NCBI GenBank assembly: GCA_002162815.1
Contig: MAAT01000067.1
Location: 24,547-88,546, forward strand
Origin: Gammaproteobacteria bacterium 53_120_T64
Lineage (GTDB): Bacteria; Pseudomonadota; Gammaproteobacteria; Pseudomonadales; Porticoccaceae
Direction: 5' to 3'
DNA length: 64,000 bases
Both the position numbers and the translations under genes were made by a program. How positions within the stretch are numbered: position 1 is the stretch's first letter; each line of letters opens with the position of its first letter. A model generated the notes under the pieces. The model searched no databases and was not told the DNA's origin. It was given only the letters and a program-made list of their open reading frames with translations. Shown in pieces: positions 1 through 64,000 of this stretch.

Positions 1-2
1 AG

Positions 3-2798
3 CAGGAAGAGCGCCTGCAGCAATATAAAATTCGCGCCGCCCTAGCCTTTGCCCGCGCCAATCGCATCGACCGGGTAACACTCGATTGCAACCATCCACG
101 CTTTGGTATCGTCGCCACCGGCAAGGCCTATTTTGAGGTGCTGCACGCCCTTGCCGACCTCGGTATTGATGAGGCAAAGCGTGAAGCTATCGGTCTGCAA
201 GTCTATAAAGTTGCCATGAGCTGGCCTCTTGAACCTCAGGGCATTGGCGAGTTTGCTGCGGGATTGGAAGAAATGCTGGTGGTGGAGGAAAAGCGGCCGC
301 TGGTCGAAGATCAGCTCAAAAGCCTGCTCTATTCACTACCTGATGGGCAGCGCCCGCGCGTCGTCGGCAAGCAGGATGAGGCCGGTGCTGCACTGCTGAG
401 TACGATCGCCGAGCTGAGTGCCGGTGATGTCGCGAAGGCGATTGCCTCACGGCTGCAAAAATTGGCTTCGCCAACTTCGCTGCCACTACCCGGCTCGGCT
501 GTGCAAGACAAGGCATTAGCCACGGTGAGTAGCGCCAACTTACCCCAGCGCAAGCCCTGGTTTTGCGCCGGTTGTCCCCACAATACCTCCACCAAAGTAC
601 CGGAGGGCAGCCGTGCCCTGGCCGGTATCGGTTGCCATTTCATGGTCACCTGGATGGACAGGGATACCGAGACCTTCACGCAAATGGGCGGTGAGGGCGC
701 ATCGTGGATAGGCCAGGCGCCGTTTACCAACACGCGGCACGTGTTCCAAAATATTGGCGACGGCACCTATTTCCACTCAGGTATTCTCGCGATTCGCGCC
801 GCCATCGCCTCCGGCGCCAACATCACCTATAAAATCCTCTACAACGATGCCGTGGCAATGACCGGTGGTCAGCATGTCGATGGCAGTTTGACGGTTGAGC
901 AGATGGTCTATCAGCTCAAGGGTGAGGGCGTTGTACGCATTGCCGTGGTCAGTGATCTACCGGAAAAATACGCCAGCGATTTCCCCGAATTCGAAGGGCT
1001 CAGTGTCGATCATCGCGATAACTTTACAACGATACAGAAGGTCTTGCGTGAGCTGGATGGCACTAGCGTGATTATTTACGAACAGACCTGCGCCACCGAA
1101 AAGCGCCGCCGTCGCAAGCGCGGTTTATTGGAAGACCCCGATAAACGCGTGTTTATTAACGCCGGTGTCTGCGAGGGTTGTGGCGATTGTGGCGTGCAAT
1201 CGAACTGCCTAGCGGTGGCCCCGAAAGAAACGACGCTGGGTCGCAAGCGAGTCATCGATCAAAACGCCTGTAACAAGGACTTCACCTGTTTGAAGGGCTT
1301 TTGCCCGAGTTTTGTTACCGTCAGCGGTGCTGCTCTGCATCAACCGGTGGCCGTCTCCGCCGACGCGTCTTTTCCGGATTTGCCAGTGCCGCCCGTGGCG
1401 AGAGATGCCCTGAGTGAGCCCTATAATATATTGCTTACCGGTGTCGGTGGCATGGGCGTGTTAACCATCGGTTCGATAATTGGTATGGCGGCTCACATTG
1501 AAGGCAAAGGGGTCGCGGTGTTGACTCAGACCGGGCTGGCGCAAAAGTTTGGTGCCGTGAGCAGCCACGTGCGCATCGCCAATACTCAGGATGAGCTACA
1601 CGGGGTGAGAGTGCCCGCCGGCAAGGGGCAGTTGATGCTCGGCGCCGATATGGTGGTGTCATCGGCCCAGGCTTCCCTCAACTGTCTCGATAGCTCGGCG
1701 GCGGTGGCGATCGTCAATAATCACGGCTCGCCGACAGCAGACTTCACCCAGGACCCCGACGCACCCTTTCCCGAGCAGGCCATGGAGCAAGCGATTGGCG
1801 CGGCGACGCGCGAGGCCCACTTTTTTGACGCCTCGGTGCTGGGCACGGCCCTGCTGGGTAATGCAATGACCAGCAATCTAATACTGCTGGGTTTTGCCTG
1901 GCAGAAGGGTTTATTGCCCCTCAGCGTGGTTGCCCTGGAACAGGCCATTACCTTGAATGGTGTGGCTGTCGCGGCAAATCTACAAGCCTTTTTGTGGGGC
2001 CGGCGTTTGGCCGAGCAGCCTGCCAAGGTGAAGAATCTGGCCGGCGTGAATGAGACCGGCATTACGCAGCAAGAGCGAGAAACAGAAACCCTCGAGGACA
2101 TCGTTGCCCATCGCTCGACCCAGCTGCGCAAATATCAGAATCGCGCCTATGCCCGACGCTATCGGGCTTTGGTCGACAAGGTAAAGGTCGCAGAAGAGCA
2201 GCTTGGCGCCACAGAGCTGGCGCTAACAAAAAATGTTGCGCGCAATTACTACAAATTGCTGGCCTATAAGGATGAGTACGAAGTGGCGCGACTGTATACC
2301 GATGGTGAGTTTGTGGAATCGTTAAAGCAGCAGTTTGACGGCGACTATAAACTGACCTTTCACCTCGCGCCGCCCCTGCTTTCTAAGCGTGACCCCGCTA
2401 CCGGGCATCTGTTAAAGCGAGAGTTTGGCGGGTGGATGTTGCCGGCCTTCCGGGTGCTGGCGACGTTTAAATTTCTACGCGGTACGACGTTGGATATCTT
2501 TGGTCGCAGCGAAGAGCGCAAGCAAGAGCGCGCGCTGATTGGCGAATACGAGCAGCAAGTTGCCGAGCTACTATCCGAGCTGTCCGTACCCAGCGCGTCA
2601 CTAGAGCAGCTCGCTATCGCTGTTGAAATTGCCGGCTTACCTTATTTTATGCGTGGCTTTGGCCATGTTAAAGAGGCCAATATAGCGACCGCGCAGCGTC
2701 GAGGAGAGACTTTGATGAAGCAGTTACGGGATGGGGGCGTCGCTGTGACGCGCGTTCAGGTGGTTAATATCCAGGAACCTGAGCTGCTTGAAAAATAG
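3..2798 (+). CDS. Indolepyruvate ferredoxin oxidoreductase, fused alpha/beta/gamma type (5' end outside window)
   Basis: Oxidatively decarboxylates aryl-pyruvates (from aromatic amino acids) to aryl-acyl-CoA, reducing ferredoxin, in the cytoplasm. The frame is open from base 3, so the start lies upstream; about 930 of the usual ~1150 residues are present. Visible in order: a TPP-enzyme segment with FCAGCPHNTSTK and GIGCHFM, the GGQHVDGS stretch, a cysteine-rich segment (VCEGCGDCG, then FTCLKGFCP), the gamma-type domain starting GVGGMGVLTIG, and a C-terminal DUF6537-like region rich in basic residues (ARRYRALVDKVK). The N-terminal pyrimidine-binding domain is largely missing because of the window edge. 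The next gene is 257 bases away, so this probably ends its transcription unit. The family assignment is firm; substrate preference is inferred from the family. Confidence 0.93.
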   Translation, partial: QEERLQQYKIRAALAFARANRIDRVTLDCNHPRFGIVATGKAYFEVLHALADLGIDEAKREAIGLQVYKVAMSWPLEPQGIGEFAAGLEEMLVVEEKRPLVEDQLKSLLYSLPDGQRPRVVGKQDEAGAALLSTIAELSAGDVAKAIASRLQKLASPTSLPLPGSAVQDKALATVSSANLPQRKPWFCAGCPHNTSTKVPEGSRALAGIGCHFMVTWMDRDTETFTQMGGEGASWIGQAPFTNTRHVFQNIGDGTYFHSGILAIRAAIASGANITYKILYNDAVAMTGGQHVDGSLTVEQMVYQLKGEGVVRIAVVSDLPEKYASDFPEFEGLSVDHRDNFTTIQKVLRELDGTSVIIYEQTCATEKRRRRKRGLLEDPDKRVFINAGVCEGCGDCGVQSNCLAVAPKETTLGRKRVIDQNACNKDFTCLKGFCPSFVTVSGAALHQPVAVSADASFPDLPVPPVARDALSEPYNILLTGVGGMGVLTIGSIIGMAAHIEGKGVAVLTQTGLAQKFGAVSSHVRIANTQDELHGVRVPAGKGQLMLGADMVVSSAQASLNCLDSSAAVAIVNNHGSPTADFTQDPDAPFPEQAMEQAIGAATREAHFFDASVLGTALLGNAMTSNLILLGFAWQKGLLPLSVVALEQAITLNGVAVAANLQAFLWGRRLAEQPAKVKNLAGVNETGITQQERETETLEDIVAHRSTQLRKYQNRAYARRYRALVDKVKVAEEQLGATELALTKNVARNYYKLLAYKDEYEVARLYTDGEFVESLKQQFDGDYKLTFHLAPPLLSKRDPATGHLLKREFGGWMLPAFRVLATFKFLRGTTLDIFGRSEERKQERALIGEYEQQVAELLSELSVPSASLEQLAIAVEIAGLPYFMRGFGHVKEANIATAQRRGETLMKQLRDGGVAVTRVQVVNIQEPELLEK

Positions 2799-3055
2799 TG
2801 TTTAACGGGTGCCACAGGGCTGACTGACGCGGATGAGCGCTGGCGCCTAGGGAGCTGGCCTGTGCTGAACCCAGCAACGGCTAGCTGCGGTTTTATGCGC
2901 GGTGGTACAGATGAGTATGATTGTCGGATATGGAGGGTATTGCTACACTTCTTCGCGGTTTAATCTGGTCACGCTGAATGTGCGTTCAGTTGCGCGCAAT
3001 TTTCTCAGTGGGGCATTTTCTTTTTATCGGTTATACAAATTACAGGAGCACACTT

Positions 3056-3322
3056 ATGCAAGCTTTTCTTACCCTCGGCAAATACCTCACTCTGGGCTTT
3101 TGGGCGCTGCCCTTACTGGCTTTGTTTGGCGCACTGGGCGAGCCTTGGAGTCAATATATGCTGTGGGCCGGCGTGTTTGTTTTCTTCGCCCACCTCGGTG
3201 AGTTGTTATTGGTGCAGGGCAAGTTGCGCAGTCACGGCAAGGCGGGAATTATGGACGCGGTGATGGTGATTCTCGTGGGCTTTTTCTACTGGTTGCCGAT
3301 CTTCAAGCAAGAAAAAGTGTAG
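3056..3322 (+). CDS. DUF1145 (YhhL-like) small inner-membrane protein
   Basis: An 88-residue protein with about three hydrophobic segments (roughly residues 10-30, 33-52 and 65-82), ending in a short basic tail (FKQEKV). Length and layout match the DUF1145/YhhL family of inner-membrane proteins, whose function is unknown. I chose the ATG at 3056 because AGGAG lies just upstream; an upstream in-frame start at 2978 would add residues with no family resemblance. It stands alone between the oxidoreductase and a dioxygenase gene, and a GC-rich hairpin follows the stop. Confidence 0.7.
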   Translation: MQAFLTLGKYLTLGFWALPLLALFGALGEPWSQYMLWAGVFVFFAHLGELLLVQGKLRSHGKAGIMDAVMVILVGFFYWLPIFKQEKV

Positions 3323-3335
3323 GCACTGTGGTGTG

Positions 3336-3365
3336 CCGGGGGTGGTAACCTTCCCCCGGTATTTA
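3336..3365 (+). terminator. Possible weak terminator hairpin
   Basis: CCGGGGG (3336-3342) pairs with CCCCCGG (3353-3359) across a 10-base loop just after the DUF1145 stop. The following bases are TATTTATG rather than a clean T run, so termination may be partial. Confidence 0.4.
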
Positions 3366-3435
3366 TGCACTAGAGTGATAGTAGGATTCGACTTTGCAGG
3401 ATGCCCCATAATCACAAGACTAGGCATTTGTAAGC

Positions 3436-4287
3436 ATGAAAACCCAAACAAGACAGCTGGTCGTTGCGATTGAAGAGATAAAAACCCAGGGCTATACGGT
3501 CATCAGCGATTTTTTACCAGCGGCTCAGCGACAGGCCGTCAAAGCCTTGCTGGCGCGTATTAATGGTCAGTTTTTGGGCCGCAATAATTTTGAGGGCGCT
3601 AAGACCGAACGTATTTACTCCCTGCTCGGCTACGATAAAGTGATCCAAGATATTGTCGAAGATGAGCGCATTATGGCGATCTGCGACGAGTTCCTCGAAG
3701 CCAATTATTTACTCACTACCAGTCAATCGATTTGCCTTCACCCCGGCGAAACGCCTCAGCCCTGGCATGCCGATGATGTTTTTTACAGTATTCCACGCCC
3801 ACGGCCGATGGTGGCCTTGTCGACCATCGTTGCCATCGATGACTTTAGCGCGGTAAACGGCGGTACCGAAATCATCCCCGGTAGTCATCTATGGAGCGAT
3901 GAAGAGATCGCTGGCGATTACCGCGAGGGCGGCAGCGAGCGGGACTCGAGCTTTGCCGAGCGTATGCAGAGCCAGTCGATTACCCTGGAGATACCCGCTG
4001 GCGCCTGCGTGGTGTTCGCCGGTAACACCTTGCATCGCGGTGGCGAGAATCATAGTAAGGCGCCCCGCCAGGCGCTCTCTAACCAGTACTGCCAGCCATG
4101 GGCGAGAACCATTGAGAATTTCTTTTTATCACTGCCCCGTGCACTGGTGCGTGAAATGAGCCCACGGCTTCAGTCTTTACTGGGTTACTCTGTGCTCTCG
4201 CCGTTTATGGGGCAGGTCTCGGGCTCGCATCCCCTGAAAGCACTGGATCCCGATTACCTGCCGCCCGTGTCGCGGCTGGACCAGTAA
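3436..4287 (+). CDS. PhyH-family Fe(II)/2-oxoglutarate-dependent dioxygenase
   Basis: A 283-residue phytanoyl-CoA dioxygenase superfamily protein. The iron-binding HxD is H111-A-D113 in PWHADD; the distal histidine is probably H200 in NTLHRGG, and R211 is placed to hold 2-oxoglutarate. The double-stranded beta-helix spans roughly residues 95-225. Members hydroxylate varied small molecules or acyl-CoA esters, so the substrate cannot be read from the sequence. Start is ATG 3436. It is a single gene on this strand, followed 72 bases later by an outer-membrane protein gene that could be co-transcribed. There is no signal peptide, so it is cytoplasmic. Confidence 0.85.
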   Translation: MKTQTRQLVVAIEEIKTQGYTVISDFLPAAQRQAVKALLARINGQFLGRNNFEGAKTERIYSLLGYDKVIQDIVEDERIMAICDEFLEANYLLTTSQSICLHPGETPQPWHADDVFYSIPRPRPMVALSTIVAIDDFSAVNGGTEIIPGSHLWSDEEIAGDYREGGSERDSSFAERMQSQSITLEIPAGACVVFAGNTLHRGGENHSKAPRQALSNQYCQPWARTIENFFLSLPRALVREMSPRLQSLLGYSVLSPFMGQVSGSHPLKALDPDYLPPVSRLDQ

Positions 4288-4359
4288 TTATAATAATGTA
4301 ACCAAGGAACGAGCACCTACTGGGGGATTTCCCCCGTGGATGGCTGTGATAATAAACCT

Positions 4360-5652
4360 ATGCTAATGAAGTACAGACTGTTGTGCAGGCGAGGTTTTGC
4401 CCTGTGCTTGGCGCTATTACTTGCGGGGGTGTGTTCGCCCTTGCGTGCGGATATTTACAATGGCGAGAGACTCAATATTGACGGCGACGCCCGGGTTAAG
4501 CTCATTGCCATCGACGAGCTGCCTTTGGATACCGGTACTAAGTTACCTGAGTTAAATTATTCGGAGACGATACTCGGCCTTTGGGCGACCTGGCAGCAGT
4601 CGGAGAGTATTCGCTACAAGGCCTGGATAAAAACGGGGTTTCGCAATTATGCGACCCATAAAGAACTCAATCGCTATCATTTTGTCGATGAGTTTATTTT
4701 TCATCAGTTGTCGGTGGAGTACAGTAATTTATTCGACGGTTTTGTCGATGTCAGCGTTGGCCGTTTCCCTCTGTATTACGGTCACGGTTTGTTGATACTC
4801 GAGAGCAGTCCGCTGGATGCGGAGCGCAGCTACGGTTTTAACGGTATAAAAACACGCTTCAAGTTTGAGGGTTTTCATGTTGATTTAATTGGCATCTACT
4901 CGCCAGATGACGACCCGCTGTTAATCAATGACAAACACAAACAACTGAAATTACTCGAAAGTGATGAAGAGGGTTTCGTTGCTTACATGAGCAATCAATC
5001 TCAGCCCTGGCTACCGAAAGATCTGTACTACATGTACAAGCACGAGGAGCCACGCTTTGGCAGGGGTGATGTTTACTTTCATACACTCGGTTTTATTGTG
5101 GAAGAATCGCTCAACGATGCCTTTACCGCCTATTGGGAGCTGGCTACTCAGCGCGGCCACCGTAGCGGCGGGGGTGACACCAGGGGTTGGTTGAGTGATA
5201 TTAATTTCACCTATACCTGGCAGCAACTCGCCTGGCGCCCGGAAGTGTTCGTTAGTAACTATTACTTGTCTGGCGACGACCCCGCGACGCAAACGGAGGA
5301 GGGTTGGCATGGGTTGTGGTCGCGCTGGCCGCAATATTCCTATTTGCTGGTGTGGCAATTTATTCCCAAGATCGGCGAGTGGAGCAACCTCAACTGGTCG
5401 CGCATTGGCGCGCGTATTTACCCGAACACGGGGAGTAGTTTGGAGTTCAGTTTTGGTCCGGTCAGGGCGCCAGAAAAAGGCCCGGGGGGTGGCAATGATA
5501 GGGGTGATTTACTGATCTTGTTGTACAAGCATCAGTTTGATGAAAAGTTATCGGTGGCCTTGCGCAGCGAGTTTCTGAAATCAGGGGACTATCATCCTGA
5601 GGTGGGCAATCTTTCCTGGGAGACCCGGGTCGATTTCAAATACCGTTTTTAG
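4360..5652 (+). CDS. Outer-membrane beta-barrel, alginate-export-like
   Basis: About 430 residues with a signal peptide (basic KYRLLCRRG, hydrophobic ALCLALLLAGV, cleavage near LRA-D). The body alternates short amphipathic strands with polar loops and ends in a terminal phenylalanine (DFKYRF), the mark of an outer-membrane barrel assembled by BAM. The overall style resembles alginate-export (AlgE-type) barrels, but no alginate genes are nearby, so the cargo is unknown. The longest frame starts at a GTG at 4336; I prefer ATG 4360 (or 4366), which puts the signal peptide at the terminus. No strong ribosome-binding site is visible for any of these starts. Confidence 0.65.
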   Translation: MLMKYRLLCRRGFALCLALLLAGVCSPLRADIYNGERLNIDGDARVKLIAIDELPLDTGTKLPELNYSETILGLWATWQQSESIRYKAWIKTGFRNYATHKELNRYHFVDEFIFHQLSVEYSNLFDGFVDVSVGRFPLYYGHGLLILESSPLDAERSYGFNGIKTRFKFEGFHVDLIGIYSPDDDPLLINDKHKQLKLLESDEEGFVAYMSNQSQPWLPKDLYYMYKHEEPRFGRGDVYFHTLGFIVEESLNDAFTAYWELATQRGHRSGGGDTRGWLSDINFTYTWQQLAWRPEVFVSNYYLSGDDPATQTEEGWHGLWSRWPQYSYLLVWQFIPKIGEWSNLNWSRIGARIYPNTGSSLEFSFGPVRAPEKGPGGGNDRGDLLILLYKHQFDEKLSVALRSEFLKSGDYHPEVGNLSWETRVDFKYRF

Positions 5653-5762
5653 GTGCGCCTGCCGGTACTGACGCTTAGATAGGGCGCTAGGGTAGACCGG
5701 CGGCGCTGCTTAATTGTTGCGCGACTGTTAAAATGCCGCTTTGAACCACTAGCGCTCCTATT

Positions 5763-7904
5763 ATGCCTGCAGTCACCCCCCTCTTTACCTACCCTAAATA
5801 CTGGGCCGAATGTTTCGGTACCGCACCTTTCTTACCGACCAGTCGTGAAGAGATGGACGAGCTGGGCTGGGATAGCTGCGATGTGATCGTCATTACCGGT
5901 GACGCCTACGTCGACCACCCGAGCTTTGGCATGGCGGTGATCGGTCGCTTACTTGAATCCCAGGGCTTTCGCGTCGGCATTGTCGACCAGCCCGACTGGC
6001 GCAATACGCAGGACTTTATGCGCCTCGGCAAGCCCAATCTGTTTTTCGGTGTTGCTGCCGGTAATATGGATTCGATGATTAACCGCTACACCGCCGATAA
6101 GCGCGTGCGCAGCGACGATGCCTACTCCCCGGATGACGAGGGCGGTAAGCGCCCCGACCGCGCGGTGATTGTTTATAGTCAGCGCTGTCGCGAGGCCTGG
6201 AAGGACGTGCCCATCGTGCTCGGTAGCATCGAGGCCAGCCTGCGCCGCATCGCCCATTATGATTACTGGTCGGACGAGGTGCGGCGCTCCATTTTGGTCG
6301 ATGCCCAGGCCGATATCTTGCTTTATGGCAATGCCGAGCGGGCCATTGCCGAGGTCGCCCAGCGCTTATCTCGCGGCCAGGATATTACCCAAGTGAGCGA
6401 TATTCGCGGTACCGCGGTGCTGCGCAAGGACTTGCCCGAGGGCTGGACGCTGATTGACTCGACCCGCGTCGATACGCCCGGCAGAGTCGATACCCCGCTC
6501 AACCCCTACGATAGTGTCGAGGAGCAGGCGGCATCCACCGGCGGCAAATGCTCCGTGGGTCGCGATGAAGACAGTGGCGAGCAAGTGCTGCATTTTGTCC
6601 CCTTCCGAGAGAAAATTGACCGCGCTACATCGGTGATTCGCCTGCCGGCCTATCACAAAGTTAAGACGGATCCGGTGCTCTATGCCCACGCTTCGCGGGT
6701 GCTGCATTTGGAAACCAATCCCGGTAATGCCCGTGCTTTGGTACAGCGCCATGAAGATGTTGAGGTCTGGCTCAATCCGCCGCCGATACCGTTAACGACC
6801 GATGAAATCGACGAGGTCTTTGCTCTGCCCTTTGCCCGAGTACCCCATCCGAAGTACGAGGGGCGGCGCATCCCCGCCTACGAAATGATTCGTTTTTCGG
6901 TGAATATTATGCGCGGCTGCTTTGGTGGCTGTACCTTTTGTTCGATCACCGAGCACGAAGGACGGATTATTCAGAGTCGCTCGGAAGACTCGATTATTGC
7001 CGAGATCGAAAACATCCGCGATAAGACCCCGGGCTTTACCGGGGTGATTTCCGATCTCGGTGGGCCGACAGCGAATATGTATCGTTTGGCTTGTAAGAGC
7101 GAGGCGGTTGAAAAGGCCTGCCGTCGTCTGTCCTGTGTCTACCCCGGTATTTGCTCGAACCTCAACACCGACCACAATCCGCTGATTAATTTATACCGCC
7201 GTGCCCGCGACTTGCCCGGTATTAAAAAGGTGCTGATTGCCTCGGGCCTGCGCTATGACCTCGCGGTGGAGTCACCGGAGTATGTCGAAGAATTGGTGAC
7301 CCACCACGTCGGTGGTTATCTCAAAATTGCCCCGGAGCATACACAGGAGGGGCCGCTGTCGAAAATGATGAAGCCCGGCATCGGCAGCTATGAACGCTTC
7401 AGTGCGATGTTTGAAAAATACACCAAAAAGGCCGGTAAAAAGCAGTATTTAATCCCCTACTTTATTGCCGCGCACCCCGGTACTACCGAGAACGACATGG
7501 TGGAGCTGGCCCTGTGGTTGAAGAGCCATCGCTTCCGCGCCGATCAGGTGCAAACCTATTACCCCTCGCCGATGGCTACCGCCACGGCGATGTATCACTC
7601 CGGGCGCAATCCTCTGCGTCGTATCAGCTATAAACGTGGTGAGAAAATCAACCCGGTGCGCGATCTCGACAAACGTCGCCTGCACAAGGCGCTTTTACGT
7701 TATCACGACTCGGCCAACTGGCCCTTGATTCGTGAGCATTTACAAGCGGCGGGGCGAGCCGATCTAATTGGTGATGGCGAGGCCTGTTTAATCCCCGCTG
7801 AGGACGGCTCGAAGGCGGGTGATGCCAGGGGGCAAGAGAGGTTTAAACGCTTTGCCACCAAGCACAACCGAAAACCCCGAGGCGGCAGTGGCCGGCGGCG
7901 TTAG
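5763..7904 (+). CDS. ygiQ: YgiQ-family radical SAM protein
   Basis: A 713-residue UPF0313/YgiQ protein. The radical-SAM iron-sulfur motif CxxxCxxC is C386, C390, C393 in [10 protein letters not shown]. The N-terminal part holds a B12-binding-like region ([17 protein letters not shown]), and the C-terminus is an Arg/Lys-rich disordered tail ([11 protein letters not shown]). The reaction of YgiQ is not established. The length is normal for the family and the motif is intact, so the gene looks functional. It starts at ATG 5763 after a 110-base gap. The stop lies 21 bases before the end of a convergent gene. Confidence 0.93.
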
Positions 7905-7925
7905 GTCGCGGGGTTTGGCGCTGTA

Positions 7926-8255
7926 CTAGCGCTTTGTCTTTAGGCGACGATTACCCGGTTTTTCCGGGTGGGACTCAAAAAACCAGTTCTCTAGGGCTTT
8001 TGCTTTATCTTCTTGATGTTGCTCTTCTACCCGTTGTTGCGTTTCGGCACATAAACTCAAGGCGATTTCTTTGATTCTGCCTTGTCCGGCCGAGTTTTCG
8101 CGAATAAGGTTTTCTGCATTCAGTTGTTGAATTAACAAAGTGCTAATCCGCTCGCACTGGGCATCAATACTGGCCAGTGCAGGGTTTGAAAAAATTAGGC
8201 TAAGTAAACAGGCGAGGGCGGTAAGGGTGTTGCGGCAGGCGTGGTGCAAATGCAT
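7926..8255 (-). CDS. Small exported protein of unknown function
   Basis: 109 residues with a clear Sec signal peptide (basic MHLHHACRN, hydrophobic core ALACLLSLIF, cleavage near ALA-S). The mature part is helical and charged with one cysteine pair (C34 and C73) and a basic tail (RRLKTKR). I recognise no family. It is convergent with ygiQ and divergent from the TIGR02001 gene, so it is monocistronic. The signal peptide makes a real gene likely; the function is not known. Confidence 0.6.
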   Translation of the reverse strand: MHLHHACRNTLTALACLLSLIFSNPALASIDAQCERISTLLIQQLNAENLIRENSAGQGRIKEIALSLCAETQQRVEEQHQEDKAKALENWFFESHPEKPGNRRLKTKR

Positions 8256-8596
8256 GGCTTGACCATTATTGGGTGTTGATGGAAATGTTGCCGGTGATTG
8301 TAGCAGTCCTCGTATTTTTGGTGTTGACCTTACTTGATAACCTGTTTCTGTTCTAAGGTGGTGCGCCTGTAGGTCTTATGAGTTATATTGCACCAGGTTA
8401 GACCTTTTTGTGTTCCATTTCGTGGGCGGCAGCTGGGGGCGGGGGCTTGTTCATCGTTGCTGATGAAATAAGCCTGTTTTGAAATGGCTGTTTTTTCTGC
8501 GGGTAATAGAACTGATTCAAGCCGGTAAAATGGATTTTCATGCTTTATATGATGGCTTCTTACACTGTAAATTCTAATTAAAATATAGGAAATTTC
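8256..8596. other. Divergent intergenic region, 341 bases
   Basis: This region separates the small exported protein (minus) from the TIGR02001 barrel (plus) and must hold both promoters. The last 60 bases are AT-rich and contain an AGGAAA ribosome-binding site before ATG 8597. I found no near-consensus promoter, RNA gene or reading frame worth calling. Confidence 0.5.
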
Positions 8597-9346
8597 ATGA
8601 AAAATATGAAGAAAAATATACTGTTAGCGGCCATTGTTTCGGCGGCGCCCGTTGCTGCTATGGCGGCAGAAGTCAGCGGCAATATCAGCCTGACTTCCGA
8701 TTACCGCTTTCGCGGTATTTCTCAGACCGATACTCAGTTAGCTGTGCAGGGTGGTTTTGATGTCGCCTTCGACAGTGGCGTCTATGTTGGTGCTTGGGGT
8801 TCGAATGTTGATTTTGCCAATAGCCTAGAGCTTGATTACTACGTCGGTTATGCCGGTGAGATAAATGATAGTGTGAGCTATGACCTGGGTTTTATTTATT
8901 ATGATTACCCCGGCACCGACGATACCGTACGTACCTTAAGTGGTGATGCAGAAGATGATTACGCTGAGGTGTATGCCAGCGTATCGGTGAATGACTTTAC
9001 GCTGGGCTTTGCCTACTCCAATGACTACTATCTGGAGACAGGTGATTTTTACTACGTGTATGGCGATTACTCCTTTGCCTTGGCCCATGATGTTAGTTTG
9101 GATTTACACTACGGCTACAACGATTTTGAGTACAGCTCTACAGATTCCAATGCCAAGGATGCCGAGCAGGCCTTTTTGTCGGATGGAGAGGATAGCTATT
9201 CCGATTATTCCGTTGGCATTAGCAAGACCTACTCAGGTGTTGATGTGAGCTTGACGTGGGTGGATACCGACCTGGATAAGTCAGAGTGCTTTGGCACCAA
9301 CTGGTGTGAAAGCACGGTTGTTTTTGCACTTAGCAAAAGCCTGTAA
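8597..9346 (+). CDS. TIGR02001-family outer-membrane protein
   Basis: 249 residues with a signal peptide (cleavage near AMAAE) followed by the family's opening signature, GNISLTSDYRFRGISQT and an AVQGGFD strand. The mature protein is rich in Asp and Tyr and is predicted to be an eight-stranded or similar barrel. The start is ATG 8597 with AGGAAA upstream. The family's function is unknown; it is common in marine Gammaproteobacteria. A strong bidirectional terminator follows, so it is monocistronic. The last residues (ALSKSL) lack the usual terminal aromatic. Confidence 0.82.
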   Translation: MKNMKKNILLAAIVSAAPVAAMAAEVSGNISLTSDYRFRGISQTDTQLAVQGGFDVAFDSGVYVGAWGSNVDFANSLELDYYVGYAGEINDSVSYDLGFIYYDYPGTDDTVRTLSGDAEDDYAEVYASVSVNDFTLGFAYSNDYYLETGDFYYVYGDYSFALAHDVSLDLHYGYNDFEYSSTDSNAKDAEQAFLSDGEDSYSDYSVGISKTYSGVDVSLTWVDTDLDKSECFGTNWCESTVVFALSKSL

Positions 9347-9401
9347 TGATTACTGGCGGGGCAGCTCTATAGTTTAGAGAGGGGCTGCAGTAGTACCATA
9401 A

Positions 9402-9434
9402 AAAAAACACCGGCCATTGTGCCGGTGTTTTTTT
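9402..9434. terminator. Bidirectional intrinsic terminator
   Basis: A stem of CACCGGC (9408-9414) and GCCGGTG (9421-9427), flanked by an A run on one side and a T run on the other, gives a hairpin plus T tract on both strands. It ends the TIGR02001 gene and, on the minus strand, the VWA/MoxR unit. Confidence 0.9.
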
Positions 9435-9475
9435 ATGTGGCTTACATTGGGGTGGGTTTTAAAAGTCCCTTAGGA

Positions 9476-10852
9476 TCAGCTCGTCGCTGCTTTTAGTAAA
9501 TCGTCGAGCATTCTGTCCAGGTGGTCGAGGGTGTTGCAGGTTTTGGCCATGTGGCAGTAGGGCTTGTATTTATACATTACCGAATCGCCGGCATTCCAGA
9601 AGGTCGTCGGCTCGGGGTTGAGCCAGATAACGCGTTTGGCGCGCAGGTGCAGGGTTTGCATCACCTCTGTGCGTGGAGCGAGGAAATTGTTGCGGGCATC
9701 GCCGAGGATGAGCACGGTGGTTTTGTTGTCGATAGCGTCCATGCACTGGTCTTCAAAGTCGAGCAGGGTGGTGCCGTAGTCGGAGCCGCCCATGCCGTGG
9801 TCGGCCATAATTTTGTCAATCGCCTGTTCAACCGGGTACTTCTCAAAAATATCTTTCACCGGGATTAGATTGCCAGTAAACACATAGCTATCGATGCGCT
9901 GCATGACGTCGTTGAGGCTGTGTAGGAACAGCAGCAGGAAGCGCGCATAGGACTGCACCGAGCCGCTAATATCGCACATCACCAGTAGGCGGGGTTTGTC
10001 GATGTACTTGGTCTTCCAGTAGGTTTCAAACATCACGCCGTCGTAGGCGACATTGCGGCGCAGGGTTTTGCGAAAATCGAGCTGGCCACGTTTGTCCTGC
10101 TTCTTCTTTTTTGAATACTGGGTGCTGAGGCGCTTCGCCATCTTGCGTACCAGGTCGTGCATGACGTGAAAGTCGCGCTGCTCGATATTCGATAGCTTGC
10201 TGCTCTTGAGGTGGTCTTCGCGCAGGTTGCGGGTGGCATTGCGCCCATACATAGATAGCTGTTGCTCGACAAAATCTTTGACGCCCTCGGCCAGGAACTC
10301 TTTGGCATTTCTCAGCTCACCCGCCTGGGCAATACTGGAGGGGCAGTCGCCCTTGCCCATGGCGGCGATATCATTTTGCAGGTCGCGGAGGCCCATCTTC
10401 TGCATGATTTTCTGCGCATAGAGGCTCTTTTGGGTAAAAAACCAGATATCGGTGAGACCGACTTCGCGAGCGGCCTTCTTCATTTCGATGGCAAGGCTGG
10501 CGGTGTCGCCCTCCAGCAGCATTTTGGCGAGCTCTGATTGTGCCTGCGGTGCCTCGCTTTGGGCCTGTTGTGGCTCGCTTGCCTCATCGCTGGCGGAGGC
10601 TGTGTTGTTGCTGTGCGGGTCGTTGGCGGCGCTGAATGTGTCGAAGCTGAAGAACTGCTCGAAACAATCGGCGACCAAATCTTGCTCGGTTTCTGATTTT
10701 GCCAGGCTGACCTGAAAGGCATTTTTCAGGATGCTGCGATCAGAATAGCCGACAAGGGCCACGGTACGGCTGGTTTCAATGGTATCGGAGGGCGATACAT
10801 TGATGCCGGCTGCGCGGATGACTTTGTAAAAATCTTCGAGGGTTTGCTGCAT
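9476..10852 (-). CDS. VWA-domain (CoxE-like) protein
   Basis: 458 residues. The C-terminal half is a CoxE-type von Willebrand A domain with an intact metal-ion-dependent adhesion site (DISGSVQS) and a second acidic loop (GDARNN). The N-terminal half is helical with an Ala/Gln/Ser-rich linker. Proteins of this type work with MoxR-family AAA+ ATPases in assembly or metal insertion for large enzymes; that ATPase is encoded immediately upstream (56-base gap), so the two form one operon. Start ATG 10852 has GAGGA ahead of it. The client enzyme is not shown by the sequence; the neighbouring copper monooxygenase is one candidate, with no direct proof. Confidence 0.85.
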   Translation of the reverse strand: MQQTLEDFYKVIRAAGINVSPSDTIETSRTVALVGYSDRSILKNAFQVSLAKSETEQDLVADCFEQFFSFDTFSAANDPHSNNTASASDEASEPQQAQSEAPQAQSELAKMLLEGDTASLAIEMKKAAREVGLTDIWFFTQKSLYAQKIMQKMGLRDLQNDIAAMGKGDCPSSIAQAGELRNAKEFLAEGVKDFVEQQLSMYGRNATRNLREDHLKSSKLSNIEQRDFHVMHDLVRKMAKRLSTQYSKKKKQDKRGQLDFRKTLRRNVAYDGVMFETYWKTKYIDKPRLLVMCDISGSVQSYARFLLLFLHSLNDVMQRIDSYVFTGNLIPVKDIFEKYPVEQAIDKIMADHGMGGSDYGTTLLDFEDQCMDAIDNKTTVLILGDARNNFLAPRTEVMQTLHLRAKRVIWLNPEPTTFWNAGDSVMYKYKPYCHMAKTCNTLDHLDRMLDDLLKAATS

Positions 10853-10908
10853 ACTGATTCCTCGCGAAGCGCCGCTGCTTGTCTTGGCCAGAGGCGCTTC
10901 GCTATCGC

Positions 10909-11859
10909 TTAGCGCCCTGAGCGCTTATGAGCCTTGTTAATAAAGGTGCGCAGGTGGTCGCCCATGGCATCGATATCGGTCTCAAATTTTAGCAGCACGT
11001 TGAGGGTCTGCTTCACCATCGCCGGCTCGAGTTGCTCGCTGTGGAGGAGGAGCAGGGTTTTTGCCCAGTCGATGGTTTCTGAGATTGACGGCACTTTCTT
11101 GAGGTCAAGTTCCCTCACTTGTTGCACGAAGCTGACCACCTCTTTGCGCAGGGTGTCGGAGAGCTCGGGTACACGGCTGGTCAAAATACGGCTTTCGAGC
11201 TTTTCGTCCGGGTAGGGTACATATAGATGTAGGCAGCGCCGCTTGAGGGCATCACTCAGCTCGCGGCTATTGTTACTGGTGAGAAAAACCAGCGGCTTAA
11301 TTTTCGCCTTGATGGTGCCGAGCTCGGGAATGGAAACCTGAAATTCGGAGAGCACTTCGAGCAGGAAGGCTTCAAACTCGGGGTCGGACTTGTCCACCTC
11401 ATCAATTAGCAGTACACAGCCGAGTTCTTCGTGCAGCGCCTTATAAAGGGGGCGAGGCTCGAGGAAGGCTTCGGAGAAGAAGAGGTCGTCGTGGTTGTGG
11501 ATACGTTCCATCGACTGTTCGAGCCCACTGGCACCCTCTAACAGTTCGCCGAGCTTGTCTTTTAAAAGCTGGGTATACAGCAGCTGCTTGGCGTATTTCC
11601 ACTCGTACAGTGCCTTGGACTCATCCAACCCCTCGTAGCATTGCAGGCGAACTAAGGGCACGTCGAGGATTTGCGCGGTGGTCTTGGCGAGTTCGGTTTT
11701 ACCGACACCAGCGGGACCTTCGACCATCACCGGTTTTTGTAGGTTGTGGGCGATGTAGACACAGGTGGCGATCTGCTCGCTACAAATGTACTGAGCGGCT
11801 TCAAAGCGTTGCTGGATATCGTCTACCGAAGTGAATTTGTCTTTATAAAGTTCTTTCAT
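10909..11859 (-). CDS. MoxR-family AAA+ ATPase
   Basis: 316 residues. Walker A is GPAGVGKT (residues 48-55), Walker B is LLIDEVDKSD, and sensor 1 is FLTSNN with the arginine-rich ALKRRCLHLYV segment. This matches the CoxD/MoxR branch of AAA+ proteins, cytoplasmic chaperone-like ATPases that remodel or metallate enzyme complexes together with a VWA partner, here the next gene. The start is ATG 11859 with only a weak ribosome-binding site. It is separated by 37 bases from the acyl-CoA dehydrogenase gene on the same strand, so the three may be co-transcribed. Confidence 0.9.
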   Translation of the reverse strand: MKELYKDKFTSVDDIQQRFEAAQYICSEQIATCVYIAHNLQKPVMVEGPAGVGKTELAKTTAQILDVPLVRLQCYEGLDESKALYEWKYAKQLLYTQLLKDKLGELLEGASGLEQSMERIHNHDDLFFSEAFLEPRPLYKALHEELGCVLLIDEVDKSDPEFEAFLLEVLSEFQVSIPELGTIKAKIKPLVFLTSNNSRELSDALKRRCLHLYVPYPDEKLESRILTSRVPELSDTLRKEVVSFVQQVRELDLKKVPSISETIDWAKTLLLLHSEQLEPAMVKQTLNVLLKFETDIDAMGDHLRTFINKAHKRSGR

Positions 11860-11896
11860 ACGGACTTTGTGCCTATTTTGGAAATTATTTTGGTGC

Positions 11897-13021
11897 CTAG
11901 CCTTTGTGGCCTTGGTCGAATAAAAAGCGCTCTGCTAGTGCGCTGGTGCGGGCGGCTGTAGCTTGGCGGCCAATATGGCTCAGTGTGTCTATATCGGCGG
12001 CGAGTGTGCAAAGGCCGGGATACTGGTCATGCCAATCGAGCAGGCTGGCTTGTACTTGCCTCACAACAGACCGGAAACCAACAATAAGGGGTGTTAGGTC
12101 TGCTGAGATGTGTTGTTGATCGAGCTTGCTGGCAGCCAGTATACCCAATTCTTTGGCCGTTTCTGTCAGGCAGAGTAGCTCGCCGAGTTGATGCATGTCT
12201 AAGGACTTGTTGCAGGATGAACTGGCGCTCGCTAAATAGTCGAGTTGGGCTTGTATCGCACCGGCGATGGGCGCCAGCATCAAGGTATCCTCGAGGGTGC
12301 GCATGGGTAGTGATATTTCGGTAAAGGCCCGGCCCGGCGTACCGATTAGTGTGTCGCTAGGGGTTCGACAGTCAGTAAAGACAATATTGCAGTGACTGCT
12401 CGGCGCTAAGCCCTTAATGTCGTGGGGAGGTAGGCGCTTTAGGCCCGGGCTATCGGTGGGTATAAGGAAGGCTGAGTAGTGTTTGCGCTGGCGATCCTGT
12501 TCGGTGATAGCCAGCACAATGAGCCGGTCAGCGTAGGGGCCGTGGCTAACAAAGGCTTTTTCGCCGTTGAGAATATAATGTCGCCCCTGTTTTATCGCCG
12601 TGCAGCTCAAGTGTTTGGGATGAGCGCCGACATCGGGCTCTGAAATGGCTAGGGCACAGAGGGAATCACCATTGAGAATGGCCTCAATATAATCGGAGTG
12701 GTTATTACTTAATGTACGTAGAAAATGACATTTAAGGAGCTGGCCGAGCCAAGTCATTGTCAGCCCAAGTGACTGGTGAGTACGAGTCATATTGTGGCCA
12801 GTATGGGCAATGGGATGGCAGGGCAGTTGGTTAAGGGCTTTGCCGGTGTCGCCAGTGCGAGGCATAAAGTGGTGAAGTAGGTTTTGGGCGGCGAGGTTTT
12901 TTAAGAACAGATTCGGCAGAGATATGGCCGGGGGCTTCTTTACCTCATGACTTTGCTTGGCTTGAGGGGGGGCGATGAAGGGCAAGAATTTAGCGATTGC
13001 TTGGATTGGTGGCTGTGTCAT
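11897..13021 (-). CDS. Acyl-CoA dehydrogenase-like protein
   Basis: 374 residues with the acyl-CoA dehydrogenase fold: an N-terminal helical domain, the middle beta domain with ALAISEPDVGAHP and YILNGEKAFVSHG, and a helical C-terminal domain. It would oxidise an acyl-CoA with FAD, passing electrons to ETF, or act as an atypical paralogue; the N-terminus is unusually Pro/His-rich and the catalytic glutamate is not obvious to me. It starts at ATG 13021 and runs divergently from the copper monooxygenase operon across a 367-base gap. That position is compatible with a role in oxidising the acids derived from hydroxylated hydrocarbons, which is inference. Confidence 0.8.
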   Translation of the reverse strand: MTQPPIQAIAKFLPFIAPPQAKQSHEVKKPPAISLPNLFLKNLAAQNLLHHFMPRTGDTGKALNQLPCHPIAHTGHNMTRTHQSLGLTMTWLGQLLKCHFLRTLSNNHSDYIEAILNGDSLCALAISEPDVGAHPKHLSCTAIKQGRHYILNGEKAFVSHGPYADRLIVLAITEQDRQRKHYSAFLIPTDSPGLKRLPPHDIKGLAPSSHCNIVFTDCRTPSDTLIGTPGRAFTEISLPMRTLEDTLMLAPIAGAIQAQLDYLASASSSCNKSLDMHQLGELLCLTETAKELGILAASKLDQQHISADLTPLIVGFRSVVRQVQASLLDWHDQYPGLCTLAADIDTLSHIGRQATAARTSALAERFLFDQGHKG

Positions 13022-13388
13022 ATGGTGCCTTGATTAGCGAGGAAGTGTTTAAGCGTTACGGCAGATTTATTGGGTGTAATCGCGGTGGAATAATATAATC
13101 CTTGGTGATACATGATATGCGATATTATTATAATAGACATATCAATGACTTATGAGGCTTTGGGTGAAGAATCACGGGCTTTGACAATATGCCTGCGGTG
13201 TATAAGTGGCATGAATTAGGTCGCTATCTGTCACTTTGTGCACGCGGGTTGTCATTTTAAGCCCTGCGCTTAGGTTAATTACCTGCGTATATTTCAATCC
13301 AAGCAGTAGTAACAGGTGTTGTTCGGGCCTGCATTTATTGGTCGGCACAGCAAACAAGTTTAATACAAAAAAACAGGGGTACATCAAT
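13022..13388. promoter_or_regulatory. Divergent regulatory region ahead of the copper monooxygenase operon
   Basis: 367 bases between the acyl-CoA dehydrogenase-like gene and pmoC. It contains a very AT-rich stretch near 13085-13145 with the perfect palindrome TATTATAATA (13126-13135), a TTGACA at 13181-13186 and a TATAAG at 13201-13206. The 14-base spacing between the last two is too short for a standard sigma-70 promoter, so I do not call a promoter pair. The length and AT content suggest regulated expression of the operon. Confidence 0.4.
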
Positions 13389-14183
13389 ATGGCTAGAGAA
13401 AATACTCAATCCATTGCTTTGGACGGTAGCGCAGACAGCAAGGTTGCCGGGCACTTTAAGCGCAATCGTTTTGCCTATGTATTTGGAGCAATTGTTATTG
13501 CTGCAGGTACTGCTATTCGAATTTATTTGGATACTATGGGTTTCACCGTTGGTACCGATTACTACTCCGAGGAGTTTCAGAAGTACTGGATGCCTGTTCT
13601 CTACGGTGAGTTGATTCTCCTTAGTTCGTTTACCATTATTCTTTCTGTCTATTGCTGGATGACCCGCGAAACCGATGCCAGCAGTATTAGTAAAGAGTTG
13701 GAATTGAGCCGTTACTGGAAGTTGCTCGGTATCTTTACCGTGATGGGTATCTGGGCCGGTTGTGTTGCCTCTAACGCCGTTGAGTCCGACGCCGCTTGGC
13801 ACCAGGTGACGATTCGGGATACCGATTTCACGCCAACTCACATTGTCATCTTCTATTTTGCACTGCCATTTTTGACGGCCATGCTGATTCCTGCCTTTAT
13901 CTGGACTCACACGCGTATCCCCGCCTACATGAACAAGATCTCCGTGCCTTTCCTGGCGGTTGTCTGCGGTATTTTGATGATTATGCCTAACTATGGCTTT
14001 AATGAGTGGGGTCACACCTTCTTCTACGCTGAAGAGTTGTTTGCGGCGCCGATCCACTACGGCTTTGTATTCTTAGGTTGGTCCTTGTTCTTCTTGGTGC
14101 CACTGGCGATGCAGCTGATTGGTAACATGGCTCGTCTGATTGCTGAGACCACAGCGGAAGATTACAATCCCGCAGCCGAGTAA
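13389..14183 (+). CDS. pmoC: Copper membrane monooxygenase subunit C (PmoC/AmoC family)
   Basis: 264 residues, six or so membrane helices. PmoC carries the essential metal sites of particulate methane/ammonia/hydrocarbon monooxygenases. The first site is intact: D134, H138 and H151 in DAAWHQ and DFTPTH, with exactly the spacing of D156/H160/H173 of Methylococcus capsulatus (numbering from memory). The CuD-site ligands are also present: N205, H209 and H223 in NEWGH and APIHYGF. The start is ATG 13389; an upstream extension of the frame lacks homology. It heads the operon pmoC-A-B, the canonical order for CuMMOs in proteobacteria. It is not a truncated orphan pmoC. The substrate (methane, ammonia, ethane to butane, ethylene) cannot be fixed from this subunit. 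Confidence 0.95.
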   Translation: MARENTQSIALDGSADSKVAGHFKRNRFAYVFGAIVIAAGTAIRIYLDTMGFTVGTDYYSEEFQKYWMPVLYGELILLSSFTIILSVYCWMTRETDASSISKELELSRYWKLLGIFTVMGIWAGCVASNAVESDAAWHQVTIRDTDFTPTHIVIFYFALPFLTAMLIPAFIWTHTRIPAYMNKISVPFLAVVCGILMIMPNYGFNEWGHTFFYAEELFAAPIHYGFVFLGWSLFFLVPLAMQLIGNMARLIAETTAEDYNPAAE

Positions 14184-14207
14184 GTCTTAGTAGTTCTGCA
14201 GTATCCG

Positions 14208-14246
14208 ATTATCCCCGTAAGCTCTCAGTTTGCGGGGATAATTTTT
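14208..14246 (+). terminator. Intercistronic hairpin between pmoC and pmoA
   Basis: A perfect 10-bp stem, ATTATCCCCG (14208-14217) with CGGGGATAAT (14233-14242), loop of 15 bases, followed by TTTTTCT. It has the form of an intrinsic terminator but lies inside the operon, so it probably attenuates transcription or protects the pmoC message after processing. Confidence 0.7.
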
Positions 14247-14302
14247 CTCCAAACCCTAAATCTATGCTTTGAAAATATTCTTTTTGTACGAGAGGTATCG
14301 TT

Positions 14303-15097
14303 ATGAGTGAAGCACAATCCACAGGGCTGTCAGACGTAGAAGTTAAGGCAAGGCAACTTGACCTTAAGTCTCTCGACAATCCGCGGGCAATGAAGTTATA
14401 CCGTCGCTTTGACGGCATTATTATTCTTGTCTTATTTACCTTCCTGGTGCTCGGTGTGCAGATTCAGTTCACCCTGACTGCCGGTGACTGGGACTATTGG
14501 ATCGATTGGCGAGATCGTCGTTGGTGGCCTCTAGTGGCACCCTTTTCGTTGTTGTTGTTTATCGCACCCTTTACCTACGGTATCTGGGAGCGCGTACGTC
14601 TGCCGATTATGGCAACAGCTGTCACGACCTTGTTGTGCCTGGTGTCCTGGTTGAGCCGCTACTTGAATTTTTACGAGTTCACCCACTTTCCCTTATCGTT
14701 TACCTTTCCGTCGACCTATATCGGTCTCGGCATATTGCTGGATTGTGCCTTGGCGATTAGCCGCAGTCTGATTGTTTCAACCTTGATCGGCGGCGGATTG
14801 TTTGGCGCCTTGGTCTACCCGATAAACTGGTCCTTTATGGCGCCTTACAAGGTGCCTGTCGAGTTTAACGGTATGTTGATGTCGGTAGCTGACATGATGG
14901 GTTATCAATACATTAGAACGACGACGCCTGAATACCTGCGCATTATCGAGGAATCTACCCTGCGTACCTTTGGTGGGTCGGTGACGCCTTTGACCGCTGT
15001 GTTTTCGGCCCTGTGTGGGATGGTGGTTTATGCGGCCTTCCTGTGGGTTGGTTACAAGATTAACGGCCTGGATAAATTCACCAAGCGCATTGTTTAG
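14303..15097 (+). CDS. pmoA: Copper membrane monooxygenase subunit A (PmoA/AmoA/hydrocarbon monooxygenase family)
   Basis: 264 residues with about seven membrane helices. Family landmarks are GDWDYW-x-DW-x-DRRWW near residue 60, IWERVRLP, the proline-rich FPSTYIG segment, VPVEFNGMLMSVAD and TPEYLRI, then STLRTFG. The subunit packs against PmoB and PmoC in the membrane trimer. The variant GDWDYW differs from GDWDFW of methane oxidisers and nitrifiers, and AVFSAL replaces the usual AFFSAF, both of which put it outside the classical clades. Start ATG 14303 follows GAGAGG. It lies 119 bases after pmoC with a hairpin between, and 22 bases before pmoB. Function as a hydrocarbon monooxygenase subunit is inferred. 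Confidence 0.95.
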   Translation: MSEAQSTGLSDVEVKARQLDLKSLDNPRAMKLYRRFDGIIILVLFTFLVLGVQIQFTLTAGDWDYWIDWRDRRWWPLVAPFSLLLFIAPFTYGIWERVRLPIMATAVTTLLCLVSWLSRYLNFYEFTHFPLSFTFPSTYIGLGILLDCALAISRSLIVSTLIGGGLFGALVYPINWSFMAPYKVPVEFNGMLMSVADMMGYQYIRTTTPEYLRIIEESTLRTFGGSVTPLTAVFSALCGMVVYAAFLWVGYKINGLDKFTKRIV

Positions 15098-15119
15098 ACG
15101 ACGTTGGAGTAAGCAGTTA

Positions 15120-16370
15120 ATGAAAAGATTAATAGCGAGAAAAACAGGTCTCACGGCGTTGCTGGCTGGCCTGGTGATGGTTTTACTGGCGGGCGATGTC
15201 ATGGCCCACGGTGAGCGAGCGCAATTGGCGAGTATGCGTATGCGTACCGTCCATTGGTTTGATACCAAGGTAGAGCCTTTGAATGTAAAGGTTGGCGATA
15301 TCGTTACGGTAACGGGTAAGTTGGTGACCTCCGAGTGGTGGCCCAAGCATATGCCCAGCATTGAGGAGACGGTGTACCTGAATATCGGCGTGCCGGGTCC
15401 AACCTTTCTGAGGTTGCACTCTGAGGTTAATGGTGTGCCGATGATGCGCTCTACAGCTTTCCCTTTGGGTAAAGTCTATGAGTACAAAACGGTACTGCGG
15501 GCACGTATTGCCGGCCGCTACCACGTTCACCCCATTTTAAATGTTAAGGATGCGGGTTCTCTGGTCGACAAGGGTACCTGGTTGGAAGTGGCGGAAGCTG
15601 ACGATGGCGCGCCGTTCGTCAACGAAATTACCACTTTGACCGGTGAAACGATCAACTTGGAAACCTACGGTTTGGATGGGGTTTTTACCTGGCACTTGAT
15701 CTGGATAGCAATGGGTGTCGCCTACCTACTGTATTGGCTGATTCGTAAAGAGCTGTTTATACCGCGCTTTATTCGTATTCGTCATTTGGGCAGCGATCGG
15801 GCCAATGAGCTGATGACCAAGAAAGACTTTGTGGTGAGTAGTTTGTTTTTTACCGTGTCTTTGGCTTTGATACTCGGTGGTTACCTTTGGGCGGAACACA
15901 AATACCCCATTACCATTCCCTTGCAAACGGGCTTGGTAGAGGTTGAGCCGATCGATATTCCGACGGGTGGTCTGGAGGTTGAGGTGGATCACGCGACTTA
16001 TGATCTTGCGGGTCGCAGCTTAAGTATGCAGTTACAGTTGACCAACAATAGTGCGGGCCCACTGCGCATTGGTGAGTTCTTAACCGCCAACATTCGCTTC
16101 CTGAACCCGGATGTTAATGAGGGTGAGATTTACGAAGGCGAAGAAATGGTCTCTAAAGATGGTTTGACTGTCTCTGTCGATACGATTCAACCGGGTCAAA
16201 CGGTCGATGTGGAGTTAGTTGCTTCGGACGCTTTGTGGGAGCAATATCGTATGACCGGTTTGATTCATGATCCGGATAGCCGTTTTGCCGGTATGATCTT
16301 CTACTACGATGAGAACGGCGAACGATTTTTCCAGGAAGTGGGTGGCGCAGTACTCCCGAACTTCTTTTGA
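15120..16370 (+). CDS. pmoB: Copper membrane monooxygenase subunit B (PmoB family)
   Basis: 416 residues: a signal peptide cleaved at MA-H so that H30 becomes the mature N-terminus, an N-terminal cupredoxin domain, two membrane helices (about 183-203 and 235-255) and a C-terminal cupredoxin domain. The copper-B ligands are all present: H30 and the pair H135 and H137 in RYHVHP. H45 in RTVHWFD matches His48 of M. capsulatus, whereas the position of its His72 seems to be V69, as in many relatives. Start ATG 15120 follows GGAG. The intact ligands argue for a functional enzyme. The C-terminal domain (GGLEVEVDHATYDLAGRSL) is divergent from methanotroph PmoB but matches the family layout. Confidence 0.95.
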   Translation: MKRLIARKTGLTALLAGLVMVLLAGDVMAHGERAQLASMRMRTVHWFDTKVEPLNVKVGDIVTVTGKLVTSEWWPKHMPSIEETVYLNIGVPGPTFLRLHSEVNGVPMMRSTAFPLGKVYEYKTVLRARIAGRYHVHPILNVKDAGSLVDKGTWLEVAEADDGAPFVNEITTLTGETINLETYGLDGVFTWHLIWIAMGVAYLLYWLIRKELFIPRFIRIRHLGSDRANELMTKKDFVVSSLFFTVSLALILGGYLWAEHKYPITIPLQTGLVEVEPIDIPTGGLEVEVDHATYDLAGRSLSMQLQLTNNSAGPLRIGEFLTANIRFLNPDVNEGEIYEGEEMVSKDGLTVSVDTIQPGQTVDVELVASDALWEQYRMTGLIHDPDSRFAGMIFYYDENGERFFQEVGGAVLPNFF

Positions 16371-16408
16371 TTTAGAGCACTACACACTATAAAAATGAGG
16401 GTTGTTGG

Positions 16409-17053
16409 ATGTTGGCGAGACAGGTAGCACGAACTTTTCGATCTATAATTTCAAGTTTGATCATGGTTTGGGTGGCCTGTGGCGCCAGCACCGTATTTGC
16501 TCACGGGGGTGTGTCGGTAGAAGATGATGTATGTCTTATTAAGATCGATAGATATAAAGCGCATTTTACCGGCTATCTACCTCGGGAGAGAGCAACCCAA
16601 GAGTTTTGTGAAGATATCCCGATAGCCACCCAAAGTATTTTTGTTATCGATTACATCAGTGATGAACTGCGTGAGATGGAGCTTGATTTTCGCGTGATCC
16701 GCGATGTCAATGAGCTCGGTGTTACCGCAGTTCTCGCCGATCTTGGTGGTGAAGAGGCCATAAAGGCGGCGACGGTTTACTACGCTGAGCCCAAGCGTTA
16801 TCACAAAGGGGTGATGAATATTCGCCACACCTTTACGCAGAACGGCGGCTATATTGGTATTGTGAATGCGAACCACTTGGAAACGGGCCTAAAATATACG
16901 TCGGTGTTTCCCTTTTCTGTGGGGCAGGTTAGCTACGCTAATTATATCCGTTATTTCCTCGCCCTATTTGCGGCATGTGGCGTGTTTATTTATGCAGGCG
17001 GTCGCGGTCTTGTTTTTAAGGTTAAGCCACCACGTAGTGGAAGGCGAGCTTAG
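16409..17053 (+). CDS. Membrane-anchored periplasmic HGGV protein, conserved, unknown function
   Basis: 214 residues, 38 bases after pmoB and 12 before the multicopper oxidase gene, so clearly part of the operon. A signal peptide should be cleaved at FA-H, leaving H32 as residue 1 of HGGVSVEDD. The periplasmic domain has C42, H52 in AHFTGY and C67 in EFCEDIP, and one membrane helix lies near residues 181-203 with a basic cytoplasmic tail. I remember similar HFTGY...EFCEDIP proteins in other proteobacteria but no assigned function. It is not PmoD: I see no CuA-like motif. A role in copper binding or monooxygenase assembly is inferred from position and from the mature N-terminal histidine. Confidence 0.8.
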   Translation: MLARQVARTFRSIISSLIMVWVACGASTVFAHGGVSVEDDVCLIKIDRYKAHFTGYLPRERATQEFCEDIPIATQSIFVIDYISDELREMELDFRVIRDVNELGVTAVLADLGGEEAIKAATVYYAEPKRYHKGVMNIRHTFTQNGGYIGIVNANHLETGLKYTSVFPFSVGQVSYANYIRYFLALFAACGVFIYAGGRGLVFKVKPPRSGRRA

Positions 17054-17065
17054 TCAAGGGGCGGT

Positions 17066-18748
17066 ATGACACGGCTGTATCAAGTATTTATTTTATTATT
17101 CTTGCTGCTTATCTTTGCAGCATTGACACCCTGGCAGTGGTATCCCCGAGATTGGCGCGTTTGGTATGCGGATAATTTTGGGGCCAGTGCTTTTCAAGAG
17201 CAGGCGGCAACGATTCCTGCCATTTCTAGCGATAATACGGAAGAGGCTTGTCCGCCCGATATCAAGGGTTGGCGCAAGGCGCAAACGATCGCGGGCATTG
17301 ATGTTTCGGCCTCTTCCAATTGCCTTGCCGACAATCCTCATGCGGTAGCGGCCTTTGTCAAGGGTACCAACAACGTCGGTCATATGACCTTGATGAAGTC
17401 TCGCTTGTCCCCCGATGCGGTGGTCAAAGGGCGAGATCTCGATGGCGATGGTGACCCGGACGAGATTCATATTCGTCTCGAGGTGTTCGAGTTAAATGGT
17501 GGGTCGCCAGATCTCAATGTGCCAGTGACACAGTACGCCATTGCCCCCGGGGTGATGCCGGGCCTTTGGGTGTTTGCACCAAAATCGGCCGGTATGTCAA
17601 CCGAAAATTTTGAGTCGCTAGTGGCGCAGCCGGGTTTGCGTCTACCCTCTCCGGCGATACGTGTCGAGCAGGGCGACAAGGTTATTGTGACCCTCGAAAA
17701 CACCCACTATATGCCCCATACCATTCACTTTCATGGCGTTGACCACCCTTTTCAAACGGCCAGTGGTGAGGGCAATGATGGGGTGCCAGTAATGAGTGAA
17801 ATGCCGGTAATGCCGGGCCAGCAGCGCAGTTATGAAATGCAGCCGCGCCAAGCCGGCACCATGTTTTATCACTGCCATGTCGAGGTGCAGGCCCATGTCT
17901 TAATGGGTTTAAATGGTATGTTTGTGATCGAGGAAAATCGCCCGAATAACTGGGTGCAAACCTTTAATATTGGCGATGGTTTTGTGCGTCACAGTTCGGT
18001 GGCGGTGAAGGAAGAATACGACCGCGAATACGACCTGCACTATCAAGATCTCGATAAAGAGCTGGGTGCGAAAATTCAGCAAACCAACGACCCGCGCCTG
18101 GTAACTCAGCAGATTCACCGCGAATACGATATTAGCCAAGCCGATTTTGAATATTACACTCTCAATGGGCGCTCCTTTCCCTATACGGCAAAGGACTCGC
18201 TGATCGTCACCGCGCCGAATGAAAAGCTCAAGTTGCGAGTGCTCAACGGTGGTAGCGAGGGTGTGGCGATACACACCCACGGTCATAAAGTGACGATCAG
18301 TCACTACGATGGTGTTGAGCATCCCGAGCCCGCGCGCATTACCCGCGATGTGGTGTGGGTTGCCTCGGCTCAGCGAGTGGATCTGGAACTTTCCACCGTA
18401 GATGATGGCCTCCACAGCTATGGTGAGGGCGTTTGGCTAATGCACGATCATCAAGAGAGGGGCGTGACCACTGATGGTTTTGGCCCTGGTGGTAATGTCA
18501 GTGCCATTGTTTACGAGCGTTTCCTGCAGGATGACGGCTGGCCGATGACCTTCGGTATGGCTTGGAAAAATTTCCTGACACCGGGTTTTTACCAGCGTCA
18601 GGAAGATGGCTCTGGGGTGACAGCGTTGTTGCCGGGCGTAGAGGCTAGCGGCCCTTCGAGTTGGCGCTTGTTCGCCATGGCTATACTCGCCGGCCTATTT
18701 GTTGGGATCCTTATCAGCTGGATACTAAAGGGAAGGTCTAATGTTTAG
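17066..18748 (+). CDS. Membrane-anchored two-domain multicopper oxidase
   Basis: 560 residues. An N-terminal helix (about 4-22) and a C-terminal helix (about 536-556) flank two cupredoxin domains. Trinuclear-site histidines are all visible: H221/H223 (HFHG), H269/H271 (HCH), H403/H405/H407 (HTHGH) and H460/H462 (HDH). The only type-1 copper cysteine is C270, with H277 and M280 nearby; the second domain has MHDH instead of HCH. This pattern resembles type-C two-domain oxidases. An Asp-rich loop (DLDGDGDPDE, residues 124-133) looks like a calcium-binding insertion. Such enzymes reduce O2 (or nitrite in relatives) while oxidising a small donor or Cu(I). Operon position suggests a link to copper handling or electron flow for the monooxygenase. 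Confidence 0.88.
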   Translation: MTRLYQVFILLFLLLIFAALTPWQWYPRDWRVWYADNFGASAFQEQAATIPAISSDNTEEACPPDIKGWRKAQTIAGIDVSASSNCLADNPHAVAAFVKGTNNVGHMTLMKSRLSPDAVVKGRDLDGDGDPDEIHIRLEVFELNGGSPDLNVPVTQYAIAPGVMPGLWVFAPKSAGMSTENFESLVAQPGLRLPSPAIRVEQGDKVIVTLENTHYMPHTIHFHGVDHPFQTASGEGNDGVPVMSEMPVMPGQQRSYEMQPRQAGTMFYHCHVEVQAHVLMGLNGMFVIEENRPNNWVQTFNIGDGFVRHSSVAVKEEYDREYDLHYQDLDKELGAKIQQTNDPRLVTQQIHREYDISQADFEYYTLNGRSFPYTAKDSLIVTAPNEKLKLRVLNGGSEGVAIHTHGHKVTISHYDGVEHPEPARITRDVVWVASAQRVDLELSTVDDGLHSYGEGVWLMHDHQERGVTTDGFGPGGNVSAIVYERFLQDDGWPMTFGMAWKNFLTPGFYQRQEDGSGVTALLPGVEASGPSSWRLFAMAILAGLFVGILISWILKGRSNV

Positions 18749-19406
18749 GGCCTGCACTCAGCGCCTATTATCGCCCTTGCTGGGGCTATTGATAAGCCTG
18801 CCGGGCTTTGCGGCCAGCAGCCACCAGCATCACATGCCGGGTATGGTAATGGATGCTACGGGCATGGTGATGGGGGGTAATAGCGATCAGTTACCCGAGG
18901 ACTGTCAGGCTATCTCTGCAGAATACGAGTTTACCGTGTTGGCGGGAACGCGTTTCGCCGAGCCGTATGCGGCGACAGCGTTTGGTTTTGATCAGCATCA
19001 ATGGCAGGTTAAGCCTTGTAGTCGGATTACCATTAATTTCAAAAATGAAGATGACGTGCGCCACCAGTGGATGCTCCACGGTTTGCCGAAGTATCTGTAC
19101 GATCGAGGCATGTTTCATATGGAGGCCTCCGGTGGTTTTGCGCAAACCGGAACTTTTATTGTTCCGAGTGATAATAAAACCTACCTCGTGCATTGTGATA
19201 TTGCCCAGCATATGGAGAAGGGTATGAAGGGGCAGTTAATTGTTGGCACTGGTAGCGGTGATCTTTGGAGTATCCCGGGCGTCACTGCAGATTTTCAGCG
19301 GGAAAGGGTGTCACTCGATAATGGTCAAAAAATAGGCTTGCTATTGTCGGCCCTACTGGCAGCCCTTGCAGGTTTTATAACAATAAAAAAATTCGCCAAA
19401 AAGTAA
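18741..19406 (+). CDS. Membrane-anchored cupredoxin (blue copper protein)
   Basis: 221 residues, overlapping the multicopper oxidase by 8 bases, so probably translationally coupled. A signal peptide precedes a His/Met-rich stretch (SSHQHHMPGM, GMVMGG). The cupredoxin domain spans about residues 60-170 with type-1 copper ligands H108 (VRHQW), C152, H157 and M162 (HCDIAQHMEKGM). A C-terminal helix (about 196-214) and Lys-rich tail anchor it. It most likely shuttles electrons or copper in the periplasm, with the preceding oxidase as partner. The Met/His-rich start could also bind Cu(I) directly. Confidence 0.86.
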   Translation: MFRACTQRLLSPLLGLLISLPGFAASSHQHHMPGMVMDATGMVMGGNSDQLPEDCQAISAEYEFTVLAGTRFAEPYAATAFGFDQHQWQVKPCSRITINFKNEDDVRHQWMLHGLPKYLYDRGMFHMEASGGFAQTGTFIVPSDNKTYLVHCDIAQHMEKGMKGQLIVGTGSGDLWSIPGVTADFQRERVSLDNGQKIGLLLSALLAALAGFITIKKFAKK

Positions 19407-19713
19407 CCTGTGGTCTGAATTGATGCTCCTTGGCTAGCCTTGACTCGCCATTGCTCGCGACTGTATCGATCTGACGCGCGACGGGTCTTGCCGCTAAAAA
19501 ATCCTTTTTAATTCTGCGCTATTCTCTTAATTGTGTGTCAACGGGATGACATTGTTCTGGTCTTTTTATGGGTTTCCTTCTCTTAGAAGCTATTGAATTA
19601 GCAAGGCTTTTGGTCTCTTTATAAGCTTTATTCATGTGGAAGGAGTCACATAATCATGATAGAGTCCGCGTCGAATTTTACTGCAATAAAAGTTACGCCT
19701 AAGGGGAAGAGAA
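19407..19713 (+). other. Intergenic region between the copper genes and the RND module, 307 bases
   Basis: It holds no long reading frame. A purine-rich AGGAG (19641-19645) precedes an ATG at 19656, which opens a short out-of-frame reading frame that runs into the transporter gene. A second ribosome-binding site, AAGGGGAAGAG, precedes the TTG at 19714. No clear terminator or near-consensus promoter was found, so the transporter genes may be read from the monooxygenase promoter or from their own. Confidence 0.5.
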
Positions 19714-22140
19714 TTGGAGACTGCACGCTACCGTCTGTCGAGATATGTCATACATCATCGTTGGGCATCATTGCTGGTTTTTCTGGCTTTGACTATTTTC
19801 TTTGCCGTAGGTATTAGTCGGGTTGAATTGAAAACGATCTTTTCCGATTTGTTACCCAGTACGCATCCTTTTGTGCAAACTTATAAAGACCACCCTAACT
19901 TTGGTAACCCCCTGACCGTTACGGTGATGATCAAGCGCACCGATGGTGAGTCCATTTATAACCCCGAAACCTTGCAAAAAGTTTGGGATATGACTCGCAA
20001 TATCGATTTGATTGCCGGCGTCGATCACGACCAGATTCTCTCTATCACCACTGAAAAAGCCCGCTATGCTCAGGCGACGCCCTTTGGTATCGATAGTCAG
20101 CCGCTGATGGGTGACCACTCGCCACAGACCGAAGCGGAAATGGCTGAGTTTTTAGAGCGCGTCAAAAAATCACCGGGTAGCCGTGCCTTCCTTATCTCTC
20201 ACGATGAAAAAGCGACCATTATTCAGGCGACCTTTATTGAACGTCTGCTCGATTACGGCGTGGTGTTTAACGAAATTCAGGAAAAAATCATCGATGCTGA
20301 ACGCGATGATGCCCACGAGATTCATGTTGCCGGGCAGCCAGTGTTGACGGGTTGGGTGTACTTCTATGAAAAACAAATGCTGCAGATTTTTGGCATAACA
20401 GGCGCGGCGCTGTTAATTTCATTATTCCTGTATATGCGCAATGTGGTTGGCATCGTTGTGCCAGTGGTGACCAGTGTGGTCGCTGCGATATGGGGCTTCG
20501 GTTTTGTGGGCTGGCTTGGCGACCCCATCGAACCACTGATTATGGTGGTGCCGATATTGCTAGTCGCGCGTTCGTTTAGTCATGCGGTGCAGTTTATCGA
20601 GCGCTATTATGAAATTTACTATCACGTTCAGGATAAGAAAAAGTCGGCAGAGATCTGCATGAGCGTGATGATGGCGCCTGGCATACTAGGGATTGTTACC
20701 GATGCCATCGGCCTGTTCTTGATTGCCATTGCACCGATACCGACCATGGAGCGTTTTGCCGTCTTTTGCGGATTCTGGGCTCTGATGCTGGTCCCCACTG
20801 GCGTATTCCTGACGCCCATCTTGTTATCAATGATGCCCAAGCCGAAAAACGTCAACCAAATCATTGGTCTTGATGGCGATCATGCGCTTATTCATGCGGG
20901 CATCAAGCACATGTTGCAAAAGGTCAGCAAGCTAAGCTTTGGTCCCCCCGCAAAAATAACGACCGTCGTGGTTATTGTGCTGTCGGTCTTCGGCCTGTCA
21001 AAAATGCTCGAGTTAAAAATCGGCAACCCGGTAGCGGGCAGTAATCTGCTGTGGAGTGATTCAGAGTACAACGTCGCCATTGCCGAAATTAATAGTCACT
21101 TCCCGGGCTTGAACACCCTGGAGATTATTTTTGAAGTGAAAGAACAGACGCAGCAGCGCTTGCTCAAGCAGGCCGATCCCATCTTTAAGATGACGGAGCT
21201 GCAGCGCATCGTTGAGAGTAGTGACTTCCCACCGGTGGCAACGCTGTCGTTTGCCGATTATTTACCCGAGGCCAACCGTCTGTTCAGTGGCGGTAACCCG
21301 AAGTGGGCACCCTTGGATCACAGCGATATGGCGGTGCAGGCCGCCTCCGGTGCGGTGCTCTTTGGTACCAGTCCGAAGGCCTTTTCCCATGTCACCGACT
21401 TTGTACAGCAGAATGGTACGGTTTCTCTGTGGTATAAGGATAACAAGCAGGAAACTGTCGATGCGGCCCTGGAATCTGTGCGTGCGGCCCTCGATGAAAT
21501 TGGCATCGATCACGATAATTACCGGGTTCGTCTCGGCTCCGGTACGATCGCACTGCAGCAGTCGATTAACGATACCGTCGACCTCTACCAGTGGTACATA
21601 CTTGGTGCCCTAAACCTGGTTATCTTGATCAGTTGTTCGTGGGCCTACCGCTCATTAGTGGCGGGTGTTTTGCTTTTGATACCGGTCAATATGTCTAATG
21701 TTTTTCTGGCAATGTCAATGGTTTATATGGGTGTTGGCCTCGATGTCAATACGCTGCCAATTGCCGCCATCGGCATCGGTGTGGGTATCGATTATGGCAT
21801 TTACCTGCTGAGTCGAATCTGTGAGGAATACCAGGGCTTTAAAGACTACGGCAAAGCCATCTACGCCGCCGTTGCCACCACCGGTAAGGCCATCTTCTTT
21901 ACCGCGGCCATTGTCCTGATCGGCATCCTGCCCTGGTACTTTATGTCCGAGCTGAAGTTCCTCGCCGATATGGGGCTGCTGCTGGTGATGGTGATGTTGA
22001 TCAATATGGTTATTGCCCTGATCGTCGTGCCGCTGTTGGTGTGGTTGATTAAGCCGAAGTTTGTTAGTTCGGAAGATCTTCTGGTCGGCGAAGGTGTCGA
22101 TCTGTCGGAGTATGCAGGAGGGGAAGAATCCCTCAAGTAG
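19714..22140 (+). CDS. MMPL/RND-superfamily transporter
   Basis: 808 residues, twelve membrane helices in two halves, each starting with one helix, a large periplasmic loop and five more helices. The fourth helix of the second half carries GIGVGIDYGIYLLSRI, typical of the MMPL/HpnN-like branch of RND transporters that move lipids and other hydrophobic compounds. The start is TTG 19714, with AAGGGGAAGAG upstream and a normal-looking N-terminus (YRLSRYVIHHRW). It heads a same-strand set with DUF1329, YCF48-like and DUF1302 genes, a recurring combination in hydrophobic-compound metabolism. The transported compound and direction are unknown. Confidence 0.9.
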   Translation: METARYRLSRYVIHHRWASLLVFLALTIFFAVGISRVELKTIFSDLLPSTHPFVQTYKDHPNFGNPLTVTVMIKRTDGESIYNPETLQKVWDMTRNIDLIAGVDHDQILSITTEKARYAQATPFGIDSQPLMGDHSPQTEAEMAEFLERVKKSPGSRAFLISHDEKATIIQATFIERLLDYGVVFNEIQEKIIDAERDDAHEIHVAGQPVLTGWVYFYEKQMLQIFGITGAALLISLFLYMRNVVGIVVPVVTSVVAAIWGFGFVGWLGDPIEPLIMVVPILLVARSFSHAVQFIERYYEIYYHVQDKKKSAEICMSVMMAPGILGIVTDAIGLFLIAIAPIPTMERFAVFCGFWALMLVPTGVFLTPILLSMMPKPKNVNQIIGLDGDHALIHAGIKHMLQKVSKLSFGPPAKITTVVVIVLSVFGLSKMLELKIGNPVAGSNLLWSDSEYNVAIAEINSHFPGLNTLEIIFEVKEQTQQRLLKQADPIFKMTELQRIVESSDFPPVATLSFADYLPEANRLFSGGNPKWAPLDHSDMAVQAASGAVLFGTSPKAFSHVTDFVQQNGTVSLWYKDNKQETVDAALESVRAALDEIGIDHDNYRVRLGSGTIALQQSINDTVDLYQWYILGALNLVILISCSWAYRSLVAGVLLLIPVNMSNVFLAMSMVYMGVGLDVNTLPIAAIGIGVGIDYGIYLLSRICEEYQGFKDYGKAIYAAVATTGKAIFFTAAIVLIGILPWYFMSELKFLADMGLLLVMVMLINMVIALIVVPLLVWLIKPKFVSSEDLLVGEGVDLSEYAGGEESLK

Positions 22141-22230
22141 CGTGAATATGTCAGTGTTTTACAGGGTTTATAAAAAATAGCCCACTAGTGTTTGTTATGT
22201 GGGCTGGAACTAGAATTAGGAGTATGGTTA

Positions 22231-23619
22231 ATGCACATTAAAAAGTATGATTTTGACTACAGCCGTCGGTTTTTTATGGACAAGATGGCCAAAGGCACCA
22301 TGGGTGCAGGTGTTCTCACCTCATTGATGCCGTTGATCGGCAATACAGGTGATATAAGTAAGGCCTACCCCGAAGAGCTGACCAATATTGAAGCTTTCAC
22401 CAAAGGTAAGGTCAAAACCGGCGATATTATCGACGCGAACAATGTTGAATACATTAAAGACTTAATCGACCCCGTCGCTTACCTGCAAATCACCCAAATG
22501 GGTCGCCGCATTCGTATAGCACCCACGACAACAGATGCCACAGAGTTATTCCCTAGGGATTATCTGGAGGCAACCTTGCGCAATCAGGGTAAGGGCGCTT
22601 TTGACGCCAACGGCAATGTTGTCCATAAGCTTGATGGCAAACCTTGGATTGGCGGTGCGGCTTTCCCCGACCCGCAAACAGGCCTTGAAGCCTTTGCCAA
22701 TGTAACGATGAGCTGGGGTCGTCACGACACTGCTGTTTACGCCATTGAAGATAATGATATTGGCCCCGACGGTGATATCGAATACTCCTACAACCTCGGT
22801 TGGTGTGAAAAGAACACCGTCGGCCTGGTCAGCAACCCCGATGGCCCCTATTGGGAAGGTCACGAAGATAAGTTGCGCTACCAGTCGGTTTGGTTTACGG
22901 CACCGAATGATGTTAAAGGCACCAGCTTCCTCAATATCTGGAAATACGATCAGCGCGAATTCCCCGATTTGTTTGGCTACCTGCCCGCCTTTAAACGCGT
23001 GCGTCGCTTCCCAACCAACCAGCGCTTTGAACCGTTGGTACCAGGTATTACTTTCTTCCTCTCTGATGCCTGGGGCGCTGGTGACCCCATGCTGACTTGG
23101 GGCAACTACAAGATTATTGGCCGTGGTCCCTTTCTGGGCTCTCAGTCAGGAACATGGCAGGGCGATCAAGAAAATTGGTCGAAAGATGCAACTTTACACG
23201 GTGGTAAAAAGGGCCTTAACTTCTTTGAGGTTGACTTCCAGCTCTGCCCTGAAGTGCTCGTCATTGAAGCTGAGCCAGTTGGCTTCCCGCGTGCGCCAGT
23301 CAGCAAAAAGCGTATTTGGCTTGACGTGCGTAACATGGCACCTATTGGTTATGTAACCTACGACCGTCGTGGCGAGCTATGGCGTTCATTTGAGGTTGGC
23401 TATAGCCAGCAGAAGAAAGGTGACTTGGCCAACGTGGATGCTAAGGGTAATGCCGAGTGGTCCTGGTCCTACGTACATGCACATGACGTACAGACCAATC
23501 GCTTCTCGCGATTTAACCATGCTAAAAGTGTTAAAGGCGGCCTGCAAACGGCATTTGATACCGAAGATGCCTACGACAAGTACCTGACCATTCAGGCTAT
23601 TCGTCGTCTCGGTAGTTAA
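22231..23619 (+). CDS. DUF1329 periplasmic/outer-membrane-associated protein with twin-arginine signal
   Basis: 462 residues. DUF1329 proteins are LolA/LolB-like folds thought to handle hydrophobic molecules in the periplasm. Family traits are visible in the middle (MSWGRHDTAVYA, SLFNYLR-like blocks replaced by KDLIDPVAYLQI) and near the end (RIWLDVRNMAPIGYVTYDRRGELWR). The N-terminus holds SRRFFMDKMAKG, a good twin-arginine motif followed by a moderately hydrophobic stretch, so export may be folded, via Tat. I start at ATG 22231, 39 bases inside the longest frame, because GGAG lies just ahead. It is flanked by the RND and YCF48-like genes. Confidence 0.88.
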   Translation: MHIKKYDFDYSRRFFMDKMAKGTMGAGVLTSLMPLIGNTGDISKAYPEELTNIEAFTKGKVKTGDIIDANNVEYIKDLIDPVAYLQITQMGRRIRIAPTTTDATELFPRDYLEATLRNQGKGAFDANGNVVHKLDGKPWIGGAAFPDPQTGLEAFANVTMSWGRHDTAVYAIEDNDIGPDGDIEYSYNLGWCEKNTVGLVSNPDGPYWEGHEDKLRYQSVWFTAPNDVKGTSFLNIWKYDQREFPDLFGYLPAFKRVRRFPTNQRFEPLVPGITFFLSDAWGAGDPMLTWGNYKIIGRGPFLGSQSGTWQGDQENWSKDATLHGGKKGLNFFEVDFQLCPEVLVIEAEPVGFPRAPVSKKRIWLDVRNMAPIGYVTYDRRGELWRSFEVGYSQQKKGDLANVDAKGNAEWSWSYVHAHDVQTNRFSRFNHAKSVKGGLQTAFDTEDAYDKYLTIQAIRRLGS

Positions 23620-23645
23620 TTTAAAAAATCTAGACTGGAGTGCAT

Positions 23646-24626
23646 GTGTTTAATTTCAAATTGGTACGTCAATCAATACTAAGCGCTGCACTGTGCGCCG
23701 GCTTCTTGTCAGCCGGTGCCCTGGCTAGTGAGCCCCCCACGGGGGGCATGCTCGACGTAGTGCATCAGGGCATTGTCCACGATGCACTTTACGATGTTTG
23801 TTTTCTCGGCCAGTCTGGGCTTGCCGTGGGTGTCGCAGGTTCAGTGTTGACCACCGATGACGCCGGTTCTAGCTGGCAGAGTGGCGCCGTTGATGTGCCA
23901 TATGCATTGCTAGGTGTCAGCTGTGGCCAGAAAGCCTCCATTGCCGTCGGGCAAGCGGGGCTAATTATGCGCAAAGAGGGTGATGCTGCCTGGGCTCAAG
24001 TCGATTCGGGTACCGACCAGCGCTTACTCTCCGTCAGTGCCAATGAGTCTGGACTTGCCGTTATCGTTGGTGGCTTTGGCACCGTGTTGAAGTCTACCGA
24101 TGCGGGTCAAACGTGGGCGCCCTTAAGTTTCGATTGGGAGGCCATTCTCAACGATTTTTATGAGCCCCATGTCTATGACGTTAGCGTCGCTACTGACGGC
24201 ATTATTACGTTGGTAGGTGAGTTCGATTTAGTGTTGCGTTCAGAAGATCAGGGTGAGACCTGGGCAACCGTCAACAAGGGCGATACATCGCTGTTTGCCC
24301 TGCACTACCGGGATGCCTCAACCGGCTTTTCGGTGGGACAGAACGGTAAGGTGGTGAAGACCGTTGACGGTGGTTTAACGTGGACGGTTTTGCCTGTACC
24401 GACGACAGAAAACCTACTGGATGTCTGGTCTTCAGGCAGTCAGGTCTTAGTCACCGGTATTCGAACCCTGTTGCGCAGTCGCGACGATGGCCTTAATTGG
24501 GAAGTGATTACCGAGGGTGATGTCAGTGTTCAGTGGTATCAGGCCATTGAGGGTGTTGTCGGTGAGGCAGGTACCGATAGTGTCGTAATGGTTGGCCATT
24601 CGGGTCGTGTTATTAATATCAAATAG
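23646..24626 (+). CDS. YCF48-like/BNR-repeat propeller protein
   Basis: 326 residues with a signal peptide (cleavage near ALASE) and repeated Asp-box motifs, among them TDDAGSSW, STDAGQTW, SEDQGETW, TVDGGLTW and SRDDGLNW, one per blade. This is the YCF48/Hcf136-type beta-propeller, here periplasmic. In such clusters it is thought to scaffold the RND transporter and its partners. I prefer the GTG at 23646, five bases after GGAG; the longest frame begins at a GTG that overlaps that site. The preceding stop is 26 bases away, so it is in the same operon. Confidence 0.85.
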   Translation: MFNFKLVRQSILSAALCAGFLSAGALASEPPTGGMLDVVHQGIVHDALYDVCFLGQSGLAVGVAGSVLTTDDAGSSWQSGAVDVPYALLGVSCGQKASIAVGQAGLIMRKEGDAAWAQVDSGTDQRLLSVSANESGLAVIVGGFGTVLKSTDAGQTWAPLSFDWEAILNDFYEPHVYDVSVATDGIITLVGEFDLVLRSEDQGETWATVNKGDTSLFALHYRDASTGFSVGQNGKVVKTVDGGLTWTVLPVPTTENLLDVWSSGSQVLVTGIRTLLRSRDDGLNWEVITEGDVSVQWYQAIEGVVGEAGTDSVVMVGHSGRVINIK

Positions 24627-24661
24627 TCTTGTCCGATCAAAAAATTCTAATGAGGTGCTAG

Positions 24662-24764
24662 CGTGGCGCAATGCCACGTGACGCCCAAGCGGTAGTTAAT
24701 TTATAACGCCATATTTACAGCCCTATTAGGGCTGTCACGAGTTTTTGGGCGCGTCTTTTGCGCC
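24662..24764 (+). promoter_or_regulatory. Three successive hairpins between the YCF48-like and DUF1302 genes
   Basis: CGTGGC/GCCACG (24662-24678), ACAGCCCT/AGGGCTGT (24717-24735, 3-base loop) and GGCGC/GCGCC (24748-24764). The second is followed by CACGAGTTTTT, a poor terminator, and the third by TACTCG. They could set differential expression of the outer-membrane gene by processing or partial termination. Confidence 0.5.
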
Positions 24765-24812
24765 TACTCGTTATCGCATATTAATTATAAATTTTTCATT
24801 AGGAGGTTGGGT

Positions 24813-26753
24813 ATGAAGTATTCTTTAAGGGGTGCTGGCTTGCTGGCGCTGGCCGCGACACCGCTAGTAACACCGGTGGCATCGGCATTTGACTACACGG
24901 TTTCGGGTTTTATTCGCCAGGAAATGGCCTATAAGCTCAACAATAACGAGAACCCTAATTTACCGGGTGGCAATAGATTTAACGGACGAGATTATGTCAC
25001 TAAGGGTAAATTGCTACCCCAAGGGCAAGTGATAAATAGTCGTAAGGATCGTTCGACAAATAACGATTGGAATGTCTTTGCTACAAAATCTGAAATTGAT
25101 GTTAGTTTTAATTTCACTAGAAATCTCAGTGGCTTTGTTAAATTCCGCGGTTACTACCAGCCCGACACATTTGATTTAGTTGACAAAAGTGGTTTTGTTG
25201 ATGGTGACGGGGGCAAGCCCGATCTTTGGGGTGTGCCCAATCATGGTCGAGAGGCTACGCACCTGTCTTATAGTGACAATGATTACATGCTCGATATACC
25301 ATCGCTGTATTTAGACTATGCTAAGGGGCCGTTGTGGGTTCGTATTGGCCAGCAGCAAATAGCCTGGGGTGAGTCGCTCTTTTTCCGGGTTGCCGATATG
25401 GCGAATGGCCTGGACTTCCGACGTCATTTTATCTTTGACTACGGGCCTGAAGAGTATGCCGATGAGCGTTTAGCTTCGCCCGGTATTCGCGCCAGTTATC
25501 AGCTCGACCAAAATTGGGAGCTTGAAGTCTTTGCGCAGATGTTCCAGCCCTCAGTGCTACCGACCAATTACTCGCCATACAATTTGATTCAAAGCGGATT
25601 CAATATGAATCAAGGCTATGAAGAGGGCTTCGATAAAGTCGATGATCAAATTAATGGTGGTATTCGTCTACAGGGTCAAAACTTAGGTGAAGATGGCAGC
25701 TGGGGAGTGCAATTTTATGCAATTGCACGTCATAGCCCAACGCCGCTATTTACCCTCTCTGAATCCGGTGTGCCGAATGCGGCTTTTGGAGATCCGGTAC
25801 TGGATCCTCAGGGCTTGGGCTTCGCTACCCAGCCTTTTATCTATGAACCCGGTGGCAAGGCTGGCACCGCCAGTCCTGATGAGTGGTTTCACAACGCCGC
25901 TATCGCTGGCTCGGATGGCCTCGATACCATCAACGGTTTGATAAACGACTTCGCCTGGATCAAAGGCTTCGCCGAGATCGGTTTAGGTATGTCGCCCGAT
26001 GCCAACGGGGATTATCTGACCAGTATAAATGGCGATGGGCCCAATGGCATCAATGGCACGGACTTCCTCGAGCTGTTTTGGCAGGCCGGTGTTCCAGGTG
26101 CTGTTACTCCTGAGGGCGGTGAGGCCGCGCTCAACCTTGCTCTGGGCGGTAATGCCTTAAGTGGAAATATGCGGGTGCGCTACGCCGCCGAAAACGTTTT
26201 CGGCTTTGGGGTGAATCATATTTTTTATGCTGAAGAAGACTCCTTCCTCGATCAGTTGGTCGTTCGTTTTGAGGCCAGCTATATACCCGATAGAAAGTGG
26301 ACCAATAATCTTCGTCGCGATTATATTGAGGCAGATGATGTGCTGGCCAGCGTTGTATTTGAAAAATACCAGCGTTTCAGTAATGCTTTTCCGGCCACCT
26401 TCTTGATCTTTGAGTATATGTACCGCAAGGAGAGTGACTTGTTAGAGCGTCACCTTAGCGGGCTTGGCGCTAGTGCGACCAAGCGCCCGGGTGGTGGTGA
26501 GCAGGATCGTGGTTGGCATGGTGTTGTTCTCGCTTTTCAGCAGCCTTTTCCAGGTTTAAAGTGGCGTATCGATGGCTCTATTCTCTACGATCTTGAGGGT
26601 GGTTATTCGATACAGCCCTCGGTTCGCTATAAGCCTAGTGGAGATTGGACTGTTGAAGCCTTTGCTAACTTTATTGATGGTGGAACTGATGATTCACTGG
26701 GCGTATTTGACTGGTCTGATGATTTGACCTTTCGAATCACCTATCAATTCTGA
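24813..26753 (+). CDS. DUF1302 outer-membrane protein
   Basis: 646 residues with a signal peptide (basic MKYSLRG, hydrophobic core, cleavage near ASA-F) and a beta-rich body ending in phenylalanine (FRITYQF). Family features include FDYTVSGFIRQE at the start, IGQQQIAWGESLFFRVADM in the first third and RASYQLDQNWELEVF. DUF1302 proteins are outer-membrane barrels that accompany DUF1329 and RND genes. ATG 24813 lies six bases after a perfect AGGAGG; the longest frame starts at a TTG inside that site. A strong terminator follows, which closes the transporter module. Confidence 0.9.
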   Translation: MKYSLRGAGLLALAATPLVTPVASAFDYTVSGFIRQEMAYKLNNNENPNLPGGNRFNGRDYVTKGKLLPQGQVINSRKDRSTNNDWNVFATKSEIDVSFNFTRNLSGFVKFRGYYQPDTFDLVDKSGFVDGDGGKPDLWGVPNHGREATHLSYSDNDYMLDIPSLYLDYAKGPLWVRIGQQQIAWGESLFFRVADMANGLDFRRHFIFDYGPEEYADERLASPGIRASYQLDQNWELEVFAQMFQPSVLPTNYSPYNLIQSGFNMNQGYEEGFDKVDDQINGGIRLQGQNLGEDGSWGVQFYAIARHSPTPLFTLSESGVPNAAFGDPVLDPQGLGFATQPFIYEPGGKAGTASPDEWFHNAAIAGSDGLDTINGLINDFAWIKGFAEIGLGMSPDANGDYLTSINGDGPNGINGTDFLELFWQAGVPGAVTPEGGEAALNLALGGNALSGNMRVRYAAENVFGFGVNHIFYAEEDSFLDQLVVRFEASYIPDRKWTNNLRRDYIEADDVLASVVFEKYQRFSNAFPATFLIFEYMYRKESDLLERHLSGLGASATKRPGGGEQDRGWHGVVLAFQQPFPGLKWRIDGSILYDLEGGYSIQPSVRYKPSGDWTVEAFANFIDGGTDDSLGVFDWSDDLTFRITYQF

Positions 26754-26797
26754 CCATCGGTTCATCGCCTGTCGTTGACAGGTGAGGTTCTGACGAG

Positions 26798-26832
26798 AAA
26801 ATACCCGCGTTGTAAGACGCGGGTATTTTTTT
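26798..26832 (+). terminator. Intrinsic terminator closing the monooxygenase/transporter module
   Basis: A perfect 10-bp stem ATACCCGCGT (26801-26810) with ACGCGGGTAT (26817-26826), 6-base loop, then seven T. A-rich bases on the 5' side may let it also work for the convergent yhbY. Confidence 0.93.
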
Positions 26833-26926
26833 ATTAGGAGCAGCGAGCTAGCTGGATTTGGTGCTGGGGGCTGCTGTGTCGTGAAGGGGTGGCTTCTCGT
26901 AGTGGGGGCTGCTCAATAGGTGTTTT

Positions 26927-27238
26927 CTAGCAGCCTTTGCGCAATAGATTGGACAACTTGGGGTTGGGCTTGTCGGCTCTGCGATAGAGTAAGATAACGT
27001 GCCCGATCGATTGTACGCAGTCGGCTTTAAGTCGTTGACAGGCCTGGTCGATGGTGGTTTTTTTCGCATCACGATCGCTCAGGCTGAGTTTCACCTTGAT
27101 AAGCTCATGGTCATCAAGGGCGCGACTCAGCTCCGCCAACACGTTGTCTGTTAAACCCTTGTCGGCGATGGTGACCACGGGCTTGAGTTTGTGACCGATA
27201 CCGCGCAAGTGTTTTTTGTCGTCGTTGGAAAGTGTCAT
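26927..27238 (-). CDS. yhbY: YhbY-family RNA-binding (CRM-domain) protein
   Basis: 103 residues from the ATG at 27238; the frame extends to a TTG at 27265, but MTLSNDDKKHL matches the family's usual start. The CRM fold is shown by LKPVVTIADKGLTDNVLAEL, ELIKVKL and the GHVILLYR end. It binds the large ribosomal subunit precursor. It is divergent from rlmE across 54 bases, the usual gammaproteobacterial arrangement. Confidence 0.93.
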   Translation of the reverse strand: MTLSNDDKKHLRGIGHKLKPVVTIADKGLTDNVLAELSRALDDHELIKVKLSLSDRDAKKTTIDQACQRLKADCVQSIGHVILLYRRADKPNPKLSNLLRKGC

Positions 27239-27292
27239 AGAATAAGTCTTATCTTCGGCAGTCAATTGTAACGGAATTCAGTAATCTTCCCT

Positions 27293-27919
27293 ATGGCTAA
27301 ATCTAAAACCAGTAAAGCTTGGCTCAAAGAACATGAGAGCGATCAGTACGTACAGCGGGCGAGGCAGGACGGTTATCGTTCGCGTGCCAGTTATAAGTTG
27401 CTCGAGCTTGATGAGGCCATAGGCCTATTAAAAACCGGCATGACGGTAGTTGATCTTGGTGCGGCGCCGGGTGGTTGGTCCCAGGTCGCCATTGCTAAAT
27501 TGGGCGACAGTGGGCGCGTCGTCGCCTCAGACATTTTAAATATGGATGCTATTGCCGGTGTCGATTTTGTGCAGGGCGACTTTACCGATGATGAGGTCTT
27601 CAATAATATTCTGGAAATTTTAGATAGCCGCCCGGTTGACCTTGTAATTTCGGACATGGCACCCAATATGAGTGGTGTGAAAGCTGTAGATCAACCGCGT
27701 GCGATGTACCTGGTGGAGTTGGCGTTGGATTTTGCACGGCAGGTGCTGCAACCTGAAGGTACCTTTTTAGCCAAAGTGTTTCAGGGGGAGGGTTTTGATG
27801 CCCTAGTTCGCGATCTGCGTGTAGATTTTAGTAGTGTGGCTATTAAAAAACCAGGCGCTTCACGGGCACGTTCCAGCGAGGTATATTGTCTGGCACGCGG
27901 TTTTCAGGGGCGGGCTTGA
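27293..27919 (+). CDS. rlmE: 23S rRNA 2'-O-methyltransferase RlmE (FtsJ)
   Basis: 208 residues. It methylates U2552 of 23S rRNA, a late step of large-subunit assembly. The SAM site is [13 protein letters not shown], followed by DMAPNMSG and the KVFQGEGFD block; the catalytic KDKE lysines fit SYKLLE and the later KVFQ. Length is typical. It starts at ATG 27293 and precedes ftsH by 117 bases, as in Pseudomonas and Escherichia. Confidence 0.95.
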
Positions 27920-28036
27920 TGGCATGCGGCGCGTTGCGATAAAGCGGGTTATACTCAGTGGCACAAATTGCGCTATACAATTAATGGGTAATCAAAATCG
28001 GCACTGCGCCGATGCGAGGGTAGTTGTTTGAACGAG

Positions 28037-29947
28037 ATGGCTAAAAATCTTATTTTATGGGTGATCATTGCCGCCATATTGATGTCGATCTTCCAGAATT
28101 TCAAAGAGGGCCCAACGCCGAATACTATTAGCTATACCAATTTTGTCGACGAGGTGCAGACCGATCGTGTACGTAGCGTCGTTATCGAAGGCTTGATTAT
28201 TGAGGGCGAGCATCACGACGGCACGCGTTTTCGCACGGTACGCCCGGATGTGTATGACAGTGGTTTGATGAATGACCTGCTGAATCACAGTGTCAATGTC
28301 GAGGGCCGGGAGCCACAGAAACCCAGCGTCTGGATGCAGCTATTAATGGCGGCCTTCCCGATTCTACTGATTGTCCTTATTTTTATGTTCTTCATGCGCC
28401 AAATGCAAGGTGGCGCAGGCGGCGGCCGCGGTGGGCCGATGTCGTTTGGTAAAAGCAAGGCCAAACTCTTAAGTGAGGATCAGATCAAAACCACCTTTGC
28501 CGATGTGGCGGGTGTCGACGAGGCTAAGGAAGATGTCAGCGAGTTGGTCGAGTTCCTTAGTGACCCCTCAAAATTTCAGAGCTTGGGTGGGCGAATTCCT
28601 CGTGGTGTGTTGATGTCCGGCCCTCCCGGCACGGGTAAAACCCTGCTGGCTAAAGCGATTGCCGGTGAGGCTAAGGTGCCTTTCTTTTCGATCTCGGGTT
28701 CCGATTTCGTGGAAATGTTTGTTGGTGTCGGTGCCTCCAGGGTGCGGGATATGTTCGAGCAGGCCAAGAAGCAGGCACCGTGCATTATCTTTATCGACGA
28801 AATTGATGCTGTTGGTCGCACCCGTGGTGGTGGTATCGGCGGTGGTAACGATGAGCGCGAGCAAACGTTGAACCAATTGTTGGTTGAGATGGACGGTTTT
28901 GAAGCCAATGATGGTGTGATTGTCATCGCGGCTTCCAACCGCCCCGATGTACTCGATAAGGCGCTATTGCGCCCCGGCCGTTTCGACCGCCAGATTTATG
29001 TCGGCCTGCCTGATATTCGTGGTCGCGAACAAATTCTCAAAGTCCATGTGCGCAAAGTGCCCCTCGATGACAAGATCGACCTCGGTATTCTGGCCCGGGG
29101 TACACCAGGGTTTTCGGGTGCTGATTTGGCCAACCTGATTAACGAGGCCGCTCTTTTTGCCGCGCGCGCCAATCGTCGCCTGGTGACCATGGAAGAATTT
29201 GAGCACGCCCGCGACAAAATCCTGATGGGTGCCGAGCGCCGCTCGATGGTGATGTCGGAAGAAGAAAAGGCCAATACCGCTTATCACGAGGCGGGCCATG
29301 CCATTGTAGGGCGGCTTGTGCCCGAGCATGACCCGGTGCATAAGGTCAGTATTATTCCCCGTGGACGCGCACTTGGTGTTACCCAGTTCTTGCCGAAGGA
29401 AGATCAGTATAGTTACAGCAAGCGCAAGTTGGAGGGGCAGCTTTGCAGTCTCTACGGTGGTCGTATTGCCGAAGAGCTGATTCATGGTTTGGACGGCGTA
29501 ACGACTGGTGCCTCTAACGATATCGAACGTGCCAGTCAGTTGGCCCGCAGCATGGTAACGCGCTGGGGCTTGACGGAGAAGATGGGCCCTATTCTGTATG
29601 GAGATGAAGAGTCGGCGATGCCGGGTCAGGGTGGTAAAAACTTTTCCGGTTCCACCTCGCAGCAAATAGACGAGGAGGTGCGAGTGATTGTCGACTCAAA
29701 TTATGCGCGAGCTGAGACCTTGCTGAAGGATAATGTTGACATACTCCACGCTATGAAGGCCGCGCTAATGGAGTTTGAAACGCTCGATGCCGAGCAGGTT
29801 GATGATTTAATGGCGCGTCGCAAGGTGCGCCCGCCTCGCGACTGGCACGATTTTGACCATCCTGCGGGCGATGCTGACAGCAGCTCCGAGACTAGCCCAG
29901 TCGATAAGTCGGATGCCAGTATTGGCGGGCCCGTAGAAGGCAGCTGA
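28037..29947 (+). CDS. ftsH: ATP-dependent zinc metalloprotease FtsH
   Basis: 636 residues. It degrades misfolded membrane proteins and short-lived cytoplasmic regulators as a membrane-bound hexamer. There are two N-terminal helices (about 4-22 and 98-118), then a Gly-rich stretch, Walker A GPPGTGKT (about 195-202), Walker [12 protein letters not shown], the second region of homology and the zinc motif HEAGH (H417, E418, H421). The C-terminus is Ser/Asp-rich. I start at ATG 28037 (MAKNLILW), the canonical start, rather than the TTG at 28028. A strong terminator follows. Confidence 0.97.
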
Positions 29948-29965
29948 TATCTTTTCCTTGCGACT

Positions 29966-30001
29966 AAGCCACCGGATAGCCACTATCCGGTGGCTTTTTT
30001 A
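29966..30001 (+). terminator. Intrinsic terminator of ftsH
   Basis: A perfect 13-bp stem, AGCCACCGGATAG (29967-29979 region) with its complement 29983-29996, 3-base loop, ending in a T run to 30000. It ends only six bases before the folP start. Confidence 0.93.
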
Positions 30002-30006
30002 GTAGC

Positions 30007-30840
30007 ATGGGTTTGCTCGATAGCCTTACTCAGCGCGGCCGGCCTCTGGTAATGGGTATTCTCAACCTGACTCCGGATTCCTTCTCCGATGGCGGCGAGT
30101 TATTTCGTGACGGAGAACTGGATCTTGATAAGGTCTACCGTCGGGTGCAGCAGTTGCTGGAGGAGGGTGTTGATCTCTTGGATTTGGGCGGTGAGTCGAC
30201 GCGCCCAGGTGCGGACAAGGTAGAGCCGGGCGCGGAAATGGCCCGGGTTTTGCCCGCTTTAGAAGCGCTTCAGCGTCGTTTTGACCTGCCTTTGTCCGTT
30301 GATACGAGTAGTCCTGAGTTGATGTTAGAGGCTGCGCAATCTGGCGCCGCCATGCTCAACGATGTTCGCGCACTGCGTCGCCCTGGGGCTTTGCAGGCTG
30401 TCGCTGCGAGTGGCTTGCCGGTGTGTTTGATGCATACGCTTGATGAGCCTAAGGTGATGCAGGATAAGCCTCAATACGATGATGTCGTAGCTGATGTCGG
30501 CGCCTTTTTACGCGGCCGTATTGAGGCTTGTGAAAAGGCGGGTATCCCGCGTGCGCGTTTGGTCGTCGACCCTGGCTTTGGTTTCGGTAAAAGCTTGGCG
30601 CAGAATTTGTCGTTATTTAGGGCCCTGCCGGCTTTGGTTGCAGAGGGGCTGCCAGTGATGGTGGGCGTGTCCCGTAAATCAATGATCGGTGAAATATTGA
30701 ATAAGCCGGTAGAGCAGCGTGTATTTGGCAGCGCCGCGCTGGCCGTCTTGGCTTCCCAAGCGGGCGTCGGTATCATCCGAGTCCACGATGTTGCTGCGAC
30801 GGTCGATAGCTTGAAGATTTTGGAAGCAGTACAGTCGTAG
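30007..30840 (+). CDS. folP: Dihydropteroate synthase
   Basis: 277 residues. It joins p-aminobenzoate to the pterin pyrophosphate in folate synthesis. Motifs are GILNLTPDSFSDGG, DLGGESTRPGA, MLNDVRALRR and VVDPGFGFGKSL, then GVSRKS for the pterin/pABA site and IRVHDV at the end. Start ATG 30007 is fixed by the family start, yet only six bases separate it from the ftsH terminator and no Shine-Dalgarno is visible. A 57-base gap leads to glmM, the standard neighbour. Confidence 0.95.
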   Translation: MGLLDSLTQRGRPLVMGILNLTPDSFSDGGELFRDGELDLDKVYRRVQQLLEEGVDLLDLGGESTRPGADKVEPGAEMARVLPALEALQRRFDLPLSVDTSSPELMLEAAQSGAAMLNDVRALRRPGALQAVAASGLPVCLMHTLDEPKVMQDKPQYDDVVADVGAFLRGRIEACEKAGIPRARLVVDPGFGFGKSLAQNLSLFRALPALVAEGLPVMVGVSRKSMIGEILNKPVEQRVFGSAALAVLASQAGVGIIRVHDVAATVDSLKILEAVQS

Positions 30841-30897
30841 GGCTAGGCGGGAGTCACTTGCTACTGTCAATGGTAGGCACAAAAGGAGGGGAGTGAG

Positions 30898-32241
30898 ATG
30901 AAGAAACAGTTTTTTGGCACCGATGGCATTCGTGGTTGTGTGGGCGAACATCCGATTACGGTGGATTTTGTGCTCAAGCTGGGCTGGGCGGCGGGTAAGG
31001 TGTTTGCTAAATCCGGCAAGGGGCGCAACCTGATTCTTGTTGGCAAGGACACTCGCGTCTCGGGTTACATGTTTGAGTCGGCCTTGGAGGCCGGGATTAT
31101 CGCCGCAGGTGTCGATGTTGGTTTGTTGGGCCCCATGCCGACGCCAGCGATTGCCTATCTTACGCGCACGTTTCGTGCTCAGGCGGGTATTGTGATTAGC
31201 GCTTCGCACAATGCCTATCAGGATAACGGCATCAAGTTTTTCGGTAGTGACGGTTACAAATTGCCTGACGCTATTGAGCTGGAAATAGAGAGCTATTTAC
31301 AACAGGGTATTGTTACCTCCGGCTCTAATGAGCTCGGCCGTGCTTCGCGTATCAGAGATGCAGCCGGGCGCTATATCGAATTTTGTAAGGGGACCTTGCC
31401 TGCGGGCTTTAGCTTTTCGGGGCTCACGGTGGTTATCGACTGTGCGAATGGTGCGACCTATCATGTCGCCCCCGATGTATTGCGCGAGCTCGGTGCAGAA
31501 GTTATAGAGATAGGCACGAATCCCGATGGCCTGAATATTAATTACCAGTGTGGCTCAACAAATCCAGAGCTATTGCGCCAGAAAGTATTGGAGACAGGCG
31601 CCGATATCGGCATAGCCTTGGATGGTGATGGCGATAGAGTGCTATTTGTCGATGCCGATGGAGGTATCGTCGATGGTGATGAGCTGCTCTACGTTATCGC
31701 TATGTATCGCCGCGCCAACGGTCTTCCGTGCTCGGGTGTGGCTGGTACCCTGATGAGTAATTTTGGTCTGGAGAAAGCCTTGGCGGAGCTGGATGTCCCC
31801 TTTGCTAGAGCCAAGGTGGGGGATCGCTACGTCATTGAGGCAATGAAGAATAATCAGTGGGAATTAGGCGGTGAGAATTCAGGCCACATTGTTTGTGGTG
31901 ATATTACCACTACGGGCGATGGCGTTGTGGCTGCGTTACAGGTGGTTCGTGCGATGATAGAGGATGGTAAGTCGCTCGCAGAATTGCGCAGCGGTTACCA
32001 CAAGTTACCGCAAACAATGATCAATGTTGCGATAACTGATGCAGTTGATATTGACGCAAACACAGCTGTCCAGCGCGTGATTGCAAGTGCTGAGAAAAGG
32101 TTGGCGGGCAATGGTCGTGTGCTATTGCGGCCATCGGGCACCGAGCCAGTAATACGGGTCATGGTAGAGGGTGATGACGCTAGCTTGGTTGGCGAATTAG
32201 TTGAGCAAATCGCTGCAACTGTAGCCGAAGAGGTTGGCTGA
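30898..32241 (+). CDS. glmM: Phosphoglucosamine mutase
   Basis: 447 residues. It converts glucosamine-6-phosphate to glucosamine-1-phosphate for peptidoglycan and lipopolysaccharide. It shows FGTDGIRG at the start, the phosphoserine loop ISASHN (catalytic S103), the metal loop DGDGDRV and the sugar-binding GGENSGH, then RPSGTEP for phosphate. Length is normal. Start ATG 30898 has AGGAGGGGAG ahead. It is followed by tpiA after 109 bases. Confidence 0.97.
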
Positions 32242-32350
32242 TGATTAAATAATAGAATGGCTGAAGAATTCTTGTATAAGTACTGTAACTTGGTTAACAT
32301 GGCGGCCGTTTTCAGGGGATGCAAAGGATGATCGGGGTGTGCGGAGAGTG

Positions 32351-33091
32351 ATGCGTAGACCTTTGGTGGTTGGCAACTGGAAGATGAACGGCACTCGGCG
32401 CAGCTCCGTAGAGCTCGCAGAGGCAATAGCAGAGAACTTTGTTTCTGAGTCTGTCGATTGTGCTATTTGCCCCCCTGCAGTTTTTCTCGCCGAGCTGGGC
32501 GCGGCGCTTGCTGAGAGCGGTGTTTGTTTGGCGGCTCAGGATGTTAGTCGGTTCGAGAGTGGGGCCTACACGGGTGATGTGTCGGCCGCCATGCTTGCTG
32601 ATTTCTCCTGTGCTTACGTGTTGGTTGGTCACTCTGAGCGTCGCGCTTGTTTTGGTGAGGCGTCCGCTCTGGTGGCGGCAAAGTTTGTTACGGCTCAGGG
32701 CAAAGGATTGATACCTATTTTGTGTGTCGGCGAAACCCTTGCTGAGCGCCAGGATGGCAAGACTCTTGAGGTAATAGCGGAGCAGTTAGATGCAGTAATA
32801 GATGCTGCAGGCTTAGAGGCCTTGTCTTCAGCGGTTGTCGCCTATGAGCCGGTATGGGCAATTGGTACGGGAGAGGTGGCTAGTCCAGCTCAGGCCCAAG
32901 AAATTCTAGCGTTTATCCGAGCTAGGCTTGGTGAGAATGCAGAGGCTGTGCGTTTGTTGTACGGTGGTAGTGTGAATGCTAAAAATGCCGCTCAATTGTT
33001 TGAGCAGCAAGATATTGATGGTGCTTTGGTTGGCGGTGCATCGCTGCAAGCTGAGCAGTTTTTGACTATTTGTCGGCTCGCGGAGGCGTGA
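32351..33091 (+). CDS. tpiA: Triosephosphate isomerase
   Basis: 246 residues. It interconverts dihydroxyacetone phosphate and glyceraldehyde-3-phosphate. Catalytic parts are GNWKMNG (Asn/Lys), VGHSERR (His) and YEPVWAIGTG (Glu), with the phosphate loop LYGGSV. I chose ATG 32351 (MRRPLVVGNW) over an upstream GTG at 32339. The stop codon shares one base with the secG ATG, so the two are translationally coupled. Confidence 0.96.
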   Translation: MRRPLVVGNWKMNGTRRSSVELAEAIAENFVSESVDCAICPPAVFLAELGAALAESGVCLAAQDVSRFESGAYTGDVSAAMLADFSCAYVLVGHSERRACFGEASALVAAKFVTAQGKGLIPILCVGETLAERQDGKTLEVIAEQLDAVIDAAGLEALSSAVVAYEPVWAIGTGEVASPAQAQEILAFIRARLGENAEAVRLLYGGSVNAKNAAQLFEQQDIDGALVGGASLQAEQFLTICRLAEA

Positions 33092-33525
33092 TGGAAAAAG
33101 TGATACTTATTGCCCACCTGCTGATAGCGTTTGCAATCATTGGTATGATTTTATTGCAGCAGGGCAAGGGTGCTGATGCTGGCGCTTCCTTTGGTGGTGG
33201 TGCTTCGCAAACCTTGTTCGGCAGTGGTGGTACCTGGAACTTCTTTAGTAAAACAACGGCTATTTTGGCAACCTTATTTTTTGCCACCAGTTTTAGCTTG
33301 GCCATTATTGCCAAGAATTCTGTGGGTATCGATGAGAGTGTGTTGCCTGCAATGGAGTTGTTGGAGGTGGATGTTCCGGTTGTCGAAAGTGATAGCGGGA
33401 TTCCCGTGCTTGAGAGTTTGTCGGCTGGTGCGGAGGTTTCTGACTTGCCCGTGCTGGACTTGCCATCGGTGGATGGCTTGTCCGAAGAGCTTATTTTGCC
33501 GGCGGGGTCGGCAGAGGAACAGTAG
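33091..33525 (+). CDS. secG: Preprotein translocase subunit SecG
   Basis: 144 residues. The accessory SecYEG subunit has two membrane helices: about 4-22 and 54-74. GMILLQQGKGADAGASFGGG between them is the family signature. The C-terminus is a long acidic, Val/Leu/Pro-rich tail (to residue 144), longer than in E. coli (110 residues). It overlaps the tpiA stop by one base. tRNA-Leu follows 54 bases after the stop, as in Pseudomonas. Confidence 0.94.
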   Translation: MEKVILIAHLLIAFAIIGMILLQQGKGADAGASFGGGASQTLFGSGGTWNFFSKTTAILATLFFATSFSLAIIAKNSVGIDESVLPAMELLEVDVPVVESDSGIPVLESLSAGAEVSDLPVLDLPSVDGLSEELILPAGSAEEQ

Positions 33526-33579
33526 ATAGCCTCACCTGCTGTTTTATTTTGTAGTTGCTAGTTAGTATTAAAGTTTTTT

Positions 33580-33664
33580 GCCCAAGTGGTGGAATTGGTA
33601 GACACGCTATCTTGAGGGGGTAGTGGCGTAAGCCGTGCCGGTTCAAGTCCGGCCTTGGGCACCA
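33580..33664 (+). tRNA. tRNA-Leu (anticodon GAG)
   Basis: 85 bases including encoded CCA. The acceptor GCCCAAG pairs with CTTGGGC. The anticodon arm is CTATC-TTGAGGG-GGTAG, giving GAG. A long variable arm and GGTTCAAGTCC T-loop follow. It sits between secG and the fMet gene, the usual position. Confidence 0.96.
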
Positions 33665-33741
33665 TATTTGTGTTTTTGATAGTGTAAGTTTATCGCCAGC
33701 ACAGAGTTTTTAGTTTGATGTTTTATTGAGTAGAAAAAGAC

Positions 33742-33770
33742 TTGACGCTTGTATGCTAGGCCCATATAAT
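33742..33770 (+). promoter_or_regulatory. Sigma-70 promoter for tRNA-fMet and probably rimP-nusA-infB
   Basis: TTGACG (33742-33747), 17-base spacer, TATAAT (33765-33770), then a GC-rich discriminator TCGCGTCCCC. This near-consensus core with a GC-rich discriminator is the form of stable-RNA promoters under stringent control (known for rRNA and tRNA genes). The start point is expected near 33777. Confidence 0.85.
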
Positions 33771-33861
33771 TCGCGTCCCCTGAAACGGGCGATTTACCAG
33801 AATCGCAAGTTGGGGCATCGAAGGGGCTAGTTATTAAAGTGCTGATGTAAAAGTTTATTGT

Positions 33862-33938
<77 letters not shown>

Positions 33939-33965
33939 AATTCTACGCCAGTGGCGTAGCGCGCG

Positions 33966-33991
33966 AAGCCCCTGTTTACAGGGGCTTTTTG
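33966..33991 (+). terminator. Intrinsic terminator after tRNA-fMet
   Basis: AGCCCCTG/CAGGGGCT stem with TTTA loop (33967-33986), followed by TTTT. An additional CTACGCC/GGCGTAG hairpin (33943-33959) lies just before it. Read-through would feed rimP. Confidence 0.88.
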
Positions 33992-34049
33992 TTATTGGGG
34001 TTGTCATAAGGCAACGTGTAGTTCTCGCTTACTAGCAAGGGTAGAGTAA

Positions 34050-34505
34050 ATGGCCTTGGGGCAAGACGCTTTATGTGCGCTGATAGAACCTGTCGTAAAG
34101 GCGATGGATTGTGAGCTCTGGGGTATTGAATACTTCCGGGCCGGCCAGCGCAGTGTGTTACGCGTCTATATAGATAAGGTTGGCGGTATAGGTATTGAGG
34201 ACTGCCAGCGTATTAGTCGCCAGATTGGTAGTGTCTTTGATGTCGAGGATCCGATCGGCGCAGAATATACCCTTGAGGTGTCCTCACCGGGTCTAGCCCG
34301 TCCCCTGTACACGCTTGCTCAGTATGAGAAATTAGCTGGCGAGTATATTGACTTGCAGTTGCGCTTTCCCTTTGAAGGGCAGCGCAAGTTTAAAGGCTTA
34401 CTAAAGGGTGTGGAAGCTGAGGATGTCGTTCTTGTGGTTGGTGAGCAGGAATACTTGTTTCCCTTTGAAACTATCGAGAAAGCGAAGGTTGTGCCCCAAT
34501 TCTAA
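34050..34505 (+). CDS. rimP: Ribosome maturation factor RimP
   Basis: 151 residues. It is needed for 30S subunit maturation. Family features are ELWGIEYFRAGQRSVLRVYID near the start, GIEDCQRISRQI and the EVSSPGLARPL block. Start ATG 34050 and length are normal. It leads the rimP-nusA-infB operon, 23 bases before nusA. The upstream gap holds a terminator for the tRNA. Confidence 0.95.
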   Translation: MALGQDALCALIEPVVKAMDCELWGIEYFRAGQRSVLRVYIDKVGGIGIEDCQRISRQIGSVFDVEDPIGAEYTLEVSSPGLARPLYTLAQYEKLAGEYIDLQLRFPFEGQRKFKGLLKGVEAEDVVLVVGEQEYLFPFETIEKAKVVPQF

Positions 34506-34528
34506 ACAGGGGTAGGAGAGGCTTGCAG

Positions 34529-36022
34529 ATGAAAAATGAAATACTTCTAGTCGCTGAAGCGGTATCCAATGAAAAGGGCGTGTCGCAAGAAGTTATCTTC
34601 GAAGCGATGGAAGAAGCCCTCGCGATGGCAACAAAAAAGCGTTACGACGAGGAGTCTCACGTTCGAGTGGTTATCGATCGAGAAACTGGCGATTACGAGA
34701 CCTATCGCTGGTGGGGCGTGGTCGATGACGATACTTTGGCCGAGCTCGGAACCCAGTTCACTCTGGAAGAGGCCCACGAACAAGACACAAGTCTTGTGGC
34801 CGGCGACACCTTTGAAGAGCAGGTCGAAAATGTAAAGTTTGGTCGTATCGCGGCTCAGGCTGCAAAGCAAGTCATCGTGCAAAAAGTGCGCGATGCCGAA
34901 CGCGAGCTTGTCGCGGCGCGCTATGAGGGCCGGATAGGTGAGCTGGTTAGCGGCACCGTAAAGAAAGTCACTCGAGAACACATTATTGTCGATTTGGGCA
35001 GCAATGCCGAGGCACTGTTGTCGCGCGAGGAATTAGTTGGGCGCGAAGTTTTTCGCATCAACGATCGGGTTCGCGCTATCTTGTTTGCGATCCGTTCCGA
35101 GGGCCGCGGCCCCCAGTTGTTACTCAGCCGCTCCTGTACTGAAATGTTGGTCAAGCTCTTTCAAATAGAAGTGCCTGAAATCTCCGAACAGGTCATCGAG
35201 ATTCGCGCGGCGTCCCGCGACACGAATGGTGCGCGGGCAAAAATTGCCGTGAAGACCAACGATGGTCGTATGGATCCCATTGGTGCCTGTGTTGGTATGC
35301 GCGGTGCGCGCGTGCAGGCCGTTTCGAATGAGCTCGGCGGTGAACGAGTCGATATCGTACTTTGGGATGACAATCCCGCCCAGCTGGTTATTAACGCCAT
35401 GGCACCGGCTGAAGTCGAGTCCATCATCGTCTATGAAGAAACCAATACCATGGACGTTGCGGTCGCTAATGAAAACCTCGCCCAGGCCATTGGTCGCGGT
35501 GGACAGAATGTGCGCCTTGCCTCCGAGCTGACGGGTTGGGACATCAATGTCATGACCACAGAAGAAATTCAAGCTAAGCAGAACGACGAGGCTGGTAATT
35601 TCATCGAAAACTTTATGGCGAAGCTTGATGTCGAGGAAGATGTCGCCGCGATTCTAGTGGAAGAGGGCTTCACCTCTGTTGAAGAGGTCGCCTATGTGCC
35701 GCTCGAGGAATTGCTGGCAATCGATGGTTTTGATGAAGAAATTGCCGAAGAGTTACGCGCTCGCGCCAAAGACGCACTGTTGACGAGCGCGCTAGTGCAT
35801 GAAGAAGAGTTGGCTACAGCCGCGCCGGCAGAAGACTTGCTGACGATGGACGGCATGGATCAAACCCTAGCCTGCACTTTGGCAACAAATGGCATTATTA
35901 CCATGGAAGATTTAGCCGAGCAGGCTGTTGATGAGTTACTTGACTTGGGCGTTGACGCCGAGCGAGCCGGCGAATTGATTATGACAGCCCGCGCGCCGTG
36001 GTTTGAGGAAGATGCAGGTTGA
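34529..36022 (+). CDS. nusA: Transcription termination/antitermination factor NusA
   Basis: 497 residues. It binds RNA polymerase and nascent RNA. The N-terminal polymerase-binding domain starts MKNEILLVAEAVSNEKG; an S1 domain (about 135-200), two KH domains (GACVGMRGARVQAV and AIGRGGQNVRLA) and two C-terminal acidic repeats follow, as in gammaproteobacteria. ATG 34529 follows GGAGAGG; the frame extends to a TTG six bases before. The next gene, infB, starts 45 bases after the stop. Confidence 0.97.
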   Translation: MKNEILLVAEAVSNEKGVSQEVIFEAMEEALAMATKKRYDEESHVRVVIDRETGDYETYRWWGVVDDDTLAELGTQFTLEEAHEQDTSLVAGDTFEEQVENVKFGRIAAQAAKQVIVQKVRDAERELVAARYEGRIGELVSGTVKKVTREHIIVDLGSNAEALLSREELVGREVFRINDRVRAILFAIRSEGRGPQLLLSRSCTEMLVKLFQIEVPEISEQVIEIRAASRDTNGARAKIAVKTNDGRMDPIGACVGMRGARVQAVSNELGGERVDIVLWDDNPAQLVINAMAPAEVESIIVYEETNTMDVAVANENLAQAIGRGGQNVRLASELTGWDINVMTTEEIQAKQNDEAGNFIENFMAKLDVEEDVAAILVEEGFTSVEEVAYVPLEELLAIDGFDEEIAEELRARAKDALLTSALVHEEELATAAPAEDLLTMDGMDQTLACTLATNGIITMEDLAEQAVDELLDLGVDAERAGELIMTARAPWFEEDAG

Positions 36023-36067
36023 TTTAACAACTTGCAACGGGTCAAGACAAAATACTGAGGAAGAGCA

Positions 36068-38893
36068 ATGGCTGAAGTTACTGTAAGTGAACTCGCCGGT
36101 GTAGTAGGTGCGACAGTTGAACGCCTGTTGACACAGATGAAGGAAGCGGGCCTACCGCAAACGTCGGCTGATGCTGCGGTTTCGGACGAAGAAAAGCAGA
36201 CCCTGTTGGTGTATTTGAAAGGCCTGCACGGTGATAAGGGCAATGCACCGAAGAAAATCACCCTGCGCAGAAAAAGCATTGGCACCTTAAAAGCCAGTGC
36301 CGGGCGCAAATCCGTTAATGTAGAAGTGCGCAAAAAACGCACCTACATTAAGAAGGAAACTGAAGAAGTATTGCCTGAGGCTGAAGTTGAGCCGGTTGTT
36401 GGCGCAGAGCTTGAGTCAGAAGTACTTGAAGCTCCGGTTCCCGAGGTTGTTGCAGAAGAAGTTGCTGCTGAAGTGGCCGCGCCCGAAGCCGAACCTGAAC
36501 TTGAAGTAGAGCCTGAACCTGAAGTACTTGTTGATGAGCCCGAGGCAACAGTCGAGCCAGAAGCGACGCTTGAGTCGAGCACACCTACAGAGCCCGAAGT
36601 GTCAGTCGAGCCCGAAGCTGCGGCAGAACCGGAAGTGATCGCCGAGCCTGAAGTAACCGCTGAGGTTGTCTCTAAGCCTAAACCTGCAAAACCGACTAAA
36701 GCCCCGCATGTGCGATCTCGTCTAGTCGATGATGTTGAAGCGCAGCGCATTGCCTCTATTTTGGCGCGCAAAGAGCGCGAAAAAATTGCCAAGCAAGAAC
36801 TTGAGCAGCGCAAGCTTGATCGAGCCCAGGAAGAAGAAGCTGCTAAGGCGCGCCGTGAAGCAGAGCGCGTGGAAAAAGCCAAGCCGGCTGATGCCGCAAA
36901 ACCCGAAAGTCCCTTGGCTCGATTGGGTCGGGTACGTGAAAAACCAGCTGCCGAAGAGGAACAGAAAACACGCCGTAAAAAGACGCTGAAGAGTTCACGC
37001 AAGCAGCGTCCCGAAGACCTGATTAAAGAAGCTAGCCTTGATCGTGCAGAAAGCCGCAAGAAGGGCCCTCTGCGCTCGGGTGGGCCAGTTGTTAAAGTTA
37101 AAAATGTCCATGTTTTCCAGAAGCCTACCGACAAGGTTGTCCATGAAGTAGAGATTGGTGAAACGATCATTGTCTCCGAACTGGCCTCGAAAATGGCGCT
37201 CAAGGCCAATGTCGTCATCAAGGCATTGATGAAGATGGGCACTATGGCGACCATCAATGACAGTATCGACCACGACACGGCCAGTCTGATTGCTGAAGAA
37301 CTCGGACACACCCCTGTCGTCATGTCTGATGGCGTTGAGGACGAATTGCGCGAGATGATGCAAGCCGTCGAGGCATCTGATGCTGAAGCTCGAGCACCGG
37401 TAGTGACCGTAATGGGTCACGTCGATCATGGTAAAACCTCACTGCTTGACTATATTCGTGAGTCTCGGGTTGCCTCTGGCGAAGCCGGCGGCATTACCCA
37501 GCACATCGGTGCCTACCACGTTAATACGCCTCACGGTATGGTGACCTTTCTCGATACACCGGGACACGCTGCGTTCACTGCGATGCGCGCCCGCGGTGCA
37601 AAATCGACCGATGTAGTGATTTTGATCGTTGCTGCGGACGACGGTGTTATGCCGCAAACCGAAGAGGCGATACTGCACGCGAAAGCGGCAGGTGTGCCGA
37701 TCATCGTGGCGATTAACAAGATTGATAAGGACGGCGCCGACCCCGAGCGCGTTACTAGCGAGCTGGCGGCTAAAGATGTGATTCCTGAAGAATGGGGTGG
37801 TGATACGCAGTTTGTTAAGGTATCCGCTCATACCGGTGAAGGTATCGAAACGTTGCTGGAAGCTATTTTATTACAGGCAGAGTTACTCGAGTTGAGTGCG
37901 CCGAGCGACGGTGTTGCACGCGGTGTGATTGTTGAATCGCGCATTGCCAAAGGACGTGGTGTTGTCGCGACCGCCTTGGTGCAGGCTGGTACCCTACGCA
38001 AGGGCGACTATCTGTTAGCCGGTGGTAGCATCGGAAAAATTCGCGCGATGAGCGACGAAGCCGGCAAGCCTATTCTTACGGCGGGCCCCTCGATTCCGGT
38101 CGAAATTCTCGGCCTTGATACGCCACCGGATGCCGGTGATGACTTTACCGTGGTCAGCGATGAGCGCAAGGCCAAAGAAGTCGCCCAGGCACGTCAGCAA
38201 AAAGTGCGCGATGATCGTGTCGCTCGCCAAAAAGCCAACAAACTCGAAAATATGTTTGCCAGCTTCGATGGCGTTGAAAAGAAAATCCTGCCCGTACTGG
38301 TCAAGACCGACGTACGTGGCTCCCTTGAAGCCATTCTCGCCTCGCTAGCCGATATCGGTAATGATGAAGTTGCCGTGAATGTGATTAGCTCCGGTATCGG
38401 TGGCTTGACCGAGTCGGATATTAATCTGGCCGCCACTTCGGGTGCTGTGGTTCTTGGCTTTAACGTTCGTGCCGAGGTGTCTGGGCGTCGTCTCGCCGAG
38501 GTGGAAGGCATCGATATTCGCTACTATAGCGTTATCTATAACTTACTCGACGATATTAAAGACGCTCTGTCGGGCATGCTCGACCCTGAAATTCGTGAAG
38601 AAATTGTCGGTATTGCCGAGGTCAAGGAGGTCTTTAGTTCTCCGAAGTTTGGCCAAATTGCCGGCTCGATCGTCACGGAAGGCACGGTTTATCGCAATAA
38701 ACCGATTCGTGTACTGCGTGAGAATGTCGTTATCTACGAAGGTGAGTTGGAATCCTTGCGTCGCTTTAAAGACGATGTCAATGAAGTGCGCAGTGGTACC
38801 GAGTGTGGTATTGGCGTCAAAGACTACACCGATGTTAAGGCCGGCGATCAGATCGAAGTTTTCGATGTCAAGGAAATTGAGCGCAGTCTTTAA
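36068..38893 (+). CDS. infB: Translation initiation factor IF-2
   Basis: 941 residues. The GTPase delivers fMet-tRNA to the 30S subunit. It has the IF2 N-terminal domain (residues 1-50), a second small N-domain, a Pro/Glu/Val-rich low-complexity linker (about 95-205), a basic region, and the G-domain with GHVDHGKTS (450-458), DTPGHAAF and NKIDK, then domains II-IV. The linker is unusually rich in PEVE and AEPE repeats; the codon repetition creates a long antisense frame. The start is ATG 36068 and AGGAAGAG lies just ahead. It is followed by rbfA after 36 bases. Confidence 0.97.
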
Positions 38894-38929
38894 TTTGATA
38901 GTTACTAGAACAGAAGAGGCCGCTGAGTA

Positions 38930-39319
38930 GTGCCAAGAGAATTTACCCGTGCCGAGCGCGTTGCCGATGCCCTACAGCGCGAGCTGGCGGTCTTGATTCG
39001 CGAAGAGATGGGCGACCCCCGTGTCAACTTCGTCAATATTACCGGTGTCGATGTCAGTCGTGATTTGGCTGCCGCCAAAGTTCATATCAATTATGTCGCA
39101 GAGCGCGAAGAGTCTGAGCGCAGTGCGGGCGTGAAGGTGTTGAACAAAGCCTCCGGTTTTTTGCGTACGAAGCTGGCCAAGCGCATGCAGTTGCGGATCG
39201 TGCCCAGTTTGAAATTTATCTATGACGACACCGGTCGTCGTGGCCAGGAATTGTCGGCCTTGATTGACTCTGCGTTGGCTGCCGACCGGCACCACGAAAA
39301 TCAGCCGGGTGACGAATAG
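38930..39319 (+). CDS. rbfA: 30S ribosome-binding factor RbfA
   Basis: 129 residues. It helps mature the 5' end of 16S rRNA. The family opening is MPREFTRAERVADALQRELAVLI and the KH-like core ends at PSLKFIYDDTGRRGQEL. The start codon is GTG at 38930. It overlaps the truB start by one base (TAG/GTG), so the two are coupled. Confidence 0.95.
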   Translation: MPREFTRAERVADALQRELAVLIREEMGDPRVNFVNITGVDVSRDLAAAKVHINYVAEREESERSAGVKVLNKASGFLRTKLAKRMQLRIVPSLKFIYDDTGRRGQELSALIDSALAADRHHENQPGDE

Positions 39320-40269
39320 TGGCCCGGCGTCGTCAGCGCCCTCGCGGCAGACCCATCGATGGCATTTTGATACTCAACAAGCCCCAGGGCATCACCTCTA
39401 ACGATGCCTTACAGCAGGTTAAGTACCTGTTTTATGCCGCTAAAGCTGGGCATACCGGTAGTCTGGATCCATTGGCAACGGGTGTTTTGCCCATTTGCCT
39501 GGGTGAAGCGACCAAGTTTACTCAGTTCCTGCTGGAGGCTGACAAAACCTACCAAAGTACCTTTTGCCTCGGTGTCGCGACAGAAACCGGTGATTCCGAT
39601 GGCGACACGGTGAGTACTGTAGACGCCTCTGCTTTAACACAGGGGCAACTTGAGCAAGCGGTCAAAGCCTTCCGTGGTGAAATTAAGCAGATTCCCTCCA
39701 TGTATTCCGCGCTGAAACACAATGGCCAGCCACTGTATAAACTGGCGCGCCAGGGTATTACTGTTGAGCGTGAACCGCGTGATGCCACCATTTACAGTTA
39801 TCAAATTTTGGCTTTTCGCCCCGGCGAAAAAGCCGAACTCGATGTTGAAATCAGCTGCAGCAAGGGCACTTATATTCGCACCCTGGCTGAGGATCTCGGC
39901 AAGGCTGTGGGTTGCGGTGCACACGTTACCCGGCTGCACCGCACCGTAGCAGGGCCCTTCCGTGAGGAAGAGTCGATTACCCTGCCACAACTCGAAACCT
40001 TACGTGAGGGTAAACGCGGTGAAGACCTCGATTTCCTTCTCAAGCCCCTCGATGCGGCGGTCAGCGACGCCATCGCTGTAGAGCTGACAGAAAGCATGGC
40101 GTGGTATTTCCGCCAGGGCCAAGCAGTGATGAGTCCCGAGGTCTATCGCCAGTCAGAAGAAGGCGATATAGTGCGCATCTTTCATGTCGATGGCGGTTTT
40201 ATCGGCGTCGGTGAAGTATTGGATGACGGGCGAGTCAAGCCGCGTCGTTTGGTGGCAAGCGCTTCTTAG
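39319..40269 (+). CDS. truB: tRNA pseudouridine(55) synthase TruB
   Basis: 316 residues. It makes pseudouridine 55 in the T-loop of tRNAs. The catalytic aspartate is D50 in GHTGSLDPLATG; KPQGITSND precedes it, and the RNA-binding PUA-like domain is at the C-terminus. The start is GTG 39319, which shares a base with the rbfA stop. It is in the standard order before rpsO. Confidence 0.96.
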   Translation: MARRRQRPRGRPIDGILILNKPQGITSNDALQQVKYLFYAAKAGHTGSLDPLATGVLPICLGEATKFTQFLLEADKTYQSTFCLGVATETGDSDGDTVSTVDASALTQGQLEQAVKAFRGEIKQIPSMYSALKHNGQPLYKLARQGITVEREPRDATIYSYQILAFRPGEKAELDVEISCSKGTYIRTLAEDLGKAVGCGAHVTRLHRTVAGPFREEESITLPQLETLREGKRGEDLDFLLKPLDAAVSDAIAVELTESMAWYFRQGQAVMSPEVYRQSEEGDIVRIFHVDGGFIGVGEVLDDGRVKPRRLVASAS

Positions 40270-40365
40270 CGTTTGTCTTTGTTTGCTGGAATGGTCCAGC
40301 ATAGCTAGGCTATCTATAAATATGCGTGGGTAGACCTGAATAATGTGCATATTGGAGAACGTAAA

Positions 40366-40635
40366 ATGGCATTAAGTGCAGAAGAGAAAGCAGTAATCGT
40401 TACCGATAACGCCCAGGCAGATGGAGACACTGGTTCTCCCGAAGTGCAGGTGGCGTTGTTGACCGCGAATATCAATAAATTACAAAGCCACTTTACTGGC
40501 AACAAAAAGGACCACCACTCACGTCGTGGTTTGATCCGCATGGTTAACCAGCGTCGAAAGTTACTGGACTACCTGAAGAGTAAAAATGTCGAACGCTACA
40601 CGAAGCTGATTGCGAAGCTCGGATTACGTCGATAA
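40366..40635 (+). CDS. rpsO: 30S ribosomal protein S15
   Basis: 89 residues, the normal length. It shows the family start MALSAEEKA and the rRNA-binding [10 protein letters not shown] block. GGAG sits upstream of ATG 40366. The frame extends 21 bases further 5', which I discard because of the family start. It has its own terminator and precedes pnp, as in E. coli, where S15 and PNPase are jointly processed. Confidence 0.97.
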
Positions 40636-40643
40636 TTCATTCC

Positions 40644-40677
40644 ACTAACGGCCCCGATGGGGCCGTTAGTATTTTTA
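40644..40677 (+). terminator. Terminator/processing hairpin between rpsO and pnp
   Basis: A perfect 12-bp stem ACTAACGGCCCC (40644-40655) with GGGGCCGTTAGT (40659-40670), 3-base loop, followed by ATTTTTAT. In E. coli the rpsO-pnp gap carries a partial terminator and RNase III site; the same role is likely here. Confidence 0.9.
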
Positions 40678-40691
40678 TATAGGTGATAATA

Positions 40692-42833
40692 GTGAATCCC
40701 GTAAGTAAATCATTTCAGTACGGCAAGCACACAATAACGCTGGAAACCGGCCGTATCGCCCGCCAGGCCACCGGTGCGGTGATGTGCAGCATGGACGACA
40801 CGATGGTCTTGTGTACCGTTGTCGCCCGAAAAGAAGCCAAGCCCGGTCAGGACTTTTTTCCGCTGACCGTTAACTATCAAGAAAAAGCCTATGCGGCGGG
40901 TAAAATCCCCGGTGGATTTTTCAAGCGTGAAGGTCGTCCCAATGAGAAAGAGACGCTGACTTGTCGTTTAATCGACAGGCCCATTCGTCCTTTATTCCCC
41001 GACGGTTTTAAAAACGAAGTACAGGTTGTACTGACCGTGATGTCGGCCAACAAAGACGTTGACCCCGATATTGCCTCTTTGATTGGTGCCTCTGCGGCAC
41101 TGGCCATTTCCGGTGTGCCTTTCAACGGCCCAATCGGTGCTGCTCGAGTTGGTTACAGTGACGACGAGGGTTACATTCTTAACCCCAATTATTCAGAGCT
41201 GGCTAACTCCGATCTCGACATGGTCGTTGCGGGTACCAAAGACGCCGTGCTGATGGTTGAATCTGAAGCTAAAGAACTGTCGGAAGATTTGATGCTGGGC
41301 GGCGTACTGTACGCTCACCAGGAAATGCAGGCGGTTATCCAGGCCATCGAAGAACTGGTTAGCGAAGCTGGCAAGCCCAAATGGGATTGGCAGGCAGCGC
41401 CTGAGAATATTGAATTAACCACTGCACTTAATACTGTAGTTGGTGCTGATGTTGAAGCGGCTTATCAACTTACGGACAAGCAAGAGCGTACAGCGCGTCT
41501 CGCCGAAGTTCGCGACAGTGCGATCGCTTCGCTGGTAAACGACGAGGGTGATGTTAGCGCTGAAGACGTTCGTGAAACCTTCAAGAAGTGCGAAAAGAAA
41601 ATCGTCCGCGGTCGAATCATTCGTGGCGAAGCCCGTATCGATGGTCGCAACAGTACTACTGTTCGCCCGATCGCTGTCGATGTTGGCATTTTGCCGAAAG
41701 TACACGGTTCTTCACTGTTCACTCGTGGTGAAACTCAGGCCATCGTTGCGGCGACTCTGGGCTCACTGCGCGATGCACAGAATATTGATGCCCTCGAAGG
41801 CATGAGACGTGACCCTTTCATGTTGCACTACAACTTCCCTCCCTATTCCGTGGGTGAAGCCGGCCGTATGGGTGGTACTAGCCGTCGTGAGACAGGCCAT
41901 GGCCGTCTTGCGCGTCGTGGTATTGCGGCAGTCCTACCTAACGGTGATGACTTCCCCTACACCATTCGCGTGGTTTCAGAGATCACTGAATCTAACGGTT
42001 CAAGCTCTATGGCTTCAGTCTGCGGTGCCAGCCTCGCGCTGATGGATGCCGGTGTACCCATCAAAGCGCCCGTTGCGGGTATCGCCATGGGTCTGGTGAA
42101 AGAAGAAGCCGGCTTTGCCGTACTGACCGATATCCTCGGCGATGAAGATCATCTCGGCGATATGGACTTTAAAGTGGCCGGTAGCGCCGCTGGTATTACC
42201 GCTCTGCAAATGGATATCAAGATCGAAGGTATCACCGAAGAAATTATGCAGGAAGCGCTGACTCAAGCGTTAGCTGCTCGTTTGCACATTCTCGGTGAAA
42301 TGAACAAGACCCTGGAAGTGAGTCGTGACGATGTCGCTGAATCAGCGCCGCGTTACCACACTCTTAAAATTGATCCGGATAAGATTCGTGACGTTATCGG
42401 TAAGGGTGGTGCAACCATTCGCATGCTCACCGAAGAAACTGGCGCCACCATCGACATTGAAGATGATGGTAGCATTCGCATCTACAGTGATGACCGTGAC
42501 GGCTTGAAGGACGCGATCTTCCGCATTGAAGAGATTACTGCGGAAGCCGAAGTTGGCCGTATTTACGACGGTTTAGTTGCTCGTGTTGTCGATTTTGGTG
42601 CTTTTGTTACGATCATGCCCGGTACCGATGGTCTGGTGCATATCTCGCAAATTGCCCAGGAGCGTGTCGAGAAGGTCACTGATTACTTATCAGAAGGCCA
42701 GAACATCAAGGTTAAGGTGCTTGATGTTGATGCCCGTGGTCGCATTAAACTGTCGATGAAAGAAGTGTCGGAAGCGGAAGGTGGTTTAGCACCTAAAGCC
42801 CCCGCAAAGGATACTGAGCCAGCGGCTGAGTAA
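40692..42833 (+). CDS. pnp: Polyribonucleotide nucleotidyltransferase (PNPase)
   Basis: 713 residues. It degrades RNA 3' to 5' with phosphate as part of the degradosome. Two RNase PH domains, then a KH domain ([17 protein letters not shown]) and an S1 domain ([13 protein letters not shown]). Start is GTG 40692, preceded by AGGTG; the longest frame begins nine bases earlier at GTG. The C-terminus lacks long extensions. The leader may be autoregulated through the preceding hairpin. Confidence 0.96.
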
Positions 42834-42856
42834 TTCCTTGCTCTTGTTTAGCGATT

Positions 42857-42888
42857 AAAAAACGGGGCTTAGTTGCCCCGTTTTTTTT
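42857..42888 (+). terminator. Intrinsic terminator of pnp
   Basis: AACGGGGC (42861-42868) and GCCCCGTT (42875-42882) with a six-base loop, followed by eight T. A5 on the other side gives symmetry. Confidence 0.93.
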
Positions 42889-42950
42889 GTCTGGGTTTTT
42901 GTTACTGTGCTTTCTTTGTGTAAATAGTGACGCTAAAGCTGGAGGTGTGC

Positions 42951-43583
42951 ATGGACATTCAGGGTTTATATCGTGGTAAATCGCAAATCCTTAAACCTTC
43001 CAGCGAATACACGGGTATTTATAAACAGCCCGTTAGCTGTGTCGACGTGGACAAACTGGGTATTCAAGGCGATGTACAGGTTGACAAGCGCTATCACGGC
43101 GGCCTCGATAAAGCCCTGCATCAATACTCTCTGCCCAGCTACCAGCGAATTATCGAAGCTTATGCTGAACTTGATGGCGTGGCAGTGCCAGGTTCCATTG
43201 GTGAGAATATCACCATTGCCGAAATGTCCGAGGCGACGGTGTGTATCGGTGACACATACCGCTTTGGCTCCGTATTGGTACAGGTGTCGGAACCTCGGCG
43301 GCCCTGCTGGAAAATCAACGCCGTTTTTAAGCAAGGTGATTTAACGGAATTTATAGCGCGTGAGCGTATCACCGGTTGGTATTATCGAGTACTTGAGAGC
43401 GGCGAGATGAGTTTGGGCAGCGCTGCTGAATTAGTTGAGCGTCCGAACCCTAATGTCACCATCGATTATTTCAATGCCGTACTAAATTGTGCTCAGTCGA
43501 GTCGCGCTGAATTGGCTACGCTGATTGAGTGTACGGGGCTGGCCGCTTATTTACGCGAGCGCTTGCAAACGCGTAGTCAATAA
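42951..43583 (+). CDS. MOSC-domain protein (YiiM-like)
   Basis: 210 residues. MOSC proteins carry molybdenum-cofactor-linked activities such as N-hydroxylated base reduction in YiiM. The family cysteine is C119 in EPRRPCWK, and RYHGGLDKALHQY (residues 47-59) and GENITI are also diagnostic. I start at ATG 42951 after GGAGG; the longest frame begins 24 bases upstream at a GTG. The closing region is a short helical C-terminus. It is a monocistronic gene downstream of the pnp terminator. Confidence 0.9.
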   Translation: MDIQGLYRGKSQILKPSSEYTGIYKQPVSCVDVDKLGIQGDVQVDKRYHGGLDKALHQYSLPSYQRIIEAYAELDGVAVPGSIGENITIAEMSEATVCIGDTYRFGSVLVQVSEPRRPCWKINAVFKQGDLTEFIARERITGWYYRVLESGEMSLGSAAELVERPNPNVTIDYFNAVLNCAQSSRAELATLIECTGLAAYLRERLQTRSQ

Positions 43584-43630
43584 TTACAGGCTTAAGCTAT
43601 AGAGCTTACTTCCTATTACCGAGAAAAATA

Positions 43631-44347
43631 ATGACAATAGATCAAGACCTATCGATTGGTGAAAGCGGAGTCCCCGCCCTCGCTAACAATGACTACCTTA
43701 AGCCCGGTGTCTTTATCGACTCCGATCACTCCGCTGTTCACTCATTTACGGAAGAGGCACTGGAAGGCGCTGGTCCAACGGCTATAGAACGTGCAGTGGC
43801 CCTGTATTACGCGGTGCGCGACGGACTGCGCTATGACCCTTACTCCATGAATATGGACGGGGTTAACTTCACTGCAAGCCATATCGCCACGCAAAAATCC
43901 GCCTTTTGCATTCCCAAGGCCATTTTACTGACAGCCTGTGCCCGATCGGCAGGTATTTCCGCGCGTATTGGTTATGCCGATGTGAGGAACCATCTCTGCT
44001 CACCAAAACTAAAAGCGGCGATGGCGGGCAATGACCTATTTATGTACCACGGCTATGTTGAAATGTATTTAGAGGGCCGGTGGGTCAAATCAACCCCAGC
44101 CTTTAATCTCGAGTTGTGTGAGAAGGTGGGTATTGAGGCCCTAGGCTTTAATGGTCGCGATGATTCGATGATGCACCCCTTCGACAAGGCGGGTCGTCAG
44201 CATATGGAATATGTGCAGGATCACGGCCACTTTTTTGATCATCCCCATGCGCGTATTAAAACTACTTTCATGGAGACATACGGAGACCTTGAGCTCGTGC
44301 TCGGTAGCCTTAATGGTGATTTTTCGGCAGAGGTGGAGGCGAGCTAG
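43631..44347 (+). CDS. Transglutaminase-like cysteine hydrolase
   Basis: 238 residues with a transglutaminase-like core: C93 in AFCIPKAILL, H140 in MYHGYVEMYL, and N159 in TPAFN, where most members have Asp. This family includes peptidases and amidases of unknown substrate. There is no signal peptide. A ribosome-binding GAG lies before ATG 43631. It follows the MOSC gene by 47 bases on the same strand, so they may be one unit. The Asn for Asp change leaves some doubt on activity. Confidence 0.82.
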   Translation: MTIDQDLSIGESGVPALANNDYLKPGVFIDSDHSAVHSFTEEALEGAGPTAIERAVALYYAVRDGLRYDPYSMNMDGVNFTASHIATQKSAFCIPKAILLTACARSAGISARIGYADVRNHLCSPKLKAAMAGNDLFMYHGYVEMYLEGRWVKSTPAFNLELCEKVGIEALGFNGRDDSMMHPFDKAGRQHMEYVQDHGHFFDHPHARIKTTFMETYGDLELVLGSLNGDFSAEVEAS

Positions 44348-44614
44348 TTTTTTTCGCTGCAGTACTGCAGCGCCAGCTCCTTGCCTGCACAGACCTGGTA
44401 GGCAAGGTTTAGTACTTCTTTCTCAACACCACCTCGGTCTGAGAGAAGTTATGGGTTTACGGGCGATTGTGGTCGTTATGGCCTAATCGAAAACGGGGGC
44501 TGCGCGTTACTCGGTGTACCCCCCAGCTTAGCCCTTCATTTTATACCGACATGGCATTTCTATCGGGCTGATATATGCTTGTATAGTAGTCTGTGGCCTA
44601 GATTGGAGGCGGTG

Positions 44615-45700
44615 ATGAGAGTTGGGGTGGTCAAAGAAACCAAAATCCGTGAACACCGGGTGTCATTAACGCCTTCGGGAACAGAGGCTTTGGTGGCACA
44701 TGGACATCAAGTGTTGATCGAGCACAATGCCGGTCTCGGCTCTGGTTTTAGTGACCAGGAGTATTGTCAGGCTGGGGGCGAAATGGTAACCAGTAGCGAG
44801 GCTTGGGCTTGCGATTTAGTGTTGAAAGTTAAGGAACCCCAGGTCGCGGAGTACCGCTATTTTAATCGCCAAATCGTGTTTGCTTACTTCCATTTAGCCG
44901 GCTCACCGGCGACCCTGACAGCTGCATTACGGGCTAAGCGTACGACAGCAATTGCCTATGAGACCGTTGAAGATGACGCGGGAAGGCTACCTCTATTAGC
45001 CCCAATGAGTGCTGTCGCGGGCAGCATGGCCGTTACCATTGGCAATTATTATCTAGCTGACTTCAATCATGGGCGCGGGGTATTACTATCTAAGCTCTTC
45101 GATCAACACTTTGGCAAGGTGGTTATCCTTGGGGATGGCGTCGTCGGCCTGCATGCTGCGCGCGCTGCTGCGGGCCTGGGTGCCGAGGTTTATGTGTGTG
45201 GCTTTGATCCCGGGCGACTTGCTGAGCTCGAGGCGTTTGTATCCAGTGAACTCAATTTTATAGTCTCTACGCCCAACAACATCGCTGCGGAACTACATGA
45301 TGCGGATCTGTTAATTGGTGCGGTGTTACAACGGGGCGCGAAGGCTCCCCATTTGGTGACTGAGGCGATGGTCAAGAAAATGCCGCCGGGCTCGGTGATC
45401 GTCGATGTCAGTATTGACCAGGGTGGTTGTATTGAGACCATGCACGCGACAACACTTGATGACCCGGTTTATGAAAAGCACGGTGTGATTCACTATGGGG
45501 TGACCAATATGCCCGGTGCTTATCCGCGTTTGTCTACGCTGGCGTTAACACGGGCGACACTGCCCTATGTGCTGGATTTGGCCGATAAGGGTCTTGCCGC
45601 CTTAGCAGGGGATCCGGGCTTTGCGCTGGGTTTGAATACCTATGACGGAGAAATCACCTGCGAGGCTGTAGCACAGGCTTTTGCCCCGGCAGGTGTATAG
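44615..45700 (+). CDS. ald: Alanine dehydrogenase
   Basis: 361 residues. It interconverts L-alanine and pyruvate with NAD and ammonia. Family blocks: MRVGVVKETKIREHRV, VLKVKEPQ (substrate lysine), FAYFHLAG (catalytic histidine), the dinucleotide fold ILGDGVVGLHAARAAAG and MPGAYPRLSTLALTRAT. Start is ATG 44615 with GGAGG upstream; the longest frame starts 36 bases earlier at a TTG. The stop is one base from the end of a convergent gene. Confidence 0.95.
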   Translation: MRVGVVKETKIREHRVSLTPSGTEALVAHGHQVLIEHNAGLGSGFSDQEYCQAGGEMVTSSEAWACDLVLKVKEPQVAEYRYFNRQIVFAYFHLAGSPATLTAALRAKRTTAIAYETVEDDAGRLPLLAPMSAVAGSMAVTIGNYYLADFNHGRGVLLSKLFDQHFGKVVILGDGVVGLHAARAAAGLGAEVYVCGFDPGRLAELEAFVSSELNFIVSTPNNIAAELHDADLLIGAVLQRGAKAPHLVTEAMVKKMPPGSVIVDVSIDQGGCIETMHATTLDDPVYEKHGVIHYGVTNMPGAYPRLSTLALTRATLPYVLDLADKGLAALAGDPGFALGLNTYDGEITCEAVAQAFAPAGV

Positions 45701-45701
45701 G

Positions 45702-46259
45702 CTAACTTACTAGTTGGTCGGCAGGTGTGCCATTTTCGGGTGCTGATTCACTGGCTAGTTCGCTGCGGATACTTTCAACTCCTCGCTCTACGAGTTTTTC
45801 GGTGGCATCGATATTGCCGCGAACTTCGTCCACGCGAGCACTAATATTGGATAGTAGATCCCGTGCTTCAGCAAAGCCCTGGCGCACATCCTGAGTGGCC
45901 TCGTTCAAAAAATCGACCCTCTCTTCCGGCTCTGCGGTGTCGGCAATATCGGCTAGACCGCGTTGAATGGTACTGAGGGTTTGGCCGGCAACTTGACTGG
46001 GAGAGCCGCTGTTAGTGTCTAGGGTACTAAGCCTAGAGGGACTCTCTGTCTCCTGAACCTTACTCAGTGCTGACTGCAGTTGCTGGTTGAGGATTTTTTG
46101 TGCGTCACCGGGGCTGGTAGTACTCAGAGTAACCTGGCTATCTCGAGCGGATGCATTGTTAGACGCGACGTTTTGATCTGCGCTAATGGCACCAGCTACG
46201 CTAGAGGCTTCCTGTTGGACACCTCTATTTACGGCGCCGCCAATATTCTGAACGTCCAC
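45702..46259 (-). CDS. DUF5610-like coiled-coil protein
   Basis: 185 residues without a signal peptide. The N-terminal third is Ser/Asn/Ala-rich and low complexity; the rest is helical (ILNQQLQSALSKV, RQGFAEARDLLSNI, NIDATEKLVERGVESI). The last three blocks resemble DUF5610 proteins, a family of uncertain role. The start at 46259 is the only good one; no clear ribosome-binding site. It is convergent with ald and separated from trpA by 223 bases on the same strand. The resemblance is from memory, so the family call is tentative. Confidence 0.5.
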   Translation of the reverse strand: MDVQNIGGAVNRGVQQEASSVAGAISADQNVASNNASARDSQVTLSTTSPGDAQKILNQQLQSALSKVQETESPSRLSTLDTNSGSPSQVAGQTLSTIQRGLADIADTAEPEERVDFLNEATQDVRQGFAEARDLLSNISARVDEVRGNIDATEKLVERGVESIRSELASESAPENGTPADQLVS

Positions 46260-46322
46260 GACCTGTGCTCCCGGCCAACCAGTGACCTGTGTCTTTCGAT
46301 GGGAATGAAATACCGCTAGTCG

Positions 46323-46363
46323 TTGTACAACTTAGCCCTATAACTGTAGTTCAGTTATAGGGC
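46323..46363. repeat. Palindrome plus 12-bp inverted repeat
   Basis: GTTGTACAAC (46323-46332) is a perfect palindrome; two bases on, GCCCTATAACTG (46335-46346) faces CAGTTATAGGGC (46352-46363) with a 5-base loop. There is no T run on either side, so it is not a plain terminator. It sits between trpA and the DUF5610-like gene and could be an operator or an RNA hairpin. Confidence 0.5.
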
Positions 46364-46482
46364 AGGAGCAATTGAAATGGTGGGTCAAGCGGTGCTTTTG
46401 GAGCCTAGGTCTCAGCCTAAAAACACGACTTACCGTTGGTCCTAAGGGTGGCGCCGTTGGGCCGTGAACGGGTCTGTAAATA

Positions 46483-47250
46483 TTAGCCCAGTAAGCCTGA
46501 AAAGAAGGCCTGCAAACTGTCTTCGCCGCCATCTTCCCAGGCTTTTAATGCCGCAGTGCCGATAATAGCGATATCGGCTTTGCCGCGTAGGAAGTCGAGG
46601 TCACTCTTTTGGCTAACACCAAAACCGACGGCAATCGGCAGTTGTGTGTGCTGTCGACAATGGGCAATAAAGGCTTTCAGGTCATCGCCCATTTCGGTGT
46701 GTCCACCGGTGACACCTTTGCGGGCCACGGCGTAAATAAAGCCTTCGGCGGCGGCACCGAGAACCTTTAGGCGGACATCGGTATTGGTGGGTGTCATCAG
46801 TACGATGGGCGCAAGCTCTTCGGGTTTCGATAGCGCGTGCAGCTCGCCGGCTTCCTCAACGGGTAGATCGGGCAGAATATAGCCACAACCACCGGCGGCG
46901 CTAAGTTTCTTGATGAACGACTCGTGGCCCATTTTAAAGGCGGTGTTGTAGTAACCCATCATCAGCACTTTAAAAGAGAAGTGCTCTGTGACTTTGCGCA
47001 TAAATTCAAAGCAGTCAGCGGGGCGCACGCCATCGGCTACAGCTTGCTGATTGGCTTTAACAAACAGCGGGCCATCGGCAGAGGGCTCCGAAAAGGGGAA
47101 TTGTAGCTCCACCATGTCGACGCCAAATTCGGCCATGATTTCGAGTTCACGCCAGTTGTCTTCGAAGGAGGGATAGCCACAGACAACATGGGTCATCAGC
47201 AGCAGGTCTTTGTGCTGCAAGCGCTCGCGTAGGTATTGTTCAAGCACCAT
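46483..47250 (-). CDS. trpA: Tryptophan synthase alpha chain
   Basis: 255 residues. It cleaves indole-3-glycerol phosphate and hands indole to TrpB. Catalytic acids match E49 and D60 of Salmonella: E48 in MVELQFPFSEP and D59 in SADGP. The residues between (QFPFSEPSADG) differ from the usual GVPFSDPLADG, and the end (IAIIGTAALKAW) is also divergent, pointing to a non-standard TrpA lineage. The start at 47250 overlaps trpB by 11 bases, so translation is coupled. No trpF, trpC or trpI is near. Confidence 0.93.
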   Translation of the reverse strand: MVLEQYLRERLQHKDLLLMTHVVCGYPSFEDNWRELEIMAEFGVDMVELQFPFSEPSADGPLFVKANQQAVADGVRPADCFEFMRKVTEHFSFKVLMMGYYNTAFKMGHESFIKKLSAAGGCGYILPDLPVEEAGELHALSKPEELAPIVLMTPTNTDVRLKVLGAAAEGFIYAVARKGVTGGHTEMGDDLKAFIAHCRQHTQLPIAVGFGVSQKSDLDFLRGKADIAIIGTAALKAWEDGGEDSLQAFFSGLLG

Positions 47251-48487
47251 ATTCTACCGCCTTGTCTTTAATAAATGCTTTCCAGTGATCGTCTTCGATG
47301 GTGTCGGCAACGGTGAAAATATCTTTGTCGCCACGGCCCGATTGATTAATCAGGATCACCTCGTCCTTACCCATCTTTGGTGCCTCGGCTACAGCCAGGG
47401 CGAAAGCGTGGGTGCTTTCCAGGGCGGGAATTAGCCCCTCGGTGCGCATCACCAGTTTCAGTGTATCGCGAACCATTTCATCGGTGGCCGCTTCAAAGCG
47501 CACGCGGTCTTTTTCCCACAGGTCACTGAGAATGGGGTTGATGCCAATGTAGTCGAGCCCGGCGGCGATGGAGTGGGTCTCCAGCATATTGCCGTCATCG
47601 TTTTGCAGGAAGTAGGTTTTAAAGCCTTGGGCAACGCCGACCGATGCGTCTTTATAGGCGAGGCGAGAGGCATGCAGGCCTGAGTCGGGGCCGTGGCCGC
47701 CGGCTTCAACGCCGATTAACTCGACATTGTCGTCCATAAAACCCTGGAAAATACCGATGGCATTGGAGCCGCCGCCGACACAGGCGTAGACGCGGTCGGG
47801 TAATTTTCCGGCTTCCTGGATAATTTGCTGACGCGCCTCTTTACCGATAATGGCTTGAAAGAAGCTGACCATTTCCGGAAAGGGGTGGGGGCCACAGGCG
47901 GTGCCCAGCACATAGTGGGTATCACCCATATTGGTGACCCAGTCGCGCAGGCACTCGTTAATCGCGTCCTTCAGTGTGCGTTGGCCGTCCTGTACCGCGA
48001 TCACTTCGGCGCCGAGGTTTTCCATCCAGAAGACATTGGGGCGCTGGCGGGCAACGTCGACCGCGCCCATGTAAATTTTGCAGTCAAAACCAAAGCGAGC
48101 CGCCATCGTGGCGGTGGCAAAGCCGTGTTGACCGGCACCGGTTTCGGCGATCACGCGCTTTTTGCCCAGGCGCTTGCAGATCAGGCCCTGGCCCATGACA
48201 TTGTTTATTTTGTGCGAACCGGTGTGATTGAGGTCTTCGCGCTTGACGTAGATGCGGGCACCACCGAGCTTGTTCGACAAATTCTCGAGATAGGAGACCG
48301 GCGTTGGGCGACCCGAATAGGTGCGCATCAGTTCGACAAATTCGGCCCAGAAAGTGGGGTCTTCCTTACACTTGCGAAAACAAAGGCGCAATTCTTCAAC
48401 CGTAGTGGCGAGAATTTCCGGTAAAAATGTACCGCCGTAATCGCCGTAGTAACCCTCGCGGCCATCGGCGAAATCAAATAGAGACAT
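47240..48487 (-). CDS. trpB: Tryptophan synthase beta chain
   Basis: 415 residues, PLP-dependent. It condenses indole with serine. The PLP lysine is K93 in HTGSHKINN; ETGAGQHG and the phosphate-binding CVGGGSNAIGIF loop are intact, and GRGDKD closes the site. It is slightly longer than the usual ~400 residues and its C-terminus (KAFIKDKAVEYGA) is extended. The start is ATG 48487. It is first in a two-gene trpBA unit. Divergence from enteric TrpB suggests a lineage used as a standalone pair. Confidence 0.95.
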   Translation of the reverse strand: MSLFDFADGREGYYGDYGGTFLPEILATTVEELRLCFRKCKEDPTFWAEFVELMRTYSGRPTPVSYLENLSNKLGGARIYVKREDLNHTGSHKINNVMGQGLICKRLGKKRVIAETGAGQHGFATATMAARFGFDCKIYMGAVDVARQRPNVFWMENLGAEVIAVQDGQRTLKDAINECLRDWVTNMGDTHYVLGTACGPHPFPEMVSFFQAIIGKEARQQIIQEAGKLPDRVYACVGGGSNAIGIFQGFMDDNVELIGVEAGGHGPDSGLHASRLAYKDASVGVAQGFKTYFLQNDDGNMLETHSIAAGLDYIGINPILSDLWEKDRVRFEAATDEMVRDTLKLVMRTEGLIPALESTHAFALAVAEAPKMGKDEVILINQSGRGDKDIFTVADTIEDDHWKAFIKDKAVEYGA

Positions 48488-48621
48488 AAAGCGACCAGAC
48501 TGGATAGTAGACAGGGGCGGGTATAGTAGCCAAGTCGCTGAATATCAACAAGTAAGGGCGTGGTGTTTGGTGATGAAAAGCTGTCTGCTGGCGACTTTTC
48601 TGTGGGCCTGGTTTGACCCGC

Positions 48622-49293
48622 CTAGAGGCGTATGTTGAGTATCACCTGCGGTCCATCCGTATGGGTGCCCGCCTCAATATTGTGTATATGAAAATAGGCG
48701 AGGATTAGCGTTAGGCGCTTGCCGACGGGGATCGCAGAGCCCACGGTGTATAGCGATAAGCTGTGGGTATGTTTCTTGAAATCGTAAAAGGGCTCATATT
48801 CGACAAAAGGCCTGATCTGCTTGTTGGCGATAGTCAGGGGGTGGGAGAGGTTAAAGGTGGGGCGATAGCGGTAGCCCGAGGGGATGTCGCCTCTGCGATA
48901 CTCAAGTCGCGAGCGATGGAAAAAACGCCAGTCATTGAAGTCGTGTTTATAGGTTAGGGCGCCCCGTAGGCGGTTGTCATAGCGGCGTCTGTCGTCCTTG
49001 GTATTTGGGCTATAGGCGAAATAGGCGACTCGCCAGGTGACGGCCTCGTTGACCTTGCCGAGTACACCGATGACGCCCAAATCGCCCTTAAAGTTTTCCA
49101 CCAAGGTACCGGCACCGAGAAATAGGGTGTGAGTGTCGCTGAGCTGCTTGGTTGCCGAGAGCATGCCCATTGACAGATTGCCATCCGCCGCCCCGAGGCT
49201 GGTTAAGGGATAGAGGCAGACAAGTAAGAGGCTACAGCGGTAGGCACGTTGCAATAAGACTGATATAGATGGGGCCGTGGTGAAAATCGGCAT
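48622..49293 (-). CDS. DUF2490 outer-membrane beta-barrel
   Basis: 223 residues with a signal peptide (cleavage near LGA-A). The body alternates strands and shows the family's RSRLEYR, YRYRPTFNLSHPL and RPFVEYEPFYD blocks, ending ILNIRL. DUF2490 members are outer-membrane barrels of unknown role. It starts at ATG 49293 and is 134 bases from trpB. It is the only gene on its strand between trpB and the UPF0149 gene. Confidence 0.75.
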   Translation of the reverse strand: MPIFTTAPSISVLLQRAYRCSLLLVCLYPLTSLGAADGNLSMGMLSATKQLSDTHTLFLGAGTLVENFKGDLGVIGVLGKVNEAVTWRVAYFAYSPNTKDDRRRYDNRLRGALTYKHDFNDWRFFHRSRLEYRRGDIPSGYRYRPTFNLSHPLTIANKQIRPFVEYEPFYDFKKHTHSLSLYTVGSAIPVGKRLTLILAYFHIHNIEAGTHTDGPQVILNIRL

Positions 49294-49658
49294 GTGTTAT
49301 TTGTTACCTGGGAGGTTGATAAAGCCCAGTATTATAACTGTAAATTATGAGTTTTTACATTACGGTCTATGTGTGTGGGGCCGACTTTCCGATCAGGGCT
49401 CAGCGCAGATCCGGGGCTGGCCTATTGAAGAACAGGCTAGGGCATAAGCCCTTAAGGCTGAGGCTTTGTGGCGCACTCCGGATCGTAGCCTGGCATCTTA
49501 CTCAGCGGGCCGGTGTCTCGATAGGTGCTGATATCGCCATAAATCAAGAGCGGCGCCAGTGTCCGTATGCCGGGGGACAGCTCCTGGCTACAGACACCCT
49601 CTTCGCCGTAGCCCTTGGTTGGCCTCTCCTTTTTCAGTTAAAAAGGCGACTAATGCCC
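49294..49658. other. Intergenic region, 365 bases, no gene seen
   Basis: The region lies upstream of the minus-strand barrel gene and downstream of the minus-strand SEC-C gene, so it should hold the barrel's promoter. A plus-strand frame (49347-49775) covers it but starts with an unconvincing N-terminus and runs antisense into the SEC-C gene. I see no RNA gene or clear terminator. Confidence 0.5.
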
Positions 49659-51026
49659 TCAGTGCAAACAGCACTTCTTATATTTTTTACCGCTGCCACA
49701 GGGGCAGGGGTCATTTCTTCCAGCTTTTGGCTCACCGCGCAACAGCGCTTGGCCGGGTGGTTGACGTTGCTTTAAAAAGTGCAAAAATAATTTGCGGACT
49801 GCGGGTTCTATGGCCTGCTGTCGCTGCTCTATCTCGTCATCATTAAGCTCTGCCAGTTCACCAAAACCACTCTCGGTGGCAAACAGACGAACCGGTTCGA
49901 GGGCAGCCTCCAACACCAAGGTATCCATGGGTGAGAGCGCTGCCCAGAGATTGACGCCACGCAAAAATCCACTGCACCAGTCGTCGACGAGGGTGTAGCT
50001 GTGCTGCTTAATCTCGCTCACCATGTACATGGCTGCGTAGCTGCCCTCGTTCATATCGCCGATCACATAGTTATAAAAGCTCATGATGAGCTCGCTGAAT
50101 TCTTGGAAATCCTCGCTATTTTCCCACTCGGGACTGTGCTCTTCGCCGCCCCACAGCGAGGGCATCCACAGCGAGGGTAGAATCATTTGCGGAGCACAGG
50201 CGATGGCGGCGAAGTAACCGTCCAGTTCGGAGGCGCCAAGTATGCCCGCATCACTGCCGTGGTGTTCGAGGTAGTAGTCGACCAGCTCGACCACGTCGTC
50301 CGTATCCGGTTTCTCCCGGGGTGTGGTGTCGTGGGCAGGGCCACTGGCATCAAAGTCTTCAATAAATACCGGCTTGGGGGTGGAGCGCTCGAGGCGCAAC
50401 CCCAGGGCCATCTCAACGTCTTCGATATCGCCGGCACAGGTGATGTCGACACACTGGCGGTTAAATAAATCGCGCACCTCTGTGATCAACTCTTTGGCGT
50501 CGATGTCGAGCAGGTAGGAGACCAGCAAGCCATTGATTGTCGGTTCCGAGTTGTCGGCGTGTTGAATAAAGTGCCGATAGTGTGCCAGTACTTTACTGCG
50601 CAGCCTGGGGTGTTGCCGAGCAATTTCACTGAGCCCGGCCATGGCGGTGGCTCTGGCGAATTCATCATGACGGTGCTGATTGATATAGTGCCCCAGGGCT
50701 TCAATCGCTACTTGGCCGATCATACCCATCACCGTTGGCAGTTCGTGCAGCGCCCAGTCATCGTCGCCCAGTTCTTCGAAGAGATCGATCAGGGGTAGTA
50801 CGGCCTGTTCACTGCGCAGTTGGCCGAGGGTGCGCCAGGCGTGGAGCGGCACCCACACTTCCAAGCTATCGCCGGCGGCGCCGTGCAGGGCTTTATCGCC
50901 AAGCAGTTTAATCAGTGCCGGTTCATCGCTGGGCTCAAAGCCATACTGTAAATAGTCGGGCCAGTCGCGAGTGCCTTGCTCGGCTTCACCAAGGGTGAAG
51001 AGAATGTCTGTTTTTGCTGAACTCAT
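49659..51026 (-). CDS. UPF0149/HEAT-like protein with C-terminal SEC-C zinc motif
   Basis: 455 residues. An N-terminal run of helical repeats of HEAT type (LHAWRTLGQLRSEQAVLPLIDLFEEL, VAIEALGHYI) is followed by a YgfB/YecA-type region (LDGYFAAIACAPQMILPS, then WCSGFLRGVNLW) and a SEC-C tail (GRNDPCPCGSGKKYKKCC), which binds zinc and contacts ribosomes or SecB-like partners in other proteins. I start at ATG 51026, which follows AAGGAAGC; the frame runs another 78 residues upstream without homology. The role is unknown; the motif suggests a ribosome- or chaperone-linked factor. Confidence 0.85.
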   Translation of the reverse strand: MSSAKTDILFTLGEAEQGTRDWPDYLQYGFEPSDEPALIKLLGDKALHGAAGDSLEVWVPLHAWRTLGQLRSEQAVLPLIDLFEELGDDDWALHELPTVMGMIGQVAIEALGHYINQHRHDEFARATAMAGLSEIARQHPRLRSKVLAHYRHFIQHADNSEPTINGLLVSYLLDIDAKELITEVRDLFNRQCVDITCAGDIEDVEMALGLRLERSTPKPVFIEDFDASGPAHDTTPREKPDTDDVVELVDYYLEHHGSDAGILGASELDGYFAAIACAPQMILPSLWMPSLWGGEEHSPEWENSEDFQEFSELIMSFYNYVIGDMNEGSYAAMYMVSEIKQHSYTLVDDWCSGFLRGVNLWAALSPMDTLVLEAALEPVRLFATESGFGELAELNDDEIEQRQQAIEPAVRKLFLHFLKQRQPPGQALLRGEPKAGRNDPCPCGSGKKYKKCCLH

Positions 51027-51114
51027 AGCTTCCTTTGTCGCTGATACTTGACGGTGGCCTAAGGCGCTGTGTCGGGTACTGGCAGGCGGTCTTCTGTTGG
51101 CGCGCCGGTTTCTT

Positions 51115-51525
51115 TTAGCTTGCGCTAATGTTGTCAATTCTGCCATCAATATAGCGCCATTGCTGGTTTTCCCGGCAGAAGCGGCTGCGCTCGTGCAGTC
51201 GCTCGGCGCGACCATTGATTTTATAGATGGCGATAAACTCCACCTCGCCACTGTCATCACCCATTTTCCCGGCCGTGGTGGCGATAATTTTCAGCCGCTG
51301 CCAGCTTTGCTGCGGGTCTACGTTGAGCTGGGCGGGGCGGGTCGAGCAGTGCCAGGTGCGTAGTAGGTAATCGTCATTACCTTGGCTATAGGCGCTGTAG
51401 CGGCTGCGCATGAGGGCGACGGCCGTTTCAGCCTGCTGCTCATTATTTAATAATGGCAGGCAACACTGGCTTAGGGGTAGGCCCGTATCGCAGTAGCAGG
51501 GGGTCGTTTTTTGCTTTCTAGCCAT
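51115..51525 (-). CDS. ychJ: YchJ-family (UPF0225) protein
   Basis: 136 residues. It has the N-terminal cysteine motif CYCDTGLPLSQCC and the family block LMRSRYSAYSQGNDDYLLRTWH, with WQRLKI and FIAIYKING strands and HERSRFCRENQQW at the end. Members combine a SEC-C-like zinc motif with an NTF2-like fold; function is unknown. It lies 88 bases upstream of the SEC-C gene on the same strand, a suggestive pairing of two SEC-C-type proteins. Confidence 0.92.
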   Translation of the reverse strand: MARKQKTTPCYCDTGLPLSQCCLPLLNNEQQAETAVALMRSRYSAYSQGNDDYLLRTWHCSTRPAQLNVDPQQSWQRLKIIATTAGKMGDDSGEVEFIAIYKINGRAERLHERSRFCRENQQWRYIDGRIDNISAS

Positions 51526-51616
51526 AGTGAAAATTTGCGGCGCTGGTGGTGGTTGAGGTGGGTCTTGACTTTGTATTAGTTATGCCTAATATCCCGTCGG
51601 GAGTGACGGTGAGGGG

Positions 51617-53134
51617 ATGGCCCATCGCGACTTGCATTCACGGTGCTGGCTAGCTATGTTGCGGCACTGCCCCCATTTTTTCCTTTGCGTAGATACCTTA
51701 AGGAGTTTCACGATTTTACCCCCTGCTGGTCTAATTGTCCTACTTCTTGCGCTACTACAGTTATCCTGCACCTTGGGGCCGGATTATCAACGCCCGCAGA
51801 CTGTTGCGACGGACGACTCCTCGGCGCTCGGTGCCCGTTATCGCGATACCGCTCAGCATCCGCACACTGCGCCAGTATTCGATTGGTGGAGCAGCTACAA
51901 CGACCCCCTACTCGACCAGTGGGTCGGCCAGCTGTTGGCCGAAAACCTCGATTTGCGCGCGGCTGCCGAGCGTATCGTCCAGGCGCGAGAGCGCGTCGTC
52001 ATTATCGGTGGTGAGGGCTGGCCCTCTATTGGCTTGGGGGTGGATGGTAGTCGCAGTTTTGCGCCTGAGCCATTCCAGCCCGGCGCGCGCCGTTATCGCA
52101 CGGGTATCAATGTCGGTCTTGGTATTTCCTGGCAGGCCGACCTCTTTGGCAAGATCAGGCGCTCGGTCGAAACGGCGCAATACCAAAGTTTGGCCAACGA
52201 GGCCGATTACCAGGCGCTACAGCACAGTTTGGTGGCGGAACTGGTACGGCTGCGGGCCTCGGTGGCGGTCTCCCAGCGCGAACTTGCGGTGCAAAGCGAT
52301 ATTGTCGACAGCCGCCAGCGCACCCTCGACACGGTGCAGCGGCGCTATCAACTGGGGGTGAAAAACACCTCGGCCCTTGGTGTTTACAGCGCCGAGGAGA
52401 ATGTCGCCTCGGCGCAAGCCCAGCGGGTGGTATTGAGGCGACAGTTAACGGAAAATCTACTGGTGCTCGATACCCTACTCAATCAGCGGCCGGGTACGCT
52501 TGCCAAGGTTGATACCGCCTTTCCTCTGTTGCCCCTTGCCGGCGCGGTGGCAGTTGATATCCCCGCCGCTCTGCTCGACCAGCGCCCCGATATTCGCGGC
52601 AATGAGTTGCGCCTAATGGCCGCCAATGCGCAGATAGGGGTGGCGCTGGCCGACCTCTTTCCCGACCTCAGCCTGTCCTTGAATCACAGTTTTGCCAGTG
52701 ATCAATGGCGCGGCCTGTTTGACAATAATAATGCCCTCGGCTCGCTGACCGGGCAAATCACCACCCGGCTGTTTGAGGGGGGGCGCTTGCGGGCACAGAT
52801 TCGCCTGCGCGAATCCGAACTGCGCGAGCAGGCCGCGCAATACGCCAAGATCGTGCTCAATGCACTGGCGGAAGTGGAAACGGCGCTGGCGCAAGAGCAC
52901 TACCTCGCCGAGCAGGTGGCGCTGTTACAGCGTGGCACCCGTGCGGCGCGCAAGGCTGAAACCTTGGCCGAGCAGCGTTACCAGCAGGGTATTGGCGCTT
53001 TGTTGGTGCTGCTCGAAGCCCAGCGTCGACGCCAGAATAGTGAACGGTCACTACTCGCGGCTCAGCGTGCGAGTTGGCGGGCGCGGGTGGATCTGCATTT
53101 AGCCTTGGGCGGTGATTGGATCAACAAGGCCTAA
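51617..53134 (+). CDS. TolC/NodT-family outer-membrane efflux lipoprotein
   Basis: Up to 505 residues. It is the outer-membrane channel of a tripartite pump. The lipobox is LQLSC, followed by TLGPDYQRP, the standard NodT start. Two outer-membrane-factor repeats follow, each a long coiled-coil hairpin. The annotated start at 51617 puts the lipobox cysteine at residue 51, too far in; a strong AGGAG (51701-51705) stands seven bases ahead of an ATT (51713) that would put it at 19. So the true start may be a rare ATT. It leads a three-gene efflux operon. Confidence 0.9.
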   Translation: MAHRDLHSRCWLAMLRHCPHFFLCVDTLRSFTILPPAGLIVLLLALLQLSCTLGPDYQRPQTVATDDSSALGARYRDTAQHPHTAPVFDWWSSYNDPLLDQWVGQLLAENLDLRAAAERIVQARERVVIIGGEGWPSIGLGVDGSRSFAPEPFQPGARRYRTGINVGLGISWQADLFGKIRRSVETAQYQSLANEADYQALQHSLVAELVRLRASVAVSQRELAVQSDIVDSRQRTLDTVQRRYQLGVKNTSALGVYSAEENVASAQAQRVVLRRQLTENLLVLDTLLNQRPGTLAKVDTAFPLLPLAGAVAVDIPAALLDQRPDIRGNELRLMAANAQIGVALADLFPDLSLSLNHSFASDQWRGLFDNNNALGSLTGQITTRLFEGGRLRAQIRLRESELREQAAQYAKIVLNALAEVETALAQEHYLAEQVALLQRGTRAARKAETLAEQRYQQGIGALLVLLEAQRRRQNSERSLLAAQRASWRARVDLHLALGGDWINKA

Positions 53135-53218
53135 GATTTACGTGCGATGAGCCGGCTATAAATAAAGCCTTTGTATTGGTTAGTACCACTGCCATAAGTC
53201 AGCGAAAGGAAAGACTGA

Positions 53219-54400
53219 GTGAAGCGAATTATTCAATTACTGAAATCAGAAAACCGCCAGCTTTTGCTGGTGATTTTTATTATTGTCGGCGCGGTGATGT
53301 TGTCTCGCCTGTTCAGTAACAGTCGTCAGGTCTTGCACATTAGTGAGCAGGAGTCGCGCTTGCCGGTGAGTGTGGTGGCGGTGCAAGCGGGTGAGCACGC
53401 GGTGGCGATTGCCACCACCGGGCGAGTCGCGCCGCGCAATACCGTGGGGCTGACGCCGCAGGTTTCCGGGCGTGTACTGTGGGTTGACGATAGCCTGTAC
53501 TCCGGTGGTTACTTCAAAGCCAATGCCGTGTTGTTTCGCATCGAGCAGAGTGACTATCTCAATGAACTCGCCAAAGAGCGGGCGGCGGTGGCTAGGGCCG
53601 AGACCAGTTTGGCGCTGGAGCGGGCCGAGGCCGATGCGGCTCTCGCCGAGTGGCGCGGCTTAAATGGCACTGTCGCCGCGCCAGCCCTAGTGAGCCGGGC
53701 ACCGCAAATTGCCCAGGTGAAAGCCGAATTGGCGGCGGCTCGGGCGCGATCGGCGCAGGCCGAGCTCAACCTGTCGCGCACCGAGTATCGTCTGCCTTTC
53801 GATGGCCGGGTGATTAGCAGCGCGCTGGAGCTGGGTGGTTATTTGCAGGCCGGACAAAACTACGGTCAAACCTACAACCAGCAGGCGCTGGAAATTGTCC
53901 TCTCGCTGCCGAAAAACGATTTGCCGTGGATTAGCCAGCCCAGACAGCTCGATATTGCCATTACCTTTGATGAGCTGCACTCCAACCGCCCCAAAACCCT
54001 GCAGGGGCGGATTCTTCGCATGGGTGCCAGTCTTGACGAGACCACGCGCTTTCAACAGGTGGTGATTAAGCCGATGGCCGATGGCGGTCTGTTACCGGGC
54101 ATGTTGACGCGTGTGGTATTGCGCAGCGAGCCCGTGGCCAACACCTGGGCACTGCCGCTGGCGGCCCTACAGGCGGGGGGTGCCCTCTGGTTGGTCGACG
54201 CCGAGAACCGCCTGCGCCGTATCGAGCCAGAGATTATTGCCACCATGAACGATAGGCTTATTGTCGTCGCACCCATGGCCAGTGCCAGGGTGGTCGACAG
54301 CAGTTTGGGGGGAGGCATTGAAGCGGCGGCCGTAGTGATTGTGAATGGCGTGGCAAACAATGCCGACGCCCCGCAGATAGCGGGTGACAACAATGACTGA
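53219..54400 (+). CDS. RND efflux periplasmic adaptor (membrane fusion protein)
   Basis: 393 residues with one N-terminal helix (about 14-34). A lipoyl half-motif (GRVAPRNTVGLTPQVSGRV), a coiled-coil Ala/Glu/Arg-rich hairpin (about residues 110-185), a second lipoyl half (RLPFDGRVISSALELGGYLQAG) and a beta-barrel domain follow. This adaptor links the RND pump to the TolC-like channel. The start is GTG 53219, with AAAGGAAAG ahead. It overlaps the next gene by 8 bases, so assembly of the complex is likely coupled. Confidence 0.93.
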   Translation: MKRIIQLLKSENRQLLLVIFIIVGAVMLSRLFSNSRQVLHISEQESRLPVSVVAVQAGEHAVAIATTGRVAPRNTVGLTPQVSGRVLWVDDSLYSGGYFKANAVLFRIEQSDYLNELAKERAAVARAETSLALERAEADAALAEWRGLNGTVAAPALVSRAPQIAQVKAELAAARARSAQAELNLSRTEYRLPFDGRVISSALELGGYLQAGQNYGQTYNQQALEIVLSLPKNDLPWISQPRQLDIAITFDELHSNRPKTLQGRILRMGASLDETTRFQQVVIKPMADGGLLPGMLTRVVLRSEPVANTWALPLAALQAGGALWLVDAENRLRRIEPEIIATMNDRLIVVAPMASARVVDSSLGGGIEAAAVVIVNGVANNADAPQIAGDNND

Positions 54401-57400
54401 GCGCGAGGGTAAGGCAGCACCCCAGCCCGAGAAACAGAACGCGCAGCCGCACGCCTCGGGCCATGTTGACGTGCCCTCGGACTCCACCCTGGTCGGCTGG
54501 TTTGCCGCCAACCCGGTGGCCGCCAATATCGTCATGTTGTTCTTAATGGTGGTCGGGTTTATGGCTGCCCGGGACATGATCACCGAAACCTTCCCCTCTA
54601 TCGACCCGAAAACCATCACCATTGTCACGCCCTATTCCGGTGCCACGCCCTACGACATTGAAGAGAGCATCACCCGTCGGGTCGAGGAGGGCATGATCGG
54701 CATCGACGGGGTGAAGCGGGTTAGCTCCAGTGCCACCGAGGGCGTTGGTCGGGTGACGGTGGAGATGGAGCACTTCGCCAACCCGGCGCAAGTGCTCGAC
54801 GATGTTGAAACCGCAGTCGACAGCCTCAGTGATTTCCCCCCCCAGGAGGCGGAGCAAAGCTCGATCGTTAAAACCAAGCTGACCTCGAGCATGATGTCGC
54901 TGGCCGTCTACGGCGCGGTGGACGAAAAGACCCTGCACTACTGGGCGGAGCGCATCGAGGGCGATCTGCTGAATCTCCCCGAGGTCAGCTTGGTGGATAT
55001 TGCCGGTGGTCGGCGCTACGAAATTGCCATTGAAGTTAGCGAACTCACGCTGCGCGATTATGGCCTGACCCTGGATGATGTGGCGCGCCGCGTCGCCGAA
55101 TTTTCCATCGACATTCCCGGCGGTAACCTCCGCACCGAGGCGGGTGATATCTTGATTCGAGTAAAGGGCAAGCGCTACACCGGGTTGGAATTTGCCAACA
55201 TCACCATTCGCAGCCGCAGCGATGGTGCCCAGCTGCGCCTCGGTGATATCGCCACCATTCACGACGGCTTTGAAGATACTCGCCTGATCAACCGCTACAA
55301 CGGTAAAGCGGCGCTCTTTGTACGGGTCTCGCGCAGTAACAGCCAGGACACCCTGCAGATGGAGGAGGCTATTAAGAGCTACCTCAATGGCCTCAGCCTC
55401 CCCCAGGGCCTGTCGATAGAAATCTGGCGCAATCGCACCGACATCCTGCGTGACAGAATCAGCCTGATGCTGCGCAACGCCATATTGGGCTATCTCTTGG
55501 TGTTTATGTCCCTGCTGCTTTTTCTCGATTTAAAGTTGGCCTTTTGGACCAGTCTGGGCATCCCGATATCCTTTCTCGGTGGTTTACTGCTGGTGTCTTT
55601 CACCGGCATCACCATGAATATGATTACCCTATTTGCACTGATTGTGGTGATTGGCATCGTCGTTGACGACGCCATTGTTACCGGCGAAAGCATTTTTCAC
55701 GAGCAGCAAATGAGCCCCGGTGACCCGACAGCCGTGCTGCGCGGCGTGCATCTGGTGAAGGCCCCGGTCACCATCGGCGTGCTCACCACCATTGCCGCCT
55801 TTGCGCCGCTGTTAATGTCCACCGGAACCCTGGCCCAGGTGATGCGCCCGGTGCCGCTGGTGGTGATCGCCATTCTCAGTATCTCCTTAATTGAGGCCTT
55901 TTATATACTGCCCGCCCACCTGGCGAATACCTCCACCTGGAGCCGAGGCATACTGGCCAAGGTGCGCGATCGCACTCAAGCCGGGCTCGACCGCTTTGTA
56001 CAGCGGCGTATTATTCCCGCCATTAAGCTCGGCCTTAACTATCGCTACGCCACTCTCGCCCTGGCCTGTGCCTCCATTATTATCAGTGTCGGCATTTTTA
56101 AGGGCGGTATTGTGCGCTTTGTGTTCTTCCCGCAGATCGACAGCGACCACATTACCGTCAGTCTAAAAATGCCCACCGGCACGCCCTTTGAAACCACCTA
56201 CCAGTATGCCGAGCAAATACTCAAGGCGGGCGAGGCCCTCGCCGCCGAGGTCGATGCGCAGTACGCCGATGACCCCCAAGCGGCAGCGCTGGTTGAGGCG
56301 ATCTCCTTTACCGTCGGCAGCCTGTCCTCCGACCGCACCGGGCCGAGTGCCTCGGGTGCCGCTGCCAATTCTGAAAACCTGGCGCAAATTCGTATGGAGC
56401 TGGTGCCCGGCGACCGCCGCCCCATTTCATCCGGTGAATTGGGGCGGCGCTGGCGGGAGCGCGCACCGGCCATACCCGGCGTCGAAAGTTTGGTGTTCCG
56501 CAGTAACCTGGTGCACATGGGTGACGACGTCGGGCTGGAACTGATTCACCGGGATGAAAAAACCCTGGCCGCAGCGGCGCAGCAATTAAAGCGGGGGCTG
56601 GCGACCCTTGAAGGCGTTAGTGAAATTGAAGACAGCTTTGAGCTGGGCAAGCGCGAATACGTCTTTGAGCTGACCCGCGCCGGGCTCGCCGCCGGGCTGA
56701 CACCGGCCGACATTGGCCGCCAGTTGCGTCAGGCCTTTTACGGTGCCGAAATTCATCGCATTCAACGCGCCCGCAACGAGCTAAAAGTCATGGTGCGCTA
56801 TCCCCACGCCGAGCGGCGCAACTTGCGTGATCTCTACAATGCTCGCCTGCGTCTGCCCAATGGCACAGAGATGGACCTGCGCACCGCCGTGGTGATTCGC
56901 GAAGAGCGCGGCTACTCGCGCATTGAGCGGGTTGACGGTCGGCGCATCGTCACCGTTACTGCCAATGTCGAAGAAAAAATCACCACCCCGGACGACGTTA
57001 TGGCCGCCCTGCAAAAGGATGTGCTACCGCAACTGACCAGCGTCTTTCCCGCGTTGAGTTACGCCTACTCCGGCGCCAGTCGCGACCAGCGCGACGACAT
57101 GGCCTCGCTAAAGGACAACCTGTTGATCGCCTTGCTGGTGATGTTCGTGATGCTCGCCTCCCTGCTGCGTAGCTATATCCAACCGCTGATTATTCTCAGC
57201 GCCATCCCCTTCGGTTTTGTTGGCTCGCTGCTGGGCCACTTGCTACTGGGTTTCGATATTTCCTTTGTCTCCCTATTTGGCATGGTCGCCCTGTCGGGGG
57301 TGGTGGTGAATGACTCCGTGGTGTTGGTCGACTACTACAACCACCTGCGCAAGAATGGCCGCAGTGATATTCCCGCAGCCTTGGTGGAGGCGGTGGCGCG

Positions 57401-57644
57401 ACGCTTTCGTCCCATCTTGCTAACCACCATGACCACCAGTTTTGGCCTCTTGCCGATGTTGATGGAAACCAGCCTGCAGGCACGGTTTTTAATCCCCATG
57501 GCGGTGAGTATCGCTTTTGGTATTCTCTACGCCAGTATTGTGATTATATTTTTAGTGCCGGCCTTGATAGTGATTGCCGATGATTTTTCGCGCTTGGGGC
57601 GTGGGGTGAAAAAAAGAATAAGTGCGCGGGCTAGTATGGTTTAA
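54393..57644 (+). CDS. RND efflux permease (AcrB/HAE-1-like)
   Basis: 1083 residues, twelve helices with two large periplasmic loops. The proton relay is in VVIGIVVDDAIVTGESIFHE (helix 4, two Asp). An unusual 40-residue charged, Pro/Gln-rich N-terminal extension (EREGKAAPQPEKQN) precedes the first helix. The start ATG 54393 overlaps the adaptor stop region by 8 bases; a GTG nine bases earlier is also open. It exports hydrophobic or amphiphilic compounds with the two preceding gene products. Cargo cannot be read from sequence; solvents and hydrocarbon products are plausible. Confidence 0.95.
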   Translation: MTEREGKAAPQPEKQNAQPHASGHVDVPSDSTLVGWFAANPVAANIVMLFLMVVGFMAARDMITETFPSIDPKTITIVTPYSGATPYDIEESITRRVEEGMIGIDGVKRVSSSATEGVGRVTVEMEHFANPAQVLDDVETAVDSLSDFPPQEAEQSSIVKTKLTSSMMSLAVYGAVDEKTLHYWAERIEGDLLNLPEVSLVDIAGGRRYEIAIEVSELTLRDYGLTLDDVARRVAEFSIDIPGGNLRTEAGDILIRVKGKRYTGLEFANITIRSRSDGAQLRLGDIATIHDGFEDTRLINRYNGKAALFVRVSRSNSQDTLQMEEAIKSYLNGLSLPQGLSIEIWRNRTDILRDRISLMLRNAILGYLLVFMSLLLFLDLKLAFWTSLGIPISFLGGLLLVSFTGITMNMITLFALIVVIGIVVDDAIVTGESIFHEQQMSPGDPTAVLRGVHLVKAPVTIGVLTTIAAFAPLLMSTGTLAQVMRPVPLVVIAILSISLIEAFYILPAHLANTSTWSRGILAKVRDRTQAGLDRFVQRRIIPAIKLGLNYRYATLALACASIIISVGIFKGGIVRFVFFPQIDSDHITVSLKMPTGTPFETTYQYAEQILKAGEALAAEVDAQYADDPQAAALVEAISFTVGSLSSDRTGPSASGAAANSENLAQIRMELVPGDRRPISSGELGRRWRERAPAIPGVESLVFRSNLVHMGDDVGLELIHRDEKTLAAAAQQLKRGLATLEGVSEIEDSFELGKREYVFELTRAGLAAGLTPADIGRQLRQAFYGAEIHRIQRARNELKVMVRYPHAERRNLRDLYNARLRLPNGTEMDLRTAVVIREERGYSRIERVDGRRIVTVTANVEEKITTPDDVMAALQKDVLPQLTSVFPALSYAYSGASRDQRDDMASLKDNLLIALLVMFVMLASLLRSYIQPLIILSAIPFGFVGSLLGHLLLGFDISFVSLFGMVALSGVVVNDSVVLVDYYNHLRKNGRSDIPAALVEAVARRFRPILLTTMTTSFGLLPMLMETSLQARFLIPMAVSIAFGILYASIVIIFLVPALIVIADDFSRLGRGVKKRISARASMV

Positions 57645-57711
57645 AAGTAAATGAGCCTATTGGCTGACAGGGCTTGTTGAGTTTTATGGCTATTTATAGC
57701 CAGGGATCTTT

Positions 57712-57918
57712 ATGACATTGATACAGGTAATGTTTGGCTGGCCTAGCATTGCGGCTTTTCTGCTAGTGGAGAGCATTGGAACTATGTATCGATGTCATCA
57801 AGCATTGATAGTGGCCGCTGTGATTTCAGTGGCAAATTGTTTTTATCTGTTTGCTGCAAACAGCTGGATTAGGGCTGCTGCTGTGTGTATTCCGCTCAGC
57901 TTAATCCTCTCGTCATAG
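57712..57918 (+). CDS. Small membrane protein, doubtful
   Basis: 68 residues with two hydrophobic stretches (about 3-20 and 30-50, then 55-67) and no recognisable family. AGGGAT precedes ATG 57712. It follows the RND gene by 67 bases. The hydrophobic content supports a real small membrane protein, but codon use is not distinctive and the size makes chance likely. Confidence 0.35.
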   Translation: MTLIQVMFGWPSIAAFLLVESIGTMYRCHQALIVAAVISVANCFYLFAANSWIRAAAVCIPLSLILSS

Positions 57919-58109
57919 GCAATTAAGCGGAGGTGATATGTATGCTCAAAAATAGTGCTGGCGCCGGTTTTCATGTTTTCTTCGCATTTGGTATATGCCG
58001 TGCTTAATCAGTAAATTGGTATTTAATAAAATGTAGCCAATAGGGGATGTTTTTCCGCTCCGTCGTTACCGGTAGATTTCTTCTGTGCAGGGGTTTATAA
58101 GGGGGATGT

Positions 58110-58568
58110 GTGAAAATAATTGCATTGTTTATTACCTTAAGCTGGGTCTCAGTCGACGTATTTTCCTGTAGCTGTGCGCGAATGTCCTTGCCTGCCGCCT
58201 TTGAATACTACGAGTTTATCTTTATAGGCAGAGTTGTTAAGCACGATCATGCCAGCTGGATAGATGAGAACTTGGATCGCTTTGAGTTTAAGGTGTCGCA
58301 TCGTTTTAAAGAGAATCTTGACAGTGAGGCCACTGTCTACTCTCATCCTTCTACGGCAAGCTGCGGTTTCAAGTTTGAACAAAGCGTTGAATATTTGGTG
58401 TTCGCCAATATTCCTAAACAATCAGGCTCGGGTGTGGCCTCCCATCAACAGAGTGGGTTTCCAAATGTCAGTCTCTGTAGTCCGACAACGCCGACATCAC
58501 CCTCGGCAGCGGAATTGGAACGTCGGAAGGTGATGAGGTATTTGGAAAAATTTGAGCTAGATATCTAA
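58110..58568 (+). CDS. Secreted TIMP/NTR-like protein
   Basis: 152 residues with a signal peptide (cleavage near VFS) that leaves a CSC motif close to the mature N-terminus. This, with AFEYYEFIFIGRVV and the later cysteines (C112 area and SLCSP), resembles the netrin/TIMP-like OB fold of secreted proteins. Substrate or target unknown. The start codon is GTG 58110, with AAGGGGG upstream. It stands alone among small exported proteins. Confidence 0.6.
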   Translation: MKIIALFITLSWVSVDVFSCSCARMSLPAAFEYYEFIFIGRVVKHDHASWIDENLDRFEFKVSHRFKENLDSEATVYSHPSTASCGFKFEQSVEYLVFANIPKQSGSGVASHQQSGFPNVSLCSPTTPTSPSAAELERRKVMRYLEKFELDI

Positions 58569-58742
58569 GGTTTAGAGGTGAACAGTCTTGTCGACAGCTA
58601 ATAACACGCTAGCCAAGGCGAAGAAATAACGCAGGAGGTTCAGGCCTTCCAGTAAAGCATTTAATACGGAGTTTTTTGTACGGGTTTTGAATGAGTTTTT
58701 TAATCGTTAAATTATAATAATATCGATGATGGGAGAAGCAGA

Positions 58743-59486
58743 ATGTTGAAAATATCTGGAATGCTAGGTTTGATCCTCTTTGGTCTAGCGACAAGTGGCG
58801 CCATTAATGCTGAAGCCTTTGATGCCGTCAATAACCCTGCCCGTAGTCTGGCCGATCGTGAGCGGGATAAAACCAGCAAGCCTAATGCGGTATTAAATTT
58901 TATTGGGCTAAAATCGGGTATGAGAGTGCTCGATCTATTTTCCGGGGGTGGCTATTACTCCGAGATACTCTCCTATGCGCTTAGCCCCGATGGCCAGGTT
59001 ATTTCGCATACCAATGCCGTTTATGAAGGTATGACGGGTGAGGAGGCGGCTGTTCGCTTCAACGATAATCGCCTGCCCAATGTCCGGCGCATTACTACTG
59101 AAATTAATGATCTTATGCTTGAAGAGGCTTCGCTCGATGTGGTTTTGATGGCCTTGGTCTATCACGATGTTTATTTCGCCGCTGATTATTGGCCGCAAGT
59201 GGATCGAGACAATTTCTTTCGCCAGATTCGCGGTAGCTTAAAATCCGGTGGCGTGCTTGTTGTTATCGACCACTCCGCCATGGCCGATACGGGCATAAGC
59301 GCCGCGCAGAGCTTGCATCGTATTGATGAGGTGTTTGCTAAGCGGGATATTGAAAGTGCGGGTTTTGTCTTCGATGGCGCATCTGAAGTGCTGCGCAACG
59401 TCGAAGACACACGAACATTGAGTGTTTTCGACGAGGCCATCCGTAGAAAAACCGACCGCTTTGTTTATCGTTTTATTAAACCCTGA
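58743..59486 (+). CDS. Exported class I SAM-dependent methyltransferase-like protein
   Basis: 247 residues. Mature part: the SAM motif I is VLDLFSGGGYYSEIL, motif post-I ends HTNAVYE, and LDVVLMALVYHDVY and GGVLVVIDHSA form motifs IV to V. It belongs to the COG4798-type predicted methyltransferases. The N-terminus has a clear signal peptide (cleavage near INA-E), so the domain would be periplasmic, where SAM is not expected. Start ATG 58743 is good. The function is unknown. Confidence 0.82.
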   Translation: MLKISGMLGLILFGLATSGAINAEAFDAVNNPARSLADRERDKTSKPNAVLNFIGLKSGMRVLDLFSGGGYYSEILSYALSPDGQVISHTNAVYEGMTGEEAAVRFNDNRLPNVRRITTEINDLMLEEASLDVVLMALVYHDVYFAADYWPQVDRDNFFRQIRGSLKSGGVLVVIDHSAMADTGISAAQSLHRIDEVFAKRDIESAGFVFDGASEVLRNVEDTRTLSVFDEAIRRKTDRFVYRFIKP

Positions 59487-59719
59487 GTTGAGAAGATAAA
59501 CTCTCACTTGAGGCGCTTACTCGGTGAATAAAATGATTATTTCTGTATCGATGGCGGGATGCTCGACAACCTGTTTATTTGGCGTTGTTAGTACACCCAC
59601 CTGAGATTCCACCTTGCATTCATTGCTTTAGAATTGTTATGGGGCTCGCTTGAATGTCTGTAAAAGTAGGGGGTATATACGGTGCCTGGATCTCTTACTG
59701 CATTGCTTAGTATCAAGAT

Positions 59720-60358
59720 TTAAGGCTTAAACAGTTTTACATCGCCAGTTTTTAGCTCGTCTCTTAAGCCCCGGTGAAAATGACGGTAGAGCCCAGCGTT
59801 GTTAATGCTAGGTATTACCGCTTCATTCTGATTGGCTTTCACTAAACGCAGTAGCTCATCAAGTGCCACCCAGCCCAGGGCATTGGTTTCATGGTAGCCA
59901 GGGTCATGAGCGGGCACGGTATTACTAGTGAAGTGGCTTATATCGGTAGGCGGTATGGCCACAACATAGGTGAGAAAGTCGCGACGTCCATACTGCTTTG
60001 GATAAATCGCCGCCGTTTTCATCGCTGACGCCAATACTTGCCTCGACAACACCCGTCGAGATTCTTCTATTGCTTCACGAATGGCTGTCTCACGCCGCGT
60101 TTCACAGCGGGATTGAACACCCTTGCCAGGGGCGAGCATTTTAGGGCCGCCGCCGAAACTGGACCAACCCCGACCCTGTTCATGGGCGAGTAGCACGTTT
60201 ATCGAGCCGTCATCTAACACGACGTAGGGTAAAATGCCTGCGCCAATATACTCGTCGCACTCCTCGGTGAATGCCGGCAGGCTGGACGTAAGAAAACAAA
60301 GGATGAGGGCATTGCGTATTAATGTTGAAATCCATTGCCGGAAGTTTGATTTTGTCAC
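59720..60358 (-). CDS. Exported Nudix-like protein
   Basis: 212 residues with a signal peptide (hydrophobic NALILCFLTSSLPAF, cleavage near FTEE). The Nudix box fits GX5EX7REUXEE: G-VQSRC-E, then seven residues, RE, AIEES, except that the last conserved Gly is Arg. Nudix enzymes cleave nucleoside diphosphate derivatives, so an exported copy has an unclear substrate. A decayed relative lies at 61896-62336. The start is ATG 60358, convergent with the methyltransferase gene. Confidence 0.8.
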   Translation of the reverse strand: MTKSNFRQWISTLIRNALILCFLTSSLPAFTEECDEYIGAGILPYVVLDDGSINVLLAHEQGRGWSSFGGGPKMLAPGKGVQSRCETRRETAIREAIEESRRVLSRQVLASAMKTAAIYPKQYGRRDFLTYVVAIPPTDISHFTSNTVPAHDPGYHETNALGWVALDELLRLVKANQNEAVIPSINNAGLYRHFHRGLRDELKTGDVKLFKP

Positions 60359-60670
60359 GAGGGGGGCACTTAGTGGGGTGAGGCGACTAGCCTAATTCAT
60401 ATGGCGGGCAATGGCCAAAGGGTCGACCAGCGTCAATTGTATGGCGGGCTAGTAGGCACAGAATACCGGGTCATCTCATCCGCTATTTTTACTTGGGCTT
60501 AATTGCGACGAGTGTTCTAAGTTTGTGTGAAATACAGTGAGCAGCTGCTGGTGCAGAAAGGGTAGGGTTTTATTTCTGTACAGTGACTAGGATTACCGTT
60601 TTATCATATGTTTATGTCGCTATGGCTGTCCTCTTGATAGTCTTCTTGGTAATAAGGTCAGCGTAATCAG
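60359..60670. other. Intergenic region, 312 bases
   Basis: The region separates the divergent Nudix-like and DUF4124-hydrolase genes, and should carry both promoters. It is AT-rich near 60590-60660. No RNA gene, repeat or near-consensus promoter stands out. Confidence 0.5.
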
Positions 60671-61735
60671 ATGGGTTCTCAAGCAATGCTTTTCAGTTTG
60701 AATAAATTTAAATTCCATAAATCGCTCTTGATGCTAGCACTTGTTGTCTTTGCCAACTTCGCTGTAGCAGAAGTCTATCGCTGGAAAGATGAAAACGGAA
60801 ACCTGAGTTTTAGTGATCAGCCCCCGAAGTCAGCAAGCCAGCTGGCTGAAGTTATTGGTATTAAAGGCTTGTTGTCTGAAGATCAACGCTTCAAAGCACT
60901 TGAAAATGAAATTGGACGAGTTGAGCTAAAAAATGTTGCTCACGGTCAGTATCAGCAGTATATCCCCGAGGGCGGGCTAAAGCGTTTTAAAATTGTGGTC
61001 GTCAATCACGGTATGTTTAGCGCTGCTGAAACAGCTGCTGAGTCGGCGAGAAACACCTTAAGACGATGGCAGCGCTTTGCCAAGAAAAACAAAGCTATTA
61101 TTGTCGCGCCGGTATTTGATAATGCTAATTACGCCGTCACTGTTCGGGGTGCACGCAATGGCGGCTACCGTGGTCTTTACGGCCGGCACGTTGGCGCCGA
61201 TGATTTTTTACATGAAATTCTACGAGAGTATCAGTTGGCTAATCGTCAGTTTGATGGCCGCTTTTATCTTTCTGGGCACTCTGCTGGCGCGCAATTTGCC
61301 AACCGTTATCTGGTTCGACATCCCCAGCGAGTGATTGCTGCTGCCTTTAGCGCGCCAGCATGGTTTGCCCAGCCCTCAAGCGAGCATCAGTGGCCCTATG
61401 GTATGGGAGGGCGAAAATTCATGGTGCAATGGCCTAGGGAGGCTCAGAAAAAGAAAATTGATATACAGCCCAACCCCAATGGCTGGCTGCTGGCAACCCA
61501 GAGGTCCGTTGCCGTGGTCGTGGGGGTATTGGACTTGAAGCCTATGCGTCATGTGCAGGGCATTGGTGGCGATACCCATGTGGGTCGAGCCAAGCATTGG
61601 GTAAAGGCCATGAATAAATATGCTAGCCAATTCGGTGAAAACAGTAAGATTAAACTAGAGTTGGTTCCAGGCGTTGGCCACAACTATGGCAAGTTGGCGG
61701 GTGAATGCCAGGTGTTTTTAGCCAATTATATGTAG
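60671..61735 (+). CDS. Exported DUF4124 / alpha-beta hydrolase fusion
   Basis: 354 residues. A signal peptide (cleavage near AVA-E) is followed by a DUF4124 segment (VYRWKDENGNLSFSDQPP, residues 35-55) and an alpha/beta hydrolase domain. The nucleophile elbow is GHSAGAQ, FVVNHG is near the oxyanion site, and GVGHNYG near the end probably carries the catalytic histidine. It would be a periplasmic esterase or peptidase-like enzyme. The start is ATG 60671; the ATG at 60686 is also possible. It is flanked by the two Nudix copies on the opposite strand. Confidence 0.8.
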   Translation: MGSQAMLFSLNKFKFHKSLLMLALVVFANFAVAEVYRWKDENGNLSFSDQPPKSASQLAEVIGIKGLLSEDQRFKALENEIGRVELKNVAHGQYQQYIPEGGLKRFKIVVVNHGMFSAAETAAESARNTLRRWQRFAKKNKAIIVAPVFDNANYAVTVRGARNGGYRGLYGRHVGADDFLHEILREYQLANRQFDGRFYLSGHSAGAQFANRYLVRHPQRVIAAAFSAPAWFAQPSSEHQWPYGMGGRKFMVQWPREAQKKKIDIQPNPNGWLLATQRSVAVVVGVLDLKPMRHVQGIGGDTHVGRAKHWVKAMNKYASQFGENSKIKLELVPGVGHNYGKLAGECQVFLANYM

Positions 61736-61895
61736 TGAGCTTGATGAAAAATCGATTTCTTAACTAAGAAGCTTTGGGTCGCAGGATGAGGGGATATGGT
61801 GTTGCGCGAGTTTAGGCCCCAGTTGCAATAGGCGCTCCTCTTTACGTTTCAATAGAGAGGTAAGGCGCAACAGGCGGTAAGATTTTGGCAGGCTG

Positions 61896-62336
61896 TTAGT
61901 GTTGGGAGAGTTTTAGCTCTCCGGCCCACAAGGCCTCATTCAGGCCCTTGCGAAAGCGGGGGTAGAAGCCAGTTGCGTTCACGGCGGGCACTACGGACTC
62001 GTCTCTATCGGCCTTCGCCAGGCGTGGTAGTTCACCCGGTGTCACCCAGCCCAGGGAATTGGCTTCATCATATCCAGGGTCATTGGCGGGCACGACATTG
62101 GTGGTGAAGGTATTGATATCGGCAGAGGTTATCGCCACGACGTAGGTAAGAAAGTCGTGACGGCCATATTGCCGGGGATAAATAGCCACCGTTTTTAGAG
62201 CGGACTCCAATACTTGCTTTGACAACACCCGTCGAGATTCTTCTATTGATTCGCGCCGTGTTTCGCAGCGGGATTTAAGGCCCTTGCCTGTACCTGCGTT
62301 TTAGGGCCTCCGCCGAAACTGGACCAGCTATGACCT
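61896..62336 (-). pseudogene. Decayed copy of the Nudix-like gene
   Basis: The intact part (61896-62228) encodes about 110 residues that match the C-terminal half of the Nudix-like gene at 59720-60358 (IYPRQYGRHDFLTYVVAI, ANDPGYDEANSLGWV). Further upstream, homology continues to about 62336 (WSSFGGGPK), but with a 1-base deletion causing a frameshift and a 15-base deletion in the Nudix box, which loses the RE catalytic residues. The signal peptide and first ~65 residues are missing. The break lies inside the last codons of the SPOR gene, so a deletion probably joined the two. Confidence 0.82.
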
Positions 62337-62870
62337 TCTTAAACGTAGCTCGGAGATATACAGGTCCACGTTATGTTGTTCTTTTATTTGATTGAGGTAA
62401 TTACTAGCGTCTTTCTTTGAGGGAAAGGCATGGAGGGAAACACTATGCATTATTTCGTTGTTATTTAGGCTGTCTACTATTTTAGTCTCTAGTCCGGTTT
62501 GGTGTAATTTTAGTTGTAGTTTTTCAGCATTTTCGAATTTTGAAAATATTCCGGCTTGCACTATATAGTGATTTTTTTCTAATGCTGCTTTGTTGTTTTC
62601 TGTGAGTTGACTATTGCTGGTCTGGGTCATACTTTCTGTGCTTGTTCCAGTTCTACTATATTCCTTTGTTTTATCAGCGCTGGTATTTCGAATTGTGGTG
62701 TTATTTGTGGTGCTAGTTAAGGCTGTGCTGTTTGGTCTGTCTTGATATGTAGCTGCCGGGCTAAAGGCGCTAGATATGAAAAAGCCACTTACAAAGCAGA
62801 TTATTGGTAATAGTACTGAGACTATGACTATTTGTTTTACGTCGGTTTTAGATAGTTGTATAGAAATCAT
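62328..62870 (-). CDS. SPOR-domain membrane protein
   Basis: 180 residues. One helix near residues 14-35, a Ser/Thr/Asn-rich linker (about 40-90) and a C-terminal SPOR domain (YIVQAGIFSKFENAEKLQLKL) that binds denuded peptidoglycan at division sites. The gene is notably AT-rich compared with its neighbours. The last codons lie in sequence that matches the decayed Nudix copy, so the C-terminus may have been changed by a deletion. Start ATG 62870 is good. Confidence 0.78.
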   Translation of the reverse strand: MISIQLSKTDVKQIVIVSVLLPIICFVSGFFISSAFSPAATYQDRPNSTALTSTTNNTTIRNTSADKTKEYSRTGTSTESMTQTSNSQLTENNKAALEKNHYIVQAGIFSKFENAEKLQLKLHQTGLETKIVDSLNNNEIMHSVSLHAFPSKKDASNYLNQIKEQHNVDLYISELRLRRS

Positions 62871-63076
62871 GTTTGCGCACCTTATTAGAATGTCAGATTA
62901 TTGGCGGTAAACTAATAAGAGCAATTCTTATGCCATTGTTTTAAGTGCTGCCCTCGTATCGAATTGAAGTGCGGGGGGGCAAGACTGTCACCCTTTTTCT
63001 TTGAACAACTCCGTCATTTTCAGCATTTCGGTGTTTGATGCGTTATGCGTAGAAATAATGTGATTGATAGCGCTGT

Positions 63077-63976
63077 TCAGCGCTCTCCTACAAGCCCAAG
63101 CAATACCGCAGATTCAGTGGGCGTTGCCACTTCTCGCCCCATTGACCTTGCGAGCTGTGCCACATGGTCTATTAGCTGAGCATTGGTCGGTGTGCTGGTA
63201 TCGGGGATGGTCTCAATATAAGGCCAGTCGCCCAGGCCAATGGAAACATGGCCACCCTCAGAAATAATCTTCGGCAGTAGGGGGAGTAAATCACCACCAT
63301 GATTCATTGCGGTCCAGTGAATATTGCGTTCCTTGGGTATAAACAGGGTGTGGGCATCCAGCCCCTGCGCTGTGCCGGGGTGGGCTGCGGGAAGCTCGTC
63401 GCCGGTCATAATTAAACAGGCATAGGCGGGCTCTACAATCGCACCGCTTTCAATAAAGGCTAAAAATTGCCGGGTAAAGCCGACATTCCACAGTGAGGCA
63501 TAGGGCCTTACGCTGGTGGTTTTTAATTGTTCGGCAAAATGCAGCAGGGTTTTTGTGGTGTTGATATACACCGCCTCGTCACTGCGAAAGGTTTTACTTC
63601 CACTGTCATAGGCATCGACATTCACCGAACCCATATCAAGGGGGGCAAAGTGGGGGCAGGTGTCTGGGTTGCTGGCCAGTTCGAGTATCGGTTGAATACG
63701 CGCGGCGGCATCGCCGTCGTTGGCAAAAGCCCCGAGGGTGGGATGAATAAGAATATCGCTGCGTGCTTTAATACGGCGAATAATATCGGCGTACACGGCA
63801 ACATCGTGTTCCGGTTCGCCCTCTTTATTGCGGGCATGGAAGTGAACGACGGATGCGCCCGCTGCGCAACACTGGGCCGCCGTCTCGGCTATTTCTTCCG
63901 GGCTCCAGGGTACATGGGGGTTGTTCTCACGCCCTGCGTATTCGTTGATGCGAGCTTCGATGATCAGTTTATTCAT
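63077..63976 (-). CDS. BKACE-family (3-keto-5-aminohexanoate cleavage-like) enzyme
   Basis: 299 residues. The family cleaves beta-keto acids with acetyl-CoA, giving an acetoacetyl and an acyl-CoA product; substrates vary widely. Zinc ligands H45 and H47 are in VVHFHAR; HPTLGAF, PLDMGSVN and GLGD are conserved core blocks. Length is usual (about 300 residues). The start is ATG 63976, close to the window edge, so an operon partner could lie beyond. The specific substrate is unknown. Confidence 0.93.
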   Translation of the reverse strand: MNKLIIEARINEYAGRENNPHVPWSPEEIAETAAQCCAAGASVVHFHARNKEGEPEHDVAVYADIIRRIKARSDILIHPTLGAFANDGDAAARIQPILELASNPDTCPHFAPLDMGSVNVDAYDSGSKTFRSDEAVYINTTKTLLHFAEQLKTTSVRPYASLWNVGFTRQFLAFIESGAIVEPAYACLIMTGDELPAAHPGTAQGLDAHTLFIPKERNIHWTAMNHGGDLLPLLPKIISEGGHVSIGLGDWPYIETIPDTSTPTNAQLIDHVAQLARSMGREVATPTESAVLLGLVGER

Positions 63977-64000
63977 TGGCTGGTCTTTTATTGTTATGCG

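Follow-up and report, generated by a model that had tools for sequence, protein, structure and literature searches.

A predicted copper membrane monooxygenase in Porticoccaceae, its putative copper-handling neighbours and a candidate role in the oxidation of methylated cycloalkanes

The pmoCAB genes of the Gammaproteobacteria bacterium 53_120_T64 encode a predicted copper membrane monooxygenase, a relative of the methane and ammonia enzymes that stands apart from them. We consider it likely (probability a little under 0.6) that the pmoCABD enzyme attacks methylated cycloalkanes (methylcyclohexane, for instance) by hydroxylating their methyl group, the product then entering a bad-ali ring cleavage pathway. 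We infer this substrate and regiochemistry from what is established, namely the genes, their ligands, their clade, the second gene cluster and its co-distribution with pmo. The window referred to below is the whole stretch of DNA that was analysed, 64,000 nucleotides long.

Results and discussion

The pmoCAB core

Three genes on the forward strand form the core:
13389..14183, + strand, pmoC, subunit C (264 aa; Pfam AmoC 3.4e-59; aligned with solved PmoC chains)
14303..15097, + strand, pmoA, subunit A with the motif GDWDYW (264 aa; Pfam AMO 5.9e-74; PDB PmoA chains 5.7e-60)
15120..16370, + strand, pmoB, subunit B (416 aa; Pfam Monooxygenase_B 1.4e-120; PDB PmoB 2.2e-100)

A sequence-only reading of this DNA had described a complete pmoC-pmoA-pmoB order, and this is borne out: the three frames are open, adjacent and arranged C-A-B at 13389-16370, each with its Pfam match. 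We re-set the start of pmoB to 15120; the listed open reading frame starts at an upstream GTG. The nine copper ligands named in the same reading are intact exactly as claimed: D134, H138 and H151 (CuC) and N205, H209 and H223 (CuD) in PmoC, and H30, H135 and H137 (CuB) in PmoB, with H30 at the predicted mature N-terminus. They align with those of solved pMMO and AMO chains and are near-invariant among aligned relatives, window included (75-76 of 76 PmoC rows and 78-79 of 79 PmoB rows). Adjacent Pfam-matching subunits together with CuB, CuC and CuD ligands place pmoCAB in the CuMMO superfamily, and pmoA is the sole PF02461 match in the genome. The GDWDYW motif, also pointed out earlier, is present in PmoA, but it is not distinctive: the tyrosine falls in the class of at least 90% in a 33-sequence alignment of relatives, and we rejected the motif as a special mark because it is the common form among them. 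Around the ligands, alignment positions of PmoC and PmoA vary from clade to clade, for example at PmoC Y202; the comparison established no indication, at the level of residues, of an enlarged pocket.

Putative accessory copper genes

The gene cluster runs on past pmoB, with three further genes at 16409-19406 that the sequence-only reading missed:
16409..17053, + strand, pmoD, predicted periplasmic copper protein (PDB 6cpd PmoD, E 1.3e-15)
17066..18748, + strand, multicopper oxidase of two-domain type (PDB 3g5w 3.3e-31 and 2zwn 5.7e-30, both domains aligned)
18741..19406, + strand, single-domain cupredoxin (Pfam Cu-oxidase_2 3.2e-06)

PmoD displays the features of its family: two conserved Cys, a periplasmic domain, a signal peptide and a TM helix, the last two read by eye. 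Its signal peptide ends in ...A and is followed by HGGVSVEDDVCx9H...FCEDIP and the C-terminal TM helix. The known motif classes of PmoD include the CuA-forming Cx7MxHxnC, found in the Methylocystis protein (PMC6189053). The window PmoD belongs to the same family as that protein (PDB 6cpd) and shares its two conserved Cys; however, its motif is of the Cx9HxnC type, lacking the CuA-forming pattern, and is preceded by an invariant predicted N-terminal HGG. We found a PmoD match at 45 loci, and HGG...Cx9H is present in all 43 related sequences tested. One further PmoD pattern (0/43) and one cupredoxin pattern (1/21) are taken as badly written patterns.

The multicopper oxidase is apparently membrane-anchored at both ends, as judged by eye. 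The T1 motif (HCHVEVQAH..M) lies in the first domain; the trinuclear ligands are split, half in this domain and the other half (HTHGH, MHDH) in the second. A regular-expression search recovered these second-domain motifs in 20/24 and 14/24 cases, low counts to which tight patterns or cut frames may contribute. Both cupredoxin domains and their copper motifs align with those of the two-domain oxidases 3g5w and 2zwn, from which the window protein differs by about 190 residues ahead of the first aligned stretch, by its TM anchors (by eye) and by its linkage to pmoCABD. The oxidase is matched in 16/16 pmo genomes of the family, some matches being partial and at contig ends, versus 1/96 other genomes. 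The cupredoxin gene, whose start overlaps the end of the oxidase gene, encodes an HCx4Hx4M T1 motif (found in 20/21 relatives), a His/Met-rich N-terminus and a C-terminal TM helix (by eye); no PDB sequence match was found for it.

PmoD, with its predicted N-terminal His and Cx9H, the oxidase and the cupredoxin may constitute a periplasmic copper-handling set, which would load or protect the monooxygenase. The recurrent pmoCABD-oxidase-cupredoxin unit provides a tangible starting point for the long-standing question of copper supply to these enzymes. Locus L054, which resembles a rearranged copy of the module, is not counted as evidence: only part of a pmoD is matched there, where the locus ends, and its oxidase, some 4 kb away from pmoB, may be a member of a different pmo set.

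Phylogenetic position and distribution

In a PmoB tree of 66 rows including solved AMO and pMMO chains (only seven of L059-L081 were kept), the window falls in a 16-row Porticoccaceae-type clade (support 100/100), itself within a 51-row gamma/betaproteobacterial hydrocarbon clade (100/99) that stands apart from AMO, pMMO and pXMO. The PmoA tree agrees, with the window in a 25-row Porticoccaceae clade (100/99). This tree has 84 rows and no AMO row; L059-L081 were thinned, L036 and L039-L041 omitted, and 21 proteins, chosen from 206, added. It supersedes an earlier FastTree of 282 PmoA rows with several weak forks. Trees and counts leave aside L001, L082, L083 and short frames, and for one search 120 of 418 hits were listed. 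In both trees the clade of the window is distinct, a sister on a long stem that lies outside the Solimonas and Polaromonas enzymes. The earlier placement outside the classical clades is upheld, by both trees for methane and by the PmoB tree for ammonia, but it is not new.

The clade is full of Porticoccaceae MAGs, and the closest named relative is MAG 54_18_T64 (PmoA 97% identical); the gammaproteobacterial host proposed earlier fits these relatives. The host is likely a marine oil-degrading bacterium. Within the family, pmoA occurs in 16/112 genomes and 3/14 genera, including 7/7 genomes of the window's own genus.

Outside the family, the closest comparison is with loci of Solimonas, Panacagrimonas, Polaromonas and Nevskia, which we take to be group X hydrocarbon monooxygenases. 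They share the pmoCAB order and a pmoD of the HGG...Cx9H kind and form the sister clade, but their PmoA is 44-54% identical to that of the window and, unlike the window, most loci of this type show no multicopper oxidase or cupredoxin. Loci of pxm type differ in gene order, A-B-C as opposed to C-A-B.

Methane and ammonia as substrates

Could the organism be a cryptic methanotroph or nitrifier with a true methane or ammonia monooxygenase? The window enzyme has the subunits and all CuB, CuC and CuD ligands of methanotroph pMMO and nitrifier AMO, and its PmoB passes the NCBIfam AmoB model (468 bits against a cut-off of 336). However, it belongs to a separate clade: PmoB and PmoA do not nest in the methanotroph pMMO or pXMO clades, and in the PmoB tree, where support for the separation is high, the solved AMO chains 9leg_B and 9pxf_A fall at a different place. 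Furthermore, the PQQ methanol dehydrogenase model TIGR03075 has no match above cut-off in the genome, which is 93.6% complete: the best match scores 41 bits against a cut-off of 480 and is probably BamB (a 410 aa frame), whereas a control Methylobacter scores 764 bits. This agrees with the sequence-only reading, for which mxaF or xoxF elsewhere in the genome, combined with growth on methane or ammonia, would have spoken against its proposal. That reading had also seen no methanol dehydrogenase or hydroxylamine oxidoreductase nearby, and there is none among the annotated window proteins, which cover part of the open reading frames. Hydroxylamine oxidoreductase (PF13447) was matched in 0/13 genomes, but no control genome matched either; a PQQ alcohol dehydrogenase above cut-off occurs in 1/7 genomes of the genus. 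On the trees and the missing PQQ methanol dehydrogenase we rejected a methane or ammonia function, which we regard as highly improbable.

Since PmoB passes the AmoB cut-off, automatic annotation could call this gene an ammonia monooxygenase. Databases that name such genes methane or ammonia monooxygenases would then mislead surveys, if the role proposed here is true.

A candidate ring-opening cluster that follows pmo

Ring opening of cyclohexanecarboxyl-CoA proceeds through aliB, badK, badI and badH. On a contig other than that of pmo, the genome carries a putative aliB, an enoyl-CoA hydratase gene, a putative badI and a putative badH clustered on a single strand. AliB, BadI and BadH are the top-scoring models in this cluster, each below its own equivalog cut-off: 548 bits for aliB (cut-off 575), 455.6 for badI (467.6, a shortfall of 12 bits) and 214.5 for badH (431, a shortfall of half). 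The badK position has a generic enoyl-CoA hydratase match only, and an AliA CoA ligase is absent among the annotated neighbours of the cluster.

The badI model, TIGR03210, is exceeded at its cut-off in only 3/20 genomes searched. Full-length matches of 455-478 bits are present in 14/16 pmo genomes, with partial matches in the other two (G011 and G064), while in four pmo-less relatives the best of the matches listed reaches 129 bits. BadI orthologues at 80% identity or above are found in 15/16 pmo genomes, the sixteenth having a fragment, versus 1/96 others. Genes for aliB, badK and badH each lie beside badI in 13/14 other pmo genomes, as seen on short stretches, some of them cut. In genome G062, where the search detected no pmoA, badI and the oxidase are both present. 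This co-distribution of bad-ali and pmo might stem from the common ancestry of the three genera and not from function. Fisher values calculated in the analysis disregard relatedness and do not count as proof here.

Methylated cycloalkanes and competing candidate substrates

That the bad-ali cluster follows pmo through the family points to methylated cycloalkanes, which are soluble components of petroleum. In the proposed pathway, the monooxygenase would hydroxylate the methyl group of a methylated cycloalkane, and dehydrogenases other than PQQ methanol dehydrogenase would convert the alcohol to cyclohexanecarboxylate. A putative CoA ligase (AliA or similar) would then yield cyclohexanecarboxyl-CoA, which AliB, BadK, BadH and BadI may convert to pimelyl-CoA for beta-oxidation. 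If copper membrane monooxygenases do start cycloalkane breakdown, the substrate range of the superfamily extends to seven-carbon rings.

Such a role has probably been published for this group already. Arrington and colleagues reportedly proposed, for Ca. Reddybacter, a novel pmo clade acting on methylcyclohexane and methylcyclopentane. By its nearest named MAGs the window belongs to the same bacterial family, with methylated cycloalkanes as the presumed common fuel. The title, cited in PMC13390413, states that methylated cycloalkanes fuel a Porticoccaceae genus (Arrington et al. 2023, Environ Microbiol).

The sequence-only reading had instead proposed a short-chain hydrocarbon monooxygenase. 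We do not find this the best reading, as the bad-ali cluster tracks pmo in the family. It would make the enzyme an oxidiser of C2-C4, perhaps C5, alkanes, the role attributed to the sister clades, with bad-ali serving imported naphthenic acids. The window enzyme does share a large clade with those of Solimonas, Panacagrimonas and Polaromonas, and in PMC12510462 group X and group-X-like clades are labelled ethane/ethylene, propane and butane. Moreover, prpB scores above its cut-off in the genome, which is also in keeping with short or odd-chain alkanes. Against it are the long-stemmed sister position of the window clade, not nested among the Solimonas and Polaromonas enzymes, and the tracking of pmo by BadI; we judge it rather unlikely. 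The cell could also obtain cyclohexanecarboxylate from external naphthenic acids or by degrading longer alkylcyclohexanes, with pmo acting on another substrate.

A promiscuous hydroxylase that co-oxidises linear as well as cyclic C4-C7 alkanes and is dedicated to none of them would account for the joint presence of prpB and bad-ali. Peptides of two particulate hydrocarbon monooxygenases were detected in a Cycloclasticus n-pentane bloom, one belonging to a clade whose substrate is not known, the other to a clade with ethane-type references (PMC12510462), which makes larger alkanes plausible for the superfamily. Breadth within the window clade has no direct support, however, and we think this improbable.

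Returning to methylated cycloalkanes, a bolder and more doubtful version would see a six-gene copper unit dedicated to a ring alkane (methylcyclohexane or methylcyclopentane), bulkier than any other natural substrate in the superfamily. PmoD would load copper through its free N-terminal His, the dedicated oxidase and the His/Met-rich cupredoxin would control Cu(I)/Cu(II) at the enzyme, and the unit would be coupled to aerobic ring opening by bad-ali and activated by a MoxR/VWA pair.

Other neighbouring genes

Further genes flank the copper unit on both sides:
9476..10852, - strand, VWA (CoxE-like) partner of the MoxR ATPase (Pfam VWA_CoxE 7.3e-31)
10909..11859, - strand, AAA+ ATPase of MoxR type, divergent from pmoC (NCBIfam MadB, 319.8 bits against a cut-off of 475)
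19714-22140, + strand, RND/MMPL transporter (annotated by profile)
22192-23619, + strand, DUF1329 LolA-like protein (annotated by profile)
23640-24626, + strand, YCF48-like BNR protein (annotated by profile)
24807..26753, + strand, DUF1302 protein, which goes with the RND/DUF1329 set (Pfam DUF1302 2.8e-26)

The MoxR/VWA pair is a possible, uncertain activator of the monooxygenase. A MoxR ATPase gene lies near pmo in 6/15 loci (L002-L016), and the VWA protein is found in 15/16 pmo genomes of the family versus 2/96 others. At the level of the order, 110/390 genomes have a VWA homologue: all 9 pmo genomes and 101/381 others. Because homologues are this common in pmo-less genomes, a pmo-specific activator is not upheld and the pair stays a lead only.

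The RND, DUF1329 and YCF48-like genes may have a role linked to pmo, although this is uncertain. In the Porticoccaceae clade they often lie close to pmo, the RND transporter being matched in 12/16 loci (L002-L016 and L052), several of which end early.

Copper monooxygenase subunits and their phylogenetic placement

The monooxygenase genes of the window are followed directly downstream of pmoCAB by three further copper genes, which the sequence-only reading had overlooked:

13389-14183, PmoC, first in the order C-A-B, complete
14303-15097, PmoA, second in the order, complete
15120-16370, PmoB, third in the order, complete
16409-17053, PmoD, 214 aa, sole PDB match 6cpd (PmoD), E 1.3e-15
17066-18748, two-domain multicopper oxidase, 560 aa, both domains aligning with 3g5w and 2zwn
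18741-19406, cupredoxin, 221 aa, T1 motif present, N-terminus rich in His and Met

That reading had described a complete, ligand-intact pmoC-pmoA-pmoB, and so we found it: all three subunits are complete and, in alignment with solved pMMO and AMO chains, each copper ligand it named (D134/H138/H151 and N205/H209/H223 in PmoC; H30, H135 and H137 in PmoB) is at the position given. These ligands are near-invariant in relatives (75-76 of 76 aligned rows for PmoC, 78-79 of 79 for PmoB). The GDWDYW motif of PmoA is likewise present; however, it is the common form in 33 aligned relatives and therefore no distinguishing oddity.

In a PmoB tree of 66 rows, including AMO and pMMO from solved structures, the window falls in a 16-row Porticoccaceae-type clade (support 100/100). 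This clade nests in a gamma/beta clade of 51 rows (100/99) that also includes Solimonas, Panacagrimonas, Nevskia and Polaromonas but excludes AMO, pMMO and pXMO, which upholds the proposed position outside the classical clades. The PmoA tree, which holds no AMO row and whose long branches meet deep within, agrees (25-row window clade, 100/99; 35-row sister, 99/96). The nearest named genome, Gammaproteobacteria bacterium 54_18_T64 (PmoA 97%), presumably comes from a simulated oil plume. Within the family, pmoA occurs in 16 of 112 genomes and 3 of 14 genera, including all seven genomes of the own genus; in a sample of the whole order the figures drop to 9 of 390 genomes and 5 of 143 genera.

PmoB (15120-16370) exceeds the NCBIfam AmoB_BACT equivalog cut-off (468 versus 336 bits), so that automated pipelines would be likely to annotate it, wrongly, as an ammonia monooxygenase.

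A downstream copper gene module

The window PmoD carries a Cx9HxnC motif. According to PMC6189053, this motif binds copper but forms no CuA, and a copper-dependent growth defect upon disruption of a pmoD is the subject of one section of that paper. In all 43 related PmoD sequences tested, HGG is followed by Cx9H, and the residues immediately before it end with A, G or S; PmoD is therefore predicted to expose a free N-terminal histidine once its signal is cleaved, like H30 of PmoB. The copper motifs of the oxidase match those of the two-domain oxidases 3g5w and 2zwn.

We surveyed 80 named related loci, each comprising pmo and up to 10 kb on either side. Matches to pmoD, oxidase and cupredoxin were found in 45, 26 and 21 loci, respectively, and are nested: the oxidase occurs only in loci with pmoD, and the cupredoxin only in loci with the oxidase. 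This counts one locus, L054, with a merely fragmentary pmoD match and with these genes set apart from pmoCAB. At the sensitivity used, none of the three was found in the 24 methanotroph loci surveyed. Within the family, all 16 pmo genomes have an oxidase match (some partial, at contig ends) versus 1 of the 96 others, and in 13 of the 16 it lies within about 4 kb of pmoA on the same contig; in G011, G064 and G065 the two are on different contigs. In a further family genome, G062, pmoA was not found, though the oxidase is present. Oxidase and cupredoxin travel as a pair, since they adjoin each other in G062, G064 and G065. No description of a pmoD-oxidase-cupredoxin unit for hydrocarbon monooxygenases was found among the open-access papers listed by our searches (12 of 277 hits in one of them); PMC6189053 does mention multicopper oxidase genes near PmoDs of another motif class.

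The G062 pair (L162:9270-11809) has no pmo match in the 20 kb read around it. At L054:7875-13244, a pmoCAB of a different clade is accompanied by cupredoxin, oxidase (60-63% identical to the window oxidase) and a fragmentary pmoD, all 3-9 kb off and on the opposite strand; these may be the end of another pmo set.

Co-distribution with a putative ring-opening cluster

An abstract by Arrington et al. reportedly puts forward methylcyclohexane and methylcyclopentane as substrates of a novel pmo clade. This proposal prompted our search for badI; the genome evidence is therefore a test of the idea and not a blind rediscovery. The reference list of PMC13390413 cites Arrington et al. with a title naming Reddybacter gen. 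nov.

Full-length matches to TIGR03210 (badI) occur in 14 of the 16 pmo genomes at 455-478 bits, three exceeding the curated cut-off of 467.6; those in G011 and G064 are partial. The best among the matches listed for four pmo-less relatives scores 129 bits. With the own BadI as query, an orthologue of at least 80% identity is found, among the 112 family genomes, in 15 of the 16 pmo genomes and in G062; the best match in G066 reaches only 42%. In the own genome, the badI region carries, all on one strand, a cyclohexanecarboxyl-CoA dehydrogenase (548 bits, below the cut-off of 575), an enoyl-CoA hydratase, BadI (455.6, below 467.6) and a BadH-type dehydrogenase (214.5, below 431). Short stretches around badI in 14 other pmo genomes, some ending with the contig, hold aliB, badK and badH in 13 cases each. 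Beside the own cluster (L143:15612-19901) lies a tandem array of four related acyl-CoA dehydrogenase genes, each 72-75% identical to the next; the fourth is incomplete, as the stretch ends within it.

These genes suggest a route in which methylcyclohexane would be hydroxylated at its methyl group to cyclohexylmethanol, and this in turn converted to cyclohexanecarboxylate, the entry compound of the bad-ali cluster. A gas-alkane enzyme, in line with the short-chain substrate first proposed, would have no need of that cluster. However, cyclohexanecarboxylate is also one of the naphthenic acids, the pmo and bad-ali clusters sit on different contigs, and aliA is absent from the annotated neighbours of the latter; moreover, the co-distribution of pmo and badI over three genera may reflect shared ancestry.

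A TIGR03075 search of the own genome gave no PQQ methanol/ethanol dehydrogenase over the cut-off (Methylobacter control, 764 bits), and PF13360 matches one frame there, of 410 aa. Such a dehydrogenase passes the cut-off in 5 of the 16 pmo genomes, and in one of seven in the own genus. A PF13447 search for hydroxylamine oxidoreductase gave no match in 13 genomes, and the controls likewise gave none. The own genome has prpB.

Flanking genes

A MoxR AAA+ ATPase and a VWA CoxE-like protein (9476-11859) are divergent from pmoC. The VWA gene is found some 5 kb or less from pmoA in all seven own-genus genomes and on other contigs than pmoA in the eight remaining pmo genomes that have it. Between 11897 and 13021 lies an acyl-CoA-dehydrogenase-like protein, over the Pfam cut-off for its middle domain only. 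With 62-70% identity versus 91-98% for its neighbours MoxR and VWA in the six relatives keeping the set, its sequence evolves much faster than theirs. An RND/MMPL, DUF1329, YCF48-like and DUF1302 set (19714-26753) accompanies pmo in much of the clade; one related locus, L052, retains RND, DUF1329 and YCF48, yet inverted and upstream. An ordinary Ribosomal S15 leader (Rfam RF00114, 58 bits) is found at 40306-40422.
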